A stretch of 64,000 nt of DNA. It comes from an uncultured archaeon (GTDB taxonomy: Archaea; Halobacteriota; Methanosarcinia; Methanosarcinales; Methanoperedenaceae). The translations under genes were made by a program, and so were the position numbers. Positions 1-64,000 of the stretch are shown in pieces. Below the pieces are notes generated by a model. The model made no database searches. It had not been told where the DNA came from and saw only the letters and a program-made list of their open reading frames with translations. Location: contig CABMIH010000065.1 of NCBI GenBank assembly GCA_902386205.1, forward strand, positions 62,001-126,000, given 5' to 3'. The stretch's first letter is position 1; the number at the start of each line of letters is the position of its first letter.

Positions 1-3000
1 ATAGAAGAAATAGATATACTATCATTAATTGTTGAAACAGAAATTGTTAGAAAATATAATAACATTCTGATAACAGATCCAAGAAACCTACTTGGTAAAT
101 CAGTAATTATTTTTGGAGAATTTGGATCAGGTAGAACGACTCTATTTTCCTTTCTTAAAGGTTTAATTCACAGAGAAGGGATTGATAGTCATATTATTCG
201 TTTACATGGATCCTTTGAAGATAGTTCAGAGATAGAAAAAAAATTTTTAAATTCATTGTTTTTCAAATTAACTGGAGAGGTTAGAGAAGATGCATCCTTA
301 CTTGAGATAATTGAAGCGCTTAGAAATAAAAAAAACAAAATTGATAAATATTTTGTTTTTATTGATGAACTTCATAAAAATCAATTTATTCAATCCTCTT
401 TAGAATTCTTAAAGAATCTTCAAGGGATTATAGAAGAAATAAATGAAGAAGTAAATATAGGCATAATGATTGCCGGTCGGAATGAATGGCGAAATGAAAT
501 AATTAATAATCCTATTTACAGTGGAACTTTTGCAAATTATGATGAAATTGGGGAAATGTCCATTGAAGATGCATGTAACATGGTTGACAAGAGAATTCGA
601 TATTTTCATTCAAAGCCCGAAGCTTATATTTCATTTTCTTTAGTTACTCAAGATGCAATAGCTAAAATATATTCAACAATAGAAATTAAAACACCTCGAG
701 CAATACTCCGAGCAGTTTCACGGTTGGTAGAGGCAGTTCCAGTATCAGTGAATGTAATCACATCTTCAGATATTCCCAGATATCTTGGGAAAAATATACT
801 TTCTGGAATAAGAAATCATATATTAGCGGTATCTTCAGTGTACAATAGATTATCTAATGTAGAAACCTTGGGAAACAGAGAGACTCAAGAAAAAGCATTT
901 GATCTTATTTATAAAATATATACTCATCCATTGAAATTACCCTTGAATTCATCCTCTGGCTACGATTCAGAATTAATCATCAAAATGTTAGGAAAAAACC
1001 TATTACAACAAAAACAAATCAAAATTCCAATTGTATTTGATCATATTAAAATAAAATCCAGTGAAGGCAGTGAAAAAGTCATTGTAGTTGATGATGCTAT
1101 TAAAGCTGTTTTTGATAATATTACTGAAAAACACCAAGTATCTCCAGAAGATTATTTAGTAACTATATTTTTAAATAAAGAAACATATACTCAATCATCT
1201 CAAGATGATGCAAAGAGTATAATTAAAAGAATTGGTGGTATAAAAGAAAGGTTGCCTGAAAGGCTTGAAGCATGTAAGACTTGGATAGACGATTCAATAA
1301 TACAGTATACCAAAGTCACAAATTTTGAAATTAATGGGATTCCGAAAGAAAAAGAGTACGAATTTCTTTTGACGTGCGAATCTGCGATGGATGGAATTTT
1401 AAAAGTTTATTATGCGGTCAGAGAAGACATAACTGAAACAGTAAGTAGAACTATATTCCTTGAAAAAATATTGCAAGATTGTGATCTCGAAGAACTAAAT
1501 GAATTTTATCAAAAGGTAAGAATATCAAACGAATTAGGAACTGTTCATTTAGATGTTAGAGAAACAATAATAGATTTATTTTTTAGAGCATACCGTAAAG
1601 TGGTAGAAGTAATACTTGGTGAGCTGGATTTAGGGAGATTTTTAGCCTTGAAATCCTATTATATTCTTCCAAAGGAAATGGAAATTTTGCGTGACATAAG
1701 GTCAAAAATCTTCGATCAAAAGAACTACATTAAAGCGAGATCGATGATTCAGTTTCTGTTTAATGAAAAAATTGCAGAATTTCTTAATTTTAACTTATCG
1801 GTTGTTTATGGAATTGATTGGTATGAAAAATGTTTACCAAGAGATTTAGCTTCCAAAATAAAACAAGAAGGTACAATAGTTGAGGAACAAAATCAGCTTC
1901 AAGAGAAAGAAAGAATTTATAATAAATTAAAGCATTTAGATTTAATTGATGTTTATGAAATTATAGAATTCAAAATATTGTGGGATGGATTTTTTGGATT
2001 TGTATTTGGTAGAGAATATAATAAGATATATCTCAAACGGTTTTTTAATGAAATAATTGACCGTTTAGCCGAGGATGAAGAGAAAATAAATCATAAATCA
2101 ATCCTGAATCTCGTTGATCGTGTGTTGAAACTCTTAGTATTAATGAATAGATCAATGGAATTTTATTTACGCAAAGAACAGGTTGTCTTGCTTAGTTCTA
2201 ACACCGAGGAAAGCAAAATTCTATTTGGAATCAGGCAAATGGAAAAAAATGATATTAAAATCACAAAAAAAGAAATAGATGAGCTTGAATTTTTAATTAA
2301 AACGAATGTACGTGATAGGAAATTCAAAGTTATTCGGCCATCAACTCCTATTCAAATCGGATTATTTGGTTATTTTGTATCAAAAGGCAAGATAGTATTT
2401 TCCAGGTGTGAAGGGGATAAACTTTTATTTGAGATAGGTGAAAACTTCACTAAAATTATTTATAAACATAAATTAAAATGGCGTGGCGGAAAATGTGAAT
2501 TATATATCGCGAATCCTAAAAAAGATGAATTAATAATTCAATTATCAAAACCTTCAGACGTTACTAGAAATGCCCCGGAAATAATTAGTTTGGATGAATC
2601 CAAAATAGAGGATATTTTTGAGGAAATTGAACGACTTTCAAATTATTCAGATGAATTATTTGAATTATCTAAAGGACATATCATTAAAACGGGAGATCTT
2701 TCCATATCTAAGAAAGAACGAGAGTATAATAGTTCACTTGTGAATTTAGGCAGTGCAATCTACAATCTGGTTTTAAAAGCAGAAATTAGAGGCGATCTCG
2801 AATCATGTGACCTTCCAATAAATTTTGTAATAGATGAAAAACTTATGGTATATCCATGGGAGTTAATGTTCGATGGCACGAACTTTTTGGCACTTAAATC
2901 GCTTGTGGGCAGGACTATTGTTTTAAATAAGAGAAACTCAACTCCTCTAAAAGGTTGGAGCCGTGATGGAAATATTCGTTTTTTGATAATAGGTGTTTCT

Positions 3001-3603
3001 AAGCCAAAGAATGAAGAATCTTTACCTTGGGTTGAAATCGAAGTCGCTAAGTTAAAGAAAATTCTTAGTCAGTACCCATATATAGATTTAGAAATTTTAT
3101 TCGATGAAGAAGCGACACATACAGAGGTCGTTAAGAAGTTGGGAGAAAATTATGACTTTATCCATTTTGCAGGTCACGCTTTTTATAATGAACAAGCACC
3201 TGAAAAAAGCGGTTTAATTCTATATGATAAAACACTTGAGGCTAGAGAAATCAAAATGATAGTAAAAACTCCACCATGTTTAGTTTTTCTAAATGGATGT
3301 AGCTCAGCTAAACTGGATAAAAGTTCAATAAAAAGCAAATATGCTAACTTTGTCCAGAGTAATTTATTTGCTTTCATTGAAAAGGGTTCATCAGCTATTG
3401 GTTCTATATGGCCTGTAGATGATGGACCTGCTGCAGAATTTTGCGTAGAATTTTATCAAAGATTTTTTGAAAAAATGGAATTTGGAGAAGCGATACGACT
3501 TGCAAAAAGAAAAATTTATGAAACATCCAAAGGAAATTTGGCTTGGACGTCTTATGTTCTTTATGGAGACCCTTGTGGTTATTTGGAAACTGTGCCTACG
3601 TGA
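1..3603 (+). CDS. P-loop NTPase fused to CHAT caspase-like protease (5' end outside window)
   Basis: The reading frame is open from base 1, so the true start lies upstream; 1200 codons are visible. Near the N-terminus a Walker A (GEFGSGRTT, nt 115-141, Arg in place of the usual Lys) and a Walker B (FVFIDELHK, near nt 355) mark a STAND/AAA-type ATPase. A long helical region follows. The C-terminal third is a CHAT domain: it begins near YPWELMFDG, has the catalytic His in FIHFAGHAF (His codon at 3175) and the catalytic Cys in FLNGCSSA (Cys codon at 3298), and ends with a GSIWPVDD segment. CHAT proteases in prokaryotes act in NLR-like abortive defence and cleave partner proteins. The gene is far more AT-rich than the rest of the window, suggesting horizontal transfer. 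The fusion is clear; the defence role is inferred. Confidence 0.85.
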   Translation: MEEIDILSLIVETEIVRKYNNILITDPRNLLGKSVIIFGEFGSGRTTLFSFLKGLIHREGIDSHIIRLHGSFEDSSEIEKKFLNSLFFKLTGEVREDASLLEIIEALRNKKNKIDKYFVFIDELHKNQFIQSSLEFLKNLQGIIEEINEEVNIGIMIAGRNEWRNEIINNPIYSGTFANYDEIGEMSIEDACNMVDKRIRYFHSKPEAYISFSLVTQDAIAKIYSTIEIKTPRAILRAVSRLVEAVPVSVNVITSSDIPRYLGKNILSGIRNHILAVSSVYNRLSNVETLGNRETQEKAFDLIYKIYTHPLKLPLNSSSGYDSELIIKMLGKNLLQQKQIKIPIVFDHIKIKSSEGSEKVIVVDDAIKAVFDNITEKHQVSPEDYLVTIFLNKETYTQSSQDDAKSIIKRIGGIKERLPERLEACKTWIDDSIIQYTKVTNFEINGIPKEKEYEFLLTCESAMDGILKVYYAVREDITETVSRTIFLEKILQDCDLEELNEFYQKVRISNELGTVHLDVRETIIDLFFRAYRKVVEVILGELDLGRFLALKSYYILPKEMEILRDIRSKIFDQKNYIKARSMIQFLFNEKIAEFLNFNLSVVYGIDWYEKCLPRDLASKIKQEGTIVEEQNQLQEKERIYNKLKHLDLIDVYEIIEFKILWDGFFGFVFGREYNKIYLKRFFNEIIDRLAEDEEKINHKSILNLVDRVLKLLVLMNRSMEFYLRKEQVVLLSSNTEESKILFGIRQMEKNDIKITKKEIDELEFLIKTNVRDRKFKVIRPSTPIQIGLFGYFVSKGKIVFSRCEGDKLLFEIGENFTKIIYKHKLKWRGGKCELYIANPKKDELIIQLSKPSDVTRNAPEIISLDESKIEDIFEEIERLSNYSDELFELSKGHIIKTGDLSISKKEREYNSSLVNLGSAIYNLVLKAEIRGDLESCDLPINFVIDEKLMVYPWELMFDGTNFLALKSLVGRTIVLNKRNSTPLKGWSRDGNIRFLIIGVSKPKNEESLPWVEIEVAKLKKILSQYPYIDLEILFDEEATHTEVVKKLGENYDFIHFAGHAFYNEQAPEKSGLILYDKTLEAREIKMIVKTPPCLVFLNGCSSAKLDKSSIKSKYANFVQSNLFAFIEKGSSAIGSIWPVDDGPAAEFCVEFYQRFFEKMEFGEAIRLAKRKIYETSKGNLAWTSYVLYGDPCGYLETVPT

Positions 3604-3749
3604 AGATATAATTATCGGTTTGTTATAATAGTACGTTATGAATAAAAATAATTGTAATTTTCCCCTCAATACGATGAATATTTTCACTACCTTACCTCAA
3701 ATATATAACAAACTTCACCAAATAATAAAAATCATGCCATTAATAATCT

Positions 3750-4075
3750 CCGGATTCTCTCCCTCCTGCGCCCCCCTCTCACCAACCCCCACCCCCCTCC
3801 CCTCCGTGCGCTTCCACCGCCGCGCTCCCGCCAGTAGCGAGCCCGCACCGCTCTTGATGAAAAGCGCCATCCGGAAGCGAACACGGATGACACGGATCGG
3901 ATGGATTTCCACGGATTTTCCCATCCGTGCGAATCCGCGTCATCCGTTCAATCCGTGTTCTACTGCCGTTTCGCCTGTTGTGGAAGCGCCTGGAATCCGT
4001 AACGTGATTTACATTAAATTCGCCCGAATAACAAATCTGCGTTCATCCGCGTTAATCTGCGGTTCTTTTTTTCCT
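3750..4075. repeat. dispersed GC-rich repeat, copy A (in a 583-bp gene-free stretch)
   Basis: Between the CHAT gene and the methylase there is no credible gene. The stretch holds a C-rich segment (3756-3840), then a near-perfect inverted repeat whose arms start with GAACACGGATGACACGGAT (near 3879) and end with ATCCGTTCAATCCGTGTTC (near 3960), then a tail rich in ATCTGCGTTCATCCGCGTT-like words (about 4035-4070). The same order of blocks recurs near 6700, and partial copies occur near 7890, 8465, 9235, 9527 and 10450. Bases 3604-3749 are AT-rich and show nothing else. Confidence 0.8.
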
Positions 4076-4186
4076 GAAGCTTTTATTCACAATACTTTCA
4101 GCGGGCTTGGTACTACTTTAAATATGCACAGAATAAAACTATCTTATGCGCAGGGAAATGCATGCATAAAACTCATGAGGTAAGAT

Positions 4187-5689
4187 ATGGTATCCTGTTT
4201 AATTCAAAAAAAGAATAAAACTGTAGAAATGAACTTGTTTGATTTCGGCACAAAAATCAAGATTTCCTCTGAAAACCTGACCGAAAAACTCGAAACAGTA
4301 GTCCCTGAACAACAGAATACTCTATCCGAAATTGAAGCTCTCGATTTTAAACTGTCGCAGCACTTCCATAATAAGTTCATAGTGCAGCGGTCTCTGACGC
4401 GGCAACTTGTCAGCTTTCAGGCAAACAAAACCATGGCGTCTTATCGCTGGTACAAATACAAGGAAGCGTTTTCCGCTCCTCTTGTTGAGTATCTGCTTTG
4501 TCGATACGGGATTGTTTCAGGCAAAGTTTTGGATCCGTTCGCAGGGAGCGGTACGACCCTGTTTGCAGCAAGTGCTGTGGGCATGGATGTTGATGGAATC
4601 GAACTGCTCCCCATCGGCCAGCAGATCATTGCCGCCAGGTCGTGTCTGGAAAGAGAGTTTACGGCCGATGATTTTACTGCTGTCAAAAGCTGGCTGGAAA
4701 CGTGTCCATGGAAGCAATCGCAGATGAGATCTCCCCTTCCCAAACTACGAATTACAGACGGCGCGTACTCAGAAGAGACATCAGATGCAATCGAGAGGTA
4801 CATGGGCACCCTGCAGAAAGAAAACGAACGGGTTCAGCTTATCTTGCGTTTTGCTCTGCTGTGCGTCCTTGAGTCCATCAGTTACACTCGTAAAGATGGT
4901 CAATATCTTCGGTGGGATTACCGATCAGGACGCAGAAAAGGAGGAAAACCGTTCCATAAAGGAGAGATCCTTAATTTTGACATGGCAATATCTGCAAAGA
5001 TAGAGGAGATTTTGCATGACATGAAACTCAGCGGTGGACATTTAGAGGAACATACTCAGGGCAATATCCATCTTTTTCAGGGTTCATGCCTGGATGTAAT
5101 GCCAGGGCTGCCGTGTGATTCATATGATGCAATTATAACTTCTCCCCCTTACTGCAACCGTTATGACTACACCCGGACTTATGCTCTTGAACTGGCTTTG
5201 CTTGGAGTCAGCGAGAAGGATCTCCTCGACCTGCGGCAGCAAATGCTAAGCTGTACCGTTGAAAATCGGGCTAAAGACCTGCTGGCAATAAATCCCAAAT
5301 GGGCTAACGCCATAGAAGCAGCAGACCAGCAGGAGCTTCTGCAGGCTATCCTGCAGTATCTGGAAGATCTAAAAGCGCAGGGTAAGCTGAATAACACCGG
5401 CATCCCCCGCATGGTTCGAGGATACTTCTATGAAATGGCATGCATTATCGCCGAATGTTCGCGAGTGATGAAACAAAATGCATACATGTTCATGGTCAAT
5501 GACAATGTTCGTTATGCTGGCGCAAGCGTTTCAGTAGATATGATACTTTCCTCCATAGCTGAAAATCTGGGACTCCATGTAGAGAATATTCTTGTACTGC
5601 CGAATGGCAAAGGTAACAGCAGCCAGCAAATGGGGGAGCATGGGCGCGATCCTTTGCGAAAATGCGTGTATATATGGAGAAAAGAATAA
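4187..5689 (+). CDS. site-specific DNA methyltransferase (probably N4-cytosine), RM partner
   Basis: 500 residues. It transfers methyl from S-adenosylmethionine to a base in the recognition site to protect self DNA. Residues 116-124 are DPFAGSGTT (SAM-binding motif I) and residues 318-322 are TSPPY (catalytic motif IV, the form typical of N4-cytosine enzymes). The roughly 200 residues between them probably include the target-recognition region. The start is set by GAGG at 4177-4180, 6 nt before the ATG; an ATG at 4229 is an alternative. The stop overlaps the start of the endonuclease gene by one base (TAATG), so the two are translated as a pair. Target sequence is inferred from the partner (CYCGRG). 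Confidence 0.88.
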
Positions 5690-6645
5690 TGCCAGCAGAC
5701 AGACCACACCGCCAGCATTTGACCAGCAGCGAGAGCCTTGTAACAACCTATGAGGAGACACGGGCTGGTTTCGTTGCATTGGCGCTCGAAAAGAACCGAA
5801 GAGCAACGCCATTCGTTGAAGAAGCAAGGTCTTTAAAAGCAGCTGCATCTATAGCCACAACCCCTGCCTCATTGGTCGATATTGCCGGGATACAGGCTGC
5901 TCTATTGACGGCGTCAGGTGTTTCCGATAAGGCTGCTGGGCATATGGAGCAGCAAGATAAGGAGGAAGCGATACAAGGACTGATAGAACAGTTCCTTGAA
6001 CCTGCTGGACCGAACTTTGTTGAAGAGCTTGTCTTTCGATTCCTTTTGACGCGAGGGGACACATTAGGAGGATCTATGCGAAATATCGGAGGAGCAATGG
6101 CACAACGCAAACTTACTCGTGCGATTATTGCTTCTCTTTCGATTGCAGGAATTTCATATCAATGGCTTTCTTCCACGAATAACACATGGATACAAGGAAC
6201 AAGAGACGATCCTGACATTGAGTTGGATGCAAAGGGACTTAGCTGGTCAAGTAATGGTCAGAATCGGACTGTCAGATATAACCTTACTGTACCATTTTTA
6301 AGGAATAACGTAGACCTGTGCCTTTTCAATTGCACTTCTCGGGAACTTTCCGTTAGCTATGGAAATCCTATCCTTTACATTGCACTTGGAGAACTAAAAG
6401 GTGGCATCGATCCCGCCGGAGCGGACGAACACTGGAAAACAGCAAGAACATCCCTATCCCGTATACGCGAGGCCTTTGCAGAGCGTCGGCTTTCGCCTCA
6501 ATTATTTTTTGTCGGGGCCGCAATTGAAAATAGCATGGCTGAGGAAATCTGGAACCAATTGGAAGATGGCTCACTTAGCAACGCTGCCAACTTGACTGAT
6601 GCAAATCAGGTTGTTTCCCTATGCCGGTGGTTATGCAACCTGTAA
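5689..6645 (+). CDS. AvaI/BsoBI-family type II restriction endonuclease
   Basis: 318 residues, close to the family length of about 315-325. The ATG at 5689 overlaps the methylase stop (TAATG) and has GGAGA at 5676-5680; longer in-frame starts at 5662 are less likely. The active site matches BsoBI: the segment [15 protein letters not shown] gives Glu235, Lys237 and His248, and Asp209 lies 26 residues upstream. In BsoBI, as I recall, these are Asp212, Glu240, Lys242 and His253, the same spacing within two residues. AvaI and BsoBI cut CYCGRG, so this enzyme probably does too. All catalytic residues are intact, so the RM system should be active. Confidence 0.87.
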
Positions 6646-6698
6646 CTAAACTCATGAGTGAAAAAATGTCCTATAATATCCCCTTACAATCTATCTAC

Positions 6699-7112
6699 GT
6701 CCTCTCCTGCGCCCCCCTCTCCCCAAAGCCCAGCCCCCTTTCCTCCGTGCGCTCCCACCACCGCGCCCCCGCCGATAGCGAGCCTGCGCCGCACCCGATA
6801 AAAAGCGCCGTCCCGAACCGAACACGGATGACATGGGTCGGACGGATTTCCACGGATTTTCCCATGTGTGCGAATCCGCGTCATCCGTGCAATCCGTGTT
6901 CAATTGCTGCTTCGTTTTTTGTGGAGGCGCCTGAAATCCGTGACGTGATTCAACTCAAATTGCCCCAAACCATAAATCTGCGTTCATCGGCGTCATGCCC
7001 GCCGCAATGCATAGACACGTATGCCCCTGCGGGGGCATACGTGGATGCGCCCTCCAGAGGCGCGACTCTAGGCGCTTTCATCTGCGGTTTGGCTTTTGAG
7101 GATGCGCCATCA
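6699..7112. repeat. dispersed GC-rich repeat, copy B (fills most of a 674-bp gene-free stretch)
   Basis: The most complete copy. It repeats the C-rich head (6705-6800), the ACACGGATG/CATCCGTG inverted repeat (6820-6902), and the CTGCGTTCATC tail of copy A, then adds a strong hairpin (7017-7042) and a CCCTCCAGAGGC segment that copy E shares. Long open frames here on both strands are by-products of base composition. Bases 7113-7319 hold GCGAAGTACGCCAAGAGCG-like low-complexity words and no clear gene. Confidence 0.8.
7017..7042. repeat. perfect 11-bp hairpin inside repeat copy B
   Basis: ACGTATGCCCC (7017-7027), loop TGCG, GGGGCATACGT (7032-7042). In copy E the equivalent site (about 9399-9422) has a different stem sequence (ATATTGC/GCAATA core) that still pairs, so structure rather than sequence is kept. 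Confidence 0.75.
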
Positions 7113-7319
7113 TACGATCAATATGCGCATGTTCCACATGCATCTGCTGGATTTTGCGATCTTTGCGTTCTCTGCGGTGAGCAGGTTAGCACCGCGAAGT
7201 ACGCCAAGAGCGCAAAGTCGTCGCGAACAAATAACCAAAGTGACAAAGATGACAAAAATGACAAGGAAATAAGGAGATGCCTGATTATCCCACTTTAACA
7301 CCTGAGGAGAAACAAAATC

Positions 7320-7652
7320 GTGATGGAAAAAGAAGATTTACTTTTTGATGTGGTCACACCACCGGGATTCAGGATATACACTACTAAAAAATACTGGGAT
7401 TATATAATATCCGTTAAGCATCCTTATATAAATGGTATGGAATCTGATGTTATCATAACCTTAAAAAATCCGGATTTCATTCGCCAGAGCAAGATTGACA
7501 AAAATGTTTACCTGTTCTACAGGGAAATCAAATACCATGCTAAAAATTATCATATGTGTGTGGTAGTAAATAAGAGCAAAGGATTCGTTATTACAATATA
7601 TATAACAGATAGAATAAAGGAAGGTGTCCAAATATGGAAAAAATCAGAGTGA
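7320..7652 (+). CDS. small hypothetical protein, probable toxin partner of DUF2283
   Basis: 110 residues, starting at GTG 7320 or ATG 7323; GAGGAG at 7304-7309 precedes both. I do not recognise a named family with certainty. The fold pattern (alternating strands with YWDYIISVKHPYING, later KNYHMCVVVNKSKGFVIT) resembles RelE/Barnase-like small nucleases that sit upstream of DUF2283 proteins. It overlaps the next gene by 19 nt, so the two form one unit. Confidence 0.6.
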   Translation: MMEKEDLLFDVVTPPGFRIYTTKKYWDYIISVKHPYINGMESDVIITLKNPDFIRQSKIDKNVYLFYREIKYHAKNYHMCVVVNKSKGFVITIYITDRIKEGVQIWKKSE

Positions 7653-7837
7653 TAATCAACCGCGAATCAAACACACTTGATGTATGGTTCGATGATCCTG
7701 AAAAGGAGTTCATCAGCGAAGAGACCGGGGAAGAAATAATCTTGAAAAAAGATAAAAACAATAGAGTGATTGGATTTGAAAAGCTAAACCTTCTTCCCGG
7801 CGAAGAAAACGTGCCTATTGAAGTATTGACCACATGA
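7634..7837 (+). CDS. DUF2283 family protein
   Basis: 67 residues with the DUF2283 pattern: an N-terminal strand pair (NTLDVWFDDPE), then a turn and VIGFEKLNLLPG. These proteins are often the second gene of toxin-antitoxin-like pairs, which fits the overlap with the upstream gene. The antitoxin role is inferred from position. Confidence 0.75.
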   Translation: MEKIRVIINRESNTLDVWFDDPEKEFISEETGEEIILKKDKNNRVIGFEKLNLLPGEENVPIEVLTT

Positions 7838-7887
7838 AATGGCCTTGCTTGAAACTTATTCTGAAATAAAAAATCATGTACTCTGAT

Positions 7888-7990
7888 CTTTCCCCCTGCG
7901 CCCCCTTCTCGCCAAATCCCAGCTCATCCGCCCCCCGCAATTCCCTCGGCGCCGCATGCTATGCATACCAGGCCGCGCCAGCAAGCGAAG
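7888..7990. repeat. dispersed repeat, partial copy C
   Basis: Only the C-rich head is present (CCCCCTGCGCCCCCTTCTCG, then AATCCCAGC and CCGCCCCCCGCAA), between the DUF2283 gene and hicB. The AT-rich stretch just after it (7993-8003) is the likely TATA region of the hicB promoter. Confidence 0.6.
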
Positions 7991-8032
7991 AAGATGATTA
8001 TATTTAGGTGAAAAACAGATGTATATACAAAT

Positions 8033-8245
8033 ATGAGAACATTTCTTGTGTCAATTCAAAAAGAAGACAAATTCTATGTTGCAAGATGTCCCGAACTCGG
8101 TGTAACTTCACAGGGAAAAAACCTTGAAGAGGCACAGGCAAATATTAAAGAGGCTATTGAGCTTTATATCGAAAGCTTCGGAGAAGATCTGCCTCGTGAG
8201 ATATCCAAGCCGCTGTGGACCACAGTTGAAGTAGCCCATGCCTAA
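8033..8245 (+). CDS. hicB: HicB-family antitoxin, copy 1
   Basis: 70 residues with the HicB core: FLVSIQKEDKFYVARCPELG, then GVTSQGKNLEEAQANIKEAI. HicB neutralises the HicA RNase and represses its own operon. The order hicB then hicA with an 8-nt overlap is common in archaea and cyanobacteria. It has a close paralogue at 10109. Confidence 0.88.
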   Translation: MRTFLVSIQKEDKFYVARCPELGVTSQGKNLEEAQANIKEAIELYIESFGEDLPREISKPLWTTVEVAHA

Positions 8246-8465
8246 ACTGCCAGTTGTTTCAGGGAAAGAACTGATCGCTGCGCTTAAAAAGGCAGGATTC
8301 GTTGAAGTCAGGCAAAAGGGCAGCCATGTATCGCTTCAAAAAATCACACATGAGGCAACCTATAGAACCGTCGTTCCTCTGCATCAGGAGCTCGCAAAAG
8401 GGACACTTATTGATATTCTTCACCAAACAGGTTTGAGCAGGGAAGATTTGCTGGAATTGCTTTAA
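8238..8465 (+). CDS. hicA: HicA-family mRNA interferase toxin, copy 1
   Basis: 75 residues, a full-length HicA: VSGKELIAALKKAGFVEV, then the dsRNA-binding-like motif RQKGSHVSL with the catalytic His, then VVPLHQELAKGTL and a C-terminal helix. HicA cuts mRNA when free of HicB. It is intact, unlike the second copy at 10315. Confidence 0.88.
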   Translation: MPKLPVVSGKELIAALKKAGFVEVRQKGSHVSLQKITHEATYRTVVPLHQELAKGTLIDILHQTGLSREDLLELL

Positions 8466-8600
8466 ATCCCAGCCCCCTCCCCACTCGCACCTCCACCGGC
8501 GCATCCCCGCAGGCAGCGAGCCCGCGCCGCGCTGGATGAAAAGCGCCATCCGGAAGCGAACACGGATGACACGGATCGGACGAATTTTCCAGTCCTTATG
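8464..8600. repeat. dispersed repeat, partial copy D
   Basis: Begins directly at the hicA stop codon with AAATCCCAGCCCCCTCCCC, continues through GGCAGCGAGCCCGCGCCGCG and GAACACGGATGACACGGATC, and stops at the start of the inverted repeat. It is nearly identical to copy A over the middle part. Confidence 0.75.
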
Positions 8601-8640
8601 AAAATAAAGAAAGAGATTAACAGGCAATATCTGCGATTTT

Positions 8641-8850
8641 TTAAACGCTTTGCGATGCCTTATTTTTTGCGATAAGTTCCCGGATTTTTGAAACTAACTG
8701 AGTTGGGACTTCCATAGATGTTCGAGTTCTGTTACTGAAAGCATTTTCGTCTTCCGCCATGGCTTCTTCTTCAGTCTGTTGTTCATAATGAGCAAGAACC
8801 GTCCTCACTCTCTTCTCATCCCATCCTTTTGGAAATTTACATTTTTTCAT
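8641..8850 (-). CDS. small putative antitoxin
   Basis: 69 residues from ATG 8850 (a longer start at 8880 is possible). The pattern KKCKFPKGWDEKRVRTVLAH, EEEAMAEDE, then MEVPTQLVSKIRELIAK is a recurring small protein found next to toxin-like genes. It overlaps the upstream gene by 14 nt, consistent with a toxin-antitoxin pair where the second gene is the antitoxin. No DNA-binding motif is certain. Confidence 0.65.
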   Translation of the reverse strand: MKKCKFPKGWDEKRVRTVLAHYEQQTEEEAMAEDENAFSNRTRTSMEVPTQLVSKIRELIAKNKASQSV

Positions 8851-9127
8851 ATTTCTTTCGGCTCCTGCGTTTATATGCAATCAATGGTTTACCAGTTAAA
8901 TCAAATGCCGTTATGACAAAAATACTTTTTGGATCAAAATCAATAACATATATAACCTTCAAGTAACGGCCTGCTCGAGATTGACCTATGGCAACCCGGG
9001 AACCATCCTTGCCTGATCTGTCTTCCCCGGGCTTTAATAAAACATCCTCTACCTCATCTTCAGATACATGATGGGTGTAGATATGCGGCTGACCGTTTTC
9101 TGGATCGATATAATAATGGATGTTCAT
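8837..9127 (-). CDS. DUF4258/BrnT-like putative toxin
   Basis: 96 residues. A strand-rich protein with HHVSEDEVEDVLLKPGED, YLKVIYVIDFDPKSIFVITA and a basic tail YKRRSRKKYEK, matching the general shape of BrnT/DUF4258 RNase-like toxins. It is the first gene of a two-gene unit on the minus strand. Family assignment is by pattern only. Confidence 0.65.
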   Translation of the reverse strand: MNIHYYIDPENGQPHIYTHHVSEDEVEDVLLKPGEDRSGKDGSRVAIGQSRAGRYLKVIYVIDFDPKSIFVITAFDLTGKPLIAYKRRSRKKYEKM

Positions 9128-9231
9128 GTTACAGCCCCATCTTTCATAATAATTGGTGCCTTATTTTGCATTTCAAGCATATATGCATAATTACTTTAAG
9201 TCACCACGTATAATATTGATCACAACTCCCT

Positions 9232-9475
9232 TTTAAACGCTTTATCCAGCACGGCTGGCAGCAGCGCGTCCATTTCGGCGCCAGTCTATGCCTTGAGGCG
9301 CCTGGAACCCGTAACGTAATTCATTTCAAATTCGCCAAAATAATAAATCTGCGTTCATCAATGCCGAAATCCTGCGGATTCTCAACTCTGCGCCCACATA
9401 TTGCGAAGCAATACGTGTACACGCCCTCCAGAGGCATGACTCTGGGCGCTTTCATCAGCGGTTCCGTTTCTTGAA
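9232..9475. repeat. dispersed repeat, partial copy E (in a gene-free stretch of about 440 bp)
   Basis: Carries the downstream half of the element: GGCGCCTGGAACCCGTAACG (as GCGCCTGGAATCCGTAACG in copy A), AAATCTGCGTTCATC, an ATATTGC/GCAATA hairpin, then CCCTCCAGAGGC and GGGCGCTTTCATC as in copy B. Bases 9128-9231 and 9476-9526 show nothing recognisable. Confidence 0.7.
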
Positions 9476-9526
9476 GAAGCGTCTAATATTTATTGATTTT
9501 ATTTTTATTAAATTTTCAGATGCCTT

Positions 9527-9608
9527 AAAATCCCAGCTTCTCATGACTCATAGAATCCAGCCCCCCGCAAGTGTTACTGGTGCATCCCGGGCAGCGAGCC
9601 TGCGCTGT
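9527..9608. repeat. dispersed repeat, partial copy F, at the 5' end of a DUF4258 gene
   Basis: AAAATCCCAGC, CCAGCCCCCCGCAAG, GGCAGCGAGCCTGCGC: the head of the element. It ends close to 9608, where DUF4258-like coding sequence begins, so it seems to have replaced the first part of that gene. Confidence 0.65.
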
Positions 9609-9810
9609 AGACATTGAGAATGCAATAATTCAAGAAGAAATCATCGAAAAATATCATGATGACAAGCCTTATCCATCATGCCTTATATACGGAAAAGATA
9701 TGAAAGGTAAACCACTTCACGTGGTGTGTGCCTTTTCTCCTATAATCCGTATAATAACGCTTTATCGTCCAGATGAAGAAAAGTGGATAGATTATAAGAG
9801 GCGAAAATAA
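9571..9810 (+). pseudogene. DUF4258 toxin gene with 5' end replaced by repeat
   Basis: The open frame from GTG 9571 has about 12 repeat-derived codons, then a good DUF4258 C-terminal part: DIENAIIQEEIIEKYHDDKP, YPSCLIYGKDMKGKPLHVV, ITLYRPDEEKWIDYKRR. The usual N-terminal SxHAxxRxxER segment is missing, and the junction falls in repeat copy F. It lies one base before a YgiT-type antitoxin gene, its normal partner. A short product could still be made, but activity is doubtful. Confidence 0.7.
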
Positions 9811-10065
9811 ATGGAAGAGAAATGCCAGTTCTGCGGCGGCGCCGTGAAGAAAAAAACCGTCAGCCTTGACCTCTGGAAAAAGGAAAAACTGTACGTTTTC
9901 AAGAATGTGCCTGCAAAGGTATGCGAACAGTGCGGCGAAAAGTATTTTTCCTCAAAAATATATGGAATTATCGACAGGCTGTTAAAGGATAAATCAAAAC
10001 CTGACGAAACTATGATAGTTCCAGTCCTGTCATTAGAAAAATTTGCGGAAGAAGCTGTTAGTTAA
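9811..10065 (+). CDS. YgiT-type zinc-finger antitoxin
   Basis: 84 residues with two CxxC pairs (CQFCGG and CEQCGEKYFSSKI) in the YgiT/MqsA N-terminal arrangement, followed by a helical tail. Proteins of this type pair with DUF4258 toxins. It directly abuts the truncated DUF4258 gene. Confidence 0.8.
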   Translation: MEEKCQFCGGAVKKKTVSLDLWKKEKLYVFKNVPAKVCEQCGEKYFSSKIYGIIDRLLKDKSKPDETMIVPVLSLEKFAEEAVS

Positions 10066-10108
10066 TCAGAAACCTGATTTTAGATGATAAACGGATGTAA
10101 AGGCTATT

Positions 10109-10333
10109 ATGAGAACATTCCTGGTATCAATTCAGAAGGAAGATAAATTCTTGGTGGCAAGATGCCCAGAACTCGGCGTAACCTCGCAGGGAAAAATCCT
10201 TGAAGAGGCGCAAGCGAACATCAAGGAAGCTATAGAACTATATATAGAGAGTTTCTGTGAAGACCTGCCCCCCGAAATATCCAAACCTTTCTGGACAACT
10301 ATCGAAGTTTGCTTATGCCTAAACTCCCCGTGA
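10109..10333 (+). CDS. hicB: HicB-family antitoxin, copy 2
   Basis: 74 residues, close paralogue of the gene at 8033 through the whole HicB core. Compared with copy 1 there is one extra base near the end, so the reading frame runs on through VCLCLNSP instead of ending VAHA, and overlaps the hicA start by 19 nt. Confidence 0.8.
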   Translation: MRTFLVSIQKEDKFLVARCPELGVTSQGKILEEAQANIKEAIELYIESFCEDLPPEISKPFWTTIEVCLCLNSP

Positions 10334-10518
10334 TTTCAGGTAAAGAACTTTTGGTGGCACTGAAAAAAGCTGGATTTGTTGAAGTTCGTCAAAAGGGCAG
10401 TCATGTATCTCTTCAAAATATTATGCCTGTACACTTTTATCATAATCAATTCCCCACCACTCAACCACCTGCGCCCCTCACCCAACCCCAGCGCTGGAAG
10501 GGCATACCAACACTATAA
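10315..10518 (+). pseudogene. hicA: HicA toxin, copy 2, truncated by repeat
   Basis: From ATG 10315 the frame matches HicA copy 1 up to RQKGSHVSLQ (about nt 10422), keeping the catalytic His. After this the homology stops and the frame runs into repeat copy G. The C-terminal half, with the VVPLHQELAKG strand and last helix, is gone, so the toxin is very likely inactive while its antitoxin remains. Confidence 0.75.
10450..10505. repeat. dispersed repeat, partial copy G
   Basis: CACCTGCGCCCCTCACCC then AACCCCAGCGCTGG: the C-rich head only, located inside the disrupted hicA copy 2. Confidence 0.55.
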
Positions 10519-10619
10519 TTTATCATATAATGTAAGTTCTGGAGGAGTGAAACAAAATCCCTTTTCAGAAAGATTTATTAATGCCTCAGTCCTCAATCCA
10601 ATCTGGATTTACAAAAAAC

Positions 10620-12038
10620 ATGAATAAAACAATAATAATTTTTCTCATTATAGTTATCGCCGGATTTTCCATACGAATATATGATCTCGCTGAAAATCCT
10701 CTTGATTTTGATGAAAGCATACATGCTTTTACTTCATTCTTATTATTCAAAGAAGGTATTTATAATTATGAACCTGCCACCCATGGTCCTTTTCTATATT
10801 ACATTACAGCAGGGATCTTTCATGTTGCTGGAGATAATATAATGTCTGCAAGATTATTACCTGCTGTATTTGGGGGGTTGATGGTTTTATTGCTTTTTCC
10901 ATTACGCCGGTTTCTTGGAGATGTAAAATTCATCCTGATATCAGGCATGTTTGCTTTTTCATATTCTTTTATTATATTTTCCAGACAAATAAGACATGAT
11001 ATTTTCATAACCTTTTTTATACTCGCATTTTTGGCCTGTATGGTACTATTTGTTGAGGGCCATTCTAAATCATATCTTTATCTTGGATTTGCCAGTTTAG
11101 CGATAACGATGGCCATCAAACCGACAACATATATCTTCATGTTCATCCTTGTCTTTTTCCTTATTTTGAAGAAAAATATTTTTCTTCCATTTATACTGAA
11201 TTATTTAAAAAACAATAGAATTTATTCTATAATTTATATTGCATTGATCTTTATAGCTATCAATTATCTATTCTATCACGACATATCAGCCGGATTTTTT
11301 AAGATGGCCAGTACATGGATAGAAATGTACAAACTCGACTCCAATCGAAATGATTTTCTGTTTCCCCCTGTTTATTTCTATTTATTAAATCTAATAAAAT
11401 ATGAATTTCTGATTTTTGTAACTGGTTTAATTGGTTGTGTATATTATTTATCATCAAAAAAAGAAAATCACTTCATTAATTTTTGTTCTTTTTGGGCTTT
11501 ATGTTCTTTATTAATTTTTTCTATCATGGCTTATAAAACCCCTGACCTTATATTAAATATTTTATTGCCTTTTACAATCGTTTCGGGATTTTTTTTAGGT
11601 GACATAATAGATAGATTTTTTTATAAAGATAGATTGATTCTAAAACTAACAATAATCCTATTATTGATTTTATCATTATATATAAACAGTCCAATTGCCC
11701 CATCTAATGTTAATAATGAATATGAAAAGATAACAGAGTTTATAAATAAAACTGACCAGGAAAACATCTATTTCCTATCACCTCTTGGAAATTTTTTCGG
11801 TGTACAGTGGCCTCTTCCATGGTATTTGAGGGAATATAATTTATTTCAGATCGATAGTAAAGGTCATGTTATAGAGTTGGATTATTTATTTGATGAAAGA
11901 TACAATGCAAAGAAATTTGTGCGCAATTATGAAGAAAAAGGGATTATTATCACTTCGCAAAATGTAACATACATGGAAAAACTGGGATATAATAATAGTA
12001 AGCACTTTGAAAAATCTAAATTTTATATATACTATTGA
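10620..12038 (+). CDS. Agl23-like (TIGR03663) multi-span membrane glycosyltransferase
   Basis: 472 residues from ATG 10620; an ATG at 10581 adds 13 residues. It is a GT-C type membrane protein with about 10-12 hydrophobic spans. The first loop has PLDFDESIHAF and ATHGPFLYY, with acidic residues where GT-C enzymes bind metal and lipid-linked sugar. This fits the family called flippase activity-associated protein Agl23, which resembles dolichyl-phosphate-mannose protein mannosyltransferases. It probably works on lipid-linked or surface glycans at the outer face of the membrane. It is AT-rich and stands alone. Confidence 0.75.
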   Translation: MNKTIIIFLIIVIAGFSIRIYDLAENPLDFDESIHAFTSFLLFKEGIYNYEPATHGPFLYYITAGIFHVAGDNIMSARLLPAVFGGLMVLLLFPLRRFLGDVKFILISGMFAFSYSFIIFSRQIRHDIFITFFILAFLACMVLFVEGHSKSYLYLGFASLAITMAIKPTTYIFMFILVFFLILKKNIFLPFILNYLKNNRIYSIIYIALIFIAINYLFYHDISAGFFKMASTWIEMYKLDSNRNDFLFPPVYFYLLNLIKYEFLIFVTGLIGCVYYLSSKKENHFINFCSFWALCSLLIFSIMAYKTPDLILNILLPFTIVSGFFLGDIIDRFFYKDRLILKLTIILLLILSLYINSPIAPSNVNNEYEKITEFINKTDQENIYFLSPLGNFFGVQWPLPWYLREYNLFQIDSKGHVIELDYLFDERYNAKKFVRNYEEKGIIITSQNVTYMEKLGYNNSKHFEKSKFYIYY

Positions 12039-12077
12039 GTAATCATTGAAGCGCCTAATTTGCCCGTTTCTGCTTTC

Positions 12078-12731
12078 CTACCGGGATTTAGCAAAAACCA
12101 TTTCCTTTATCTTCTCAAGCACAAGGACAGCGTCTTCCCGCTTCACATCAACTTCATGCGATTTTAAAAAATCAATCAATCTTCCCGGATCTGCAATAAT
12201 CCCTTTTTTCACGCTTTCGCTGATAATGTCCCTGTAATTCCTGTCCGGATAGAATATTTTTCGTGCAATATCCACAATGCCTGAAGCCTGTTCTCCTGTC
12301 AAAATGCCCTCATCCTGCGCAAGGCCAAGCGTCAGCCTGACATTCACAAGCGGTATTGACAGGGGTTCCATGGTCTCTGCATCAAAAGTCACTGCGACCT
12401 CGTCATCAGATTCAATAACGCCGCTCCTGTACATTTCGTATATCCTGCCAACACCCACCATACCATAAGAATCAAGTTCGGATGCACGAAGCGCCCCCAT
12501 GCTTGCCCCTCCCACTACGGTTATGCCTTTTTTCAGGGCCTCTATTATTTCACGGTGGGCCACCGCCGCGCTATCGAAAAAAACCCCGTCTATTATCCCG
12601 ACTATTTCCGGAGAAGACGGGATGAGTTTCCTGATGTCCTCGCGCCTCACCGGAGGGCGGTAATCCGCATCCAGTATTTTCCTTGCATCGCCGTGGCTGA
12701 TACTCGTGCCGGTAAATACCACAGGTTTCAT
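12078..12731 (-). CDS. tfuA: TfuA-like protein, YcaO partner
   Basis: 217 residues of the TfuA family, with VVGGASMGALRASEL and MVGVGRIYEMYRSGVI as conserved blocks. TfuA works with YcaO to deliver sulfur for thioamide formation; in methanogens this pair installs thioglycine in McrA. The ATG overlaps the ycaO stop by 4 nt, so the two are co-translated. Confidence 0.9.
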   Translation of the reverse strand: MKPVVFTGTSISHGDARKILDADYRPPVRREDIRKLIPSSPEIVGIIDGVFFDSAAVAHREIIEALKKGITVVGGASMGALRASELDSYGMVGVGRIYEMYRSGVIESDDEVAVTFDAETMEPLSIPLVNVRLTLGLAQDEGILTGEQASGIVDIARKIFYPDRNYRDIISESVKKGIIADPGRLIDFLKSHEVDVKREDAVLVLEKIKEMVFAKSR

Positions 12732-13966
12732 CCTGGCACTCTCTTCTTCTTTTTCCTGATACGCTCACCCTTCCTTTCCCGGTCAAGCGTATAAAGCTCA
12801 AACATCGGTATTATCGCCCTGACCACAGGGATTTCCACACCTCTTGAGAGATCGACGATTATGGCGCCATCTGCACTTCCCTCAAGGCGTTCAAGAACGG
12901 TTTTTATATTGGCCGCCGGCGTATCGCTGGAGCTATCCTGCATTTCATCCATCCGCACAGTCCCCAGGTCTTCGTACCAGTAGCCGTTCATCTTTTTCAT
13001 GTGGTCGTAGCCGAAGGTTCGCACCACGCGCTCCCTGTCCGTATCCTCGCGCGCGCCGTGTATCTGGACGACCCGGCTCTGCGCCGCCTCTGTCAGCGCC
13101 CTTGTCACTGCTATCTCAGGTTTGAGATGCGATCCTGCACCCATAACAAGGAGGGCAGGGTCCCGGAGGACCGTATCATCAAGTGCCGCGACAACCGTGG
13201 GAATGTCAACATCCGAATCAAGCAGCCAGAGTTTTACCTTGATACCCGCATCCTCCAGTTTTTTTTTCAGGATATAATTCAACCCGTCGCTTTCTGAAAG
13301 CACTATCTCTCTCCCCGGATTATGTGTGAACTCTGCAATGCTCAGGGCATCCCTTTCTATCACTTCAAGCAGGCCGTGCAGCACTGCTTCCTCAATCGTA
13401 TTTCCCGAAGCAAGCCCATTCGTGTTGCTCCTGAAAATCTTGTTCCCCCCCTGCGGATCGTAAGGATGGAAAACCGCATTTGCGGGAACGAACACTTCTA
13501 TGTCGTTCATCAGGTCAAATCCCATGACCCATTCAAGGGTAGTGAACCCTGAAAACGGTCTTGGCAAAAGAAGTGTGTCAGGGTATAAGGTGGGGTAGCT
13601 CTCGCTCAGGGACTCATAGGTATCGCTGGCTCTTTGAGTGTTCAGCGGGATACCGGAGAGATTAATACTGACCTCAGGTTGTTCTGCAAGGCATCGCTCA
13701 AAGCTCTCCATTATAGCTGATATCCTGGCGTTGGTCTCGTTCGCGCCTTTCCCCGAATATATGGAAATCGCGCCGGCTGCGGCACTTGGCCTTATAGCGG
13801 AAAAAACAGGGATACCGACACGGTCAAGATCCGTTATATTGGCAATACGCGTTACGCCTATCCTGGGGAGGAGCTTTGTTGTAGTGGCAAGCGTGGTCTC
13901 AGGTTTGAACACGCGCTGCATACCTTCAAGGTACTTTACATCAGGGTCAATTTCTAATCTACTCAT
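12728..13966 (-). CDS. ycaO: YcaO-type ATP-dependent thioamidation enzyme
   Basis: 412 residues from ATG 13966 (a TTG at 13975 is in frame). The YcaO ATP-binding motifs are all present: ISAIMESFERCLAEQ, LLEVIERDALSIAEF, and AVTRALTEAAQSR. YcaO activates a backbone amide by phosphorylation; with TfuA it makes thioamides. In methane-metabolising archaea the known substrate is the conserved glycine of McrA, so the pair points to methane metabolism. It is transcribed with tfuA. Confidence 0.92.
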   Translation of the reverse strand: MSRLEIDPDVKYLEGMQRVFKPETTLATTTKLLPRIGVTRIANITDLDRVGIPVFSAIRPSAAAGAISIYSGKGANETNARISAIMESFERCLAEQPEVSINLSGIPLNTQRASDTYESLSESYPTLYPDTLLLPRPFSGFTTLEWVMGFDLMNDIEVFVPANAVFHPYDPQGGNKIFRSNTNGLASGNTIEEAVLHGLLEVIERDALSIAEFTHNPGREIVLSESDGLNYILKKKLEDAGIKVKLWLLDSDVDIPTVVAALDDTVLRDPALLVMGAGSHLKPEIAVTRALTEAAQSRVVQIHGAREDTDRERVVRTFGYDHMKKMNGYWYEDLGTVRMDEMQDSSSDTPAANIKTVLERLEGSADGAIIVDLSRGVEIPVVRAIIPMFELYTLDRERKGERIRKKKKRVPG

Positions 13967-14013
13967 TTTTTGCAATCTTATTTAATAAAGGTTAAATATG
14001 TTGCGATAGATTG

Positions 14014-14754
14014 ATGGAGAAAAATTTAAAACTCACAAATAAGAATCAGACAAGGATAGTATGTGGGAATGCTGGCAATATGACTTCTAAAAATATAGGG
14101 CTAATTGTATTATTTATATCAGTAATCATTGGAATTATTTTTACTCAAGGTTTTGTACGGGATAACGGAGCCGATACTAAGGAACAGCCTGCGGAAAATA
14201 ATCCTCCGGGGAGTCCTCCTCTGGCACAGGCCGCTCCTGAAATTACCCCCGAAAACATATCAGTGAGCGCTTTAACATGTACCAATACTACATCAGGGGA
14301 ATACGAGGTCGATCTTCGAATAAAAAACCAGGGAACTTCAACCAGGACTATGATAATTTATCCTCTGGAACGGATAGTTGAACTGTTGCCCCGCCAGATA
14401 AAGAGAGTGGATATTTTAATTCCTTATGAAAATACCATCTTAAAGCTCATAGTGGATGATGGGGAAAAATTCGAAGTTATTGTGCCTCCATGCGTGGTCA
14501 GGGGAGGATCTGGCGGCAATTCAGGGACCGAAAAGGTCATAATGACCGGACCTACCGAACCCACAGCAACCAATCCAATTCCCACCCAGCCAACTCCAAC
14601 TTTACCGGTTGCCACCGAACCTACGCCAACTAATCCAACTCCCACCCAGCCTGCGCCAACCACAAATCCGACTACTTCGATCCCTGAATTCCAGTGGATC
14701 GGACTTCCGGTCATTACAGTTGTTCTTTTGATGTTGTTTTTCCGCAGGCAGTAA
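14014..14754 (+). CDS. PEF-CTERM cell-surface protein
   Basis: 246 residues from ATG 14014 (TTG 14011 also in frame). It has an N-terminal membrane segment (IGLIVLFISVIIGIIFTQG), an external domain of about 100 residues, a Pro/Thr-rich stalk built of repeated PTNPTPTQP-like units, and a C-terminal tail starting IPEFQWIGLP, then a hydrophobic span and FFRRQ. That tail is the PEF-CTERM sorting signal recognised by archaeosortases, so the protein is probably anchored on the outer surface. No archaeosortase is in this window. Confidence 0.75.
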   Translation: MEKNLKLTNKNQTRIVCGNAGNMTSKNIGLIVLFISVIIGIIFTQGFVRDNGADTKEQPAENNPPGSPPLAQAAPEITPENISVSALTCTNTTSGEYEVDLRIKNQGTSTRTMIIYPLERIVELLPRQIKRVDILIPYENTILKLIVDDGEKFEVIVPPCVVRGGSGGNSGTEKVIMTGPTEPTATNPIPTQPTPTLPVATEPTPTNPTPTQPAPTTNPTTSIPEFQWIGLPVITVVLLMLFFRRQ

Positions 14755-14778
14755 ACCGGAATTAAATTTGATAGCTGT

Positions 14779-14958
14779 TTACGTAGCTCCATATAAACCC
14801 AAATTGAACAAGGTGGTAAGCAGTCCTGACATCAGAACCATTCCAATTATGATCCCTAATTCCCTGTAAAATTCCAATTTATCAAGATAATAAACCAGTA
14901 AACCCACTATTATTATTAATATTGTTTTAAACAGGACAAATCCATTATAGCCCTGCAA
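14779..14958 (-). CDS. 59-residue membrane protein, likely remnant of a DUF5658-like gene
   Basis: A TTG at 14958 opens a frame with two hydrophobic spans (VLFKTILIIIVGLLVYYL and IIIGMVLMSGLLTTLFN). It looks like the C-terminal half of a DUF5658-type membrane protein; a stop codon lies just upstream and the N-terminal half is missing. It may be a decayed gene or a real small protein. Confidence 0.45.
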   Translation of the reverse strand: MQGYNGFVLFKTILIIIVGLLVYYLDKLEFYRELGIIIGMVLMSGLLTTLFNLGLYGAT

Positions 14959-14991
14959 AGTTTAATTTAAGAAAAAGGATTATAGCAACTC

Positions 14992-15231
14992 ATGGATGAG
15001 AACACGATAAACCGGACAAAGGCTGCCATTAACGCCCTTATAGACGTGGAACAGTTGTGGATCGAGAATACCCCCAGCTATAACCTTTCAACACAGGAAC
15101 TTGTTGTCCTTAAAAAAAGACTTGAACGGGCGATGGAGAACGTCTCCAAGATATACGAGGAGAACAGGACAAAAATGCAGGCAGCAGAGGATGAGGTTAA
15201 AAAGATGCATGTGGGAAAGAAAAAGAAATGA
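14992..15231 (+). CDS. small helical protein, unknown function
   Basis: 79 residues, fully helical and charged, with a likely coiled coil (LVVLKKRLERAMENVSKI) and a lysine-rich end (VGKKKK). No family recognised. It is a single gene between the DUF5658-like remnant and the cbi operon. Confidence 0.6.
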   Translation: MDENTINRTKAAINALIDVEQLWIENTPSYNLSTQELVVLKKRLERAMENVSKIYEENRTKMQAAEDEVKKMHVGKKKK

Positions 15232-15270
15232 CGAATCCTTTTTGAACAACTCTTTTCCTTAATCAGCAAC

Positions 15271-15313
15271 TATTTATATCAAGTAAACTTTAGTGAAATC
15301 AACTTTACTTGAT
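15271..15313 (+). promoter_or_regulatory. cbiM promoter with NikR-like inverted repeat
   Basis: A TATA-like stretch TATTTATATC (15271-15280) runs into a perfect inverted repeat: ATCAAGTAAA (15278-15287) and TTTACTTGAT (15304-15313), separated by 16 nt. The arm spacing is like the GTATGA-N16-TCATAC layout of NikR sites. It lies just before the Shine-Dalgarno of a nickel/cobalt importer operon, where metal-dependent repression is expected. Confidence 0.6.
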
Positions 15314-15323
15314 TTGGAGTAAC

Positions 15324-16235
15324 ATGCATATCTCTGATGGAATCCTGGCACCCTGGTGGATTTTATCCTGGTCCGTAATAACTGCAATATTTGTCAGTAT
15401 CGGATTGAGAAGGATAAATAACCGCATCAGGGAGGAACCTGCGTACCTTCCAAGGATCTCCCTGATAGGCGCTGTGGTTTTTGTGATCTCTGTGTGGCAT
15501 ATTCCCGTACCTGTGACCGGCTCCTCGTCCCATCCGGTGGGTACGCCCCTTGCCGCAATAATCATTGGCCCTTTTGCGGCTGTCGTGATAAGCGCAATCG
15601 CCCTTTTCCTGCAGGCATTCGTCGCCCACGGCGGCCTCACAACTATCGGTGCGAACACATTTTCAATGGGGATCGCCGGCGCTTTTAGCGGTTACCTTGT
15701 TTACAGGCTGCTAAAGAACTTCTCCCCCTTATGGTTCTCGGCAGGAATGGCGGGACTTGTCGGAAGCATTATTACTTATCTTGCTACCGCCCTCCAGCTT
15801 GCGCTATCCTTGAATCCCGATAATGTTATACACTACTGGAAATTATATTCCCTGGGTTTTATCCCGACCCAGATACCTCTTGCGATTGCAGAATTTGCAT
15901 TCACGGGATATGCGGTAGAGTATCTATCCAGGACCAGGCGGGAATTGATCGGCACGCCAAACGGGATGGGCAGGTTCACAAAAACAGCCCTGTTGTTAAT
16001 GATCTTGATTACATTTGTGATAGCCCTCGGTGCATATATTGGTAATCTGAAAGGGGGAGATATGTCCGGCGTAGATAGTACTGTGGAGACGTTTGCAGTT
16101 CCGGATGCGGTTCAAGACGGAATAGGAGGCGCGTTGATGGCACGCTTTGGCGAACCTGTGGGATTTGCCCTTGTCGGTATCACAGGAGGCCTCTTTACAG
16201 GATATTTCTGGCCAGAACTGAGGAGGCGGTCCTGA
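15324..16235 (+). CDS. cbiM: CbiM substrate-binding membrane component of Ni/Co importer
   Basis: 303 residues from ATG 15324, chosen because the mature N-terminus MHISDGIL is the metal-chelating start of CbiM/NikM proteins and GGAG lies at 15316-15319. It has about seven membrane spans and the conserved HIPVPVTGSSSHPVGTPL and FVAHGGLTTIGANTFSMG blocks. The C-terminal 80 residues (a span, a loop and another span) look like a fused CbiN/NikN-type extension. It imports Ni2+ or Co2+ for F430 or cobalamin synthesis. Confidence 0.92.
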   Translation: MHISDGILAPWWILSWSVITAIFVSIGLRRINNRIREEPAYLPRISLIGAVVFVISVWHIPVPVTGSSSHPVGTPLAAIIIGPFAAVVISAIALFLQAFVAHGGLTTIGANTFSMGIAGAFSGYLVYRLLKNFSPLWFSAGMAGLVGSIITYLATALQLALSLNPDNVIHYWKLYSLGFIPTQIPLAIAEFAFTGYAVEYLSRTRRELIGTPNGMGRFTKTALLLMILITFVIALGAYIGNLKGGDMSGVDSTVETFAVPDAVQDGIGGALMARFGEPVGFALVGITGGLFTGYFWPELRRRS

Positions 16236-17068
16236 TTCCTGAATGGCTTGGGAGTGACCCCTTAAACGGGATCGTAATTACTGTTGCTTTTTTCATATCC
16301 CTTATCGCAGGCCGGTACATCAGTATGCGGCAAACCCATATGCCCGATAAGATGATGGCAGGCCTTGATCCAAGAATTAAATTATTGGTTTCATTCTTTA
16401 TTATCATCACACTGACATTGATGAAACACTGGTATTTCCCAATCCTTGTATCAGGCCTTTGCATCGTTATTTCTTTGAAACTCGGCCTAACCGGGGATTA
16501 CTTTAAGAAAGTCATTTTTCCGCTTGTCATGGGTATATTTATACTGGCGATCCAGGGTTTTACCTATGGGGAAACTAAAATTGATTTTGGCATCATCCCG
16601 GTCTACGTCGAAGGATTGGATTATGGCTTTCTTATTTTTTCAAGGGTTCTGGCTTCTGCCTCGGTTTTGATACTTCTGGTACTGACAACTTCAGAAAGCG
16701 ATGTACTTGAAAGCATGCGCTGGTTCAGGGCCCCTCAAACAATTATCGAGATTTCATCGTTCATGATACGTTATATACGAACTTTTTCCCAGGAAGGGAA
16801 ACAAATGAAATTAGCGTTTGAATCAAGGTGCGCAAGTAACACAGGCTTCAAAAACAGGGCGCATAATGCAGCATCGATAAGCGCAGCGCTCATTTCGCGC
16901 GCATTTTCAAAGAGCGACGGCCTTTACAGGGCAATGGTCTCCCGCGGATGGAAGCCTGGACTGGAATATCCAATTGAGATCCCGCCGTTAAATAAAAGTG
17001 ACATAATGCTTGGAATCGCTTTAGTTGCAGGAACTATTGGCCTCGCGGCTATTGACGGTTTCGCATGA
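16232..17068 (+). CDS. cbiQ: CbiQ transmembrane component of Ni/Co importer
   Basis: Core CbiQ runs from ATG 16325 (247 residues), with LDPRIKLLVSF near the start and MIRYIRTFSQEGKQMKLAFE plus SRAFSKSDGLYRAMVSRGW as the ATPase-coupling helices. The same frame is open further upstream and encodes an extra span (GIVITVAFFISLIAGRYI). A perfect AGGAGG at 16221-16226 is followed after 5 nt by CTG 16232, which overlaps the cbiM stop as CTGA, like the usual ATGA coupling. I therefore give CTG 16232 as the likely start; the ATG at 16325 has no good ribosome site. Confidence 0.75.
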   Translation: MIPEWLGSDPLNGIVITVAFFISLIAGRYISMRQTHMPDKMMAGLDPRIKLLVSFFIIITLTLMKHWYFPILVSGLCIVISLKLGLTGDYFKKVIFPLVMGIFILAIQGFTYGETKIDFGIIPVYVEGLDYGFLIFSRVLASASVLILLVLTTSESDVLESMRWFRAPQTIIEISSFMIRYIRTFSQEGKQMKLAFESRCASNTGFKNRAHNAASISAALISRAFSKSDGLYRAMVSRGWKPGLEYPIEIPPLNKSDIMLGIALVAGTIGLAAIDGFA

Positions 17069-17074
17069 GGAAAA

Positions 17075-18391
17075 ATGAACGCCATAAAGACAATCGGGCT
17101 TGAACATATATACCCTGACGGGACTCATGCTTTATCGGGAGTGGATTTTGAAGCCGACCAGGGTGAGAAAATCGCAGTGCTCGGCCCGAACGGCAGCGGC
17201 AAGACCACATTATTTTATCATTTTAACGGCCTGGTAAAACCAACTGCCGGGGAAATCCAGGTCTTCGGTGAAAATATTACAAGGAACAACATCGATGAGA
17301 TCAGGAAACGCATCGGTCTTGTATTCCAGGAATCAGACAACCAGCTATTAGCCCCTACTGTCTTTGAAGATATCGCTTTTGGCCCGAAAAACCTTGGGTT
17401 TGGCCAGGAAGAAATAAAAGATAGGGTGAGGGATGTGCTTCACAAGTTCGATATAGAATCACTCGCACAAAAAAATCCTTCGAACTTAAGCGCAGGCCAG
17501 AAAAAAAGGGTAGCTATCGCCGGGGTTGTTGTTATGGAGCCGGAAGTAATAGTGCTCGATGAGCCGACTTCGGGTATGGATGCCAGGGGCGCTGCTGATA
17601 CATTTGAGATCCTTGATGAATTAAATAATGAGGGGAAGACGATTATCCTGTCAACCCATGATCCCAATCTTGCAGCTTCATGGGCCGACCGTGTGTATTT
17701 ACTTAACAAAGGTAAAATTTTCAGATCCGGCGCTCCAAAACACATTTTCGCTGATGAAAAACTGGTTGCAGATGCGGGAATTACCCATCCTGTGATCATC
17801 CAGACGTTCCGTGAATTCCGCGCGCGGGGGATATCCAGAGGGGAATTACCCCTCAATGTTCTTGATTTCCTGGAATCAGTTGATGCAAAAATAATGAACA
17901 TAAGATGCGCAATAGCAGGGTGCGACCTGTCAGCCGGCGACGAAGTTTGCCTTGAAATGGAAGAAGGTATGCTGGTCGCGAACAGGGGCAGGGAAGGTTT
18001 GAGAGGAATTGTTGTATTTGATTGCAGGAAGGGTGAGGATATTGCGGTCAGGGATGTAACCGGTGATTTGCAGCAACTGGCAGGCAGCATTACTATCATC
18101 AGGGTTCCGGGGATCATTGAAGGGGGTTCAAGGTCGGTGGAAACAGAAAAGGTCCGGGACATTCTTGATAAAAACAAGAACCGGAGGATAGGTGCTATGG
18201 GAACGTCCGCGAAAGTATTGCTGGGTAAAATGGGGATCAGGACTGATTTTGAGTTCGATGTGGCCCAATCAGGTATGCTTGCGGCACTTCGGGGTTTTGA
18301 TGTGAGTATTTTTGCATCGGGGGGAATGGCAGAAAGGGTAATGGAGAAAGTAAAAGAGAGAAAGATAAAGTACTCTGTTATTGAGTTGTAG
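17075..18391 (+). CDS. cbiO: CbiO ATPase of Ni/Co importer with C-terminal extension
   Basis: 438 residues, much longer than the usual 270-290. Residues 1-about 270 are a complete ABC ATPase: GPNGSGKTT (Walker A), the LSAGQKKRVAIAG signature, VIVLDEPTSGMD (Walker B), STHD (H-loop). The last roughly 165 residues form a separate domain (IGAMGTSAKVLLGKMGIRTD, then ALRGFDVSIFASGGMAERVM) that I cannot assign; I believe methanogen CbiO proteins share it. It follows cbiQ by 6 nt with GAGG just before the ATG. Confidence 0.88.
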   Translation: MNAIKTIGLEHIYPDGTHALSGVDFEADQGEKIAVLGPNGSGKTTLFYHFNGLVKPTAGEIQVFGENITRNNIDEIRKRIGLVFQESDNQLLAPTVFEDIAFGPKNLGFGQEEIKDRVRDVLHKFDIESLAQKNPSNLSAGQKKRVAIAGVVVMEPEVIVLDEPTSGMDARGAADTFEILDELNNEGKTIILSTHDPNLAASWADRVYLLNKGKIFRSGAPKHIFADEKLVADAGITHPVIIQTFREFRARGISRGELPLNVLDFLESVDAKIMNIRCAIAGCDLSAGDEVCLEMEEGMLVANRGREGLRGIVVFDCRKGEDIAVRDVTGDLQQLAGSITIIRVPGIIEGGSRSVETEKVRDILDKNKNRRIGAMGTSAKVLLGKMGIRTDFEFDVAQSGMLAALRGFDVSIFASGGMAERVMEKVKERKIKYSVIEL

Positions 18392-18418
18392 TATTGCAGT
18401 CTTTGAAAATAGAAGGCT

Positions 18419-18434
18419 TTTTATTCGAATAAAA
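18419..18434. promoter_or_regulatory. 16-bp perfect palindrome
   Basis: TTTTATTCGAATAAAA lies between cbiO and the next small ORF, without a loop. Such unlooped palindromes are usually protein-binding sites; it is well placed (27 bp before the ATG at 18461) to act as operator or TATA region. Confidence 0.4.
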
Positions 18435-18460
18435 CCATTAAAGAGATTAGGGGGTAACAT

Positions 18461-18556
18461 ATGGTAAGAATTAAGAGATATTTCCAGAACGAGTTAAGTC
18501 TTGAACCGGAGTGCTTTGAGGACATTTTGATGCGCAGGGGAGGAAAAGAATTATGA
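18461..18556 (+). CDS. 31-residue ORF, leader of the flavoprotein gene
   Basis: ATG 18461, preceded by AGGGGGT, encodes MVRIKRYFQNE...RGGKEL and stops at TGA overlapping the next start as ATGA. The good ribosome site and the 4-nt overlap suggest real translation, either as a small protein or to couple expression of the flavoprotein gene. No family recognised. Confidence 0.45.
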   Translation: MVRIKRYFQNELSLEPECFEDILMRRGGKEL

Positions 18557-19275
18557 AAGTCCTTGCGATCAACTCAAGTCCCATGATGGATAAAGGGAAC
18601 ACCGCTCTGATCCTTGACCCTTTCCTTGAAGGGATGAAAGAGGAAGGTGCAGATGTTGAGCTTTTTTACACCAGGAAGCTGAATATCAACCCATGCCTGG
18701 GAGAATTCAATTGCTGGCTCAAGACACCTGGCAAATGCTTCCAGGATGATGATATGCAGATGCTTGACCCAATAATGCGCGAGGCCGACATTATTGTGCT
18801 TGCAACTCCTGTCTATTGCGATGGTTTCACAGGCCCGATGAAGAATATTCTTGATCGGACAGTGCCGCAGGTGTATCCTTTTTTTGAGCTGCGAGAGGGC
18901 CACTGCCGTCATCCCCTTCGCGAGGGCACCAAAGCCAGCAAGGTAGTGCTGGTCTCAAATTGCGGTTTTTGGGAAATGGACAACTTCGATCCGATGCTTT
19001 CGCACATGAAAGCCTATTGCAGGAATGGAGCGAATGAATTCGCAGGAGCCCTGCTGCGACCTCATGGCGGTGCATTGAGGCCGATGATGGAGATGGGTGC
19101 GCCTGTGGATGACATCTTTGAAGCTGCAAAAGAGGCCGGGCGGCAACTGATCAGAGATGGCAGGATATCAGAAAAGACCCTGAGCATAGTGAGCCGTGAA
19201 CTCATACCCCGTGATATGTACGTGCAAGCAGTGAATGAGCATTTCCGGGGAGAGATGGACGTGAAGAAAAAATAA
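18553..19275 (+). CDS. flavodoxin-fold FMN reductase-like protein
   Basis: 240 residues of the NADPH-dependent FMN reductase / iron-sulfur flavoprotein superfamily. The N-terminal INSSPMMDKGNTALIL is the FMN-phosphate loop, and IIVLATPVYCDGFTGPMKNI is the isoalloxazine-binding segment. Cysteines at PCLGEFNCWLKTPGKC do not match the compact Isf cluster motif, so an iron-sulfur cluster is uncertain. Likely a cytosolic electron-transfer or disulfide/quinone reductase. Confidence 0.8.
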   Translation: MKVLAINSSPMMDKGNTALILDPFLEGMKEEGADVELFYTRKLNINPCLGEFNCWLKTPGKCFQDDDMQMLDPIMREADIIVLATPVYCDGFTGPMKNILDRTVPQVYPFFELREGHCRHPLREGTKASKVVLVSNCGFWEMDNFDPMLSHMKAYCRNGANEFAGALLRPHGGALRPMMEMGAPVDDIFEAAKEAGRQLIRDGRISEKTLSIVSRELIPRDMYVQAVNEHFRGEMDVKKK

Positions 19276-19328
19276 TCCAGAGAGTTCATTGTTCCGGGGA
19301 TGGGGGAAATAATAGAAGTGCGGGATGG

Positions 19329-21641
19329 TTAGCCCTGTTCACCAGCAGGATCTTTATCATTCGCCTGCTCTTTCCTGCTTCTCTTCCCGGCCTTTGCTCC
19401 TGCCTGCGCCGCAAACACATTGAGCAAGTCAGTCAATTTTTCGTACTGGGCTGTCTCGATGTGCGAATACCGCAGGGGCTTCTTATGCTTACGTGTCTCT
19501 TTTTTAAGTTTCTTGTACAACTCATCAGAGAGCGATGTGAGCTTTTCATCCGTAGTCCCTTCTATCAGCATTACGCCTGAAGCGCCGTATTCAAAAGCCG
19601 CATTGATGACATCGGCATCCAGTATATGGATCGAAGGAACGCTGACGAACCTGATAAGGGAAGAGTACTGCCTCCTGTTCACCCCCGCTATATCGGCGGC
19701 CGCATAAGCATAAGGGTCAATGAAAACGATAACTCCCGACCCTTCGCCTAAAATTGCTTTCAGCTGAGCTTTTAACTGGTTTCGAGTAAAATTCCTTATC
19801 TCGATGCCTTTTATCGGGCATACGGGCACGCATATGCCGCAGCCTGTGCATGCAAGGGGAGAAAGAACGGCTTTTCCTCCTTCAAGGGCAAGCGCATTGT
19901 AAGGACAGGCTTTCACGCAATCCCCACATCCGTTGCACTCAAGTATCATGGGTTTCTCGGGAGGGATAAGTATAACGCCTTTCCCAAGGAACTGCGAGAC
20001 TTTGTGCGCGGCGCTTATGCCTTCTGTCACCGAGTCGTGTATATCCTTGGGACCGAGTACGCAGCCAGCCGCAAATACGGACTGGTTCAACGTATTTACC
20101 GGGTCAAGCTTGACGTGCTTTTCCTCGATAAATCCGTCATCGCCAGTTGGCACACCGAGCTTATCCGCAAGTTCTTTTGTTCCTCTTGATGGAACGAGTG
20201 CAGGACACAGGACGACCATATCGAATATTTCCCGCCCTTTCATGCCAAGGTTCGTGTCCTCATACTGTACCATGTGAGTTCCGTCTTTTTGGGGTATTAT
20301 CTCAGCCACTTTCCCGCGCACGTAATTAACGCCCTTTTCCTGCGTGTGGTGGTAGAACTCTTCGAACCTCCGGCCTGCTGAGCGCATATCGATATAGAAA
20401 ATCCATGCTTCGGCATCTTCTTTCATCTTTTTGACAAGCTGCGCCTGTTTCTGCGAGTAGATGCAGCACACCTTGGAGCAGTGCTTCTTTCCTCTGCCTG
20501 TGAAATCCCTGCTGCCTGCGCACAGCACGAACGCAACACGGTTGGGGAACGTCCCGTCAGCTTTTTGCAGTCTCATCCCGGTTTTGCTCTTTGCAGAGAG
20601 CATCTCCTCGAATTCAACTGCTGTAAGAAGATTGGGAGCCGGATAGTTATACTCCTCAATGAATGACGGGTCGATGGACTCAAAACCCGTGGCTACGGTA
20701 ACAGCCCCCGCAGAAACCGAGCTTGTTGTTTCTTTTGCATCAAGGGTAATAGCATCCCGAGGGCAGACTTTCACGCATGCGCCGCAGTTCTTGCATTTTG
20801 ACATATCGATCATATACGCCTGCGGGACTGCCTGTGCAAAAGGCAGGAATATGGCGCCACTGGGGCATTTCCTGGCGCATGCCCCGCAGGATATGCATTT
20901 TTCGATATCAACGTATCTGGGACTGTGCCTGAGGTTTATTGAATAATCCCCCGGGCTTCCGTTTACTTCCGCAACCTCGGTCTGGGTGAACATGGTTATG
21001 CCGGGATGATTGTGCACTGCCACCATTTTCGGCGTAAGGATGCACTGGGAACAATCAAGCGTCGGGAAGGTCTTTGATAAGCCTATCATGTGGCCGCCAA
21101 GATATGGCTGTTTTTCAATCAGTATCACTTCATGCCCATCAGCCAGTTCAAGGGCAGTTGTTATTCCTGCGATCCCACCACCCACGACCAGCGTCCTGTC
21201 AACTAATTTTTTCTCAAGCGGAACGAGTGCCTCTATGGAAGAAATGCGGGCGACTGCTCCTTTTATCAATCCCCTCGCCTTTGAATTCACGCCTTCTTTA
21301 CTTTCTTTATCATGAACCCAGCTTGCCTGTTCTCTTATATTTGTTATTTCAAGCAGGTTCGGGTTAAGCCCCGCCTTTTTCGCCATGCTACGAAAAGTCT
21401 CAAGATGCAGTTTGGGTGAGCATGAACCTATTACGACGCGATCAACTTTTCCTTTCTCTATATCGTTTTTTATTTTCTCCTGCCCTGCGCTGCTGCACAG
21501 GTAGTCCTGGATATTGACGATTACATTTTCTTCCTTAAGGCTTTCCGCAACTGCCTGCAGGTCCACCACATCGCTGATGTTCCCGCCGCACCTGCACAAA
21601 TACACGCCGATCTTTTTTGGGGTTGGCTCATTCTCCGGCAT
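19329..21641 (-). CDS. hdrA: heterodisulfide reductase subunit A, with cysteine-free MvhD-like C-terminal domain
   Basis: 770 residues from ATG 21641, set by GGAGG on the minus strand. HdrA is the flavin-bearing subunit that bifurcates electrons between ferredoxin and heterodisulfide. Seen: N-terminal cysteine motif YLCRCGGN, Rossmann FAD site VVGGGIAGITTALELADG, the DCSQC segment, and four [4Fe-4S] motifs (CISCGACARKCP, CKNCGACVKVCP, CNGCGDCVKACP, CTGCGICVPVCP). The C-terminus (about nt 19430-19740) follows the MvhD pattern (VIVFIDPYAYAAADIAG, then NRRQY) as in HdrA2-type fusions, but every cysteine of MvhD is absent. It is the last gene of hdrCBA. Confidence 0.92.
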   Translation of the reverse strand: MPENEPTPKKIGVYLCRCGGNISDVVDLQAVAESLKEENVIVNIQDYLCSSAGQEKIKNDIEKGKVDRVVIGSCSPKLHLETFRSMAKKAGLNPNLLEITNIREQASWVHDKESKEGVNSKARGLIKGAVARISSIEALVPLEKKLVDRTLVVGGGIAGITTALELADGHEVILIEKQPYLGGHMIGLSKTFPTLDCSQCILTPKMVAVHNHPGITMFTQTEVAEVNGSPGDYSINLRHSPRYVDIEKCISCGACARKCPSGAIFLPFAQAVPQAYMIDMSKCKNCGACVKVCPRDAITLDAKETTSSVSAGAVTVATGFESIDPSFIEEYNYPAPNLLTAVEFEEMLSAKSKTGMRLQKADGTFPNRVAFVLCAGSRDFTGRGKKHCSKVCCIYSQKQAQLVKKMKEDAEAWIFYIDMRSAGRRFEEFYHHTQEKGVNYVRGKVAEIIPQKDGTHMVQYEDTNLGMKGREIFDMVVLCPALVPSRGTKELADKLGVPTGDDGFIEEKHVKLDPVNTLNQSVFAAGCVLGPKDIHDSVTEGISAAHKVSQFLGKGVILIPPEKPMILECNGCGDCVKACPYNALALEGGKAVLSPLACTGCGICVPVCPIKGIEIRNFTRNQLKAQLKAILGEGSGVIVFIDPYAYAAADIAGVNRRQYSSLIRFVSVPSIHILDADVINAAFEYGASGVMLIEGTTDEKLTSLSDELYKKLKKETRKHKKPLRYSHIETAQYEKLTDLLNVFAAQAGAKAGKRSRKEQANDKDPAGEQG

Positions 21642-22488
21642 TCTTACCTCCCTCGATTGCGGCCAGTAATTTATCGGTAGAAACAAGATGTTTGTCCAAT
21701 CCCAGTTCTTTCGGGGGTATATCTATTGCAAGACCTATCAATTGCGTAAAATAAATGATGGGCATATCGATCTTGATATTAAATTTTGCTTCAACCGCTT
21801 TCTGCTTTGCGTCAAGCTGGAGATGGCACATTGGGCATGTTACGGCCATGCAGTCGGCGCCTGAATCTTTTGCCATCACAAGAAGGTCTTTTGCAAGACC
21901 GAGGGCAAGTTCCTCATTGGTTATCAGGATCGGGCCGCCGCAGCATTTTGTTTTATAATAATATCGTACTGGTTCTGCCCCAATGCTTGAAATGAGTTTG
22001 TCCAGGGAAATGGGATTTTCGGGGCTGTCAAAATCGTTCTCAGGCCGGGTCAGCAGGCAGCCGTAGTAGGGGGCTGCTTTTATTTTTAAAGGCTTTTTGA
22101 CTTGCTCGCCGAGTTTTGCAAGACCGAAGTCTTTTACGATCACTTCGAGAAGGTGTTTTGGTTTTGTGTTGCCGTCATATTTTGTTGTGAGCGCTTCGTT
22201 GATCCTGCTTTTGAGAGGGCTGTCTTCAAGCGCCGTCCGTGCGCGCATAAGGTTTGAATAGCAGAGGTTGCACGGTGTAGCAATATCAAGACCTTTTGAT
22301 GAAGCAAGCGTCCTTGCCGAAAGTGCTACCCGTGTTGTCCTGTCATCCACATGGAGGGCGCCGCAGCAGTTCCAGTTCCTTATCTCTTCAAGCTCGATGC
22401 CAAGGCGGGCAAATACGGCCTCTACTGACATACGGTAATCCACAGCCGTACCGTGCTGCGCGCATCCCGGGTAATACGAATATTTCAT
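21628..22488 (-). CDS. hdrB: heterodisulfide reductase subunit B
   Basis: 286 residues with two CCG domains: WNCCGA with TPCNLC, and TKCCGG with TCPMC. These bind the two noncubane [4Fe-4S] clusters where CoM-S-S-CoB is split. The start YPGCAQHG is typical. It overlaps hdrC by 4 nt and hdrA by 14 nt. Confidence 0.94.
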   Translation of the reverse strand: MKYSYYPGCAQHGTAVDYRMSVEAVFARLGIELEEIRNWNCCGALHVDDRTTRVALSARTLASSKGLDIATPCNLCYSNLMRARTALEDSPLKSRINEALTTKYDGNTKPKHLLEVIVKDFGLAKLGEQVKKPLKIKAAPYYGCLLTRPENDFDSPENPISLDKLISSIGAEPVRYYYKTKCCGGPILITNEELALGLAKDLLVMAKDSGADCMAVTCPMCHLQLDAKQKAVEAKFNIKIDMPIIYFTQLIGLAIDIPPKELGLDKHLVSTDKLLAAIEGGKNAGE

Positions 22489-23123
22489 TTTTCAGCCTCC
22501 GGCTCTGCATTTCCTTTTTCTTTTTCAATGGGTTCTTTTCCTTCTACATTCTTTTTTGTTTCTGCCTTCTCTTCTTCTTTTTCACCGAGTTTAAAAATAG
22601 TATCCAGTTCACCCATATTTTCCATTTTATCGATGGACAGGGGCAGTTTTCCTTTTGAAAATAGGGATAAGCCGAAGGGAGCCTGTTTTATCATTCCAGG
22701 CTCAGAAAGACTGTATTTCGATATCAGCAGGAATTCCGAGGCTCTTCCGTTCTTCTTTATCACTTCAGAAAAAACATTGTCGAATTTTGCGTTTTTATTC
22801 TTGATACCTTCGGCCACAGCAATGGGTTTTAGTGTCTCCATAAGCTCGGTCGGATGTATTCCCCTGGGACAGCGCACCGAGCATGAAAAGCATGTGGTGC
22901 ATATCCAGATGGTATTGCTGTTCAGCACATCTTTTTTAAGGCCAAGCTGTATCATGCGCACAAGCTGGCGCGGGGTGTAGTCCATTTCGTGGCTGACCGG
23001 ACAGGAGCCCGCGCATATGCCGCACTGCATGCACGTGGGGATATTCTCGCCGCCTGGCGTTCTTATGATGAGGTCCCTGAATGCGGTATCCCTGGATTCC
23101 GGGAGGATGGTTTCTTTTTTCAT
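22485..23123 (-). CDS. hdrC: heterodisulfide reductase subunit C
   Basis: 212 residues; two cluster motifs, CMQCGICAGSCP and CTTCFSCSVRCP, carry electrons from HdrA to HdrB. Family members are usually about 185-200 residues; here the last 40 or so are a charged, Glu/Lys-rich tail (KEEEKAETKKNVEGKEP) with no cluster role. First gene of the operon, with GAGGT 3 nt before the ATG. Confidence 0.92.
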   Translation of the reverse strand: MKKETILPESRDTAFRDLIIRTPGGENIPTCMQCGICAGSCPVSHEMDYTPRQLVRMIQLGLKKDVLNSNTIWICTTCFSCSVRCPRGIHPTELMETLKPIAVAEGIKNKNAKFDNVFSEVIKKNGRASEFLLISKYSLSEPGMIKQAPFGLSLFSKGKLPLSIDKMENMGELDTIFKLGEKEEEKAETKKNVEGKEPIEKEKGNAEPEAEK

Positions 23124-23126
23124 TTA

Positions 23127-23167
23127 ACCTCGGAGGAAAACACTTGTAGATTTAATAATATATAAGA
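23127..23167 (-). promoter_or_regulatory. hdrCBA promoter
   Basis: On the minus strand TCTTATATATTATTAAA (23151-23167) is a strong TATA box whose centre is about 37 nt before the hdrC ATG, giving a leader of roughly 12 nt. GAGGT (23127-23131) is the ribosome site. Confidence 0.6.
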
Positions 23168-23197
23168 TTTTGCACCCATAAATTTAACGGTTCAGAC

Positions 23198-23485
23198 CTA
23201 TTCCACTTCAAGCTTTATTCCGCCCACATGCGGAGCAATAAAGTTGTAAACAATAGCCATTATTCCGCTGGAAATAAAGCTTATTACGAAAAGCATCGCC
23301 GGGTAAATGATCATGGTCAGTATTATACCGCCCACCGCTCCAAGTCTGCCAGCGGGAGATGTGTCAGGTACCGCCATTAAAAAGAACAATGGGATAGTGG
23401 CAACAAAACCAAGCACTGCAAACACTGCCCCCACAACCTGGGCAAACGGCAAAACATGAATTTTCTTTATTGTCTTAAGTTCCAT
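23198..23485 (-). CDS. small membrane protein (DUF3566-like)
   Basis: 95 residues with two to three hydrophobic spans and a C-terminus SGIMAIVYNFIAPHVGGIKL typical of small archaeal DUF3566-like proteins. Function unknown. It lies upstream of hdrC on the same strand, 74 nt away, but hdrC has its own promoter. Confidence 0.65.
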   Translation of the reverse strand: MELKTIKKIHVLPFAQVVGAVFAVLGFVATIPLFFLMAVPDTSPAGRLGAVGGIILTMIIYPAMLFVISFISSGIMAIVYNFIAPHVGGIKLEVE

Positions 23486-23701
23486 ATGGATTACCTTATT
23501 TAATCTTTTACAATATTACATTTGCTCCATTTATGATTATTGCGCATGGTTAGCGGGACAGGCTCTGGCAGTGGCGGCAGGGATGGCGTGGTACTGTGGT
23601 TAGAATATTTAATAGTGGCGGCGCACAATAGGAACCCGATGCAACCTTGCATCCATAAACCATCATCCACAACTTTTAAATCAATCATATATAAATCTCA
23701 T

Positions 23702-23776
23702 ATGAAAGGACACATAATTTCTGCAAGAGATATGACAATAAAAGAACGGAAATACTACAATGACAAAAAAATCTAA
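23702..23776 (+). pseudogene. BrnT-like toxin remnant (C-terminus only)
   Basis: ATG 23702 encodes 24 residues ending the way BrnT toxins end (HIISARDMTIKERKYYND). The N-terminal three quarters are missing. The remnant overlaps the start of an antitoxin-like gene, as an intact brnT would. Bases 23486-23701 upstream have no gene. Confidence 0.6.
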
Positions 23777-23906
23777 GCAAATCCCTGAAGAATTTAAAAC
23801 ATATGAAGAAGCTGCTGGGTTTTGGGATACTCACGAAAGTACAGATTTTCTTGACGAGCTTGAAGACGTTAAAATGAAGGTCGATATTAAAATCCTTCAG
23901 AAATAA
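23760..23906 (+). CDS. CopG/BrnA-type antitoxin, orphan
   Basis: 48 residues. The pattern QIPEEFKTYEEAAGFWDTH then STDFLDELED is that of the CopG-type antitoxin family paired with BrnT. Its toxin is only a fragment, so this is either an orphan antitoxin or itself decaying. The C-terminus is short. Confidence 0.65.
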   Translation: MTKKSKQIPEEFKTYEEAAGFWDTHESTDFLDELEDVKMKVDIKILQK

Positions 23907-24104
23907 CTTGCCTTCGGCCATACGGCGCCCTGTAAACCTCTTGCCGTCAAATATCGATATGTTTCCCCATAATGATAATAATTCCCGCAGCTTCGACAGC
24001 ATCGCCACTTTAAAAATACGCGTTGCATGCCCGAAAGTATCGTAAGCAGTCACTGAAACTCTCGAAGCCGACCATAATGCATCGGTTAGATAAATTAATA
24101 TACC

Positions 24105-24127
24105 ATCAGTATCTAATCAATACTGAT
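24105..24127. promoter_or_regulatory. operator-like inverted repeat
   Basis: ATCAGTAT, 7 nt, ATACTGAT, just upstream of the DUF4258 pair and beside a TATA-like AAATTAATATACC (about 24092-24104). Toxin-antitoxin operons commonly repress themselves from such sites. Bases 23907-24104 hold no clear gene; a minus-strand frame there (ends near 23900) is not recognised. Confidence 0.5.
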
Positions 24128-24132
24128 ACTCA

Positions 24133-24372
24133 TTGACCGACTTTCATAAAGCTCCAATAAAATACACAATACATGCTTCCAACCGATTAAAAGAACGTTT
24201 CCAGATGAAAAACGATGAAGTACGGCATTACCTGAAAACAGGCAAACATATAAAAAAGTGCAATAAAGATGGAGAGATTGGGTTCATCCAGAGTGAAATT
24301 GGAGATTCAAGGATACGTTTTGTTTACACGGTTAGAAGCGGGACCATTTATATATTGACAATAGAGGAATAA
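24133..24372 (+). CDS. DUF4258 family toxin
   Basis: 79 residues from TTG 24133. The DUF4258 pattern is complete: YTIHASNRLKERFQMKNDEV, then a GKHIKK turn, then RIRFVYTVRSGTIYILTI. It is followed after 3 nt by a zinc-finger/AbrB antitoxin. Predicted RelE/MqsR-like RNase; activity inferred. Confidence 0.75.
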   Translation: MTDFHKAPIKYTIHASNRLKERFQMKNDEVRHYLKTGKHIKKCNKDGEIGFIQSEIGDSRIRFVYTVRSGTIYILTIEE

Positions 24373-24375
24373 ATT

Positions 24376-24666
24376 ATGACAAAATGCCCCCTGTGCGAAA
24401 CAGAGATGAGAAAAGAACGTAAAGAGATGGAAAAAGGTGTATGGGCTACTGTTGAGGTCTGCCCTCAGTGCAAAGATGAATGGATAGATGAAAAAGAACA
24501 CGACAGGCTTGTAGATCTGTTCAAACGCAAAACTTTCAACCTTGGAGGCAGTATCGCAGTCAGAATACCCAAGGAAATAGCCGATGCCCTTTCAATACGA
24601 GAAGGAACCGAAGTGAATTTCTCAGTTCAGGATAAAAAGATAATAATATCCAAGGCAACCGTATAA
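24376..24666 (+). CDS. YgiT-type zinc finger fused to AbrB/MazE DNA-binding domain
   Basis: 96 residues. N-terminal CPLCETEM and CPQCKDEW pairs form a zinc finger; the C-terminal 45 residues (FNLGGSIAVRIPKEIADALS, then GTEVNFSVQDKKIIIS) are a SpoVT/AbrB swapped-hairpin DNA-binding domain. A single protein thus combines toxin binding and operator binding. Antitoxin of the preceding DUF4258 gene. Confidence 0.8.
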   Translation: MTKCPLCETEMRKERKEMEKGVWATVEVCPQCKDEWIDEKEHDRLVDLFKRKTFNLGGSIAVRIPKEIADALSIREGTEVNFSVQDKKIIISKATV

Positions 24667-25196
24667 GCTTACATTGTACTCTATTCTAATGGCAAAATTG
24701 GGAGTGAGGATTTCAGCAAAGATAAAGAATAAATCCTATCCTCTTCTTTTTCCCCATTTATCTATTTCAAATTCGTGTTTTTCTTTTTTGATATTTATTC
24801 TTATCATAAAATAAATATGCAAAGTAAGATTCCTATTACTCCTGTTTTTAGAACTCCTTCTATCATTTTACACTTAATTCATGATTGCATTATTATATAA
24901 TATAATTATCCATCTGATGATGATTTTAACGCTATGCAAGTTGTTCCTATATTTGTCATTATTTCTAACAGTAATATAATTACTTTAAGCATAAAGGGAT
25001 TCTGAAGATAAAAAACAACGAACCAACACAAACTGAAACGAACTCAAGGTAATCAGAGTTCGTATGAATTCGTATCTGTTTGTTGTTATTTTTGAATATT
25101 TTGCATCGTCAATTTTGCTTCTCCCTTTTACGAGCAAATATCCACTTTCCCCCAAAACCGATAATTCTATTAATCATGCAGTAATCAGAGCGGGAT
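24667..25196. other. 530-bp AT-rich gene-free stretch
   Basis: No gene seen on either strand. It is very AT-rich up to 25000, then holds a long imperfect inverted repeat (25010-25094). The valS ribosome site is GAGCGGG just before 25197; bases 25165-25180 (AATTCTATTAATC) may hold the valS TATA element. Confidence 0.6.
25010..25094. repeat. long imperfect hairpin upstream of valS
   Basis: Perfect inner stem ACGAACTC (25038-25045) and GAGTTCGT (25056-25063) with a 10-nt loop; pairing continues imperfectly outward to AACAAC and GTTGTT, followed by a run of T. It could be a terminator, an RNA leader or a small mobile inverted-repeat element. Confidence 0.5.
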
Positions 25197-27752
25197 ATGG
25201 AACTCCCGAAAGAATACGATTATAATACCATCGAAGAAAAATGGCTGAACACATGGCAGGATTCCATGTATTATTTTGACTGGGATTCGAAAAAACCGCA
25301 GTTCATAATCGATACCCCACCCCCTTATCCCACCGGGAATTTCCATATCGGCAATGCCCTTAACTGGTGTTACATAGATTTCGTGGCGCGCTATAAGAGG
25401 ATGCGGGGCTTCAACGTGATGTTCCCCGAAGGCTGGGACTGCCACGGCCTCCCGACAGAGGTGAAGGTGGAAGAGGCGAATGGCATCACAAAGAGCCAGG
25501 TCTCGCGCGAGAAGTTCCGCCGCCTGTGCGTCGAACTTACGGAAAAGAACATTGGCCGGATGAGAAAAAGCCTTCGCCGTCTCGGCTTTTCAATCGACTG
25601 GAGCAACGAGTACATAACGATGGAACCTTCCTATTTCGGGAAGACCCAGAGGTCATTCGTACAGATGTACAACAACGGCATGATATACCAGCAGAACCAT
25701 CCTGTGAACTGGTGCCCCAGGTGCGAGACCGCAATCGCTTTTGCCGAAGTGGAATACGATTCAAGGGACACAGTCCTTAATTACCTTAATTTTGACAAAC
25801 TCAAGATAGCGACCACAAGACCTGAACTGCTGGCTGCCTGCGTTGCTGTCGCAGTCAATCCCGATGATAAAAGATACAGCGAGTATGTAGATACCGAGGT
25901 CGAAGTGCCAGTATTCGGCCACAAGGTCAGGGTCATTGCGGACAAAAGTGTTGACCCGTCATTCGGTACAGGCGTGGTCATGATATGCACCTTCGGCGAC
26001 AAGCAGGACGTCAGGTGGTGGGTGGAACATAACCTGCCGCTTCGGAAAGCTATCGATAAGACCGGGAAAATGACTGGACTTGCAGGCAAATATGAAGGCA
26101 TGAACACAATGGAATGCAAGAAAGCCATAATCGAGGACATGAAGAAAGCCGGGATACTTTACAAACAGGAAAAGCTCCCCCAGAACGTGGGTCTTTGCTG
26201 GCGCTGTAAAACACCAATAGAGATACTGTCAGAAAGGCAGTGGTTTGTCAGGATAATCCAGGAAGATATACTCAATACCGCAAACCAGGTGACATGGGTA
26301 CCGGATTACATGAAAGTCAGGCTTGAGAACTGGGCAGGAACGATGGAATGGGACTGGTGCATCTCAAGGCAGAGAATCTTTGCAACGCCGATTCCAGCAT
26401 GGTATTGCAGGGAGTGCGGCAAAACCAAAGTGGCAAAAGAAGAATGGCTTCCCCTTGACCCCACACAAAAGGCCCCGCCAGAAGCCTGCGAGTGCGGCTC
26501 TACCGAATTCCGGGGTGAAGAGGATGTGCTTGATACCTGGATGGATTCATCCATATCAGCCCTTCATGTCGCAGGATGGCTCAGCGACAGAGCGCCACTT
26601 TTGCCCACGCAGCTTCGCCCGCAGGGCTATGACATCATCCGCACATGGTCTTTTTACACAATCCTGCGGTCAAAGGCCCTTCTTGGGACAAAGCCGTGGG
26701 ACACCATCCTGCTGAACGGCATGGTGCTCGGGGAAGATGGCCACAAGATGAGCAAGTCCCGCAATAACTTCGTTGTGCCTGAAGAGGTCATAAAACAGTA
26801 CGGGGCCGATGCATTCAGGCAGTGGGCGGCAATCGGCGGCACTACGGGGTCAGATATCATATTTTCATGGAAGGACGTTGTTGCAGGTTCACGCTTCCTG
26901 CAAAAACTCTGGAGCATTGTGCGTTTTTCCCTGCCCCACATTTCTGACGAGCCCGCTCCTTTTACACCGGTTGACCTCTGGCTCATCAGCAAATTGAACA
27001 GGCTTGTAAAAGAATCAACTGGAAAGATGGATGCATACCAGTTCGATGAAACCTTCAAGGCGATCAGGGGATTTGCCTGGGATATACTTGCAGATAACTA
27101 TATCGAGCTTGCAAAATCAAGGCTATACGGCGATGGAAAAGGAAAGGGAGCCGCCCGTTACACGCTATTTGTTACGATTGAAACGCTTTCCAGGCTTCTT
27201 GCGTCTTTCCTTCCTTATTTTTCGGAAGAGGTATATTCGCATTTAAATAAGGGAAGCGTCCATCAGCAGGCATGGCCGCAGGCAGACGAGTCGCTCATCG
27301 ATGAAAATGCAGAAGCCGCGGGTGAATCGATCAAAGAAATAACAGCAGCCATCAGACGCTACAAATCCGAACACGGCATGGCATTGAATGCCCCGCTTGG
27401 GGACATCGAGATATATTCTACAATAACGGATGCATCCGACATAGCAGGGGCTGCCAATACGGATATCAGGCTTAAGACCGGCACACCCGATTTTGAATTT
27501 GCGCCCGTCGGCATCAAGCCCAACATGAAAGTTCTTGGGAAAACGTACAGGAATAAGGCAAAATCCATTGCCGGGGCGCTTATCAATGCTGACCTGAATA
27601 TGGCCGTGTCGGGAAGCGTCACAATTCATATTGAAGGTGAGAATATCACTCTTGACCCTTCCTGCTTTACGGTTGAGAAAGAAATGCTCTTAAAAGGAAA
27701 AGCGGTAGATGTCCTTGAAGCTGGAAATGCCATGATCGTGATCACAAGGTAA
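25197..27752 (+). CDS. valS: valyl-tRNA synthetase
   Basis: 851 residues, class Ia. Seen: PTGNFHIGN (HIGH motif), the editing domain (IATTRPELLAACVAVAVNP), zinc-ribbon cysteines (CPRC and CRECG...CECG), GHKMSKSRNN (KMSKS), and an anticodon-binding domain. Charges tRNA-Val and clears Thr-tRNA-Val. Shorter than bacterial ValRS, normal for archaea. Single-gene unit. Confidence 0.96.
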   Translation: MELPKEYDYNTIEEKWLNTWQDSMYYFDWDSKKPQFIIDTPPPYPTGNFHIGNALNWCYIDFVARYKRMRGFNVMFPEGWDCHGLPTEVKVEEANGITKSQVSREKFRRLCVELTEKNIGRMRKSLRRLGFSIDWSNEYITMEPSYFGKTQRSFVQMYNNGMIYQQNHPVNWCPRCETAIAFAEVEYDSRDTVLNYLNFDKLKIATTRPELLAACVAVAVNPDDKRYSEYVDTEVEVPVFGHKVRVIADKSVDPSFGTGVVMICTFGDKQDVRWWVEHNLPLRKAIDKTGKMTGLAGKYEGMNTMECKKAIIEDMKKAGILYKQEKLPQNVGLCWRCKTPIEILSERQWFVRIIQEDILNTANQVTWVPDYMKVRLENWAGTMEWDWCISRQRIFATPIPAWYCRECGKTKVAKEEWLPLDPTQKAPPEACECGSTEFRGEEDVLDTWMDSSISALHVAGWLSDRAPLLPTQLRPQGYDIIRTWSFYTILRSKALLGTKPWDTILLNGMVLGEDGHKMSKSRNNFVVPEEVIKQYGADAFRQWAAIGGTTGSDIIFSWKDVVAGSRFLQKLWSIVRFSLPHISDEPAPFTPVDLWLISKLNRLVKESTGKMDAYQFDETFKAIRGFAWDILADNYIELAKSRLYGDGKGKGAARYTLFVTIETLSRLLASFLPYFSEEVYSHLNKGSVHQQAWPQADESLIDENAEAAGESIKEITAAIRRYKSEHGMALNAPLGDIEIYSTITDASDIAGAANTDIRLKTGTPDFEFAPVGIKPNMKVLGKTYRNKAKSIAGALINADLNMAVSGSVTIHIEGENITLDPSCFTVEKEMLLKGKAVDVLEAGNAMIVITR

Positions 27753-28148
27753 TTATGGTTTATTTGCATGAGTGAAAGCTTTCATTGATTTCCCACCAGA
27801 TGGAAATGTGGAATATACAAGCCTGTACCACTCGAAAGCAAGCATTACTAACAGGGATATTACCATAAGTCCCATTAAGTCGAATAGATAATCCACACCC
27901 TTGCTTTTTACCGGGAACTCCAATAAATCCAGAAGCTGTATAACTCTTCGCAAAGCAATAAAGGCGCCAGCGAGAAATACGTATATCCAGTTTTTCATCA
28001 AGAAATTCTTGCTCAGGAAAACCCTGGCTTTTAATACGCCTTTATCCACACTCTTCCATACTACACAGATTTTAAGAACGAAAAATAATCCAATAAAAGA
28101 AATGAGAACAGATGTACCTACCAGTAGAATATTTAGTTCCCTATCCAT
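27753..28148 (-). CDS. four-span membrane protein, family paralogue of 37614
   Basis: 131 residues with four hydrophobic spans. Blocks VWKSVDKGVLKARVFL, MKNWIYVFLAGAFIALRRV and AFEWYRLV align with the protein at 37614 (WKDIDKKEL, IRKNCVYVFSFGIFF, YEWYRKL), so the two are paralogues. Function unknown. It ends directly at the valS stop (convergent). Confidence 0.7.
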   Translation of the reverse strand: MDRELNILLVGTSVLISFIGLFFVLKICVVWKSVDKGVLKARVFLSKNFLMKNWIYVFLAGAFIALRRVIQLLDLLEFPVKSKGVDYLFDLMGLMVISLLVMLAFEWYRLVYSTFPSGGKSMKAFTHANKP

Positions 28149-28315
28149 CAGTTAAATTTAATCTCAGTCTATATAAATACTTACCTGTTTTTTCCTGATC
28201 CTGGAATCTGCGTGGTTTTATATTCATTTGTTCTCTTGCTTTAACTTCAAATGAATTCGCATATACCGTTACATTTTTTAAGTCCGAAGCATATTTAGGC
28301 AAAAGGAGGCATTAA

Positions 28316-28816
28316 ATGTCAATCAAATCTGTATCTTTACTCATACTGCTTGCTATTGCAGTTTTTATTTCCGGATGCCTGGATAATGGAACCAAGGTCG
28401 ATAATCCCGGATCTGATGTCATCCCGAAAACCAATCTGCCAACCGGGTTTACATATCTAGGCGTACATGATATCCAGGTGGTCATCGGCGGAAATCCCAT
28501 AAATGTCACAGAGGGCGTCTATAGATATAACGGAGATGAGATTTATATCCAGGCGATTAAAAATGACGATCCTTCCTCTCTCCTTTCCCAGTATAAAGAA
28601 GACGTAAGAAATGAATATAAAGGTGATTTCAGTCCTTTCGAAGATATCCAGCTTAACGGCTATAAGGCTACAAAGATCACGGATTATGCAATAATAAAAG
28701 GAGAGCAAAGAGCACGTTATAGTGTGGTGTGGGCGAACGATAAATACATGTTTTTTGTCGGAAAGTCCTTTGATAACAATTCGTTGATGGCACTGGCCAC
28801 TGCAATTGGCAATTAG
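28316..28816 (+). CDS. secreted lipoprotein, unknown function
   Basis: 166 residues. Signal peptide LLILLAIAVFISGC with a lipobox cysteine, then an exported domain with ITDYAIIKGEQRARYSVVW. GGAGG precedes the ATG. Probably anchored on the outside of the cell membrane. It overlaps the convergent queE by 4 nt. Bases 28149-28315 form a shared promoter region. Confidence 0.7.
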   Translation: MSIKSVSLLILLAIAVFISGCLDNGTKVDNPGSDVIPKTNLPTGFTYLGVHDIQVVIGGNPINVTEGVYRYNGDEIYIQAIKNDDPSSLLSQYKEDVRNEYKGDFSPFEDIQLNGYKATKITDYAIIKGEQRARYSVVWANDKYMFFVGKSFDNNSLMALATAIGN

Positions 28817-29541
28817 GGAAGTCCCATCATCTTGTGCGTTTGTGGTATCAAGCGCACATCCTTTAATATTTCTCCCGCAAAATCCATAAGCTCCAACAGC
28901 AATCCTGTTGGTACCATTTTTTTTTGCGTCGCAGGCTGGAGGATGAGAGGAATACTCCTGTCTATTGAGGCGATACCTGAAATAGCAGGCGATATTGATT
29001 CTCTTGTGGTCTCTGGAAGGATCACAATTTTCACAAAGGTCTCTGCTGTCTCGTTGAATATAGAAATGGTCTCAAGCTCATTTGCAAGCAATTCCTCGTA
29101 ATGATCCGTTGAATCGTGCTCAGGTAATTTGATGTCGCATGAAGCTATCGAAATAATGTCCCGTAATTCCTTCGCTTTATCCGGGAATCCGGAATTGGTT
29201 TCAAGATATAACGGGTATTCCTGTTCAAGCTCTCTGATAAAATCCGCATGGATCAGCGGTTCCCCCCCGGTAAGGCTTACGTGTCTTGTTGAATGCGTCC
29301 ATAACTTACGCACCAGTTCTTCCAGATCGCCCTTTCTGAGCGGGTTTTTAATAGAATGGAAATTCCCCCCGCCCGGTTTTCTCTCAACCCTGCAATGCGC
29401 CGGGATATTACGGGAGAGAGGCGTATCGCAGTATGCGCAATGCAACTGGCATTGTGCAAAGCGCACAAATACCTGGCGCACCCCTACATAGGGACCTTCG
29501 CCCTGTATGGAATTAAAAATCTCGTTTATGTACGCATGCAT
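28813..29541 (-). CDS. queE: 7-carboxy-7-deazaguanine synthase
   Basis: 242 residues, radical SAM. Cluster motif CQLHCAYC (CX3CX2C), N-terminal NEIFNSIQGEGPYVGVRQVF, and SLTGGEPL are QueE hallmarks. It makes CDG from carboxy-tetrahydropterin; in archaea this leads to archaeosine in tRNA. Confidence 0.92.
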   Translation of the reverse strand: MHAYINEIFNSIQGEGPYVGVRQVFVRFAQCQLHCAYCDTPLSRNIPAHCRVERKPGGGNFHSIKNPLRKGDLEELVRKLWTHSTRHVSLTGGEPLIHADFIRELEQEYPLYLETNSGFPDKAKELRDIISIASCDIKLPEHDSTDHYEELLANELETISIFNETAETFVKIVILPETTRESISPAISGIASIDRSIPLILQPATQKKMVPTGLLLELMDFAGEILKDVRLIPQTHKMMGLP

Positions 29542-29561
29542 CAGGCTAAAGATGAATAACC

Positions 29562-30653
29562 CTATCTGACAACATCTATTCCGTATCTTGCGGTTCCGAT
29601 GTTCCCCGCTGTGTTCCTTCCGAGTATCTGGGGAGATTTGACGCCCGTAACGACTATCATGGTCCTTATAATATGCTCAAGCTCCGGATCCACAGTCGCG
29701 CCCCATATCAACCTTGCCTTGGGGTCGATGCGGGTATAAAGTTCATTTACAACGCTTTCAGCTTCGGCAATTGTCATATCCGGACCTCCTACTACATTAA
29801 CGAGAGCACCAGTCGCACCTGAAACATCAACATCCAGCAGTGGGCTTCGAAGCGCCTTCTGCACGGATTCGATCGCTTTGTTCTCGCCTTCAGCTTCGCC
29901 AAGTCCTATCATTGCCACACCTGACTTTTGCATTATAACTCTCACATCAGCGAAATCAAGATTGACAAGCCCGGGTTTGGTTATCAGTTCTGTGATCCCT
30001 TTTACCGCCCTCATCAGGACTTCATCTGCCACCTTGAATGCCGCCTGCAGCGGCAGGTGGGGGACCACTTCAAGTAACTTATCATTCGGAACTACTATCA
30101 CGGTATCCACAACATCCCGTAATCTCTCAAGTCCTGCTTCCGCATTGTCCATGCGTACCGCGCCTTCAACAGTGAACGGGAGCGTCACGACCGCTATGGT
30201 AAGGGCACCTGCGTCCCGCGCGACCTCTGAAACAACAGGCGCCGAGCCGGTCCCCGTCCCGCCGCCAAGGCCGCATGTCACAAAGACCATATCGGCATTC
30301 CCGACCGCCTTCTCTATCTGGGCTTTTGATTCCTGGGCCGCGTCCTGTCCTATCTGCGGCATGCTCCCTGCGCCAAGCCCCCGTGTCCTGCTTCTTCCGA
30401 TCAGGATTTTCTTCCTGACCTTGATATTCAGGAGATGCTGGGCATCGGTATTGATGGCGAACAACTCTGCCCCGCTTATTCCTTCTTCTGACATCCTCTG
30501 GATGGTATTCGAACCCGAACCTCCGCATCCTATTACAACGATATTTGTTCTTAATTCCTGTAAAACTGCCAGAAGTTCTTCGTCCGTTTCCCCAACTATC
30601 GGAATTTTAGATTCACCTGCTCTTGAAAGCGCCTCAGTTATTATAGATTCCAT
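29562..30653 (-). CDS. ftsZ: cell division GTPase FtsZ
   Basis: 363 residues with the tubulin/FtsZ signature [12 protein letters not shown], the [15 protein letters not shown] nucleotide loop and the catalytic loop region (NLDFADVR). It polymerises at the division site. Length and the short C-terminus ([10 protein letters not shown]) fit archaeal FtsZ1. The dtdA gene lies 10 nt upstream on the same strand. Confidence 0.95.
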
Positions 30654-30663
30654 GGTTTATCCC

Positions 30664-32055
30664 TCAATCGTAGCTCAATTTAATCATTCTTTTATTTGTT
30701 TCATATACCATTTCCGGATTTATAGTTTTTCCGCCTATAACTACAGATTCACCTTTAGCAAGTTTGCCGTATAACGGACCTTCCGGTATTCCAAGGGAAT
30801 CTGCAAGTTTCGGGCTGAACTTTTTTTCTGTTATTTGCAATGTTCCTTTATTTATGGAAACATCATAATATTTTTTAATGATCTCAAGGCATTCTTCCGT
30901 CAATTCCTGCGAGACAAGCCTTGCACAATCGCTATCCAGCGCTATTATGACGTGTGCGAACCTCCCGTCGTCGTATTCGATATAAGCGATGTTATGGTCT
31001 GAAAGGAATTTAGTAAGCCTCTTTTTATCAATTTTTTCAGCTTCGGATAACAGGGCCGGGTTTATACGGGCGATCTTCACTTTAGGGCAAATGCACCCCG
31101 GGCATGCCAATATTTCACATTTTATCTTGTCAGTTATCTTTGGCCTGCCTTTCGGGCAGACTTCCTTTACCTTCTGTCGCAGTTGGTTACAAAACTGCCA
31201 CGGAATTCCATCCATATCCCTTATATCGCTCTCCTTGAGCACCTCAAACCCGATACCTTCTATTATCGCTTCCAGTTTTTCGCGCTGCTCTGCTTTCATC
31301 GATTTCCTGTCAAAGTAAGCAAAATCCGCACCGGATCTCAGGAAGGCTTCCTTTATAAGATTTACATCAAGTCCATCAAGTGCATGTGACGGGAATATGT
31401 GCCCGAAGGTAATATCAGTTTCAAGAATAAGGGCGGTCTGCCTGGGGGCATAATGTGTTCCGCCAAAACCCACTGCGACAGGTGATTCGTTTTCAGTCAT
31501 CATCAGTATCGCATTAGCAACTATCCTTCCTGCCACCTCGTCAAGCCATTGTTCTTCGCCGCTTCCTATCTCAATAAATACTGACGGAATATCTAATTCG
31601 CTTGGCCCGTGATGGGTACATTCAAGTGTAATCTCATACTCCTCGTTTTCTGTTAACACTTTAAGCGAGCGAAGTAATGAGCGCACGGCCTGGGGCGCCG
31701 CAGTTGCAAATCTTCCTGCCATCCCCCCGTACTTTGCCTCTCCTGCATTCCCGGTCGAATGCACTGTAAGGATAGCCCGCCCATCTTTACTCCTGTGCTT
31801 TGATGCAAAAACCATGAGAGTTGAGGGGAGGCCGCATTTGATCAACTTTTTATCAAGACCGTCCTGGTCAATAAGTGGCTCTTCTATCTCAACGATCCTG
31901 AAATTCTTGAATTCAAAAACCGTGTAGCTACCAGATGCCACACTCTCCCATTTCCGCAGGGTGAGAAGACTGTTTTTAATATTCCGGCTTGCCCTGTCTT
32001 TTGTAGAACAAACTATTGTAACCCTGACCTCACCACTCAAAACAGTGCCTTCCAA
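30664..32055 (-). CDS. dtdA: D-aminoacyl-tRNA deacylase (DtdA)
   Basis: 463 residues; frees tRNA from D-amino acids. The conserved core includes LTVHSTGNAGEAKYGGMAG, LECTHHGPSELDIPSVFIEI and VAVGFGGTHYAPR. A C-terminal extra domain (about residues 290-463) carries a CPGCICP motif, seen in the longer archaeal forms. The start is TTG 32055; another TTG at 32040 after GGAAGG is also possible. Same strand as ftsZ. Confidence 0.9.
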   Translation of the reverse strand: MEGTVLSGEVRVTIVCSTKDRASRNIKNSLLTLRKWESVASGSYTVFEFKNFRIVEIEEPLIDQDGLDKKLIKCGLPSTLMVFASKHRSKDGRAILTVHSTGNAGEAKYGGMAGRFATAAPQAVRSLLRSLKVLTENEEYEITLECTHHGPSELDIPSVFIEIGSGEEQWLDEVAGRIVANAILMMTENESPVAVGFGGTHYAPRQTALILETDITFGHIFPSHALDGLDVNLIKEAFLRSGADFAYFDRKSMKAEQREKLEAIIEGIGFEVLKESDIRDMDGIPWQFCNQLRQKVKEVCPKGRPKITDKIKCEILACPGCICPKVKIARINPALLSEAEKIDKKRLTKFLSDHNIAYIEYDDGRFAHVIIALDSDCARLVSQELTEECLEIIKKYYDVSINKGTLQITEKKFSPKLADSLGIPEGPLYGKLAKGESVVIGGKTINPEMVYETNKRMIKLSYD

Positions 32056-32070
32056 TCCCGATAAAAAATA

Positions 32071-32334
32071 TTACTCGATGTCGCCACCGGTTACCATCTT
32101 TTTATCAATTATTGCGTAATCCTTGGCTGCCCTGACAGCTTCAAAAGGAACAAGTACATAGTTATCCTGGGTCTTGAATTTGGAGGTATCCACCATAGGA
32201 TTGGGTTTCACGACCAGGTATAACAATTCTCCGCTCTGTGTTTCCATAACTACATCAGTGGCAAGCCCTAATTCAGACCCATCAGTGAGCATTGCCTTTT
32301 TATTGGACAGATTTTTTGCGAGTATCTTTGCCAT
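32071..32334 (-). CDS. PRC-barrel domain protein
   Basis: 87 residues forming a single PRC barrel: LSNKKAMLTDGSELGLATDV, then LLYLVVKPNP and YVLVPFEAVRAAKDYAII. Such short archaeal proteins are linked with RNA or division functions, and are often near ftsZ. Role unknown here. Confidence 0.85.
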   Translation of the reverse strand: MAKILAKNLSNKKAMLTDGSELGLATDVVMETQSGELLYLVVKPNPMVDTSKFKTQDNYVLVPFEAVRAAKDYAIIDKKMVTGGDIE

Positions 32335-32400
32335 AGTAATCCCTTTTTTATGAACCTCGAATATTATTTATTCTGTAAAGGTTCATCAAACATGCTTTTT

Positions 32401-35115
32401 TTACCTATAACCTATATAAGACTTCTGTTCCTGTTTTGTCCCGCCTTTGAATTGCTCCTGCAGCTTCTCATAATATTCGATCATGCCTTCCACGAGGGCA
32501 GGCCTGACTTTCTTCAATGAATCGCGGAAATGCCTCATTTCAATTTTCTCAGCATTGAAATCTTCCCGCAGCGCAAGCATCACGGCCTCCCTGCATAGCG
32601 ACTCAATATCCGATCCTACATAATTATCAGTAAGATCAGCAAGTTCTTCCAGGTTCACATCATCCGAAAGCGGGATATTTTTCAGGTGTATCCTGAATAT
32701 CTCCACCCTTCCGGCCCTTGCAGGCGGGCCCACAAAAACCAGCCTGTCGAACCTGCCTGAACGGATAAGGGCCGGATCAACGATCTCGGGCCTGTTTGTC
32801 GCCGCTATCACCACGACATTCTTCAGGACTTCAATTCCATCAAGCTCGGTCAGCAACTGGTTAACAACACGCTCAGATGCTTTTGAGCCAAAATCCATGC
32901 CCCTGATGGGGGCAATTGCATCAAGTTCGTCAAGGAACAGTATCGACGGCGCAACCTGCCTGGCTTTCTTGAAAACCTCGCGGACGGCCTTTTCTGATTC
33001 CCCTATCCATTTGGACAAAAGCTGCGGTCCCCTTATACTTATGAAATTGGCTGAACTTTCATTAGCAGCAGCTTTGGCAAGAAGTGTTTTGCCGGTGCCA
33101 GGCGGGCCGTAAAGGAGAATTCCTTTCGGGGGCCTGATCCCCATTTTCCTGAATTTCTCCGGCTTTTTAAGAGGCCATTCCACAGCCTCTATGATCTCCT
33201 GTTTTGCTTCATCAAGGCCCCCCACATCCTCCCACGCGACTTTCGGGATTTCAACCATCACTTCTCTCATCGCTGAAGGCTCGACATCCTTTAGCGCTTC
33301 TTCAAAATCACTTGCCTTCACCTGCATGCTATTAAGTATTTCGCGCGGAACTGCTTCATCAAGTTTTATCTGGGGAAGATATCTCCTGAGCGCTTTCATA
33401 GCTGCCTCGCGCACAAGGGCCGATATATCGGCACCCACGAACCCATGTGTTACCGAAGCGAGGTGATCCAGCATATGCGGGGCGGAATCTTCAATAACCT
33501 TCTTGAAATATCCATCTGAAACCACGCCTGACTCAAAAAGCGTTTCTTCGATCTCCCTGATTTTTTTATCCTTTTGTTTGATATGTTTTTCGGAAAATGT
33601 GATGGAAACATCTTCAAGTTCCCTCTCACTTGTTTGCCGGATCTCGTTTATATCAGCCAGTAAGGTTTCGAGAATATTCCTTTTTTCCTTTAATGTTTCA
33701 TTGATCTTATTAATAGAGTGGATTTCTTTCTCTAATTTTTTATTATTATTCTTATGAGTTTCGATATTTTTTTCCAGGTCATCTATCCTGGATTTCAGGT
33801 GTTTCAGTTGATCCTGTTTATCCTGTCCGTCTTTTATGTCGTTTAATTCATTTTCGATTTTACTTTTTTCAGATATCAGGATCTCAATCTTCAAAGTGTT
33901 TTCAGATATTCGCGTTTTCGAATTATTCTCAAAGGATGCAATCCTTTCCATAAGTTTTTTTTCCGCGATATCGTTTTCCCAGTGATAAATCGGCATGCCT
34001 CGCGAATGTATCTGGAGGATTTCAAGCCTGTCAGCCAGGTCAGGCACCCCTATTTCAATCTCGCGGTCAAACCTGCCCGGACGGCGAAGCGCGGGGTCGA
34101 TAGCATCGATGCGGTTCGTAGCCCCAATCACCACCACCTGCCCTCTCTCTTCCATGCCATCCATCATTGTAAGGAGCTGGGCCACAACCCTTCTTTCGAC
34201 TTCCCCGGTCACCTCTTCCCTTTTGGGAGCGATGGAATCCAGTTCATCTATGAAAATAATGGATGGGGCATCTTTTTTTGCCTGTTCGAAGATCTCGCGC
34301 AGCCTCTGTTCGCTCTCACCATAGTACTTGCTCATTATCTCAGGGCCGGCTATGGAACAGAAGTTTGCGCCAGATTCATTTGCCACTGCCCTGGCTATCA
34401 GGGTTTTCCCTGTTCCCGGAGGGCCGTACATCAACACCCCTTTCGGGGATTCGATCCCCAGCCTTTCAAATACTTCGGGATGTTTCAATGGCAGTTCGAT
34501 CATCTCGCGAAGGCGCTGGATCTCTTCGCTTAAACCACCAATGTCCTCATAGGTTATCCCTGTCCCCGTGACATCAACCACCACGGGTTTTTCCCTGAGC
34601 TTGATATCTGTTTCTTCAGTGATGAGAATTATGCCTTCGGGCTCGGCCTCGATGGCGATCAGGGGAATCGTCTGGCCCGTTACCACGCGCCCGAGGAAAG
34701 GATGGGCCATTGTGCTCATTACCGGAATAATATCACCTTTGGTGATCGGGCGTTTCATTATCTGCCGCTTTACCATATCCTCCGCTTCCCCCCCGAACTG
34801 GATGGACGTGCCTTCAGGCGGCGCAAGAACCACTTTATCTGCGATCTTGACCTCGGCTTTCTTTATCTTTACGGGGTCGCCGATACCTGCGCTTGCATTC
34901 TGCCTTATGAAACCGTCAATGCGTATGATATCCTGGTCCCAGTCTATCCTGTCGGCACGCCAGACTTTTGCAGATGTACGCCTTTTGCCTTCGATCTCAA
35001 CAATGTCTCCCGGTGTAAGCTGTAACACCATCAATGTGTGCGGGTCAAGACGCGCTATCCCTCTTCCTGAATCGTTCGGGTATGCTTTCGCAACCGTTAG
35101 CTGTATCTCATCCAT
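32401..35115 (-). CDS. cdc48: CDC48/VCP-type AAA ATPase with coiled-coil insertion in D1
   Basis: 904 residues against about 730-760 for usual archaeal CDC48/VAT. N-domain (1-180), D1 Walker A GPPGTGKT (231-238) and FIDE (288-291), D2 Walker A (670-677) and FLDE (727-730), arginine fingers RRPGRFD and IRSGRFD. Between IHSRGMPI (370-376) and the D1 lid helix [19 protein letters not shown] (549-567) there are about 165 extra residues, mainly a charged coiled coil (residues 378-545). CDC48 unfolds proteins for degradation; the insertion may recruit substrates. Confidence 0.93.
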
Positions 35116-35211
35116 TTTTATGTCCCCTCAGATGGTTTTTCCAAATATATAGCGAATATATTATTGTTACTTAATTGTATCACAGGGATAAAACTGTTTG
35201 CAAGAGATTTT

Positions 35212-36231
35212 TCAGCTTCCGGCTTTCCTTTTGACCTTCTCCACTTCCTTAATTATCGTATCGATCCCCCCCTTAATCAGCGTTTCGAACTTCTCACCCC
35301 GCATGCTTGCCCTGTTCAGGGCCTCGCCAAGTTCCAGGGGAAGCGCGATATCCACCCAGTTATCCCGCACCCTGTGAAGCATGGGTTTCTCCAATAGTTT
35401 CTCTGCGATCTGGTTCGCTCCAGCGGCAGTGGCACTGTCCCTGAATTTGACGGGTATATGCAGTGTTAATGAAGTGATCTTTCCGTCCTTATCCTTGGGC
35501 GTGTACAGCCGCACTATTTCCCCCCCGAATCTCCCGAAGAACTGGTCCGTGCCTTTACCGAATCCTATCTTTTCAATAGCTGCAACAGCTCCGGCTGGAA
35601 TATCGTCCATTATACAGCCGCACAATGCGCTTGTTATCTCTTTTTCTTCAGTGCTCTCCGCGATGCGGATGAAGTCATCAAGAGGGAAGCCCATCACTAT
35701 CTCATCATCCCTGTAACCTGAGAACATCCTTGCCCCGTTGCACAGGAGCGAGAGATTTACTTTTTTCTCCATGAAAGGTATCGCCGTACACTCACCGCAT
35801 ACCGCGAACTCGCCCTTGAATTTGGCCTCCACAGGCTGTTTTTCATGCAACTGGGAAAGTATGGTCGATACCCGCATTATCTTGCGCGGGGTTCCCACTA
35901 TTATCACAACATCCGGTTTTTTTTCGGTTTTCTCAAGCGGTGAGACGCTAACAAGCTTTGTGTTCGCGGGTTTGATCCTCGGATATACCTCCCCGTATGA
36001 AGGTTCCGTGAAACCAAGAGCAAGCTCCGCGCTTGTGCATGTAAGTTCTTCGACCCCGAAAATGAAACTCTCTCCATAAAAGGCGCTTCGCCTCACCATT
36101 TCACAAAACCTCATGGGTTGCGCGCTGGTTTTTTGCTCCTGCGAGTTATCTGTGATTATTCTAACCGCAACCGGTGACGATGGAAGTTCAAAAAATTTCC
36201 TGAATTTTGTTGAGAATTCTGCGTATTTCAT
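35212..36231 (-). CDS. DUF169 family protein
   Basis: 339 residues from ATG 36231. The DUF169 pattern is present: FFELPSSPVAVRI, then FCEMVRRSAFYGESFIFG, and conserved cysteines CGEC and CGCIMDD. Function of the family is not known. The ATG follows the SepCysS stop by 2 nt, so both genes are in one transcript, which suggests a link to cysteine or sulfur metabolism. Confidence 0.85.
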   Translation of the reverse strand: MKYAEFSTKFRKFFELPSSPVAVRIITDNSQEQKTSAQPMRFCEMVRRSAFYGESFIFGVEELTCTSAELALGFTEPSYGEVYPRIKPANTKLVSVSPLEKTEKKPDVVIIVGTPRKIMRVSTILSQLHEKQPVEAKFKGEFAVCGECTAIPFMEKKVNLSLLCNGARMFSGYRDDEIVMGFPLDDFIRIAESTEEKEITSALCGCIMDDIPAGAVAAIEKIGFGKGTDQFFGRFGGEIVRLYTPKDKDGKITSLTLHIPVKFRDSATAAGANQIAEKLLEKPMLHRVRDNWVDIALPLELGEALNRASMRGEKFETLIKGGIDTIIKEVEKVKRKAGS

Positions 36232-36233
36232 TT

Positions 36234-37421
36234 TTAATCCTCGACTTTTATCCCGTTCTCTCTTGCGATATCCTTGAAGGCCGAAGCCACATACTTCACC
36301 TGTTCCCATTTGAGGCCGTAAGTGTTGATCTTGAAATTCTTGCTCATGCCAGGATGAAGCCCCACTATCTTTCGCTTCTTCAGTTCATGATAGAGGAAGT
36401 AGCCCCTGCGTTTATCTTTTTCAGCTATCTCATGCAGCGGCAGGCTTTCGATGTTCATTAGCGTATGCTGTTTTGGCTTGACGCCCATCTGGTGGAAACC
36501 CTCGATTTTCTCAAGCTCCCCCACGAAATACCGGGCTTTTTCGACCTCCTCGTCCCAGTGCTTGACACGTTCCACGACAGCAGGGAACGATGCCATAAGG
36601 GTGGCCACAGGCGCGCCGAACACCGGAGAGCAGCCAAACAGCGCTATCTCTTTCTTCGTAAAGCCCCGGCCGCTCCAGTCGCCCCGTAACGTGGATTTAT
36701 TAAAGACCTTGCTTGTCCATTCATATGTTGTGGCAAGTATTCCTATAGGCGCTGACGCGGCCCAGCTCTTGTGCCCTGAGCCGCACAGGAAATACACATG
36801 GAGTTTTTTTCCGTCCACGGGCATTATGCCTGATGAATAAGCAGTATTCAACAGGAATGGGACACCGTATTCTTTGCAAATGTTTCCTACTTTTTCTGCA
36901 TCTGCCACGTTCCCGTACCTGTAATCCACATGCGTAAGTACGGCCATCGAAAGTAGCTTTCCGGTTTTCTGCTCAACTTCCTCAAATTTCCTGGCGTATC
37001 CTTCAATATCGACCTCAAAAGTCGGATAACCGTTATGCGGGACCTCGACTATATTCAACTTATTAGCTTCGGCTGCAAGATACGACGTATAATGGGCAAG
37101 GGCGTCGACCACCACCGTATCACCGGGTTCGCACACCATGTGCATCGCGGCCCATTTTGCATGGCGGCATCCAGCAGTGAACCTCACATCATCCATGTTA
37201 AGGAACTCTGCCACATCCTGCACCAGGTCGTGGACGGGAGGGTTCTCAACCAGGTCAACCCTTGCCTCGAAGCAGTAATCGCAAACCGAATAACCATCGC
37301 CGAATTCAAGGAGGGCTTTTCGCGCCTCCGCGGTCAGAACACCGCCGCGCTGGATGGGGTGCACATTGACGTAAGTATCCGAAACTCCACGTGTGATATT
37401 CTTGTATTTCTTAGTATCCAT
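36234..37421 (-). CDS. pscS: O-phosphoseryl-tRNA:Cys-tRNA synthase (SepCysS)
   Basis: 395 residues from ATG 37421 (GTG 37433 also in frame). A PLP enzyme that turns Sep-tRNA-Cys into Cys-tRNA-Cys. Seen: N-terminal VNVHPIQRGGVLT, the catalytic cysteines in the CDYC segment, THVDYRYGNVADA, and the PLP lysine in GSGHKSWAASAP. It is the indirect route to cysteine typical of methanogens. A TATA-like TTAATTATAAG lies at about 37480-37490 on the minus strand. Confidence 0.95.
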   Translation of the reverse strand: MDTKKYKNITRGVSDTYVNVHPIQRGGVLTAEARKALLEFGDGYSVCDYCFEARVDLVENPPVHDLVQDVAEFLNMDDVRFTAGCRHAKWAAMHMVCEPGDTVVVDALAHYTSYLAAEANKLNIVEVPHNGYPTFEVDIEGYARKFEEVEQKTGKLLSMAVLTHVDYRYGNVADAEKVGNICKEYGVPFLLNTAYSSGIMPVDGKKLHVYFLCGSGHKSWAASAPIGILATTYEWTSKVFNKSTLRGDWSGRGFTKKEIALFGCSPVFGAPVATLMASFPAVVERVKHWDEEVEKARYFVGELEKIEGFHQMGVKPKQHTLMNIESLPLHEIAEKDKRRGYFLYHELKKRKIVGLHPGMSKNFKINTYGLKWEQVKYVASAFKDIARENGIKVED

Positions 37422-37613
37422 ACCTGCTCTCACGTTTGTACATGATGGTTAATTGTGCTCAAAGAGTTTACTAAATGAACTTATAATTAACGGAAAAGGC
37501 AAAACCTTAACGCCAATTTTTTTTAAGAAGATCCTTCAAGGAAATCCGAAATCTTTATCATTATGATACTCATTATAAGTAATTAAAGATTTTAGGTGGA
37601 TAGAAGGAAGAAC

Positions 37614-37976
37614 ATGCCGGATGAGTATATTAGTTATAAATATATTGAATCTTTAGCACTCAATATATATTTGTTTTTAGTTTTTTTATCGATCCAGATC
37701 TGGTTCTTGTGGAAAGATATTGATAAAAAAGAATTGAGATCATTGATCAGTGCATCTTTTATTAGAAAAAATTGTGTTTATGTGTTCTCTTTTGGTATAT
37801 TTTTCATAATTAATGGTTTTTCTGAGGGAGCAACCCCGCTTGAATCGCAAATTTTTAGCCTGCTGGCCCCCGTCTGCCTCGTATTTCTTACATATGAATG
37901 GTACCGCAAGCTAAGAACTATTGCACATAAAAAAATACTACCCGCCGAGCTTACGGATTCCCATTTTTTTCGTTAA
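37614..37976 (+). CDS. four-span membrane protein, family paralogue of 27753
   Basis: 120 residues from ATG 37614 (GAAGGAAG at 37603-37610; GTG 37596 is in frame). Same pattern as the protein at 27753: WKDIDKKEL, SFIRKNCVYVFSFGIFF, YEWYRK. Function unknown. It overlaps the convergent afpA by 26 nt. Confidence 0.7.
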   Translation: MPDEYISYKYIESLALNIYLFLVFLSIQIWFLWKDIDKKELRSLISASFIRKNCVYVFSFGIFFIINGFSEGATPLESQIFSLLAPVCLVFLTYEWYRKLRTIAHKKILPAELTDSHFFR

Positions 37977-38529
37977 TTTTTCTTTCTATGTGTCTTTTAA
38001 TGAATTCTCTTATTTCATCCGGATGACCGAGCACTGTTATCCCGCTCATTTTCCGAAGTTTTTCAACTGCCTCGATATCCACATCGCGCATTGTCAGGGT
38101 GAGCTTCTTGCCACCAGGTAAATCCGTTGTAATATCGCCTCTTCTCTGGTCTGCCGGGAATATGTACACAGGCACTTTTGCTTTCATGGCCTGCGCAGCC
38201 GCATTTGTAAGAAGGGTATCAGATATCCCGGCAGCGATTTTTGCGACGGTGTTGGAGGTTGAAGGCGTGATCAGCAGGAAATCGTACCTGCCAAGCTGCA
38301 GGTCTCCCACAAGGAACGGGATGTTGGGTGATTTTTCAGTATATATCTTCGGGAAACTGGTTTTCAATTCACCAAAAAGTTTGTACCATTTTACGACCAT
38401 CTCGCCCGCCTGCGAAAGGAATACCTTGACTTCCAGGTTATGCTCTCTGGTGACGTCTTTTATTATATCCAGGCTGTCTTTGAGGTAGTCGCCGCAGCCC
38501 GTTATCCCCCAGGCGATCCTTAGAGTCAC
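37951..38529 (-). CDS. afpA: archaeoflavoprotein AfpA
   Basis: 192 residues of the flavoprotein (UbiX/PPCDC-like) fold: LRIAWGITGCGDYL, LLITPSTSNTVAKIAAGISD, FPADQRRGDITTDLPGG. AfpA binds FMN and takes electrons from ferredoxin; the known partner is an iron-sulfur flavoprotein, which is exactly the gene before it. The two overlap by one base. Confidence 0.88.
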   Translation of the reverse strand: MTLRIAWGITGCGDYLKDSLDIIKDVTREHNLEVKVFLSQAGEMVVKWYKLFGELKTSFPKIYTEKSPNIPFLVGDLQLGRYDFLLITPSTSNTVAKIAAGISDTLLTNAAAQAMKAKVPVYIFPADQRRGDITTDLPGGKKLTLTMRDVDIEAVEKLRKMSGITVLGHPDEIREFIKRHIERKINEKNGNP

Positions 38530-39140
38530 TATAATCTTTTCTCCCTGATCATTAAAGCCATATTCATTAACCTGTTGACAGTCTTTCGCATGCTTTTGCG
38601 GCCTTCCTCGTCCCCCTCTGCGCCCTCTGCACCGCGGTCTTTTGACCAGAATGCACCGCCAAGGTTAGCCCCGAATGAGCCACCACCTACAGGTATCGCT
38701 TCGTTGATGACATAAAAATTGAGTATCGCCTGTATCGATGGTTCCTGCCCGCCTATGCGGTCGCCCCCGACTGCGAGCGCGGCGCCGGGTTTGTTCATGA
38801 TAAAATGAAGGTCCTGTGCAGCTATCGCCCTGCACCTGTCCATTATGACCTTTGTCTGGCCGCTTACCATTCCCTGGTACACGGGTGTACCGATTATAAT
38901 GGCATCGGCCCATTTTAATTTCTCATAGACCTCCTGCATATCGTCGTTGTGGACGCAGCCCTTCCTGTTCTTTATGCAGAAATCACAGTGGATGCAGAAG
39001 TTGAGTTTCTTTCCCATTGCCGAGAAGTATGAGGTTTCTACTGGATATTTCTCAGAGGCGTATCGCAAAGCTTCCCTCACAATGTAATCCGTTGCAGCTT
39101 TTCGCGGGCTGCCTGAGATGCCGAAGAGTTTTAGTCCCAT
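38529..39140 (-). CDS. iron-sulfur flavoprotein (Isf)
   Basis: 203 residues. FMN loop GISGSPRKAATDYIV and the compact cluster motif CIHCDFCIKNRKGC (CX2CX2CX6C) define Isf. It moves electrons between ferredoxin, flavin and small acceptors such as O2 or H2O2. It overlaps vapC by 10 nt and afpA by 1 nt, so is expressed with both. Confidence 0.9.
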   Translation of the reverse strand: MGLKLFGISGSPRKAATDYIVREALRYASEKYPVETSYFSAMGKKLNFCIHCDFCIKNRKGCVHNDDMQEVYEKLKWADAIIIGTPVYQGMVSGQTKVIMDRCRAIAAQDLHFIMNKPGAALAVGGDRIGGQEPSIQAILNFYVINEAIPVGGGSFGANLGGAFWSKDRGAEGAEGDEEGRKSMRKTVNRLMNMALMIREKRL

Positions 39141-39526
39141 ATTGTTTTTACTTCCCCTGATTTAGAGATTTCACTATCATTGGTTATCAATGGGACTTTA
39201 TATTTTTTTGCGGTGGCTGCCACCATCCGGTCATGCAGTTCAGGGATTTTTGAGACGGCCACATTTTTCCAGTCCTGCAGATCAAGGTCTTTTACCTCGA
39301 TATAAGCGCATTTTGATAGATTTTCAAACATTCCCGAAATTTCTTCGTTTGCATCCTTCTTTTGCTTTTTGAATACGTATATCGATTCCCCTATTGAAAT
39401 AGATGGAAGAATCAATTTTATATTGCCATTTTCAGCCCTCTTGAATATGTTTTCTGATTTTTCTGGCAGTTTATCTGTCAAATAATGAATAAAAGCGACA
39501 GTATCTATTACGAATCTATCCGCCAT
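39131..39526 (-). CDS. vapC: VapC-type PIN-domain toxin
   Basis: 131 residues: FVIDTVAFIHYL at the start (first Asp), ISIGESIYVF (Glu), ELHDRMVAATAKKY (Asp) and LITNDSEI (last Asp), the four acidic residues of the PIN nuclease site. Cuts RNA when free of VapB. It overlaps vapB by 19 nt. Confidence 0.88.
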   Translation of the reverse strand: MADRFVIDTVAFIHYLTDKLPEKSENIFKRAENGNIKLILPSISIGESIYVFKKQKKDANEEISGMFENLSKCAYIEVKDLDLQDWKNVAVSKIPELHDRMVAATAKKYKVPLITNDSEISKSGEVKTIWD

Positions 39527-39744
39527 TTTGACCTGATCTCCTTGATACCCTCATCGATCTCTTTTTCTGTGAGCTTTCCCTTCCATATCCCGCGTAGTGA
39601 CGCCGTATCTCGTTTCAAGATAACGCCTGATTCCGTGGGGACGAGGACGACCTCATCTCCCTTGAGCAGGTGTAATAACTCTCTTACTGCCTTAGGAATT
39701 GTGATCTGGCCTTTACTTGTGATTTTTGATCTGTAGGCTTCCAT
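39508..39744 (-). CDS. vapB: AbrB-type VapB antitoxin
   Basis: 78 residues from ATG 39744: SKITSKGQITIPKAVRELL is a clear AbrB/SpoVT DNA-binding core, and the C-terminal helix (GKLTEKEIDEGIKEI) should bind VapC. Confidence 0.88.
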   Translation of the reverse strand: MEAYRSKITSKGQITIPKAVRELLHLLKGDEVVLVPTESGVILKRDTASLRGIWKGKLTEKEIDEGIKEIRSKWRIDS

Positions 39745-39762
39745 TTTTATTCTCCTTACCAC

Positions 39763-39791
39763 AGGTATTACTTATATTTGCATATATACCT
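39763..39791 (-). promoter_or_regulatory. vapBC promoter/operator
   Basis: AGGTAT (39763-39768) and ATACCT (39786-39791) flank a TATA-like TATATGCAAATATAAG on the minus strand. This is the layout expected for self-repression by VapBC. Confidence 0.4.
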
Positions 39792-39824
39792 TTCATACAA
39801 CCCTATTTCACAAAATTGCACTGC

Positions 39825-40955
39825 TCACTTCTCAATTATCGTCTCCTCTATCTTTATCCCGAAATGTCTTGCGGCAGCCTCAAAATACACCAGCACCTCA
39901 TCACCCTCCTTGAGCGATGTCACAGGTACGGCCTTTCCGTCGCTCCCGACAAGCTTTATGGTCTCTGCGTTCTGGAGCAGTGTCTTTATCCTCGTTCCTT
40001 CAACCTCGGCTTCAACAAGCATCAGCGGTCGCCGCTCTATCTTGACCCTCCCCACAACTGCCGGCCGGGTTTCACCTTCCCTGTCAACTATCAGGACATC
40101 ATCGCCCGAAGTGAGTTCAGAGAGGTATCGTGTCTTTTCACCGACCCTGATATACGCATGCACCGCCCCTGCGTTCACCCTGAAGGGCCGCGCGGCCACG
40201 TAGGGGCTCTCCTCGGATTCTGAGTGCACAAGGAAGAGGCCGTTGCTCTGCGAACCTATCAGCATCCCTTCACCTGGAACCATCAGAGAAGCCGTATCAA
40301 CACATACCCTGTCGCCCATACCCACCTGCTTCACCTTTGTCACGCTGGCTTTCGCAAGTGGTATTTTTTCCATCCCGGACCTGTCCCTGACAGCTATCAC
40401 TTTCTTTATCTCTGATATGTCAGTATCAAGTAATACGCCGTCCGAGCCGTGCTCCAGTGTCAGAAGTGCAAGTTTTGCCTCTTCTGCGTTCTGGACACCT
40501 GCAATTATCTCCACGTCAAGCTTCTGCAAACCAGCTATCAGGTTCTCAAGCGGGATGACTTTCCAGTCCGTACCTACCACTACAAGGTAATCGCAGGTCT
40601 TCCCGAGTTCGACTGCGAACTCCTCATATTTCTTATTTTTAATTATAACATATCCTGCGACCGTTTTTCCATCTTTTGCGAGGCGCTGCGCCCTGAGTAT
40701 GTCATCGGAATGAGCGAAATCAGAAGGCAGTTTTTTCGTTCCATCCCCTTCGTTACCTTTTCCCACGATTATGATGTCAGCTTCCTGGTCGGGCGCTGCT
40801 ATCCTGATATTGCCCAGTTCCCTTGCTTTCTGCACATCCTCTGGATTTAAAATAATACAATCTGCGCCTGATTCAAGACCTGTTGTGATCCGGGGCTTAT
40901 TTTCCTCCCATGCTCCACTGTCGGCTTTTATCCATACGGCTTTTTCTTTTTTCAC
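39825..40955 (-). CDS. aroB': 3-dehydroquinate synthase II
   Basis: 376 residues; archaeal enzyme that oxidises and cyclises ADH to 3-dehydroquinate. The hallmark blocks are [56 protein letters not shown] and [13 protein letters not shown]. It overlaps the ADH synthase gene by 4 nt. Together they replace DAHP synthase and classical AroB at the entry of the shikimate pathway. Confidence 0.95.
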
Positions 40956-41758
40956 CGCAGGGCCTCCATGGCATCATCGACGCTTGCTCCTTTGTGGACG
41001 ATAAGCGTGAGGGCGCGGGTCATGGCTATGGGATTATCATGCTGGAAGACATTTCGCCCTATCGCGACACCGCGGCCTCCCGCATCTATTGCGGCGCGTA
41101 CCATTGCAAGGAATTCCTCATCCGTGTTCGTTTTGGGGCCGCCAGCCATTACCACAGGCACGGGGCATCCTTCAACAACTGTCCTGAATGAGTCGATATC
41201 GCCAGTGAAGTTGGTTTTTACGATATCAGCTCCAAGCTCGGCTCCCACGCGGGCAACATGCGCTACGGCCTGCGGATCGTTTGAGTTCTTTATGTCCTTC
41301 CCCCTGGGGTACATCATTGCTATCAATGGCATTCCCCAATCATCGCACTCCTGTGAAACAAACCCCAGTTTCTTTAACTGGTCCGCTTCGGTTTCAGAAC
41401 CTATGTTGATATGAACGCTCACGGCATCTGCGCCCATCTTAATAGCCTCTTCCACAGTGCAGACCTGTACTTTGTCATTTGGGTCCGGCCCGAGAGAAGT
41501 GGATGCACTCATATGTATTATAAGCCCGATATCGCGCCCGTATCCCCTGTGGCCGTGTTTCGCCATTCCTTTCTGGAGAAGGACGGCATTGGCCCCGCCT
41601 TCGGCAACCTTGTCCACCATGTTCGCAAGATTCTCGATACCCCTTACAGGCCCCATGGAAATCCCGTGATCCATCGGGATTATTACCATGTTCCTGCTTT
41701 CCCTGTCCATTATCCTTTCAAGTCTTATTTTCTTACCAAGTTCTGACAATTTGATCAC
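40952..41758 (-). CDS. aroA': 2-amino-3,7-dideoxy-D-threo-hept-6-ulosonate (ADH) synthase
   Basis: 268 residues, class I aldolase fold. [28 protein letters not shown]-like block [11 protein letters not shown], and the Schiff-base lysine in [12 protein letters not shown] are typical. First step of archaeal aromatic amino acid synthesis from aspartate semialdehyde and a ketose phosphate. First gene of a two-gene operon. Confidence 0.95.
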
Positions 41759-41771
41759 CTGTTTGAATTCA

Positions 41772-41818
41772 TGTTAGTATGTAACACACTAACACGGCAA
41801 TTGCGGTATATATATTTT
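41772..41818 (-). promoter_or_regulatory. promoter and palindromic operator of the aroA'-aroB' operon
   Basis: A 23-bp palindrome with one mismatched pair (TGTTAGTATGT, A, then ACACACTAACA; 41772-41794) ends 13 bp before the aroA' ATG. A TATA box (AAAATATATATA on the minus strand, about 41806-41818) sits about 25 bp further up, so the transcription start should fall in the palindrome. A repressor site is the simplest reading. Confidence 0.55.
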
Positions 41819-41869
41819 TGCAAATCCTATTACCAAAATTTATAAATATCATTAACGCAAATGTAATAA

Positions 41870-42015
41870 TTGGGAGAGCAAACCGGGTGTTCATATCTGG
41901 ACTTACTTCGACTAGGTTTGGAATGATGTAGAATAAACCAAACATGGGTAAAACCATGCACGGTTCAGCTATGGATTTGGTTCCCGCCCGGGCTTGAATC
42001 CACTGTGCGGGATTT
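41870..42015 (+). other. possible structured leader of uspA
   Basis: Short pairings are nested here: AACCAAA with TTTGGTT (around 41935-41977) enclosing CATGG/CCATG, then TCCCGC with GCGGGA near the end (about 41981-42009). This is more structure than expected for a plain spacer. No known RNA family recognised. Confidence 0.3.
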
Positions 42016-42465
42016 ATGAGCAAACTATATAAGAAGATCTTAATAGCGACGGATGGGTCAGAAAATGTCAGAAAGGCCATATCCCATGCAATAGGACTTG
42101 CAAAATTGTATGATGCGCAGCTTAATGCAGTTTATGTGATGGACATAAAAACGGATTATGGTCCAAAATCATATCTATCTACAGATCTATCCACCGAAGG
42201 CCTTGAGAATTTTTTAAAACAGGAAGGGGATGCAGCGATCAAATATGTCGAGGATATGGCAAAGAACGAAGGTCTTGGTATTGAAAAATGGATGCGGCGG
42301 GGAAATCCGGCTGATGAGATACTGAAGCTTGCACAAGAGCAATCCATTGACCTGATCGTAATGGGTACGCTTGGCAGAAGCGGGATTGAAAAATTCCTGC
42401 TCGGCAGCGTTGCGGATAAAGTGATAAGGAATTCAAAGGTCCCGGTGCTGGTTGCAAGAAAATAA
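42016..42465 (+). CDS. universal stress protein (UspA)
   Basis: 149 residues: KKILIATDGSENVRKAISHA at the start and MGTLGRSGIEKFLLGSVADK near the end, the ATP-binding G-2X-G-9X-GS motif. Nucleotide-binding stress protein. Single gene with a long upstream region. Confidence 0.92.
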   Translation: MSKLYKKILIATDGSENVRKAISHAIGLAKLYDAQLNAVYVMDIKTDYGPKSYLSTDLSTEGLENFLKQEGDAAIKYVEDMAKNEGLGIEKWMRRGNPADEILKLAQEQSIDLIVMGTLGRSGIEKFLLGSVADKVIRNSKVPVLVARK

Positions 42466-42517
42466 CGATATAAACATCTTTTACCGGAAATGGTGAAGTT
42501 TCCCATCTCATCTTCCC

Positions 42518-42943
42518 TTACAGGTCAAGTACAACCCTGGCGCTCCACAGTTCATCAGTTTTTTTAACCTCGAACATGTGATACGTAACCGCCTTGACAT
42601 CGGACCTGAGCCTGTGTTTCTTCCTGTCGATATTCTCACCCGTCACCACAGCTTTCAGTTCATAGGATCCATTTTTTTTGATTTTAACATCGAACCCTGA
42701 GAATACGATCCCTTCGGCATCTTTTAAGTAAACAAGTTCCGAGAGCCAGTCAAACAGTAGGCCATCAACATCTTCATTCACAAGGGCGATCGTTCTTGTT
42801 ATCCCATGGCTGACACTTCTTGTGTCAACCATTATCTCAAACATTGCTATCGCTGCGTCATTGAAGAGTTCTTCCAGTGTCCCGCCATCAGCTTCAAAAG
42901 CTGCATCCGCTGTTGCAAGATCATCACGATACCTGTAAGACAT
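42518..42943 (-). CDS. archease
   Basis: 141 residues from ATG 42943. Archease pattern: DVAFEA-like start (DAAFEADGGTLEELFNDAA), LLFDWLSELVYLKD, KAVTYHMFEVKKT. It activates the RNA ligase RtcB in tRNA splicing and repair. rtcB is not in this window. Confidence 0.92.
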   Translation of the reverse strand: MSYRYRDDLATADAAFEADGGTLEELFNDAAIAMFEIMVDTRSVSHGITRTIALVNEDVDGLLFDWLSELVYLKDAEGIVFSGFDVKIKKNGSYELKAVVTGENIDRKKHRLRSDVKAVTYHMFEVKKTDELWSARVVLDL

Positions 42944-43027
42944 GTCACTTCCTGTTCCAAAAAGACTTATTATCCGTATGTTCCTCACTCCTTATCAAAA
43001 TGGCGTCATGAATATTATTAATCAATG

Positions 43028-43063
43028 GTTATTATTAATCGTTATCAATTAATTATTTAACGA
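43028..43063 (+). promoter_or_regulatory. promoter of first CBS gene
   Basis: TATTATTAATCGTTATCAATT then AATTATTTAACGAA; almost the same as the sequence at 43566-43602. TATA-like AATTATTTAA lies at about 43050-43060. Confidence 0.45.
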
Positions 43064-43507
43064 ATGAATTACAATAATATTGCGGGAGTGAGTAATATTA
43101 GATTAGAAAACAAATTATTAAGAGATGTAATGACAAGAGGTGTGGTGACCGTCCCTATGGAAGCCACGGCCAAACAGATCGCCGCATTGCTGAGCAAACA
43201 TGGTCTTTCGGGGGCTGCTGTCATAGGGCCTGAGGGAGAAGCGATGGGTGTCATCTCAGATATGGACATACTTGAGATAATTGGAAAAGATAATTGGGAA
43301 AAGATGCCTGCCGAATCTATAATGACACCGCGCCTGGTAACTGTCGGACCCACCTCAACGCTGGGTGAAGCCGCAAGGATAATGAGAGAAAAGCATATCC
43401 ACAGGTTGCTTATTTTCTCAGAGCGCGGCGTGGGAGCATCGCAGAGGCCTGTTGGCATAGTGAGCGCGAGCGATATAGTAAGGGAAGCTGCAAGGGAAGA
43501 GGGATAA
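43064..43507 (+). CDS. CBS-domain pair protein, copy 1
   Basis: 147 residues with two CBS domains (VTVPMEATAKQIAALLSKHG and VTVGPTSTLGEAARIMREKH). Such pairs bind adenosine nucleotides and sense energy state. It is about 75-80% identical to the next gene, with duplicated promoter. The start is doubtful: ATG 43064 lies so close to the TATA element that it may be upstream of the transcript; GTG 43088 beside GGGAG is an option. The codon matching the ATG of copy 2 is AAT here. Confidence 0.85.
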   Translation: MNYNNIAGVSNIRLENKLLRDVMTRGVVTVPMEATAKQIAALLSKHGLSGAAVIGPEGEAMGVISDMDILEIIGKDNWEKMPAESIMTPRLVTVGPTSTLGEAARIMREKHIHRLLIFSERGVGASQRPVGIVSASDIVREAAREEG

Positions 43508-43565
43508 ATCTAAAAAATTCCTGGTATTTGTATAAAAAAGGGCACTGCTTGCTTAATTATTATTA

Positions 43566-43602
43566 CTTATTATTAATCATTAGCAATTAATTATTTAACG
43601 AA
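43566..43602 (+). promoter_or_regulatory. promoter of second CBS gene
   Basis: Duplicate of the 43028-43063 element: TATTATTAATCATTAGCAATT then AATTATTTAACGAA. Confidence 0.45.
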
Positions 43603-43635
43603 GGAAACACAATATTATCCTGACAGGAGGAACCC

Positions 43636-44043
43636 ATGATAAGATTAAAAAATAAGTTATTAAGAGATATCATGACCCGGGACGTTGTAACTGTTCCAAT
43701 GGACGCAACGGCCAAACAGATCGCTTCCCTTTTGAGCAGAAAAGGACTTTCTGGAGCTGCTGTTATAGGACCCCAGGGGAAAGCAATGGGTGTGATCTCA
43801 ACTATGGATATACTTAGGGTAATAGAAAAGGAAAACTGGGAAAACATACCAGCCGAGTCTATCATGACTTCCCATCTTGTAGCAGTTAAACCGACAACCA
43901 CGCTTGGGGCTGCTGTAAAGATAATGATGGAAAAACATATCCACAGGCTGCTTGTTTTCTCAGAAGGCGGTGTCGGGGCATCGCAGAGGCCAATCGGGAT
44001 ATTGAGTGCAAGCGATATAATAAGGGAAGCCGCGAGAGATTAA
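43636..44043 (+). CDS. CBS-domain pair protein, copy 2
   Basis: 135 residues, tandem paralogue of the gene at 43064 over its full length, including KHIHRLLVFSEGGVGASQRP. The start is firm: CAGGAGG at 43624-43630, then ATG. Role as an adenylate sensor is inferred. Confidence 0.88.
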   Translation: MIRLKNKLLRDIMTRDVVTVPMDATAKQIASLLSRKGLSGAAVIGPQGKAMGVISTMDILRVIEKENWENIPAESIMTSHLVAVKPTTTLGAAVKIMMEKHIHRLLVFSEGGVGASQRPIGILSASDIIREAARD

Positions 44044-44051
44044 ATCAGGAA

Positions 44052-44639
44052 TCAACTGGTAATAAACACAGATGCTATCAATGGCGTGATAAAAGTCTCG
44101 ATCATTGCTGCCACAAAGAGCAGGGGCACTATTTTTTTCATGTAAAAAATCAAACCCTGCTTTAATTCTTGTTTTATATCTGTTTTCAAACCTCTTATGG
44201 ACAGGTACATCACATGCCCCAGCCTGAGCCCTATGCCTGCGCTGATCAGAACCATCGGGATTTCAATAATACCGTGGGGCAAAATGGCGGCCGCAACAAA
44301 AAGAATCCCCTGCTTCCTTGAAACAACATCCACGACAACGCTGAGCACGACGCCGTTCCCGGCCACAAATAAAAGCGGTATTATACCAAAACCTATTCCC
44401 AATAGGAGGGAAAACAGGCTTTTAATCGCATTGTTGAAAAATATCACAAGCATTATTAGAAATGGATTCAGTTCTTTGATCCATCCGTATGAATTATTAA
44501 GCATTTCAAGATAGTTTTCTGACAATCCGGGATTTTCTTGAGATGCCACCACACCCACTATCAACGAAAGGATAAAAATCCCTGTGATAACAAGAATGTA
44601 TTTCCTTAAAGAATACAGGTAATCGAGGTCTTTTTGCAT
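44052..44639 (-). CDS. SpoIIM/DUF95 family membrane protein
   Basis: 195 residues, five or so spans, with FFNNAIKSLFSLLLGIGFGI, PLLFVAGNGVVLSVVV and ILPHGIIEIPMVLISAGIGL, the conserved DUF95 blocks. Archaeal members have no sporulation role; function unknown. One nt after the DUF63 gene on the same strand. Confidence 0.85.
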   Translation of the reverse strand: MQKDLDYLYSLRKYILVITGIFILSLIVGVVASQENPGLSENYLEMLNNSYGWIKELNPFLIMLVIFFNNAIKSLFSLLLGIGFGIIPLLFVAGNGVVLSVVVDVVSRKQGILFVAAAILPHGIIEIPMVLISAGIGLRLGHVMYLSIRGLKTDIKQELKQGLIFYMKKIVPLLFVAAMIETFITPLIASVFITS

Positions 44640-44640
44640 T

Positions 44641-45501
44641 TCATACTCCCATCAGGATCCGAAGCGTATTCCGCGTTGCAGGCGAAAGGCCGAGGACAAG
44701 TATAGCAAGCTTCATGAGATTTATAAGTTTCCTTTCTTTTTCATCATTCAATTTGTTATCCAGCATATAAAGCACAGGTATGAACACGAGCAATTTCAGG
44801 GGATACATCACGATCGAGGGATGATCCGTATAATTCCCCGCCAGGTCAATAAAAATAGTAGGAGCGACATGCTTTTCATAATACCCGAGCCAGTCCATAC
44901 CGATAAATGTGGATGATGCGTCCAGTAAATGGGTGAACAGGATGGATACATTTAGCTTGTCCGTAAGAAGTGTAAAATTCAGGCTGCGGGATACCAAATA
45001 AACAATGGATGTCGCCAGTATGCCTAATGTCACAATAGCGGCCGCAGGTACAGGATTCCTGACTTCCCCCAGCGCCAGCAACGCCGCAACATTAATTAAA
45101 GTCCATACTACTCCGGCAAAACCAAAAAGAACATGATAATCTTTTATTTTCCCTTTTTCCTGAAGTTTAACTGCAAGAGTAAGAATAATCATCGTCACTG
45201 CAAAAATGACAAAATAAATTATTGGCGTTATGAAGAGATACTTAAGCGGCGGGGTGAAGATATCCGAATCTTCAAGCACGCGAAGTGATGAGCCTGCAAG
45301 AATATAAGGAGTTACTGCGGCAATAAATCGTGCATCTATTTTGATCCTGAGTTTTTCCAGTAACCTTAAGACCCCGAAAATACTTATACCCAGCAATATC
45401 GCATAAGTGACCGTATCCACTGGATTATATGATTCGTCATTGACGATTCCGCTTATGTAATACTTATATATATACTGCCAGAGCGTATCTATTATATCCA
45501 T
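44641..45501 (-). CDS. DUF63 family membrane protein
   Basis: 286 residues, seven or more spans. The N-terminus [19 protein letters not shown] and the block [13 protein letters not shown] are DUF63 features. Function unknown. It is divergent from egsA with only 11 bp between start codons and continues into the SpoIIM-like gene. Confidence 0.88.
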
Positions 45502-45542
45502 ATCGAGACCCTATGAAAGAGAGCATGGAAACCTATAAGAAC
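45461..45542. promoter_or_regulatory. overlapping divergent promoters of DUF63 and egsA
   Basis: ACTTATATATATACTG (about 45462-45477), inside the DUF63 coding start, is a good plus-strand TATA box for egsA. On the minus strand TTCTTATAGG (about 45533-45542), inside egsA, can serve DUF63. Each promoter thus lies in the other gene. Confidence 0.5.
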
Positions 45543-46580
45543 AAATGGATGCAGCTTCCGAGAACCGTAGTTGTAGGTCATGGTGTAATCAACGACACTG
45601 GTAAGGTATGTAAAGACCTTAAGCTTAATGGGAACTCACTCATAGTTGCGGGAAGCTCTACGCTCAAGGCGGCAGGGAAGACCGCCGGGGTTTCACTTGA
45701 GGATTGTGGTTTTAATGTCGATGTCGCAGTCGTGAAAAATCCCACACTTGACGAAGTGAAGGAAGTTGAGAGAATTGCTGCTGAGGTAAAAGCTTCATTT
45801 TTACTGGGCGTCGGAGGCGGGAAATCCATAGACGTGGCCAAGCTAGCTTCAACGAACCTTGACCTGCCGTTCATAAGCGTCCCCACTGCCGCCTCCCATG
45901 ACGGTATCGTTTCTTCGCGCGCTTCCATCAAAAGGGACGACAGGACGGTTTCACAGGCTGCGCAGACCCCTATTGCAGTTGTGGCCGATACCTCGGTGAT
46001 CGCCGCCGCGCCATACCGCCTTCTTGCGGCAGGCTGCGGCGATATAATCTCCAATTACACGGCTGTGCGGGACTGGGAACTTGCCCACAGGCTGCGTGAT
46101 GAACCTTACAGCGAATATGCCTCCATAATCTCAAAGATGACAGCCAAGATACTTATCGAGTCCGCAGGCGACATAAAACCCGGCATTGAGGAATCAGCCT
46201 GGACAGTGATGAAAGCGCTCGTGGGAAGCGGCGTTGCTATGAGCATTGCGGGCTCATCGCGTCCCGCAAGCGGATCTGAGCACAAATTCAGCCACGCCCT
46301 GGATGAGATCGCACCAATGCCAGCGCTGCATGGCGAGCAGTGCGGCGTCGGGACGATTATGATGATGTACCTTCACGGAGGCAACTGGCAGGAGATCCAT
46401 AATGCCCTGAAGATAATAGGGGCGCCGACCTGTGCACGCGAACTGGGAATAAAGGAAGAATATATTATCAAAGCGCTCCTTCACGCACATGAGATCCGTC
46501 CCGAGAGATATACTATATTAGGAGCGGGATTAACGCCTGAGGCTGCCGAGAAAGTTGCGAGGATCACAAAAGTGATTTGA
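45513..46580 (+). CDS. egsA: sn-glycerol-1-phosphate dehydrogenase
   Basis: 355 residues. Makes G1P, the archaeal membrane-lipid backbone, from DHAP with NAD(P)[14 protein letters not shown] (nucleotide site), [17 protein letters not shown] and the zinc ligands (Asp in [10 protein letters not shown], His in [10 protein letters not shown] and [10 protein letters not shown]) are present. ATG 45513; a later ATG at 45525 is possible. Confidence 0.95.
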
Positions 46581-46625
46581 TCATTCTAATAATAATTTAA
46601 TTAAAAATAAAAATAGGTGAATTAT

Positions 46626-47075
46626 ATGGAAGAATCGGATGCAATAATAACATTGATAGGAACAAAACTTGCAAGAGTCGGGAACGAATTCATTTTCAAA
46701 GGCGGTTCAAAGGAATGCGAGCCATGCAAACTTAATAAGACATGCCTGTCCCTTAACCCGGGAAGCAAGTACAGGATAACCGCCATCAGGAACGGGGGAA
46801 AACTTGAGTGTTTTGTCCATGATTCCGGGGTTTGCGCTGTTGAAGTGCTCGAAAAGCCGATTGTTGTGGGCATAGATTCCCGCAAGGCCATAAAAGGTTC
46901 AAAAATAATATACGAACCTCCGGCATGTGATCTTTCCAGTTGCACGAATTATGAAATATGCATCGCCCCCGGACTCAGGAAAGGTGATAAATTCACTATA
47001 ATAAATGTAGTGGGCGATATATCAGAATCCTGCGAGAAAGGCCGGTCATTAAAGATAGTTGAGGTAAAAAGGTAA
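46626..47075 (+). CDS. UPF0179 family protein
   Basis: 149 residues from ATG 46626 with AGGTG 6 nt before. A cysteine-rich archaeal protein: CEPCKLNKTCLSLNPG and CDLSSCTNYEICIAP give two four-cysteine sets, probably metal-binding. Function not known. It abuts the next gene. Confidence 0.88.
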   Translation: MEESDAIITLIGTKLARVGNEFIFKGGSKECEPCKLNKTCLSLNPGSKYRITAIRNGGKLECFVHDSGVCAVEVLEKPIVVGIDSRKAIKGSKIIYEPPACDLSSCTNYEICIAPGLRKGDKFTIINVVGDISESCEKGRSLKIVEVKR

Positions 47076-47336
47076 ATGAAAAAGAACGACGAGAACAAAT
47101 GCACGGGGTGTGGTGTCGATCTGACAGGTAAGAAAAGATATCCTGTCTATTCATCGCGGCTTGCGGTGATCGGATACAGATGCCCTGTCTGCCATGAGAA
47201 GGGGAAATCCCCGGAAGTGAAGAAACGCGAGGAAGAAATGAGCAAGCTGATCATGAACGTGCCAAAACTTGAAAATGTGAAGCCTGATCCCGGGAAAAAT
47301 CCGGAAAATGTAGCCGGGGACACAAATATTAATTAA
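47076..47336 (+). CDS. small zinc-ribbon protein
   Basis: 86 residues starting directly after the UPF0179 stop codon. CTGCGVDLTGKKRYPVY and CPVCHEKG make a zinc ribbon; the rest is charged and Pro/Asn-rich. Function unknown, probably linked with UPF0179. Confidence 0.7.
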   Translation: MKKNDENKCTGCGVDLTGKKRYPVYSSRLAVIGYRCPVCHEKGKSPEVKKREEEMSKLIMNVPKLENVKPDPGKNPENVAGDTNIN

Positions 47337-47623
47337 TCAGTTCTATGATCACGGACATCTTCGATACCCTTTAACTGCGACTCTCTTTTACCGGCACGCC
47401 TTCTGGCGATTTCGATGGTGGTTTTCTCCATCATTTCCCGGGTTATGATCGGGATATTTTCCGGTATTTCAATTTTTTCTTTTCTTATTTTCACTAATTT
47501 ATCAACCCCTGTCGCATCTTTTTTATTCTTCATTGAAAGCGATAATAACGATGCAAACATAGCTATAAATACAGGAACGTAATTATTATTTATTAAGTTA
47601 GTGGGAAGGGAAAACTCCCTCAT
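47333..47623 (-). CDS. hypothetical protein with one membrane span
   Basis: 96 residues; N-terminal hydrophobic segment (VPVFIAMFASLLSLSM), then a basic, charged tail (TTIEIARRRAGKRESQ). Not recognised. Overlaps the convergent gene by 4 nt. Confidence 0.5.
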   Translation of the reverse strand: MREFSLPTNLINNNYVPVFIAMFASLLSLSMKNKKDATGVDKLVKIRKEKIEIPENIPIITREMMEKTTIEIARRRAGKRESQLKGIEDVRDHRTD

Positions 47624-47671
47624 GTACTTGTATCAAATAATAGTAAAATTGAACATAACAGGAGGCACAAT

Positions 47672-47974
47672 ATGGTAGGACTTGAAAGCTCGATGGAGAT
47701 GGCTGAATCAGCCACAAAAGTAAAAACACCAAAAGTTGACAACGCCGAAAAAGAAAGGCAAAGGGCATTTCTTGCGCAGTTGAGATCCCGCAAGCCGGAA
47801 AAGGCAAAAGCTGCTGGCAAAAAAGCTCCTTCCAGGGCGAAGAAAGGAAAGAAAATGAAAAAAGCCGTTAAAGGCGAAACATATTATTGCGGAGTCTGCG
47901 GCTGCGAAGTTGTATGCACCACAGAAAGTGACAGCCCGCTCGTTTGCTGCGAGGAAGTAATGTATGTGATTTAA
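47672..47974 (+). CDS. protein with leader-like N-terminus and desulforedoxin-like C-terminus
   Basis: 100 residues in three parts: an N-terminal module MVGLESSMEMAESATKVK running to about residue 40, a Lys/Ala-rich linker (KAKAAGKKAPSRAKKGKKMK), and a C-terminal CGVCGCEVVC...CCEEVM motif like the four-Cys iron site of desulforedoxin. AGGAGG lies at about 47660. The N-terminal module recurs alone in the gene at 48048. Confidence 0.65.
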   Translation: MVGLESSMEMAESATKVKTPKVDNAEKERQRAFLAQLRSRKPEKAKAAGKKAPSRAKKGKKMKKAVKGETYYCGVCGCEVVCTTESDSPLVCCEEVMYVI

Positions 47975-48047
47975 GCTTATTTGATAATAAAACATCGCTA
48001 AAAATAAATTTCCGATGAATTCATAAATTAAGTGGAGGTGAAAAAAA

Positions 48048-48191
48048 ATGGTCGGACTGGAAAGCTCGATGGATCTGGCAGAATCAGCTAAAAAAGTCAA
48101 AAAACCTGATGTTGCCGATGCCGAAAGGGAGAGGCAGAAAAAGTTCTATGAGCAATTGAGAAGCCGCTCAGCGCCTGTACCCGAAGCATAA
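48048..48191 (+). CDS. 47-residue paralogue of the N-terminal module
   Basis: MVGLESSMDLAESAKKVK, then AERERQKKFYEQLRSRSAP: nearly the same as residues 1-41 of the upstream protein, but ending before any linker or cysteine motif. GGAGGTG lies 8 nt before the ATG. Short, clearly translated, function unknown. Confidence 0.65.
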   Translation: MVGLESSMDLAESAKKVKKPDVADAERERQKKFYEQLRSRSAPVPEA

Positions 48192-48412
48192 AGGCAGGAA
48201 AAAATAATTAGTGGAAACTGTTGGCTGTAGGCATGGGGGAAGTGAGAGACCAATTTTGATTAACTCTTTCGACGTGTCGAGGTGTTATCTTCACCTAACC
48301 TGTGTCTAACGGCAATTTTTTAAATTCAATGCATCAAAAACATAAAATGAACAACCAAAGCTTTAATATGATGGTAACTTAGATAAAAATGAAAATGGAG
48401 GTAGAAAGGTCG

Positions 48413-48592
48413 ATGATATTCATGTGCAGCACATATGTGCCTTTCTCTTTGACGCCTGAAGACCTCGAACGGATGGCAAGAGAAAGCGGGATGTTCTATT
48501 GCATGTCATGCAAAAAAACATTCATGATGAAAAATCCGGGCACTGACTGCCCGCATTGCGGTTCAAAGAAAATCAAGCCAAGAGCTAAATAA
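48413..48592 (+). CDS. small zinc-ribbon protein
   Basis: 59 residues from ATG 48413, after GGAGGT (48397-48402); ATG 48389 would add 8. Two CxxC pairs (CMSCKKTF and CPHCGSKKI) make a zinc ribbon. Function unknown. Bases 48192-48388 before it hold no gene. Confidence 0.65.
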   Translation: MIFMCSTYVPFSLTPEDLERMARESGMFYCMSCKKTFMMKNPGTDCPHCGSKKIKPRAK

Positions 48593-48613
48593 CCCTGAAA
48601 AATAACAGGTCTA

Positions 48614-50785
48614 TTAACTACCCTTCCTACTGCTGATGATGTTTTTATCAATCAATCCCTGCAGTAAGTTCCTGGTCTTGGTTTCAGCGTCAGTATGGCC
48701 CGGTTGATGCTTTTCTTTTATCATATTTATAATTTCGGATAAATTCGATTTTCCGTTGCAGTTGATGAGCAGGTCTTTTACAAACCCGGATACAGTTAAT
48801 ATCCTGTTATTGTTGCTATCGAACAGTACATTTGTCTTTTCCATGTGCATTTTTTTTAAAGCGTTCCCTGTCATCATAGCCTGGTGCAACTGCGCCCAGT
48901 TAAAGTTGAAAGTCCCGATAAAAACACCTTCATTAAGGACCGGATATAATTCCATATTTGTTGGATCGACGTTAACCGGTTTTTCACCTGATCTTTTCTT
49001 CAGTATCCTGTCGATCTGCTCTGACAGGTCAGGGACCTCATTCATATTTTTCTTGAAGTGTGATACATACAGGAAAAGATGTTCCCTGTCAAGATTGCTC
49101 CATATGGGGAAATCTCTGTACTTCAGTGAAAGCTCATCGTAGAATTCCTGGATTATATCATCCGTCTCTTTCTTTGACATGCCGCAAGCCACATCATATT
49201 CATACCAGAGAGACATATCCATGTTATCATTCTTCAGGATAGTTCGGACATAAAACACGCGCGGGTTTTCATAGACCTTTGAATGCTTGGTCAATTGAAA
49301 ACTGCCAAACGACATTGAACGGATTATTTTATTATTCTGCAAAATAAAATCCTTTGTTTCCCTTGCCTCTTCCCGCGTTTCAGTGGGAAATCCGAAAATC
49401 AAAAAAAGGTGGGTCCAGATTCCCGCGTCTGCACAATATTTGCAGATTTTCAGGACATTTTCCTTTTTTATCCCTTTATCCATGCAACCCAGGATCCTTT
49501 CATTTGCGGATTCCAATCCAAAATATATCATCCTGCATCCCGCATCAACAAGCTTATTACTTAGCTCTTGCGAAAATGCGGGCTCAAACCTTGAATCTGC
49601 AAGCCATGATATATCAAGGCCATGCTCATTTATTTTATCAGACAGGGCGCTGATCAGTTTCGGGGAAATCCCCTCATCCTGGAACGTGAAAAATCCTGTT
49701 TCATATTTATTTTTTAAGGTCTTAAGGTCGCTATATAACAGCTCAACATTCCGGGGCCTGTATTTCCCCGAATAACCATAACTGTGGTCGCAAAAAGTGC
49801 ATCGTCCCCAGTAACATCCCCTCGATGAAAGGAGCGGCAGGATAAGTTCAGGGGATAAATACCGGTCAAGCGGGAGACCGTCAAAGCAGGGAGTCGGCAG
49901 GGAGTTAATATCTTCCCCTTCTGGATTTATCCTGTTGACTTTGATACCAGGCCCGTTCCTATATATCAGGTTGGGAACATCCTTTAGATCAAATTCCCCA
50001 TTCAGGTGTTTAATAAGGTTGAGCAGGGCGGTTTCGCCTTCATGCACTATCACGCTGTCAAAAATGGAGAAAAGTTCATTATTCCTGCTTACCTCGCTGA
50101 TAAGACGGGTGAAAACACTTCCTCCGATGTTTATATGGATATCCCTGTCCGCTTTTTTTATAAGGTTTGCAAGCGTCAGCCCGGGTATTAACTGGCTGGT
50201 ATTGATTATCGAAATGCCTATTAATCCCGGTTTATCGGCCAATACCTCCGGGACTGTGTTTTTTTCGAAATAATCTATGAAAAGATTCTCTTCCCTGTCA
50301 TTTATAGCTGAAAGTATATCTTTGCTTGAACGGCACGAATACCGCATATCATAGGCATTAAAAGTCAGATTCGTAGGATAGTATGCAGATGAGGCAAGCT
50401 TAAGGCCAAGCTTAAGTATCTTGAAAATGCTGAAATGTTCTTCAAACTCGTAAAAATTTTCTTTGTTTCTAAGGTGTTTTTTTGCATTATCAATCTCTTC
50501 AAGGATATATTCGCCAAAAAGTATTGAGCTTCCCAGTGCATGGTACTGTTTTTGGTGTTGCGGTGATAGCTCATTTTTGGAGTCCAGTTCCTGGAACCTC
50601 GAACAAGCCCTTTCAAAGAACGGGAGAAGACCTTTTTTACTTAATATCTCATCATAAAAAGATACATTGATATCCACCTGTTCAACATCACAGTTATTGG
50701 CCCTCAAAAAAGCGGTCAGGGAAGGAAGGCTGAGATAGGGCTGGGTGGGAATCCATTGTGGAGGGAATAATAATTTTGTAAGCAT
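48614..50785 (-). CDS. B12-binding radical SAM enzyme with PqqD-like C-terminal domain
   Basis: 723 residues. The N-terminal third has a B12-binding fold (GLIGISIINTSQLIPGLTLA, INIGGSVFTRLI). The radical SAM core starts at SSRGCYWGRCTFCDHSYGY; by count the cysteines are CX4CX2C, not the common CX3CX2C. The last 120 residues (ILTVSGFVKDLLINCNGKSN, then ETKTRNLLQGLIDKNI) resemble PqqD, the peptide-recognition element of RiPP enzymes. Together these suggest a peptide or protein methyltransferase-type enzyme. Single gene. Confidence 0.82.
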   Translation of the reverse strand: MLTKLLFPPQWIPTQPYLSLPSLTAFLRANNCDVEQVDINVSFYDEILSKKGLLPFFERACSRFQELDSKNELSPQHQKQYHALGSSILFGEYILEEIDNAKKHLRNKENFYEFEEHFSIFKILKLGLKLASSAYYPTNLTFNAYDMRYSCRSSKDILSAINDREENLFIDYFEKNTVPEVLADKPGLIGISIINTSQLIPGLTLANLIKKADRDIHINIGGSVFTRLISEVSRNNELFSIFDSVIVHEGETALLNLIKHLNGEFDLKDVPNLIYRNGPGIKVNRINPEGEDINSLPTPCFDGLPLDRYLSPELILPLLSSRGCYWGRCTFCDHSYGYSGKYRPRNVELLYSDLKTLKNKYETGFFTFQDEGISPKLISALSDKINEHGLDISWLADSRFEPAFSQELSNKLVDAGCRMIYFGLESANERILGCMDKGIKKENVLKICKYCADAGIWTHLFLIFGFPTETREEARETKDFILQNNKIIRSMSFGSFQLTKHSKVYENPRVFYVRTILKNDNMDMSLWYEYDVACGMSKKETDDIIQEFYDELSLKYRDFPIWSNLDREHLFLYVSHFKKNMNEVPDLSEQIDRILKKRSGEKPVNVDPTNMELYPVLNEGVFIGTFNFNWAQLHQAMMTGNALKKMHMEKTNVLFDSNNNRILTVSGFVKDLLINCNGKSNLSEIINMIKEKHQPGHTDAETKTRNLLQGLIDKNIISSRKGS

Positions 50786-50833
50786 GGGTTTTCTGGTGAT
50801 GAATTAAGTACAATTACAATAAAACTTTTGGTA

Positions 50834-51127
50834 TCATTGACTTTTGTCATGTTCTTTCATTTCACACTCAATAAAACAAGCGATCATGGTGCGATAGACC
50901 TTCTCGACTATATCGGGGTCAATCTCCCGTTCCGAGGCAAGGGTTCTTACTTTTGCGATAACTTCCTCAACACGTTTTGGAGCCCTGACATCCTCTCTGG
51001 TTTTCTTGAACCCTGCCGCCTGTTTCACATAGCGCCTCCTTTCCGATAACAGTCTGACTATTTCCCTGTCTATTGAGTCGATATTTTCCCTTACCTCATC
51101 TATACTCTTGCATTCGGTCATGATCAT
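50834..51127 (-). CDS. aroQ: chorismate mutase (AroQ type)
   Basis: 97 residues, all helical: VRENIDSIDREIVRLLSERR, then KVRTLASEREIDPDIVEKVY. Converts chorismate to prephenate for Phe/Tyr. ATG 51127 overlaps the stop of a 46-residue ORF (ATGA); ATG 51121 is also possible. Confidence 0.9.
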   Translation of the reverse strand: MIMTECKSIDEVRENIDSIDREIVRLLSERRRYVKQAAGFKKTREDVRAPKRVEEVIAKVRTLASEREIDPDIVEKVYRTMIACFIECEMKEHDKSQ

Positions 51128-51264
51128 TTCCTTTTCGTGTCTTCTGTTTCTTTTTTGACATCCCTTAATTTTTGCATGCGCCGGTCGTATTCCTTCACCT
51201 GCCCATCATCGGCGTAGTCTGTGCCGACCTGGCGCATTTCATCGTAATGCCATCCTGGTTTCAT
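51124..51264 (-). CDS. 46-residue ORF, like the N-terminus of a SAM methyltransferase
   Basis: ATG 51264, 9 nt after the HAD gene, encodes WHYDEMRQVGTDYADDGQV, KEYDRRMQKLRD, then charged residues. This looks like the first 40 residues of class I methyltransferases in Methanosarcinales, with the SAM-binding part gone. Its TGA overlaps the aroQ ATG, so it is likely translated. Confidence 0.5.
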   Translation of the reverse strand: MKPGWHYDEMRQVGTDYADDGQVKEYDRRMQKLRDVKKETEDTKRK

Positions 51265-51273
51265 AATTCCATC

Positions 51274-51936
51274 TCATCCATTATTTCCATCTTCACGTCC
51301 CTCTTCCTCACGTATATATCTCTCAAGCTCCCTGTGGCTTTCCACTATCAAATCTGCCTCCTTCAGTTTCTCCTTCTCAAGGTACGTGGGTATCGCTATG
51401 CATCGCAGCCCGGCATTCTTGGCCGAGCGTATCCCCAGAGGTGCATTCTCAATAACAAGGCATTGTTTCCCTGGTACGCCAAGCTTCTCCACTGCTTTAA
51501 GATAAGGCTCCGGTGAAGGCTTGCTTTGCTTGACATCATCCCCTCCGATTATTACCTGGAAAATATTGGGAAAGAAGGAATCTATGATATAATGCACGGT
51601 TTTATTGTTCGAACCCGATACGACCGCAAGTTTGTATTTTGGCGCAAGCGACTTGAGCAGCTCTTTTATACCATCAAAGGGTTTGACATGCTCTATCCTG
51701 TTGAATATCTCGGTTTTCTTACCGCTGAGTTCACGCACATCCTCTTCTGTTGGATTGTGGCCGAACCGCCTGAATATTATTTCAATTAGCTGCCTGTTGT
51801 TTGATCCTTCAAGTTCATAGATATCGTTCCTGGTTATAGTAATGCCTGCTGTTGCAAGCGCCTGTTTCCATGCCTCGGCATGGTCTGGCATTGAATCTAC
51901 AAGCACCCCGTCCATATCAAATATTATCGCTTTCAT
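51274..51936 (-). CDS. HAD-family sugar-phosphate phosphatase / beta-phosphoglucomutase-like
   Basis: 220 residues: IIFDMDGVLVDSMPDH (nucleophile Asp), LAVVSGSNNKT (motif II), QSKPSPEPYLKAV (Lys) and VIENAPLGIRSAKNAG. Substrate unknown; probably a sugar phosphate. First gene of the unit with the 46-residue ORF and aroQ. Confidence 0.88.
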   Translation of the reverse strand: MKAIIFDMDGVLVDSMPDHAEAWKQALATAGITITRNDIYELEGSNNRQLIEIIFRRFGHNPTEEDVRELSGKKTEIFNRIEHVKPFDGIKELLKSLAPKYKLAVVSGSNNKTVHYIIDSFFPNIFQVIIGGDDVKQSKPSPEPYLKAVEKLGVPGKQCLVIENAPLGIRSAKNAGLRCIAIPTYLEKEKLKEADLIVESHRELERYIREEEGREDGNNG

Positions 51937-52058
51937 TGTGCCCCCTTATCATTTCTTTCATTCCAGATAAGCGATGTGGATATATTCACAACTCTTTTTA
52001 TAATAATGTGAAAGACAATTCATTTGGCACATTTTATTGTGCAATGAGAGGTGATAAT

Positions 52059-52295
52059 TTGGAAAAAGAACAATATTTGAAAATTGCCCTTGAGAAACTT
52101 ACGGCAGTATTTTCAGAAACCGGCGCAAAAGCTACCATTGATGTAATGGCTAAATTAAAACTTGCATCGATCGCAGACGTAGATAAAAACCTCATGGATG
52201 AATTAAATTCAATTTTGTATAAAAGAGTGAAAATATTAAAAGGTGAAAACATGGCAGCACAGTTCCTTAAATCAATAACTGCTGCATGCGGGTGA
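52059..52295 (+). CDS. small soluble helical protein, first gene of a three-gene module
   Basis: 78 residues from TTG 52059, which has GAGGTGA 4 nt before; ATG 52044 adds 5 residues. Helical: YLKIALEKLTAVFSETGAKA, then KRVKILKGENMAAQFLKSI. Not recognised. It is followed after 6 nt by two membrane protein genes. Confidence 0.6.
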   Translation: MEKEQYLKIALEKLTAVFSETGAKATIDVMAKLKLASIADVDKNLMDELNSILYKRVKILKGENMAAQFLKSITAACG

Positions 52296-52301
52296 TAAAA
52301 A

Positions 52302-52628
52302 ATGAGCGAAATAGTAAAATTTTTGATAGAACCGGCAACACAGGCAGTGTTCTGGTTGATATGCGTTGTGTTTGCTTTCTTATTTGCAATTTATGTTAAA
52401 AAACTTAGTTTCGGTGATGATACAGGTGGAAAAGCGTGGTCGATTATTGCAATAGGATTATTCCTGATAGGATTGCGGGTAAGCTTCAAATTAATATTCC
52501 CGAACTTTTCAGCAAGCTATGACTTACAGGTAGCCAGGTATCTTCTGGGAATCACAGGTTCGATAGTCCTGCTGTATGGGTTCTTCAATTATTACAGCGC
52601 GGTAAATAACATGTACAGGGGTGCATAG
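52302..52628 (+). CDS. three-span membrane protein, unknown function
   Basis: 108 residues with three hydrophobic spans (AVFWLICVVFAFLFAIYV; IIAIGLFLIGLRVSFKLIF; LLGITGSIVLLYGFFNYY). Unrecognised. Part of the three-gene module. Confidence 0.65.
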   Translation: MSEIVKFLIEPATQAVFWLICVVFAFLFAIYVKKLSFGDDTGGKAWSIIAIGLFLIGLRVSFKLIFPNFSASYDLQVARYLLGITGSIVLLYGFFNYYSAVNNMYRGA

Positions 52629-52630
52629 GC

Positions 52631-52990
52631 ATGGCATGCAATCTCGGTCCTGAGTTCCTTTGCAGCAGCATATCCAGCCTGCGCGTTGCTGAGGATGCAG
52701 TTACAGCGTTGATAATAGCTGTGATAATTTATCTTGTAATAAGCCTCGGATACCAGACAATAAAACAGGGGCCCCTGATGAAAAGACTGCTGGTTTTCGC
52801 TCTCGGGTTCATACCCTTCCTCCTCTGGAAATTGTTTGGCGCATTCAGACGGGTCTTTCTTGATTCGACAAACCCGTTGAACGGGACGCTGAACGAATTC
52901 GGTGAAGTCATGGAAGCAGTATCTGCATTGATGATCCTCGCAGCGCTGGTGTATATGTACACATTACTGAAACCGGAGAAGGTGACCTGA
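52631..52990 (+). CDS. three-span membrane protein, unknown function
   Basis: 119 residues; spans at ALIIAVIIYLVISLG, LLVFALGFIPFLLWKLF and AVSALMILAALVYMYTLL, with external cysteines near the N-terminus. Last gene of the module, 2 nt after the previous one. Confidence 0.65.
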   Translation: MACNLGPEFLCSSISSLRVAEDAVTALIIAVIIYLVISLGYQTIKQGPLMKRLLVFALGFIPFLLWKLFGAFRRVFLDSTNPLNGTLNEFGEVMEAVSALMILAALVYMYTLLKPEKVT

Positions 52991-53023
52991 TAGTCCCTTC
53001 TTTTATTATTTTAGCGAATTTAA

Positions 53024-53707
53024 TTATTCAGATGCAGTTTTTGGCGCGAGGATTTCCCCGGTGTATCTCTCAAGATAATTCACTTCTTTGATCTCAGTGT
53101 TATTGATTATCTCTTTCGCGATCTGCCTTTTTGACATCAGCCATCTCTGGTTATATGTCAGTTCAGGCTCTATTTCAACCGTGACGGTTCCATCGTTCAC
53201 CTTGATCGAAAAGGCTCTTCCGATATACAGGCCAAGAAGACCCTGTACCTTGGCTTCCGTATCTTCGATCTTTTCTATGATCTCATAATCGTATGTGACC
53301 GTTTGCCCCGCCAGGAACCTGTTAAAGTCCACCTGCGCCATCCTGCCGATCACCCTTATTATAATTCCCGGCCTGCCGTCGATCTCCACGGGCATACCAA
53401 CCTGTGGCCTGTCCTTGAACCTTGTGATCGGTATGCTTTCAATAAGTTCGGGGTTCCTGTGGCCAAAGGCCTTTTCCGGCGGGATAGTAACGCTGCCTTT
53501 GTATCCAACCTCTTTGCCTGCAAAATCCTCATCCAATCCGGCTACGGTATGACCTGAACCCACTATGATTATGTCCCCACCATATTTCCCTTTTTCGTTG
53601 TAAATATTGTTGGCTTTTGCGGTCTCTTCATCAGTCGTATCAAAAATGCGGTCATCGGATTTTCCGGTGTATGAAACTTTAATAAAATCTCCATTTACGA
53701 TGCTCAT
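53024..53707 (-). CDS. FKBP-type peptidyl-prolyl isomerase (long archaeal SlyD-like form)
   Basis: 227 residues from ATG 53707 (GDFIKVSYTGKSDDRIFDTT). IVGSGHTVAGLDEDFAGKEV, VTIPPEKAFGHRNPELI and VDFNRFLAGQTVTYDYEI are the FKBP/IF-domain blocks. A C-terminal extension of about 80 residues is usual in the archaeal long form. Cytosolic chaperone/isomerase. Confidence 0.9.
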   Translation of the reverse strand: MSIVNGDFIKVSYTGKSDDRIFDTTDEETAKANNIYNEKGKYGGDIIIVGSGHTVAGLDEDFAGKEVGYKGSVTIPPEKAFGHRNPELIESIPITRFKDRPQVGMPVEIDGRPGIIIRVIGRMAQVDFNRFLAGQTVTYDYEIIEKIEDTEAKVQGLLGLYIGRAFSIKVNDGTVTVEIEPELTYNQRWLMSKRQIAKEIINNTEIKEVNYLERYTGEILAPKTASE

Positions 53708-53755
53708 AATAGTCAATCCTTTTCGGCTCTTTCATGTATCAATGGTATAAAATAC

Positions 53756-54847
53756 TTACTTAAAGACAGGAGTGAGAAATGCGCTTGAAACGTCATATCT
53801 TCCAGGTTTATTGCGTCCGAGGATGTTTAAAGCGATATCATAGTTGCTCTGAATTATCCGGCCCTTCTGGTTGAAGGGCTTCATTTTATCAAGCAGTCTG
53901 CTTAAATCAATATCCTCGACCCTGATATCAAGTTCATGTAAAGTTTTATCATTTTTCAGGGCATCGTAAATGAACGAATAATGCATAGGTGTACAGAATA
54001 TCACAACAACCATATACTCTGACTGGGCTGTGAGGACCTTCAAACCTTCAAGGATGTTTGAGAACTTTATTTCATCCTCCCGGATTTTATAATCCAGGAA
54101 TTTCTCGTATGCGGATATAAATTCCAATGCCTTTTCCCTTAGATTTTTTACTATATAATCCCTGAGATTGAATTTTAGCAGCCCCTTGATGCGGATTATG
54201 AGCTCATTATAGAATTTTTCGGTTTCTTCGTATGAAACAGCCATATGCCTTGCCTGCATGGGGCTGTACCAGAGGTGTTTTGGCAATTCGCGAAATGATG
54301 CAATCTCATTGATAACCCTTGCCATCTGTAATAAGAACTCACCATCTATGTCAAGGATGTTTTCATAGACTGGAATAAGTTCCTCCTTTGATTTAATATC
54401 CAGGCCATAAAAGACAACGTTCAAAGGCAAATGCTCTTTACTTTCTATAAGTCTTATCTCCTTATCAATAATTCCCTTAATATAAATACAATAAATTGGA
54501 TGAGAACTTTCCAGACTGGCTGATATTTGATAATAGTCTGACCAGAACTCAAGAGGCGAAATCGATCTTTTGTTATATTTGTTCTCAAGCTGCGTGAAGT
54601 CAACTGGCAGGTCCAGGAAAACCGCTCCGGGATCGATAGTATCAAGTAAACGCAGGATCTCCCTGTGCACCTCATCCACGCTGGCCAGGGCATGTTTTGA
54701 ACTCTCGGGAAAAAACCTCTCAAGCTTGAAAGGGTACTCAAGGTGGTTGTGAAGGGCTGATTCATCAAGCCTGTTGAGCCAGTCCCTGACAGCGACATCA
54801 TGGACATCAAATAAGCCTATGATGGGGATCACGAATAACTCTGCCAT
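53756..54847 (-). CDS. hypothetical protein, 363 residues
   Basis: From ATG 54847. Opens with LFVIPIIGLFDVHDVAVRDW and later has AVFLDLPVDFTQLE and YMVVVIFCTPMHYSFIYDAL, then many charged helices. Mixed alpha/beta, no clear spans. I do not recognise a family. AT-rich relative to its neighbours. On the same strand as the gene at 54869. Confidence 0.65.
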   Translation of the reverse strand: MAELFVIPIIGLFDVHDVAVRDWLNRLDESALHNHLEYPFKLERFFPESSKHALASVDEVHREILRLLDTIDPGAVFLDLPVDFTQLENKYNKRSISPLEFWSDYYQISASLESSHPIYCIYIKGIIDKEIRLIESKEHLPLNVVFYGLDIKSKEELIPVYENILDIDGEFLLQMARVINEIASFRELPKHLWYSPMQARHMAVSYEETEKFYNELIIRIKGLLKFNLRDYIVKNLREKALEFISAYEKFLDYKIREDEIKFSNILEGLKVLTAQSEYMVVVIFCTPMHYSFIYDALKNDKTLHELDIRVEDIDLSRLLDKMKPFNQKGRIIQSNYDIALNILGRNKPGRYDVSSAFLTPVFK

Positions 54848-54868
54848 CAATAAAAGATTGTTTTGCGA

Positions 54869-55111
54869 TTATAAGTCAGTGATGGTCATGCCCTTATTGT
54901 CAAGAGCTTTTTGAAGAACGGTTTTCAGCTCTTTCCTAATATCGACCTGGGCAGATTCATCAAGATAAAGAAGACCTTCTTTTATTTTCGTCTTATCAGG
55001 AGAGGGTTTCTGGAGTTCGGATATGGCATTTATCAAAACGCTTATGTCCAATTTCTGCGATGCGCCAGTGATCATTACGAAAGAATCGCCCTGTTTTTCC
55101 AGTCTGACCAT
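54869..55111 (-). CDS. small hypothetical protein
   Basis: 80 residues: an N-terminal beta pair (MVRLEKQGDSFVMITGASQ) then helices (KTKIKEGLLYLDESAQVDI, LKTVLQKALDNKG). Unrecognised. It precedes the 363-residue gene by 21 nt and probably shares its transcript. Confidence 0.6.
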   Translation of the reverse strand: MVRLEKQGDSFVMITGASQKLDISVLINAISELQKPSPDKTKIKEGLLYLDESAQVDIRKELKTVLQKALDNKGMTITDL

Positions 55112-55225
55112 ATTTTCACCTTCACGGCTCTATGAGTCAATGCTACCGCATGGTTTATGAAAGTTTGGTTGGTAAAAAAGAATTCGGAGAGGGACGATCC
55201 CTCACCGAAATTAAGCCATGTTCTA

Positions 55226-58200
55226 CTAGCCTGTAGTTACGCTGTTTGATATACCAGAGGGTGTTGAGTTGGCGGCCATGTTCGGATAGCCGACTGAAGG
55301 AGCCGGGTATACCGTGGTGTCGCCGACAATGTTGGTGGCGATTACCTGGTAGTAGTATGTTGTCTTCCTTGCGACCGTCGTGTCGGTGTAAGTAACCGCG
55401 TTACCCTTTGTTGGTCCAGTTGCGGATTTCACCATTGTTACAGTTGTCCACGGGCCGGTAGCTGAGGTTGCTCTCTGGATAGTGAATCCAACCTCGTTCG
55501 TAGAGTTATCAACCCATGTCAGTCTAACGCCCGGGTTTTTTGTAGTGCCGCTTAAAGTGGCTGTCAGGTTGTAAGGAGCATTTGGTGTGACCGAAATTAT
55601 CATTGGGCGCATCATAATGTTCTCTTCATGGCCCAGCAGGTGGCAGTGCCAGACGTATTCCCAGCCATAGTTGATTAGATGGTTGGTTACAGTTACCGGA
55701 TTATTACTTGGGTCGACGGCAGCGTAAAGGGTGCTTGCCCCGAACTGTGTTGTCGTGCCCAGTGGCGCTGTGACATCCATGGGACGAATGCTATTGGGAA
55801 GATCGAAGGGGACATTGGGCGTTATCGGCCGCATCGCCACGATGATATCTTCCAGCGGGTTCATAATGACGGTTTCCTTCCAGCCCAGCTCGTTATCATT
55901 TGGCGGTTTAACAGCCCCATCCCAGCCAACCCGGTTGATCAGCTGCACGTTGAACATGTGCCAGTGTATGGCATGGGTATCAACGCCGTTGTGCGTGATC
56001 TTCCAGATCTGTGTCCCATCCGCAAGCGTTCCTAGGGGAGCCATAGCGTCCGAGTTCTTGAAGATCTCGGTGGGCGAATCGATGTCAGTGTAGGGAATCG
56101 TCGTCTGGATACCAGCGGTGGTAAAGGGCATTTCGACCCCAAGCAGGGCATTCATGCGTCCGTAGTCAGGGTCAAACAGCTCCTGGATGGCCTTTGACTG
56201 CATCGCCATCGTTAACACAATGCTGGCAGTGGCCGTTGCAGTTGTGCCGCTGGTCGGGGATGCAATGGTTACAGCAGGATCAGAGGTATAACCAGAGCCT
56301 CCGCTCGTTAGCGTGATCGTCTTAACTGCACCAGCTGTTGCTAATACCGCAGCAGCAGTAGCGCCTGTGCCCCCACCACCCGTGATGGTAACGGTTGGAG
56401 CAGAGGTATAACCTGAACCTGCGTTCGTAACCGTGATGCCAGTCACTCGTCCACTTGCTACCGTTGCTGTAGCAGTAGCGCCTGTACCGCCGCCACCCGT
56501 GATGGTAACGGTTGGAGCAGAGGTATAACGAGAGCCTCTGTTCGTAACCGTTATGCTAGCAACTCCAAAACCTAATGTTGCGGTTGCTGTTGCAGTGGTT
56601 CCGGTCGTTGGTGCCGAGATGGTAACGGCTGGTGCGGTCGTATAACCTGAACCTCCGTTGGTTATGGTGATACTCCTGACAGGCTGAGTAGGAGCAGCTG
56701 GCAAGAAGGTCATGGAAGTGTACTGGATTCTCGCCCACGCATCAACTGGATAAGTCGCACCGAAAGCAGCATTATAAGAGGCTTGCGGCACCAGAGGCTT
56801 ATCCTGGGACTGACCGTAGGCTACCGGCAACGCTGCCTGCAACCCGGCCAGATTGTATGGCGCGGCAGGAGTTCCCGCTACACGGATTTGCATGATGGTG
56901 CGTGTATTTGGACCAAAGCCCGGCAGGGTCGAAGGTGCACCGCCCGTTTGTGTATTGTCCGGGTCGGCCGTGTAGTAGTCATTTCGCGGGTCAAACGCCG
57001 GGACAGGCGCAGGTGCGTCGTTATAGAGAATCAGAGTCTTGCCGGCATATGCGGAGAAGTCAACGATGACATCCGCCCGCTCAGCCGGGCCAAGGAAAAG
57101 TGCCTTTTCCAGGACATTCAAGACCGTTATGCTTCTGCGGTTGTAGTCATAGCCGACTGGCCTGTTGGGGATCACAACCGGTGCAGGCAGGAACCCGCCT
57201 TCAGTGCCGATCTGGATTATTGATGGGCCCATCATGGCAGGATCCGGCCAACCTCCATCTCTTCCATCTGGCGTCGGCCAGCCCGCCGGCCAGTTCCCCG
57301 GTACCGTTGGAATCATCCCAACTTCTGTCGGAGTGCTGTATACTGTTGCTACGGCAGTAGCAGTTACACCGCCAACCGATGTGGGTGGGGCTATAGTGAC
57401 AGTTGGAGTAGCTGTGTAGCCGCTGCCTACGGTCAAAATGGTGATGCCGGTAACTTGACCAAAAGTGGGGCTGCTAACATTTGTGTCTATCGTTGCTGCA
57501 GCAGTAGCGCCCTTGCCGGTAATATCACCCGCAGCGGGCGTGATGGTGACAACAGGAACAGAGGTATAGCCACTGCCTCCCCCGGTTACTGCGATGCTAC
57601 CAACGATAGTGCTTGCTTGATACAACTGCAGGTTGAGCATCCGATCATTAGCAGCATTCAGGATGCGGAACCGATACGCCTTCGGCTGCACCGTTAGGAA
57701 GGGGTAAACTGCACCATTGACCACAGCGGTGTCCACGAAGGCTTCGGGCACAATGGATGGATTAGGTGTCGCTGGGTTTTGTGGATTTTCACCTGGAGGA
57801 CAGGTGGGGTTGCATAAGGGGTTCGGGACAAGCGGATTGGTTGTGGGGAATACGGGCCAGAACCAGGGACCATAATCCCACCGGCCCATGGCGTTTGCCC
57901 CTCCAAGGTCAGATGGGTTCTGGTTCGGCATATAGACATGGGGGAACCAGAGGTCGCCCGTTTTTGGCGCCCGTATCCCGGTAATCGGGTCTTTTGTTCC
58001 TGTTCCCCAGTTCCAGGTAGGATCCTGTGAGCCTATTGTTGTGGCATCCACGAAGGTCTTGTCCTGGATGACCAGAGGAATCTGGTCAGCAGGAATGGTT
58101 CCAGCAGCTACCGATGTAGTAGTTCCCGGGATTATCCCGCCATTGATCAGTGCTTGTTCTACGGTGTCGGTCTCAAGGTAAGCCGCGGCCTCTCCGGCAT

Positions 58201-60436
58201 AGACATTGAGGCGGGTAATTCCATAGGCATGATCGTGGTAGAACATGAGCCTGGCGCTTTGCTGGTTAGTGTAGTAAAACGTCAGCGATCCATTGCCTGG
58301 ATTGTTCGTCGCTCCCGCTGTTCCCTGGGGCACTGTCAGATGGGTTGCAGGATCAAACCACATGTCAGGAACATATCCCACACTGACGCCCTTGGGATAG
58401 GAAGTCGTTTCTCCCGCGGGTGTGATCCACTGGTGCTGCGTCCCATCGCTGATCCACGGCGTGTTGCCCCCATGAAGATGGAGAGTGGCGCGGTTCTGCG
58501 AGAAATTGCCGCTGATCAAGGAACTGGGTGTCGCAATATCGCCAATGGTGAACATTCCGGCCCCCATGACTGTGGTGTCCACAGGCAGGAAGAGGTCGCC
58601 ACCGGCATTAGCCGGGAGATAGTTGATGAACTTGACGCGCACCGGTCTGTCCTTATTGGCAATGATAAGAGGCCCTAGATAGTGAGGGCTATCCACCGCG
58701 CGAACTACCACCCCGTTCCTCACAATAGCAGTGCCATTCGGGTAAAACAGCGGGACACTTTTGCTGGATCCCAGATTGACCGGTGTTTCCAGCTGCACAT
58801 AGCCCCGCAGTGTGGTGGGGGGAAGATCCGAATGCATCTTCTCCGTATACTGGACCAGCGCGATTTCGTAATAATCAGATCCCGGATATGTCGTGTTATC
58901 TGCCACGGCAATTGGTATATACTGACCGAGGTTATTTGCGCCACCTGGTGTCAGGCCAGGAAGTGAGTCCACAAATTTGCGGATGCCACCGCTGACGTAG
59001 CCAGAACCTCCGCTTACAAGCGTAAGGGCACTTACAACATCAGTTGTGATAGCTGCTGTAGCAGCAGCTCCGGTGCCGGCACCCGTGAAGCTGACAGCAG
59101 GCGCAGAGGTATAACCTGAGCCTCCGCTGGTTATAGTGATAGAATTAACAGTATCCATGGTCACAGTCGCTGTAGCTGTAGCGCCTGTGCCTGCACTATC
59201 ACTAATGGTGACGGTAGGCGCAGAAGTGTAGCCTGCACCTCCGCCCGTTAGCGTGATGCCGGTAACTGATATTGTTGCTGATGCTGCAGCGTTTGTGCCT
59301 GTGCCTGCACTATCAGTAATGGTGACGGTAGGCGCAGAAGTGTAACCTGCACCAGGGGTGATAATCGTTATGGCGGTAATGGCGCCAGTTATATCTGTTG
59401 ATGCTGTGGCAGTAGCGTCTGTCGTGGCGCCACCACCGGTAATGGTGACAACAGGGGTGGTGTAACCTGAGCCTGCAGTTGTGACAGCAATGGCGTCAAC
59501 GGCTCCTGTTGTCGTAGCACTAGCTCCACCAGCACCTGAGAAGGTGACAGTAGGAGCTGTATAACCCGCGCCTGGAGTACCCAACGTAAGAGCGTCAACG
59601 GCTCCTGTTGCCGTAGCACTGGCTCCACCAGCTCCAGAGAATGTGACTGTAGGAGCGGTATAACCTGCGCCTGGGGTACCAAGCGTAAGGGAAGTGACAG
59701 GCCCTGCTACGATCGCATCCGCAGCAGCACCTGTGCCACCCCCACCTGTGAAGACAACAGCGGGAGCTGAGGTATAACCAGAACCTCCATTAGTAACCGT
59801 GATGGCGGTGACGGCACCTGCTACGGTTGCTGTGGCAAAAGCGCCTGTGCCAGCACCACCCGTGATACTGACTGTGGGAACAGAGGTATAACCAGAACCT
59901 CCGTTTATGAGCGTGAGACCGGTAACCACACCATTCACTACGGTCGCTGAAGCAGTGGCGGTAGTTCCAGACGATGGTGCCGAAATAGTTACGGCAGCGT
60001 CACTTACTGGCATTGGGCTATTGGCGTAGTTGGGTATAATGCCAAAATAGTCGGGCGTCCCACCTGGATTCATCGTTGGCACTGCAGGCGCGATGATCCC
60101 TGCGGCCTTACGAGCCGCTGCAGCGCGATCTGCTGCGGCCTTCCTCTCAGCGCCTGTCATTTTGGGTTTAGTACGAATATTGGATTTAGTCTTATCCTGA
60201 GCATTGGGATTGCTCTGCGTATCGGGCGCAACGTTTGCACCCTGGGACTGGCTGTCCGGTGTGGTTACCGCGTTGCCGGATGCAGGGCCGTCGCTCGTAC
60301 TGGCAACACTGCCGTTAATTAACAATATTGCAAATAGTATTCCGGCAATAAGCAATATTTCGACAAATCCAATGCCTGCATTGATTTTTCTCCTTGCGTT
60401 ACGTTTTTTATTGGCTGATATATTCCTTAATTTCAT
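55226..60436 (-). CDS. giant surface multicopper oxidase with GSGYTSAP repeats
   Basis: 1736 residues, about three times a normal multicopper oxidase. N-terminal membrane anchor/signal ([20 protein letters not shown]), Ala/Lys-rich linker, then nine repeats of about 35-45 residues with the core [16 protein letters not shown]. All four copper motifs are intact: HLHGG (near residue 649), YHDHAYG (730), HAIHWHMF (about 1486) and [10 protein letters not shown] with a following Met (about 1594), so T1 and the T2/T3 cluster are predicted. Two more repeat blocks (2 and 4 units) interrupt the oxidase. A fibronectin-III domain ends the protein. Possibly extracellular metal oxidation or electron transfer. 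Confidence 0.88.
56200..56690 (-). repeat. GSGYT repeat block 3 in multicopper oxidase (4 units)
   Basis: Four units ([36 protein letters not shown]) of about 100-130 bp lie between the [10 protein letters not shown] and [18 protein letters not shown] parts of the oxidase. Two neighbouring units are nearly identical in DNA. Confidence 0.85.
57340..57610 (-). repeat. GSGYT repeat block 2 in multicopper oxidase (2 units)
   Basis: Two units ([18 protein letters not shown]) inserted between [10 protein letters not shown] and [12 protein letters not shown] of the second cupredoxin region. Confidence 0.85.
58990..60000 (-). repeat. GSGYT repeat block 1 in multicopper oxidase (9 units)
   Basis: Nine units before the first copper motif. 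The two [18 protein letters not shown] units (about 59490-59700) are almost identical in DNA, a sign of recent unit duplication. Confidence 0.88.
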
Positions 60437-60772
60437 ATCCTTCTCCCTTCTTTTTTCCTAATTACATCGTGACAATTGTATCGAAATGGTAACCTAATCC
60501 TATCTCAATACCATCGTCATACCCCTATCAATCCATTACTATGCGGCAAAGCATAATAGTGAATGAATATCTAACATCTCGTTTTTTGTAACCCAATGTT
60601 TTTATGGTCGCTCCAATCTTATTTTTGCTCCAAAGATACTAACTCCACATCAAATGAGCAAAGTTACTATGTCTCTTTTTCATATAAATAGATAACTGTT
60701 AATAATGATATTACCGATGCCTGAAGATTACTTTTGAGTCCCGAAAATATTGAACTTATGAAAAAAACAGAT
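60437..60772. other. 336-bp gene-free stretch before the multicopper oxidase gene
   Basis: AT-rich and without a credible gene. It must carry the minus-strand promoter of the multicopper oxidase; GGGAGAAGGATATG-like sequence next to its ATG (60437-60450 on the minus strand) is the ribosome site. Nothing else seen. Confidence 0.5.
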
Positions 60773-62059
60773 TCACAATCCGAACTCTCTCAGCCTCTCT
60801 CTCGCCATTTCTCTTTTCTCCTGGTGCTCCTTCAGGAATGCCCGCATCAATTCAGCAGTATATTTCTTGCAATTGCCGCACACCCTCGTTCCCCCCACAC
60901 AGTCCTTATAGACCTCCAGGAGCTCTTTATCATCCTCAACAAGGTGGAACAGCATTAACTCGTACACAGAGCACTTATCGGGCTCGCCTCCGAGTTTGCT
61001 CTGCTCCTCAAGCGTCACCCTGCCTCCGGTTTTGGCGCGCATCACTTTTTTCGCACCGTCCTCCGGTTTGTCCGTGAGAGCGATGTAACTCTCAGGGATG
61101 CTGCTTGACATCTTGCCGCCCTGCAAACCGGTCATGAATTTGTGGTACGTGGACGCCGGGGGCATGAAGGCGTAGCCGCCATATTTTAATTCCACTTCCC
61201 GAACAATGGATTCTACTTCAGCGAGAATTTGTCTTGAATAAATTAAAATATCCACATGCTCCTCGTAGAGTTTTCCGCCTGTGCGCTTTGAAATTTCCTT
61301 CAGAGCGTCTTTTGGCGCTGCTTTTCCCCTGACGCTTATCTCTTTGCCAGTCTCTTCCACCAGAAGCCGGAACATATTTGTTTTATAAGCAAGCCCCCTC
61401 GTAAGCCTGATATGCGGGTCCTGGTCTGCGCCCACCGGAATGACAACTGGCTTCGGCCCCCCGAATTCTTCAAGCTGGGGCTGCAGTATGTCGGCGCTCT
61501 GCGTCAGGGCGCTCACCATGTGCGCAATGTTTGTCTCGCCGTTGAAACCGTATATTGCAGAAAGCTCTGAAAAATTGGCTTTGATGCCAAGCTCAAAGGC
61601 CAGGTCTTTCACATTTCCCGATTTTGACTGGAAATAAATATGCCCCCCGGGTTCAAAACCGAGGGCGATCGCGCTCAGTATATACTCGTTTATCCCGAAC
61701 TCCCTGCATTCCTTCCAGCTCTTGCCCCTCACGGCATGCGCCTCCATATCGGCGATGGCCAAAAAAGCATCTCCGCCCTGCTGCTGGTGCCAGATTATCT
61801 CCTCCATTACCATCTTATGCCCGAGATGGGCTCTTCCAGATGGCATGAAGCCGCTCATGGCAGCGAAGGGTTTGCCTGACAGCATGGCGTTAAGCACGGA
61901 TTCATAACTCCTGTGCCCGAAAATGACATGCCTTCGCATGTACCTGTGCGGGTTTTTTATTTTCCCGAGAAGCTCATCGAACTTTGATATCCCGAACTCA
62001 TCGAACAGTTTTGAGTAGTTATCTATTTTGACTGCGCCCCATGGGTCAAGTGTAGTCAT
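60773..62059 (-). CDS. trpS: tryptophanyl-tRNA synthetase
   Basis: 428 residues, archaeal/eukaryotic type class Ic. [13 protein letters not shown] (HIGH-like), [16 protein letters not shown], and GGKMSSS (KMSKS loop). Charges tRNA-Trp. The C-terminal [16 protein letters not shown] is typical. Confidence 0.95.
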
Positions 62060-62122
62060 TGGTTACTAAGAAAGCTTGAAGATATGTAAAGATTATCATC
62101 AAAGGAAGCTATACGGGAAGAT

Positions 62123-62242
62123 ATGAAAAAATACCTCGGAAGACATGATGAAGAACTTATGAGCGATTCCCTGTTCAAAATGGTTGGTTCTTTTAAAACA
62201 AGGGAAGGCAATTTCAGCGAACGGGACGACTGGAGAATGTAA
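62123..62242 (+). pseudogene. small antitoxin-like remnant
   Basis: ATG 62123 encodes 39 residues (KKYLGRHDEELMSDSLFKMV, then GSFKTREGNFSERDDWRM). The same frame is open upstream to a stop at 62087 and reads SSKEAIREDMKKYLG, without a start, so this seems to be the C-terminus of a VapB-like antitoxin that lost its N-terminus and its toxin. Confidence 0.5.
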
Positions 62243-62249
62243 GACTTGA

Positions 62250-62537
62250 TCAAACAACAAAATATATCACAAGTATCGCAAGTGTTGTCAGGGCGCCGAT
62301 GGCTGCAATAAGCTTGATTTTCGTGTCCTTGAAAAGCTTATACACAGAAAGGCAAATAAAAATATATGGCAGCAGTATCGTGATCACCGACAGGCTCGCG
62401 AGCACATCGAAATGGTTTGAGAAAAACAACAGCGTCCCCCCAAAAAATGCGCTCAATATGATGGCTGCGACAGGGGTGCCCCTTGCGCCCAGTTCTTTCA
62501 GGTGGGGTACTTTAAATCTATATGATATGTTCTGCAT
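62250..62537 (-). pseudogene. APC amino-acid permease, 3' fragment
   Basis: 95 residues starting at an ATG that overlaps the stop of the upstream fragment (TAATG). NISYRFKVPHLKELGARGTP is the typical loop after span 8 of APC permeases, followed by three spans. It continues the protein encoded at 62537-63358. Confidence 0.75.
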
Positions 62538-63358
62538 TACCCTGCAACCAGCTTTTCCGAATCCTTTATGAACAATCCCGATGCTGTGGCGAGGGGGGCG
62601 GGCGAACCTGCAAGGACGCTGCTTCCGACGCTACCTATTAATGAGACATTTAATAAAATATAGACAAATGTTACAATAGACATAACAATTATCAAAGATC
62701 TGAATATTATTTTATTGTCTTTTGTCTCCCCCGCAGGTATCGCGCTTATTTCAAAACCCGTGAAGGGCCAGTAAACTATTATCAGGGCCTTCATGAAATC
62801 GGTGGGAGCCGCCGGATAGAAAGGGAAAAAATTGTTTTTCTGGATATAGGGGAGCAGAAGAAGAGCCAGGATAACCAGGGGGATGGTCTTGAGGGTTGTC
62901 AGGATGTTTTCTGTGGTTCCTGAAAGAGAGATACCTCTTATATTGACAAGGCAGAACAGGGCAATTATCAGTATTTCTATAATCAGGATATCACTATACC
63001 CGAAGAAGAAAATATACTGGCCGATACCTGCGGCTATCGTGGCGATCCCGAATATCGAGGAGACAAGATACAGCAATACGAGAAATGCGGATGTTTTTCT
63101 TCCGAACACCTTTCCGAATATCGAGCAAAATGCTCCTGTGGACGGGTACCTGGAAGAAGCCCATCCAAGGGAGAACATGACGCAGGATGCCGAGATCGCA
63201 ACTACGAGCCATGCAATCAGGGAACTTGGTCCTGCGATGCCTGCGGCTATGCCAGGAACTACAAATATTCCGGATCCGATCGTCCCGCCCACCCCCAGGC
63301 TAACAAGTTCGAAAAGCCCCAGGGACTTTTTATAGCTTTTATCCTCCATGATTACCAA
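62537..63358 (-). pseudogene. APC amino-acid permease, 5' fragment
   Basis: 273 residues. LFELVSLGVGGTIGSGIFVV is the APC signature and substrate-binding break in span 1; seven or so more spans follow. The frame stops after DSEKLVAG where intact permeases have about 25-30 more residues (a span with an NAY-type motif) before the NISYRF loop. A deletion with frameshift in this place would explain the split. The gene overlaps the phoU-like gene by 20 nt. Confidence 0.78.
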
Positions 63359-64000
63359 AATCCAGGGCTCCTGCCGACATATTGATGGCTATCTCGGCCA
63401 GGTCAGCGCTGTAACTTGCAATTCTTCCCAGGCTGTCAAGCATGGTTTTCTGCAATATTGCAGATTGGATGTTTTTCGGCTGGAGCAGTTCGTTTGAAAT
63501 ATCTGCATGGGATTTTTTTATCTCCTTCAGTTCCTGGAAAATATTCTCGGCCAGTACATGATTCCTTTTAAATAAAGAGTCAACAGCTTTTTCGAAAATC
63601 TCGACAGTATTTGTATTAAGTTTTATAAAATCGCCCAGCGCCACATCCTTCTGTATCTCAGCTAACTGGATGTAACTTTTTGCTATGTTCTCAATATGGT
63701 CCGCTATCCTCTCAAGCACCTTGACCGCGATCCTGTAACCCAGGCAGTCCCTCTGGTTCTCAATCCCCAGTTTTTCAGCCACCTGCTGGTATTCAACTGC
63801 GCTCTTGAGCTGCCTGACTACCAGGAAATAAAGCCTGTCAATCTCCCTTTCCCTTACCATTACGTCTTTTGCAAGTCCGATGTCCGTGTTCTTCAAAGCC
63901 TTGCCAAGATCAAGGAGCATCGACCTGTTAATGGAATACATCCTCTGGAGTATCTGCATGGTGTTCATGCGTTTGTAGTCCACCATGATCTCAAGGGTCA
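63339..64000 (-). CDS. PhoU-like phosphate uptake regulator (5' end outside window)
   Basis: At least 215 residues. Two PhoU three-helix bundles are seen (EREIDRLYFLVVRQLKSA; LERIADHIENIAKSY; LGRIASYSADLAEIAINM). ATG 63986 can start it, but the frame stays open to the end of the window (TLEIMVDYKRMNT), and archaeal PhoU-like proteins often begin with an AbrB domain, so it is probably partial. Confidence 0.82.
   Translation of the reverse strand, partial: TLEIMVDYKRMNTMQILQRMYSINRSMLLDLGKALKNTDIGLAKDVMVREREIDRLYFLVVRQLKSAVEYQQVAEKLGIENQRDCLGYRIAVKVLERIADHIENIAKSYIQLAEIQKDVALGDFIKLNTNTVEIFEKAVDSLFKRNHVLAENIFQELKEIKKSHADISNELLQPKNIQSAILQKTMLDSLGRIASYSADLAEIAINMSAGALDFGNHGG

Follow-up and report, generated by a model that had tools for sequence, protein, structure and literature searches.

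A putative lineage-specific small-protein module of Methanoperedenaceae that recurs ahead of a zinc-ribbon gene and is fused in places to a predicted desulforedoxin-type domain

Introduction

Two tandem small genes in the window (the whole 64,000-nucleotide stretch of archaeal DNA analyzed here) encode proteins that begin alike and end differently, and a radical SAM gene lies nearby on the opposite strand. What does a constant N-terminus do on such proteins? The original prediction favored a tag for recognition or targeting, and allowed that the proteins might be precursors processed by the radical SAM enzyme. The wider setting is that small proteins are increasingly recognized to regulate the core energy complexes of the methane archaea, MtrI being a recent case. 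Here the family to which the common N-terminus belongs, its fusions and its gene neighborhoods are described, and the possible roles are weighed.

Results

The tandem genes of the window

The features of the locus, and of related loci referred to below, are collected in Table 1. As had been proposed, the two tandem genes share their N-terminus: 28 of 40 residues are identical, against 13 in the best of 20,000 shuffles, and the second gene matches the first with an E value of 1.3e-10 in a search of their own genome. Both ORFs lie in a direct repeat of 132 nucleotides (73% identity, spacing 376) that starts 12 nucleotides before each start codon. By the Nei-Gojobori method, comparison of the short gene with its G008 orthologue resulted in a dN of 0.018 and a dS of 0.187, the module part of the long gene has values of 0.047 and 0.40, and those for the two window modules compared with one another are 0.23 and 1.05. 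The low dN relative to dS indicates that these genes encode real proteins under purifying selection.

Beyond the common part the two proteins differ. The short protein does not merely end there, as first described, and has seven extra residues, SAPVPEA. The long protein continues into a linker with 11 Lys among its 26 residues (41-66), in which KKGKK is kept in seven of eight aligned sequences and reads KKGKR in the remaining one; in the fold model, the pLDDT is below 50 at residues 41-58. The linker is followed by the Cys-rich tail discussed below. The search of the genome for further proteins with this N-terminus that had been recommended yielded a third copy, 51 residues long, on another contig (C41), ~0.8 kb before genes that we take, by eye, to be narGH-like. 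Also located in the window are genes for an 86-residue double-CXXC protein and an adjoining 96-residue ORF, whose homologues outside their own genome were found only in G008 among the loci compared.

Table 1 Coordinates of the features discussed; positions without a locus prefix refer to the window.
Feature	Location	Strand	Remarks
86-aa double-CXXC protein	47076-47336	+	
Adjoining 96-aa ORF	47333-47623	-	
Long protein gene	47672-47974	+	100-aa ORF
N-terminal module of long protein	47672-47791	+	residues 1-40; 28/40 identical to second gene
Lys-rich linker of long protein	47792-47869	+	residues 41-66; assigned by composition
Predicted desulforedoxin-type metal-site domain of long protein	47870-47971	+	residues 67-100
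Stand-alone module protein gene	48048-48191	+	47-aa ORF; G008 orthologue 96% identical
Zinc-ribbon partner gene	48389-48592	+	67-aa ORF; likely start 48413 or 48422
Predicted B12-binding radical SAM protein	48614-50785	-	723 aa; PF04055 62.6 bits, above cut-off; convergent with zinc-ribbon and module genes
PqqD/RRE-like C-terminal domain of radical SAM protein	48635-48829	-	residues 653-717
Radical SAM gene loci in relatives	L208-L219, L223, L103, L112, L114, L131, L137, L138, L234		
Genomes with radical SAM gene and mcrA on one stretch	G002, G003, G005, G006, G007, G009, G010, G013, G014, G016, G017, G018, G019, G021, G023, G024, G030, G033		
Broken radical SAM remnant (G022)	L020:1995-2457	-	
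DnaJ-type zinc-finger gene	L114:3258-3521	+	
Antisense ~105-aa gene	L114:3627-3944	-	
Divergent module with 2-TM domain (G005)	L130:5191-5727	-	
SSWWxERxKI proteins with H1-like tails	L226:1088-1357 (own genome, C39)	-	others at L227-L230, L232

Distribution, sequence and predicted fold of the module

A profile of 20 module sequences (A1) was searched against the 185 genomes of the order and, at an E value of 0.01 or better, matched 39 of them. The module is present in 29 of the 31 Candidatus Methanoperedens genomes, of which 27 have the long form, and G004 and G018 show just the short core; the profile gave no match in the genus genomes G002 and G011, nor in G032 of genus g3. Both genomes of genus g2 (G031 and G033) contain the module, and eight genomes of a second family, f2, yielded core-only matches, three of which were inspected and are small ORFs of 30-36 residues. 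There was no match to this profile in family f5 of the order, presumably Methanosarcinaceae. The search of 392 genomes of the phylum resulted in ten matches. The four outside the order, with E values of 0.004-0.01, were judged to be due to chance, three of them lying inside a 681-residue frame; the frame inspected looked by eye like an MCM-type helicase. In the named collection, the 43 confirmed module loci belong to Candidatus Methanoperedens, Methanoperedenaceae archaeon, uncultured archaeon and Methanosarcinales archaeon METP1.

A genome contains between one and seven modules, in varied places, and 57 of the 66 copies inspected stand alone. The module comprises ~45 residues with the consensus MVGLESSMDxAxxAKKVKKPxVxxAExxRQxxFYxQLRxRxAxQP, and the tails QPxGAQY(D/K/E) and AP(Q/V)PK are frequent. 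Ten columns are invariant among the 20 sequences of the profile, and E26, L37 and R40 are invariant across 27 diverse members. Two helices are predicted, at residues 4-15 and 24-39, by a model computed from eight sequences with block pLDDT values of 51-63. The conservation along helix 2 is periodic, with a best angle of 95° and a permutation p value of 0.01 for hand-chosen helix limits and related sequences, and the repeat is as expected for a helix with one conserved face. The same permutation test detected no helical periodicity in helix 1 (p 0.77).

No credible Pfam, NCBIfam or PDB match was found that would place the N-terminus in a known family with another role. Pfam yielded nothing over the module up to an E value of 10, and NCBIfam no match for the short protein. 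The NCBIfam match of the long protein to aldehyde dehydrogenase is at chance level (E 0.068, 11.8 bits versus a cut-off of 403), and the PDB profile matches up to an E value of 10 (best 0.014), which include protein A domain constructs, QmcA and ribosomal L21e, were likewise attributed to chance. No relative was found in IMG/VR by pattern and tblastn searches, and tblastn gave no match for the long protein in the PLSDB plasmids and none for the short protein in the phage records. Judged by sequence, the module appears to be an undescribed, lineage-specific small-protein family of Methanoperedenaceae.

Two other settings of the module recur. In four genomes, a short variant ending in KSRKE, KSSKE or KSHR adjoins an integrase-like gene (a PF00589 match at L105) and a conserved small gene (L105, L118, L150 and L151), possibly forming a small mobile unit. 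Another type is syntenic with genes for a BadF-type activase and an HgdB-like protein at L116, L117, L119, L125, L133 and L143 (PF01869 in L116 and PF06050 in L125), and five of these six loci also carry a gene that, by eye, we take to be MptA.

The Cys-rich tail and other fusions

The fused form, module plus Cys-rich tail, occurs in eight genomes of the genus (G000, G005, G007, G008, G009, G012, G016 and G023). The tail had been described as a four-Cys, metal-site-like C-terminus; the likeness to a metal site held up, and the count did not, the long protein having six Cys residues (73, 76, 78, 82, 92 and 93). Residues 73, 76, 92 and 93 correspond to the four Cys of desulforedoxin (CX2C and CC) and are invariant in eight aligned sequences, as is Cys82. 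PF06397 scores 17.9 bits on the tail, below its cut-off of 23, and the tail is therefore named desulforedoxin-type and not filed as a PF06397 member. The PDB entry of a desulforedoxin, 1cfw, matches the tail with an E value of 0.083. Foldseek superposition of the tail model (block pLDDT 72-78) on 1dxg_A resulted in a TMt of 0.92, an rmsd of 0.8 over 36 columns, 39% identity and an E value of 0.02. The modeled tail is best described as a desulforedoxin-type domain; desulforedoxin is an iron protein.

Two further kinds of fusion were encountered. In G005 a divergent module precedes a 2-TM domain, and PADLOC weakly assigns the whole protein as a defense 2TM effector (E 0.006); a G010 homologue aligns at residues 58-175 only, outside the module. 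A second N-terminal tag, SSWWxERxKI, which is unrelated to the module, precedes a desulforedoxin-type domain in 13 proteins inspected, with near-full-length matches in 17 genomes. The same tag is joined to histone-H1-like Lys-rich tails in six proteins from five genomes, including the window's own, and to a phosphoesterase-like domain in G026 (L231). The occurrence of this tag on several C-termini indicates that N-terminal tag swapping on small proteins is wider than the module family.

The modular use of the N-terminus, mostly alone, in eight genomes with the Cys-rich tail and once with a 2-TM domain, agrees with the original idea of a recognition tag, with docking as the conjectural part of this reading. 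A tag that targets proteins to a compartment or granule, in the manner of an encapsulation peptide, would also combine a constant helix, a flexible linker and a variable cargo. The module does stand before nothing, before a desulforedoxin-type domain and before a 2-TM protein, and the second tag is likewise common to dissimilar C-termini. However, the 57 stand-alone copies have no cargo, no shell or granule gene was recognized among the recurrent neighbors, part of which were scanned against families, and a single genome supplies the 2-TM fusion, in a divergent copy. Targeting of this kind is considered improbable.

A zinc-ribbon gene adjacent to the module

An additional ORF, absent from the original prediction, sits between the module pair and the radical SAM gene. 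The encoded protein is a zinc ribbon that begins with the conserved MCSTY, contains the four Cys of a ribbon and finishes in an IKPRA-like sequence, and it resembles many ribbons at scores below threshold, Zn_ribbon_3 among them in 10 of 10 members. Among the 99 genomes searched, the gene was found in 28 of the 31 genomes of the genus, in both genomes of g2, in five genomes of f2 and not in the single g3 genome. Of the 30 genomes of the genus and g2 with a zinc-ribbon gene, 20 have a module at most 800 bp upstream of it on the same strand (18 of 28 and 2 of 2, respectively), and in the other ten the gene is away from any module. Counted by module, 24 of the 66 genes have a zinc-ribbon gene so placed, a rate biased by the choice of 61 stretches around modules; one of these pairs, at L122, involves a truncated ribbon 785 bp off. 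Counted by zinc ribbon, 21 of 24 stretches have an adjoining module, a figure biased in that 60 of the 79 stretches were picked around modules. The module must have further uses, because 42 of the 66 module genes are without a zinc-ribbon neighbor.

The surroundings of the module/zinc-ribbon pair vary: mcr/radical SAM genes, flavodoxin-like genes, lipoate-ligase-like genes and the window's own setting. The zinc-ribbon gene is the best-linked gene of the module, in two genera and in several surroundings. In four genomes (L112, L113, L144 and L145) the zinc-ribbon gene is immediately preceded by the fused form with no plain copy, the ribbon frame opening 3-63 bp on. In the window, in G008 and in G009 the fused form comes first, followed by a plain form and then the zinc ribbon. 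A fused and a plain gene end one G005 contig and a plain-gene fragment and the zinc ribbon end another, which is consistent with this order. Fused and plain modules thus take the same place before the zinc-ribbon gene. G034 and G079, the two f2 genomes with both a core-only module and a zinc-ribbon homologue, carry them on different contigs.

An alternative is that these are nucleic-acid- or ribosome-associated proteins, such that helix 2, the linker and the zinc ribbon would bind RNA or DNA and the Cys4 domain would be a zinc site. Rich in Arg and Lys, helix 2 might just as well bind nucleic acid, which weighs against a docking role, and the computed pI is 9.3 for the long protein and 11 for the linker. 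The resemblance of the partner to many ribbons below threshold and the joining of SSWWxERxKI to H1-like tails in other Methanoperedens small proteins point in the same direction. However, the basicity of the short module protein is mild (pI 8.1), GAQY followed by D, K or E terminates many of the stand-alone copies, and the Cys4 domain, with an acidic pI of 4.1, matches the iron protein desulforedoxin. Taken together, nucleic-acid binding is unlikely, though not strongly so.

The radical SAM gene and the mcr locus

A radical SAM gene is indeed encoded on the other strand, as reported for this locus, whereas the PqqD domain attributed to it is a match below threshold. PF05402 (PqqD) scores 13.8 bits on the window protein and 21.7 bits on the G030 orthologue, with the cut-off of 23.4 reached by neither, and PF02310 (B12-binding) scores 28.1 bits against a cut-off of 32.1. 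The mean pLDDT of the model is 49, so that whole-chain Foldseek matches are not meaningful; the blocks spanning residues 671 to 720 have values of 73-84. With this poor model, Foldseek placed PqqD (5sxy) at rank 27, with a TMt of 0.71 and an E value of 0.12, and the RRE of TbiB1 (5v1v) at rank 41, with a TMt of 0.76 and an E value of 0.19.

The gene was found in 26 genomes, 22 of the 31 in the genus at an E value of 1e-100 plus G006, G031, G032 and G033; the G006 copy is cut by a contig end, and other absences at 1e-100 may hide fragments. The copy is in pieces in G010 and has an internal stop in G020. Within the order, at an E value of 1e-120, the gene is confined to Methanoperedenaceae except for two f5 homologues at 38-40%. 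The usual order is mcrBDGA, a DnaJ-type zinc-finger gene, an antisense 105-residue gene and then the radical SAM gene. In 18 of the 26 genomes mcrA is on the same stretch (Table 1), McrA being confirmed by TIGR03256 for L138 and called by similarity elsewhere. G012 and G026 have only the small mcr-locus genes beside the radical SAM gene, at a contig end, which brings the number of genomes with the gene at the mcr locus to 20 of 26. It lies apart from the mcr locus in G000, G008 and G031, and linkage is not judgeable for G020, G029 and G032. In the window genome, the radical SAM gene and the small genes are together, away from the mcr locus.

The interval from mcrA to the radical SAM gene contains two conserved small genes. 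One encodes a zinc finger of the DnaJ type with the motif CXXCXGXG, which in L112 scores above the PF00684 cut-off, and the other the antisense protein of ~105 residues, whose L142 copy has no Pfam or NCBIfam match. A separate 5-kb contig of G007 (C23, L243) carries a further mcrA-mcrG pair, with mcrA preceding mcrG, the reverse of the usual arrangement, and none of the other mcr-locus genes tested; it could be an extrachromosomal or contaminating copy.

The module adjoins the radical SAM gene in nine of the 26 genomes (G000, G005, G007, G008, G009, G026, G030, G031 and G033). Some of the remaining radical SAM loci end near a contig edge; at least ten mcr/radical SAM loci have room for a module, yet none is present. 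Each gene also occurs without the other. G022, a 99% complete genome, retains a broken radical SAM remnant, C-terminal pieces in separate frames, beside the module and zinc-ribbon genes. The module adjoins mcr-locus genes with no radical SAM gene between them in G025 and G001, and G015, G027 and G028 have modules and no radical SAM match at 1e-100, two of the three being 63-68% complete. Conversely, G002 has the enzyme and no module match. The adjacency pointed out in the original prediction is a neighborhood that is real but inherited.

That neighborhood was the basis for regarding the module as a RiPP-type precursor, with the N-terminus as a leader recognized by the PqqD-like domain of the enzyme. 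A PqqD/RRE-like domain, albeit sub-threshold, the adjacency in nine genomes and the identity of the nearest NCBIfam model, a RiPP C-methyltransferase subfamily (112.8 bits versus 281.85), would fit such a role. However, the enzyme resides at the mcr locus in most of the genomes that have it, modules remain in G022, G025 and G001 although the enzyme is lost or broken there, and G002 has the enzyme without a module match, so that the precursor role is not supported. In addition, many tails are conserved (QPxGAQY or APxPK) rather than forming a variable core, and the longest tail is predicted to be a folded metal domain. A precursor role is highly improbable.

The linkage to mcr suggests another alternative, in which module and zinc ribbon are ancestral at the mcr locus as accessories of MCR maturation, aiding the radical SAM enzyme or MCR assembly. 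Consistent with this, the order mcr, DnaJ-type gene, 105-residue gene, radical SAM gene and convergent zinc-ribbon and module genes occurs in G033, G005, G007, G009 and G030, the same order is seen in G026 with the mcr genes off the contig, G022 and G025 show it without the radical SAM gene, and G001 with just the 105-residue gene. Nonetheless, the ten or more roomy mcr/radical SAM loci lacking an adjoining module count against it, as does the location of the module/zinc-ribbon pair elsewhere in G014, G024, G016, G012, G023, G029 and G027. The convergent orientation also precludes co-transcription. This role is regarded as distinctly unlikely.

Discussion

The explanation that best accommodates these observations, with a probability of roughly 40%, is a docking module that acts with the zinc-ribbon protein, the fused copy adding a metal or redox site. 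The module would form two short helices, the second of which (AExxRQxxFxxQLRxR) presents one conserved face to bind a partner. It would work with the zinc-ribbon protein encoded directly downstream, either by direct binding between the two proteins or by joint docking on one larger partner. Part of the genus has a module copy before the zinc-ribbon gene that is fused via a flexible Lys-rich linker to the Cys4 domain. In the window such a fused copy stands beside a plain copy, and it would bring an Fe(Cys)4 redox or metal site to the binding place of the plain copy; iron would be favored over zinc. Against docking, the module/zinc-ribbon pair could persist by common descent alone. The module is a conserved, multi-copy family of freshwater methane-oxidizing archaea without a Pfam or NCBIfam model, it comes with a candidate partner gene, and its natural fusion suggests a role involving redox or metal.

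A second outcome concerns a published MCR modification that is an orphan, for which the locus offers a candidate enzyme. In two ANME-2d strains, the gamma chain of MCR was reported to contain 3(S)-methylhistidine at position 159, and the MCR to be without methylglutamine; a reaction like that of Mmp10 or MgmA is expected for the methylhistidine, and the passages concerned do not name the enzyme (PMC12413448). The radical SAM protein is a candidate methyltransferase for McrG His159 in ANME-2d on account of its B12 radical SAM type with a PqqD-like tail, its near-confinement to Methanoperedenaceae and its adjacency to mcr, and the assignment is put forward tentatively, as a possibility somewhat short of even odds. 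If it is true, the module/zinc-ribbon pair would be a small-protein unit that arose next to this maturation locus. The gene is beside mcrA in G017, which was matched to strain BLZ2, for which the modification was reported, and in G003, a METP1 assembly that may correspond to the Vercelli strain of that report. All 26 McrG sequences examined contain His159. McrG has Asp145-Trp146 in all 14 genomes scored with the enzyme, including G020 despite the stop, versus Cys-Pro in five outgroups. Asp145-Trp146 also occurs in G022 and G004, where the enzyme was not found, in G010, where it is in pieces, in G011 and in the second mcr copy of G007, and Cys-Pro is kept in G025, where no enzyme was found, and in G006, whose enzyme gene is interrupted by a contig end. 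The apparent co-variation of McrG with the enzyme is mixed and not decisive.

A search of the literature found no paper joining ANME-2d, a small protein, radical SAM and mcr, and none joining Methanoperedens with desulforedoxin. Four known systems come closest. MgmA (TIGR04014) represents the B12 radical SAM methyltransferases of MCR, which the window protein resembles in its radical SAM match, its sub-threshold B12 match and, in most relatives, its position at the mcr locus. However, the window protein scores 64.9 bits versus a cut-off of 360 and has a PqqD-like tail, and MgmA was found above the cut-off in 0 of 34 Methanoperedenaceae genomes and in 11 of 60 genomes overall. The RiPP C-methyltransferases (TIGR03975) provide the best NCBIfam match of the radical SAM protein, yet the score is far under the cut-off, and the window-type gene is linked to mcr and not to a precursor gene.

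The tail of the long protein shares the CX2C...CC ligand pattern and the predicted fold of desulforedoxin and Desulfoferrod_N (PF06397; 1DXG). It differs from them in the module and Lys-rich linker that precede the domain and in the extra invariant Cys82, and the long protein is without a superoxide-reductase domain.

The closest parallel to the module itself is MtrI of Methanosarcina mazei, a small protein of 68 residues, helical in structure, that sits on the Mtr complex (PMC12774963). As described there, MtrI is short and helical, is encoded outside the operon of its target in varied contexts, and is restricted to Methanosarcinales including Methanoperedenaceae, features to which those of the module are similar. 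The contacts of MtrI are described as involving Cys and Trp (PMC12774963), whereas the module has no Cys and its long form no Trp, and the PDB matches obtained with the module profile, taken to an E value of 10, include no Mtr chain. By analogy, MtrI would serve as a precedent for a small docking protein and not as a demonstrated relative of the module.

Follow-up and report, generated by a model that had tools for sequence, protein, structure and literature searches.

A giant multicopper oxidase of a Methanoperedenaceae archaeon carrying virion-type repeats at three sites

Multicopper oxidases (MCOs) of the OmpB/MofA type are candidates for a part in biological iron and manganese cycling, and their non-catalytic bulk is undescribed. 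According to published work, OmpB is required to reduce insoluble Fe(III) oxide, MofA is a putative Mn oxidase, and the ompB/mofA clusters include genes for a MofC-like cytochrome and for SCO1 (PMC5566968). We analyzed a 64,000-nt stretch (hereafter, the window) of a contig of at least 126 kb from an uncultured archaeon of the Methanoperedenaceae, which encodes a giant MCO, P0001. Placed by its relatives, their gene neighborhoods and published descriptions rather than by type sequences, P0001 appears to fall in a branch of the broad OmpB/MofA-like family that is widespread and poorly described. The literature ties the family to insoluble Fe(III) or Mn(II); the link to metals proposed in an earlier sequence-only reading of this gene thus stands at the family level. 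We favor, with some reservation, the view that P0001 is an exported, OmpB/MofA-like MCO of the CotA fold, probably derived from bacteria, in which repeats of a phage virion type occupy three permissive sites, with the enzyme acting outside the membrane and the repeats serving as spacer or adhesive. This view builds on the observed copper ligands, predicted fold, insertion sites, phyletic spread and repeat kinship. Two things are new here: the three-site rule that holds across the family, and the connection between its repeats and those of phage virions.

The oxidase and its repeat blocks

The P0001 gene, delimited by its open reading frame and GC profile, occupies window positions 55226–60436 on the minus strand, as do all its features given below. 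It begins with ATG, preceded by a purine-rich run resembling a ribosome-binding site (start codon and run, 60434–60450), and encodes 1736 aa with no internal stops. The GC content of the gene is about 0.55 versus about 0.44 (0.42–0.45) in the flanks, and its strand skew is opposite to that of the neighboring minus-strand genes. It is flanked by ordinary chromosomal genes, with TrpRS adjoining and ftsZ and a CDC48-like ATPase further off, and the host genome (G000; 2.79 Mb, 88 contigs, 95% complete) yields one more MCO match group, a plain MCO of 728 aa whose N-terminus is of the Tat type. Elsewhere in the window, a CDC48-like AAA ATPase (32401–35115) harbors a long, charged, coiled-coil-like insertion of ~190 aa within its first AAA module, directly following a ten-residue stretch, and a region of low GC (0.29–0.31) encodes a 1115-aa protein (256–3603) with a C-terminal CHAT-like segment (HFAGHAF...LNGCSSA).

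As the sequence-only reading had it, all copper ligands are intact. Motif scanning and the family alignment locate them in HLHG (aa 653–656; 58469–58480), YHDHA (aa 733–737; 58226–58240), HAIHWH (aa 1488–1493; 55958–55975) and a fourth, 12-residue motif (aa 1597–1608; 55613–55648) with the T1 Cys at 1598 and the axial Met at 1608; the ten His, the Cys and the axial Met all match the family columns. The ligands are kept in 67–69 of 69 homologs, His and Cys being near-invariant. The axial T1 position (aa 1608; 55613–55615), Met in P0001, holds Met in 48 of the 69 homologs and Phe in 19, a split predicted to make the T1 redox potential differ within the family. CotA laccase is the best sequence match of P0001 (2.3e-32) and also the best fold match in a Foldseek search (TM 0.82, normalized by target) with an AlphaFold2 model of the core (aa 481–1640; pLDDT 84, pTM 0.84), which displays the three-cupredoxin fold. 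By sequence and model, P0001 is a three-domain CotA-like MCO; it is not a PhsA equivalog because its score, 105.6 bits, does not reach the NCBIfam cutoff of 950.

Both ends of the protein extend beyond this core. After a basic region, the N-terminus contains a single long hydrophobic stretch (aa ~21–45; 60302–60376), seen in the sequence and similar to the N-termini of congeners, which makes export probable; the membrane anchor proposed earlier finds its hydrophobic segment here, but an anchor and a signal peptide are indistinguishable from sequence. The C-terminal tail (aa 1619–1736; 55229–55582) is Fn3-like, in that a profile of six tail sequences retrieves Fn3 domains from the PDB, although a single-sequence Pfam scan did not find Fn3, so the Fn3 end is supported by the profile and not by Pfam.

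The 15 GxGYT-type motifs form three blocks of 9, 2 and 4, the count and the placement before and inside the oxidase domains being those given in the sequence-only reading. The underlying module of ~33–40 residues, GxGYTxxPxVxI, is beta-strand-rich. Motif scanning and family comparison delimit site A (aa 147–482, between PNYANSP and GGIRKFVD; 58991–59998), with motifs at aa 180, 218, 256, 289, 322, 362, 400, 439 and 477, the ninth of which (GSGYV) belongs to a truncated unit at the junction. Site B (aa 947–1040; 57317–57598; motifs at aa 954 and 1004) lies in a domain-2 loop and site C (aa 1256–1410; 56207–56671; motifs at aa 1262, 1301, 1340 and 1380, one of them GSRYT) in an early domain-3 loop, as mapped by the motif scan, the alignment with CotA and the core model. 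In the CotA alignment, block A is upstream of domain 1, block B falls between CotA residues 272 and 291 in domain 2, and block C between residues 321 and 405 at the start of domain 3. Blocks B and C are modeled with confidence within the core (local pLDDT about 85–95), but the model of the nine-unit block alone is poor (pLDDT 43).

Units 256 and 289 of site A are a clear tandem duplication by sequence comparison (59493–59689; period 99 bp, 88% identical in DNA, 85% in amino acids), and the longest exact DNA repeat of the gene, only 37 bp, is found in another pair. The near-identity of neighboring units reported earlier applies to the first of these pairs. That short-read misassembly duplicated units or produced a chimeric gene is very hard to credit, even for a repetitive gene in a MAG of 88 contigs: the 37-bp exact repeat is well below the usual read length, the frame is open throughout, and the same layout recurs in independent MAGs and complete bacterial chromosomes, which led us to discard an assembly artifact.

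Distribution of the repeats across the family

A scan of the genome collection seeded with P0001 recovered 183 relatives from many phyla, of which 78 loci were retained; these come from Ca. Methanoperedens, Anaeromyxobacter, Geobacter/Geomonas, Nitrospirae, Chloroflexi, Neobacillus, Methylococcaceae, Comamonadaceae, Planctomycetes and others; Ca. Methanoperedens MAGs are among the nearest named relatives, in keeping with the lineage given for the host. P0001 is therefore, by sequence, a member of a large family and not the curiosity of one archaeon, and the notion that its architecture is special to this archaeon is not supported, since the unit is also present, at these three sites, in bacterial homologs from many phyla.

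Among 85 long members, 257 of 292 GxGYT motif matches fall in sites A, B and C. Per 1000 aa, motif density is 5.9 on the N side, 7.4 in site B and 14.0 in site C, versus 0.48 in domain 1, 0.22 in domain 2, 0.00 in domain 3 and 0.45 in the tail, a pattern that, at the sequence level, is far from chance; these site statistics hold for the subfamily of P0001 because the relatives came from scans seeded with it. At least one unit is present at site A in 25 members, at site B in 30 and at site C in 30, and 28 have none, a count that takes in three short outgroup oxidases; all three sites are filled only in P0001 among the members so counted. The fewest changes required on the core tree are 10 for site A, 17 for B and 12 for C. 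From this occupancy and these minimum changes, the three sites are, as judged from sequences, permissive places in which repeats have come and gone many times.

The most extreme array that we saw is in a 4057-aa Dehalococcoidia homolog (L084, 5563–17733), with about 31 units at site A. One contig (G018 contig 97) carries two tandem giant MCO genes (L040/L041; 1463 and 2223 aa) that differ in repeat content, and in two genomes (G017 and G021; L039 and L044) a second, diverged MCO of ~1280 aa lies directly downstream.

Homologs have anywhere between 0 and more than 30 repeats, the kind of variation that an insert under loose constraint should show, and the oxidase is distributed like an accessory gene, with any MCO match in 18 of 60 relatives and the giant type in fewer. 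MCOs usually reduce O2. Taken together, these features would fit a protective oxidase that scavenges O2 or detoxifies Cu, phenolics or Fe(II) in an O2-exposed methanotroph, with the repeats as neutral passengers of the loops. We consider this doubtful: the size of the protein and its Fn3 tail exceed the needs of a scavenger, and insertions that occur at three sites only, with GxGYTxxPxVxI retained across phyla, suggest selection on the module.

Kinship and history of the repeat unit

Compared with PHROG profiles, block A matches phrog_701 (head; E 5.5e-48) as well as phrog_708 and phrog_2885 (baseplate), phrog_460 (head closure) and others, whereas shuffled and reversed block A controls matched 0 PHROG families. 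A consensus of three units retrieved 170 phage records, mostly from cyanophages and with weak E-values; a tblastn search of phage and plasmid sequences with a native 160-aa block gave 0 matches. In Foldseek comparisons with viral models, two-unit stretches superpose at 0.8–2.5 Å over about 80 columns with 44–46% identity, the closest being a predicted phage protein (0.8 Å over 79 columns, 44% identity; both structures are models). The unit is, on sequence and model evidence, not specific to MCOs but kin to virion protein families of T4-like cyanophages. A PDB sequence search with the repeat matched 0 chains, a text search of the literature did not find the motif, and a Pfam scan without a match ruled out a Pfam-known repeat. 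The module is accordingly unannotated, with no Pfam model and no solved structure found.

Spread of the repeat via other surface proteins of the host, a check proposed in the sequence-only reading, was searched for and ruled out: the P0001 gene is the only carrier in its own genome, and in the tested relatives and Methanoperedens genomes the unit occurs only inside these oxidases. The idea of a common, unrelated linker, which the sequence-only reading named as counting against it, is half borne out: the unit is common, being present in cyanophage virion proteins, but within the checked Methanoperedens genomes it is restricted to these oxidases.

The sequence-only reading had also seen recent expansion in neighboring units. 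Nearest-neighbor analysis does not support a mainly recent, local expansion of the array: 11 of the 13 P0001 units tested have their closest unit in another protein. Over 289 units, the closest unit is in another protein for 263, and nearest neighbors in the same protein and site are enriched (23 vs 6.7 expected), so that local duplication is present without being dominant. Both block B units of P0001 match most closely block B of a Chloroflexi homolog (L074). The site A array of P0001 is nearer to that of a more distant Methanoperedens copy, L086 (71%), than to those of the core sisters L058 and L079 (55–58%); the core rejects a clade of P0001 and L086 (p-AU 0.0001), but rejection of the core topology by the array falls short of significance (p-AU 0.067), so that the sequences only suggest array exchange between distant oxidases. 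It is conceivable, if improbable, that a mobile surface-display module common to phage virion proteins and a metal-active MCO family has been plugged repeatedly into three fixed enzyme loops, with arrays exchanged between distant oxidases, so that every lineage would have a tunable adhesive coat surrounding a single conserved catalytic body.

Origin, possible function and comparison with described systems

In the core tree, the main Methanoperedens clade (8 rows, support 99) groups with Neobacillus and an Actinomycetota sequence (support 97), L086 lies beside gammaproteobacterial sequences, and three further Methanoperedens copies (L038, L039 and L044) beside Chloroflexi sequences. This suggests that Methanoperedens acquired such genes by transfer at least three times, with binning errors possible at single loci. 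The P0001 gene is probably of bacterial origin, the direction from bacteria to archaea being deduced from the much wider bacterial spread. Anaerobic methane-oxidizing archaea seem to have received such oxidases by transfer more than once. Separately, a contig labeled Bathyarchaeota (L065) contains both the short and the giant MCO types seen in Methanoperedens and may be a Methanoperedens contig that was mis-binned.

Bacterial members, including Geobacter-type loci, often have MofC-like (cytochrome c plus periplasmic binding domain) and SCO1-like neighbors. No recognizable relatives of MofC or SCO1 were found near the P0001 gene or elsewhere in its genome (a control with the MofC query found homologs in 3 of 4 other genomes), so the bacterial partner set is absent from the host. 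A comparable gene pair occurs on two IMG/VR contigs from different metagenomes (184,707 and 56,445 bp; L057 (=L138), 5025–11521, and L139, 4692–11397), where a MofA/OmpB-like MCO (1646 and 1737 aa; best segment 68% identical) is directly followed by a MofC-like protein with cytochrome c and Peripla_BP_6. The larger contig is a phage, as it also carries genes for a baseplate wedge (E 7.7e-290), a baseplate hub and a DNA polymerase, which makes this a candidate phage-borne metal-oxidase pair; a narrow literature search for phage MofA found no paper.

Methanoperedens species reduce Fe and Mn oxides (PMC8280799), so P0001 might be imagined as an OmpB-like part of O2-free outward electron transfer to Fe(III)/Mn(IV) oxides, with the repeats and Fn3 binding the mineral. 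This appears quite unlikely: a search of P0001 for the EXXE motif reported for OmpB found none, MofC and SCO1 are missing from the genome, no multihaem cytochrome gene lies beside the P0001 gene within the window, and the full-length giant MCO is missing from most sampled congeners.

As SCO1 and MofC are not recognizable in the host, we take the catalysis to be that of an extracellular oxidase, with no substrate singled out; metal or extracellular redox activity is putative, as are the surface or S-layer placement and the metal oxidation raised in the sequence-only reading. In this preferred reading, the enzyme would act outside the cell membrane: electrons from a reduced extracellular substrate (Fe(II), Mn(II), a redox partner or phenolics) would enter at the T1 copper and move on to the trinuclear site. 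With O2 as the acceptor in the usual case, the likeliest setting would be an oxic-anoxic edge; O2 use is awkward in a strict anaerobe, although OmpB provides a precedent from an anaerobe that reduces Fe(III). Given that the unit is found in virion proteins as well as in the loops of an exported enzyme, the repeats are most likely, by analogy, a rigid, exposed, beta-rich display or spacer module. They would project from the catalytic body, leaving catalysis undisturbed, as rigid spacers or as an adhesive surface that holds the enzyme on the cell envelope, the matrix or a mineral, and their number would drift by duplication, loss and perhaps recombination.

Compared with three-domain MCOs of the CotA laccase, bilirubin oxidase and PhsA type, P0001 has the same copper ligand set and three-cupredoxin fold but is about three times longer and contains three inserted repeat blocks. 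With OmpB of Geobacter sulfurreducens and MofA of Leptothrix discophora it has in common the great length, the Fn3-like tail and the extracellular prediction, and its Geobacter- and Comamonadaceae-type homologs have ompB/mofA-like neighborhoods with MofC-like and SCO1-like genes, a comparison based on these homologs and on published descriptions. Unlike them, P0001 resides in an archaeal host without MofB, MofC or SCO1 neighbors and, unlike OmpB, has no EXXE iron-binding motifs; GxGYT repeats at three sites are not described for OmpB/MofA in the literature found. Much of the non-catalytic bulk of such enzymes is a defined module, restricted to three permissive loops and also seen in phage particles. 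By profile and predicted structure, the unit is the same as in the virion repeats of T4-like cyanophages (PHROG 701, 708, 460, 2885 and others), where it is part of head, baseplate and tail proteins, whereas in P0001 it is found within an enzyme.
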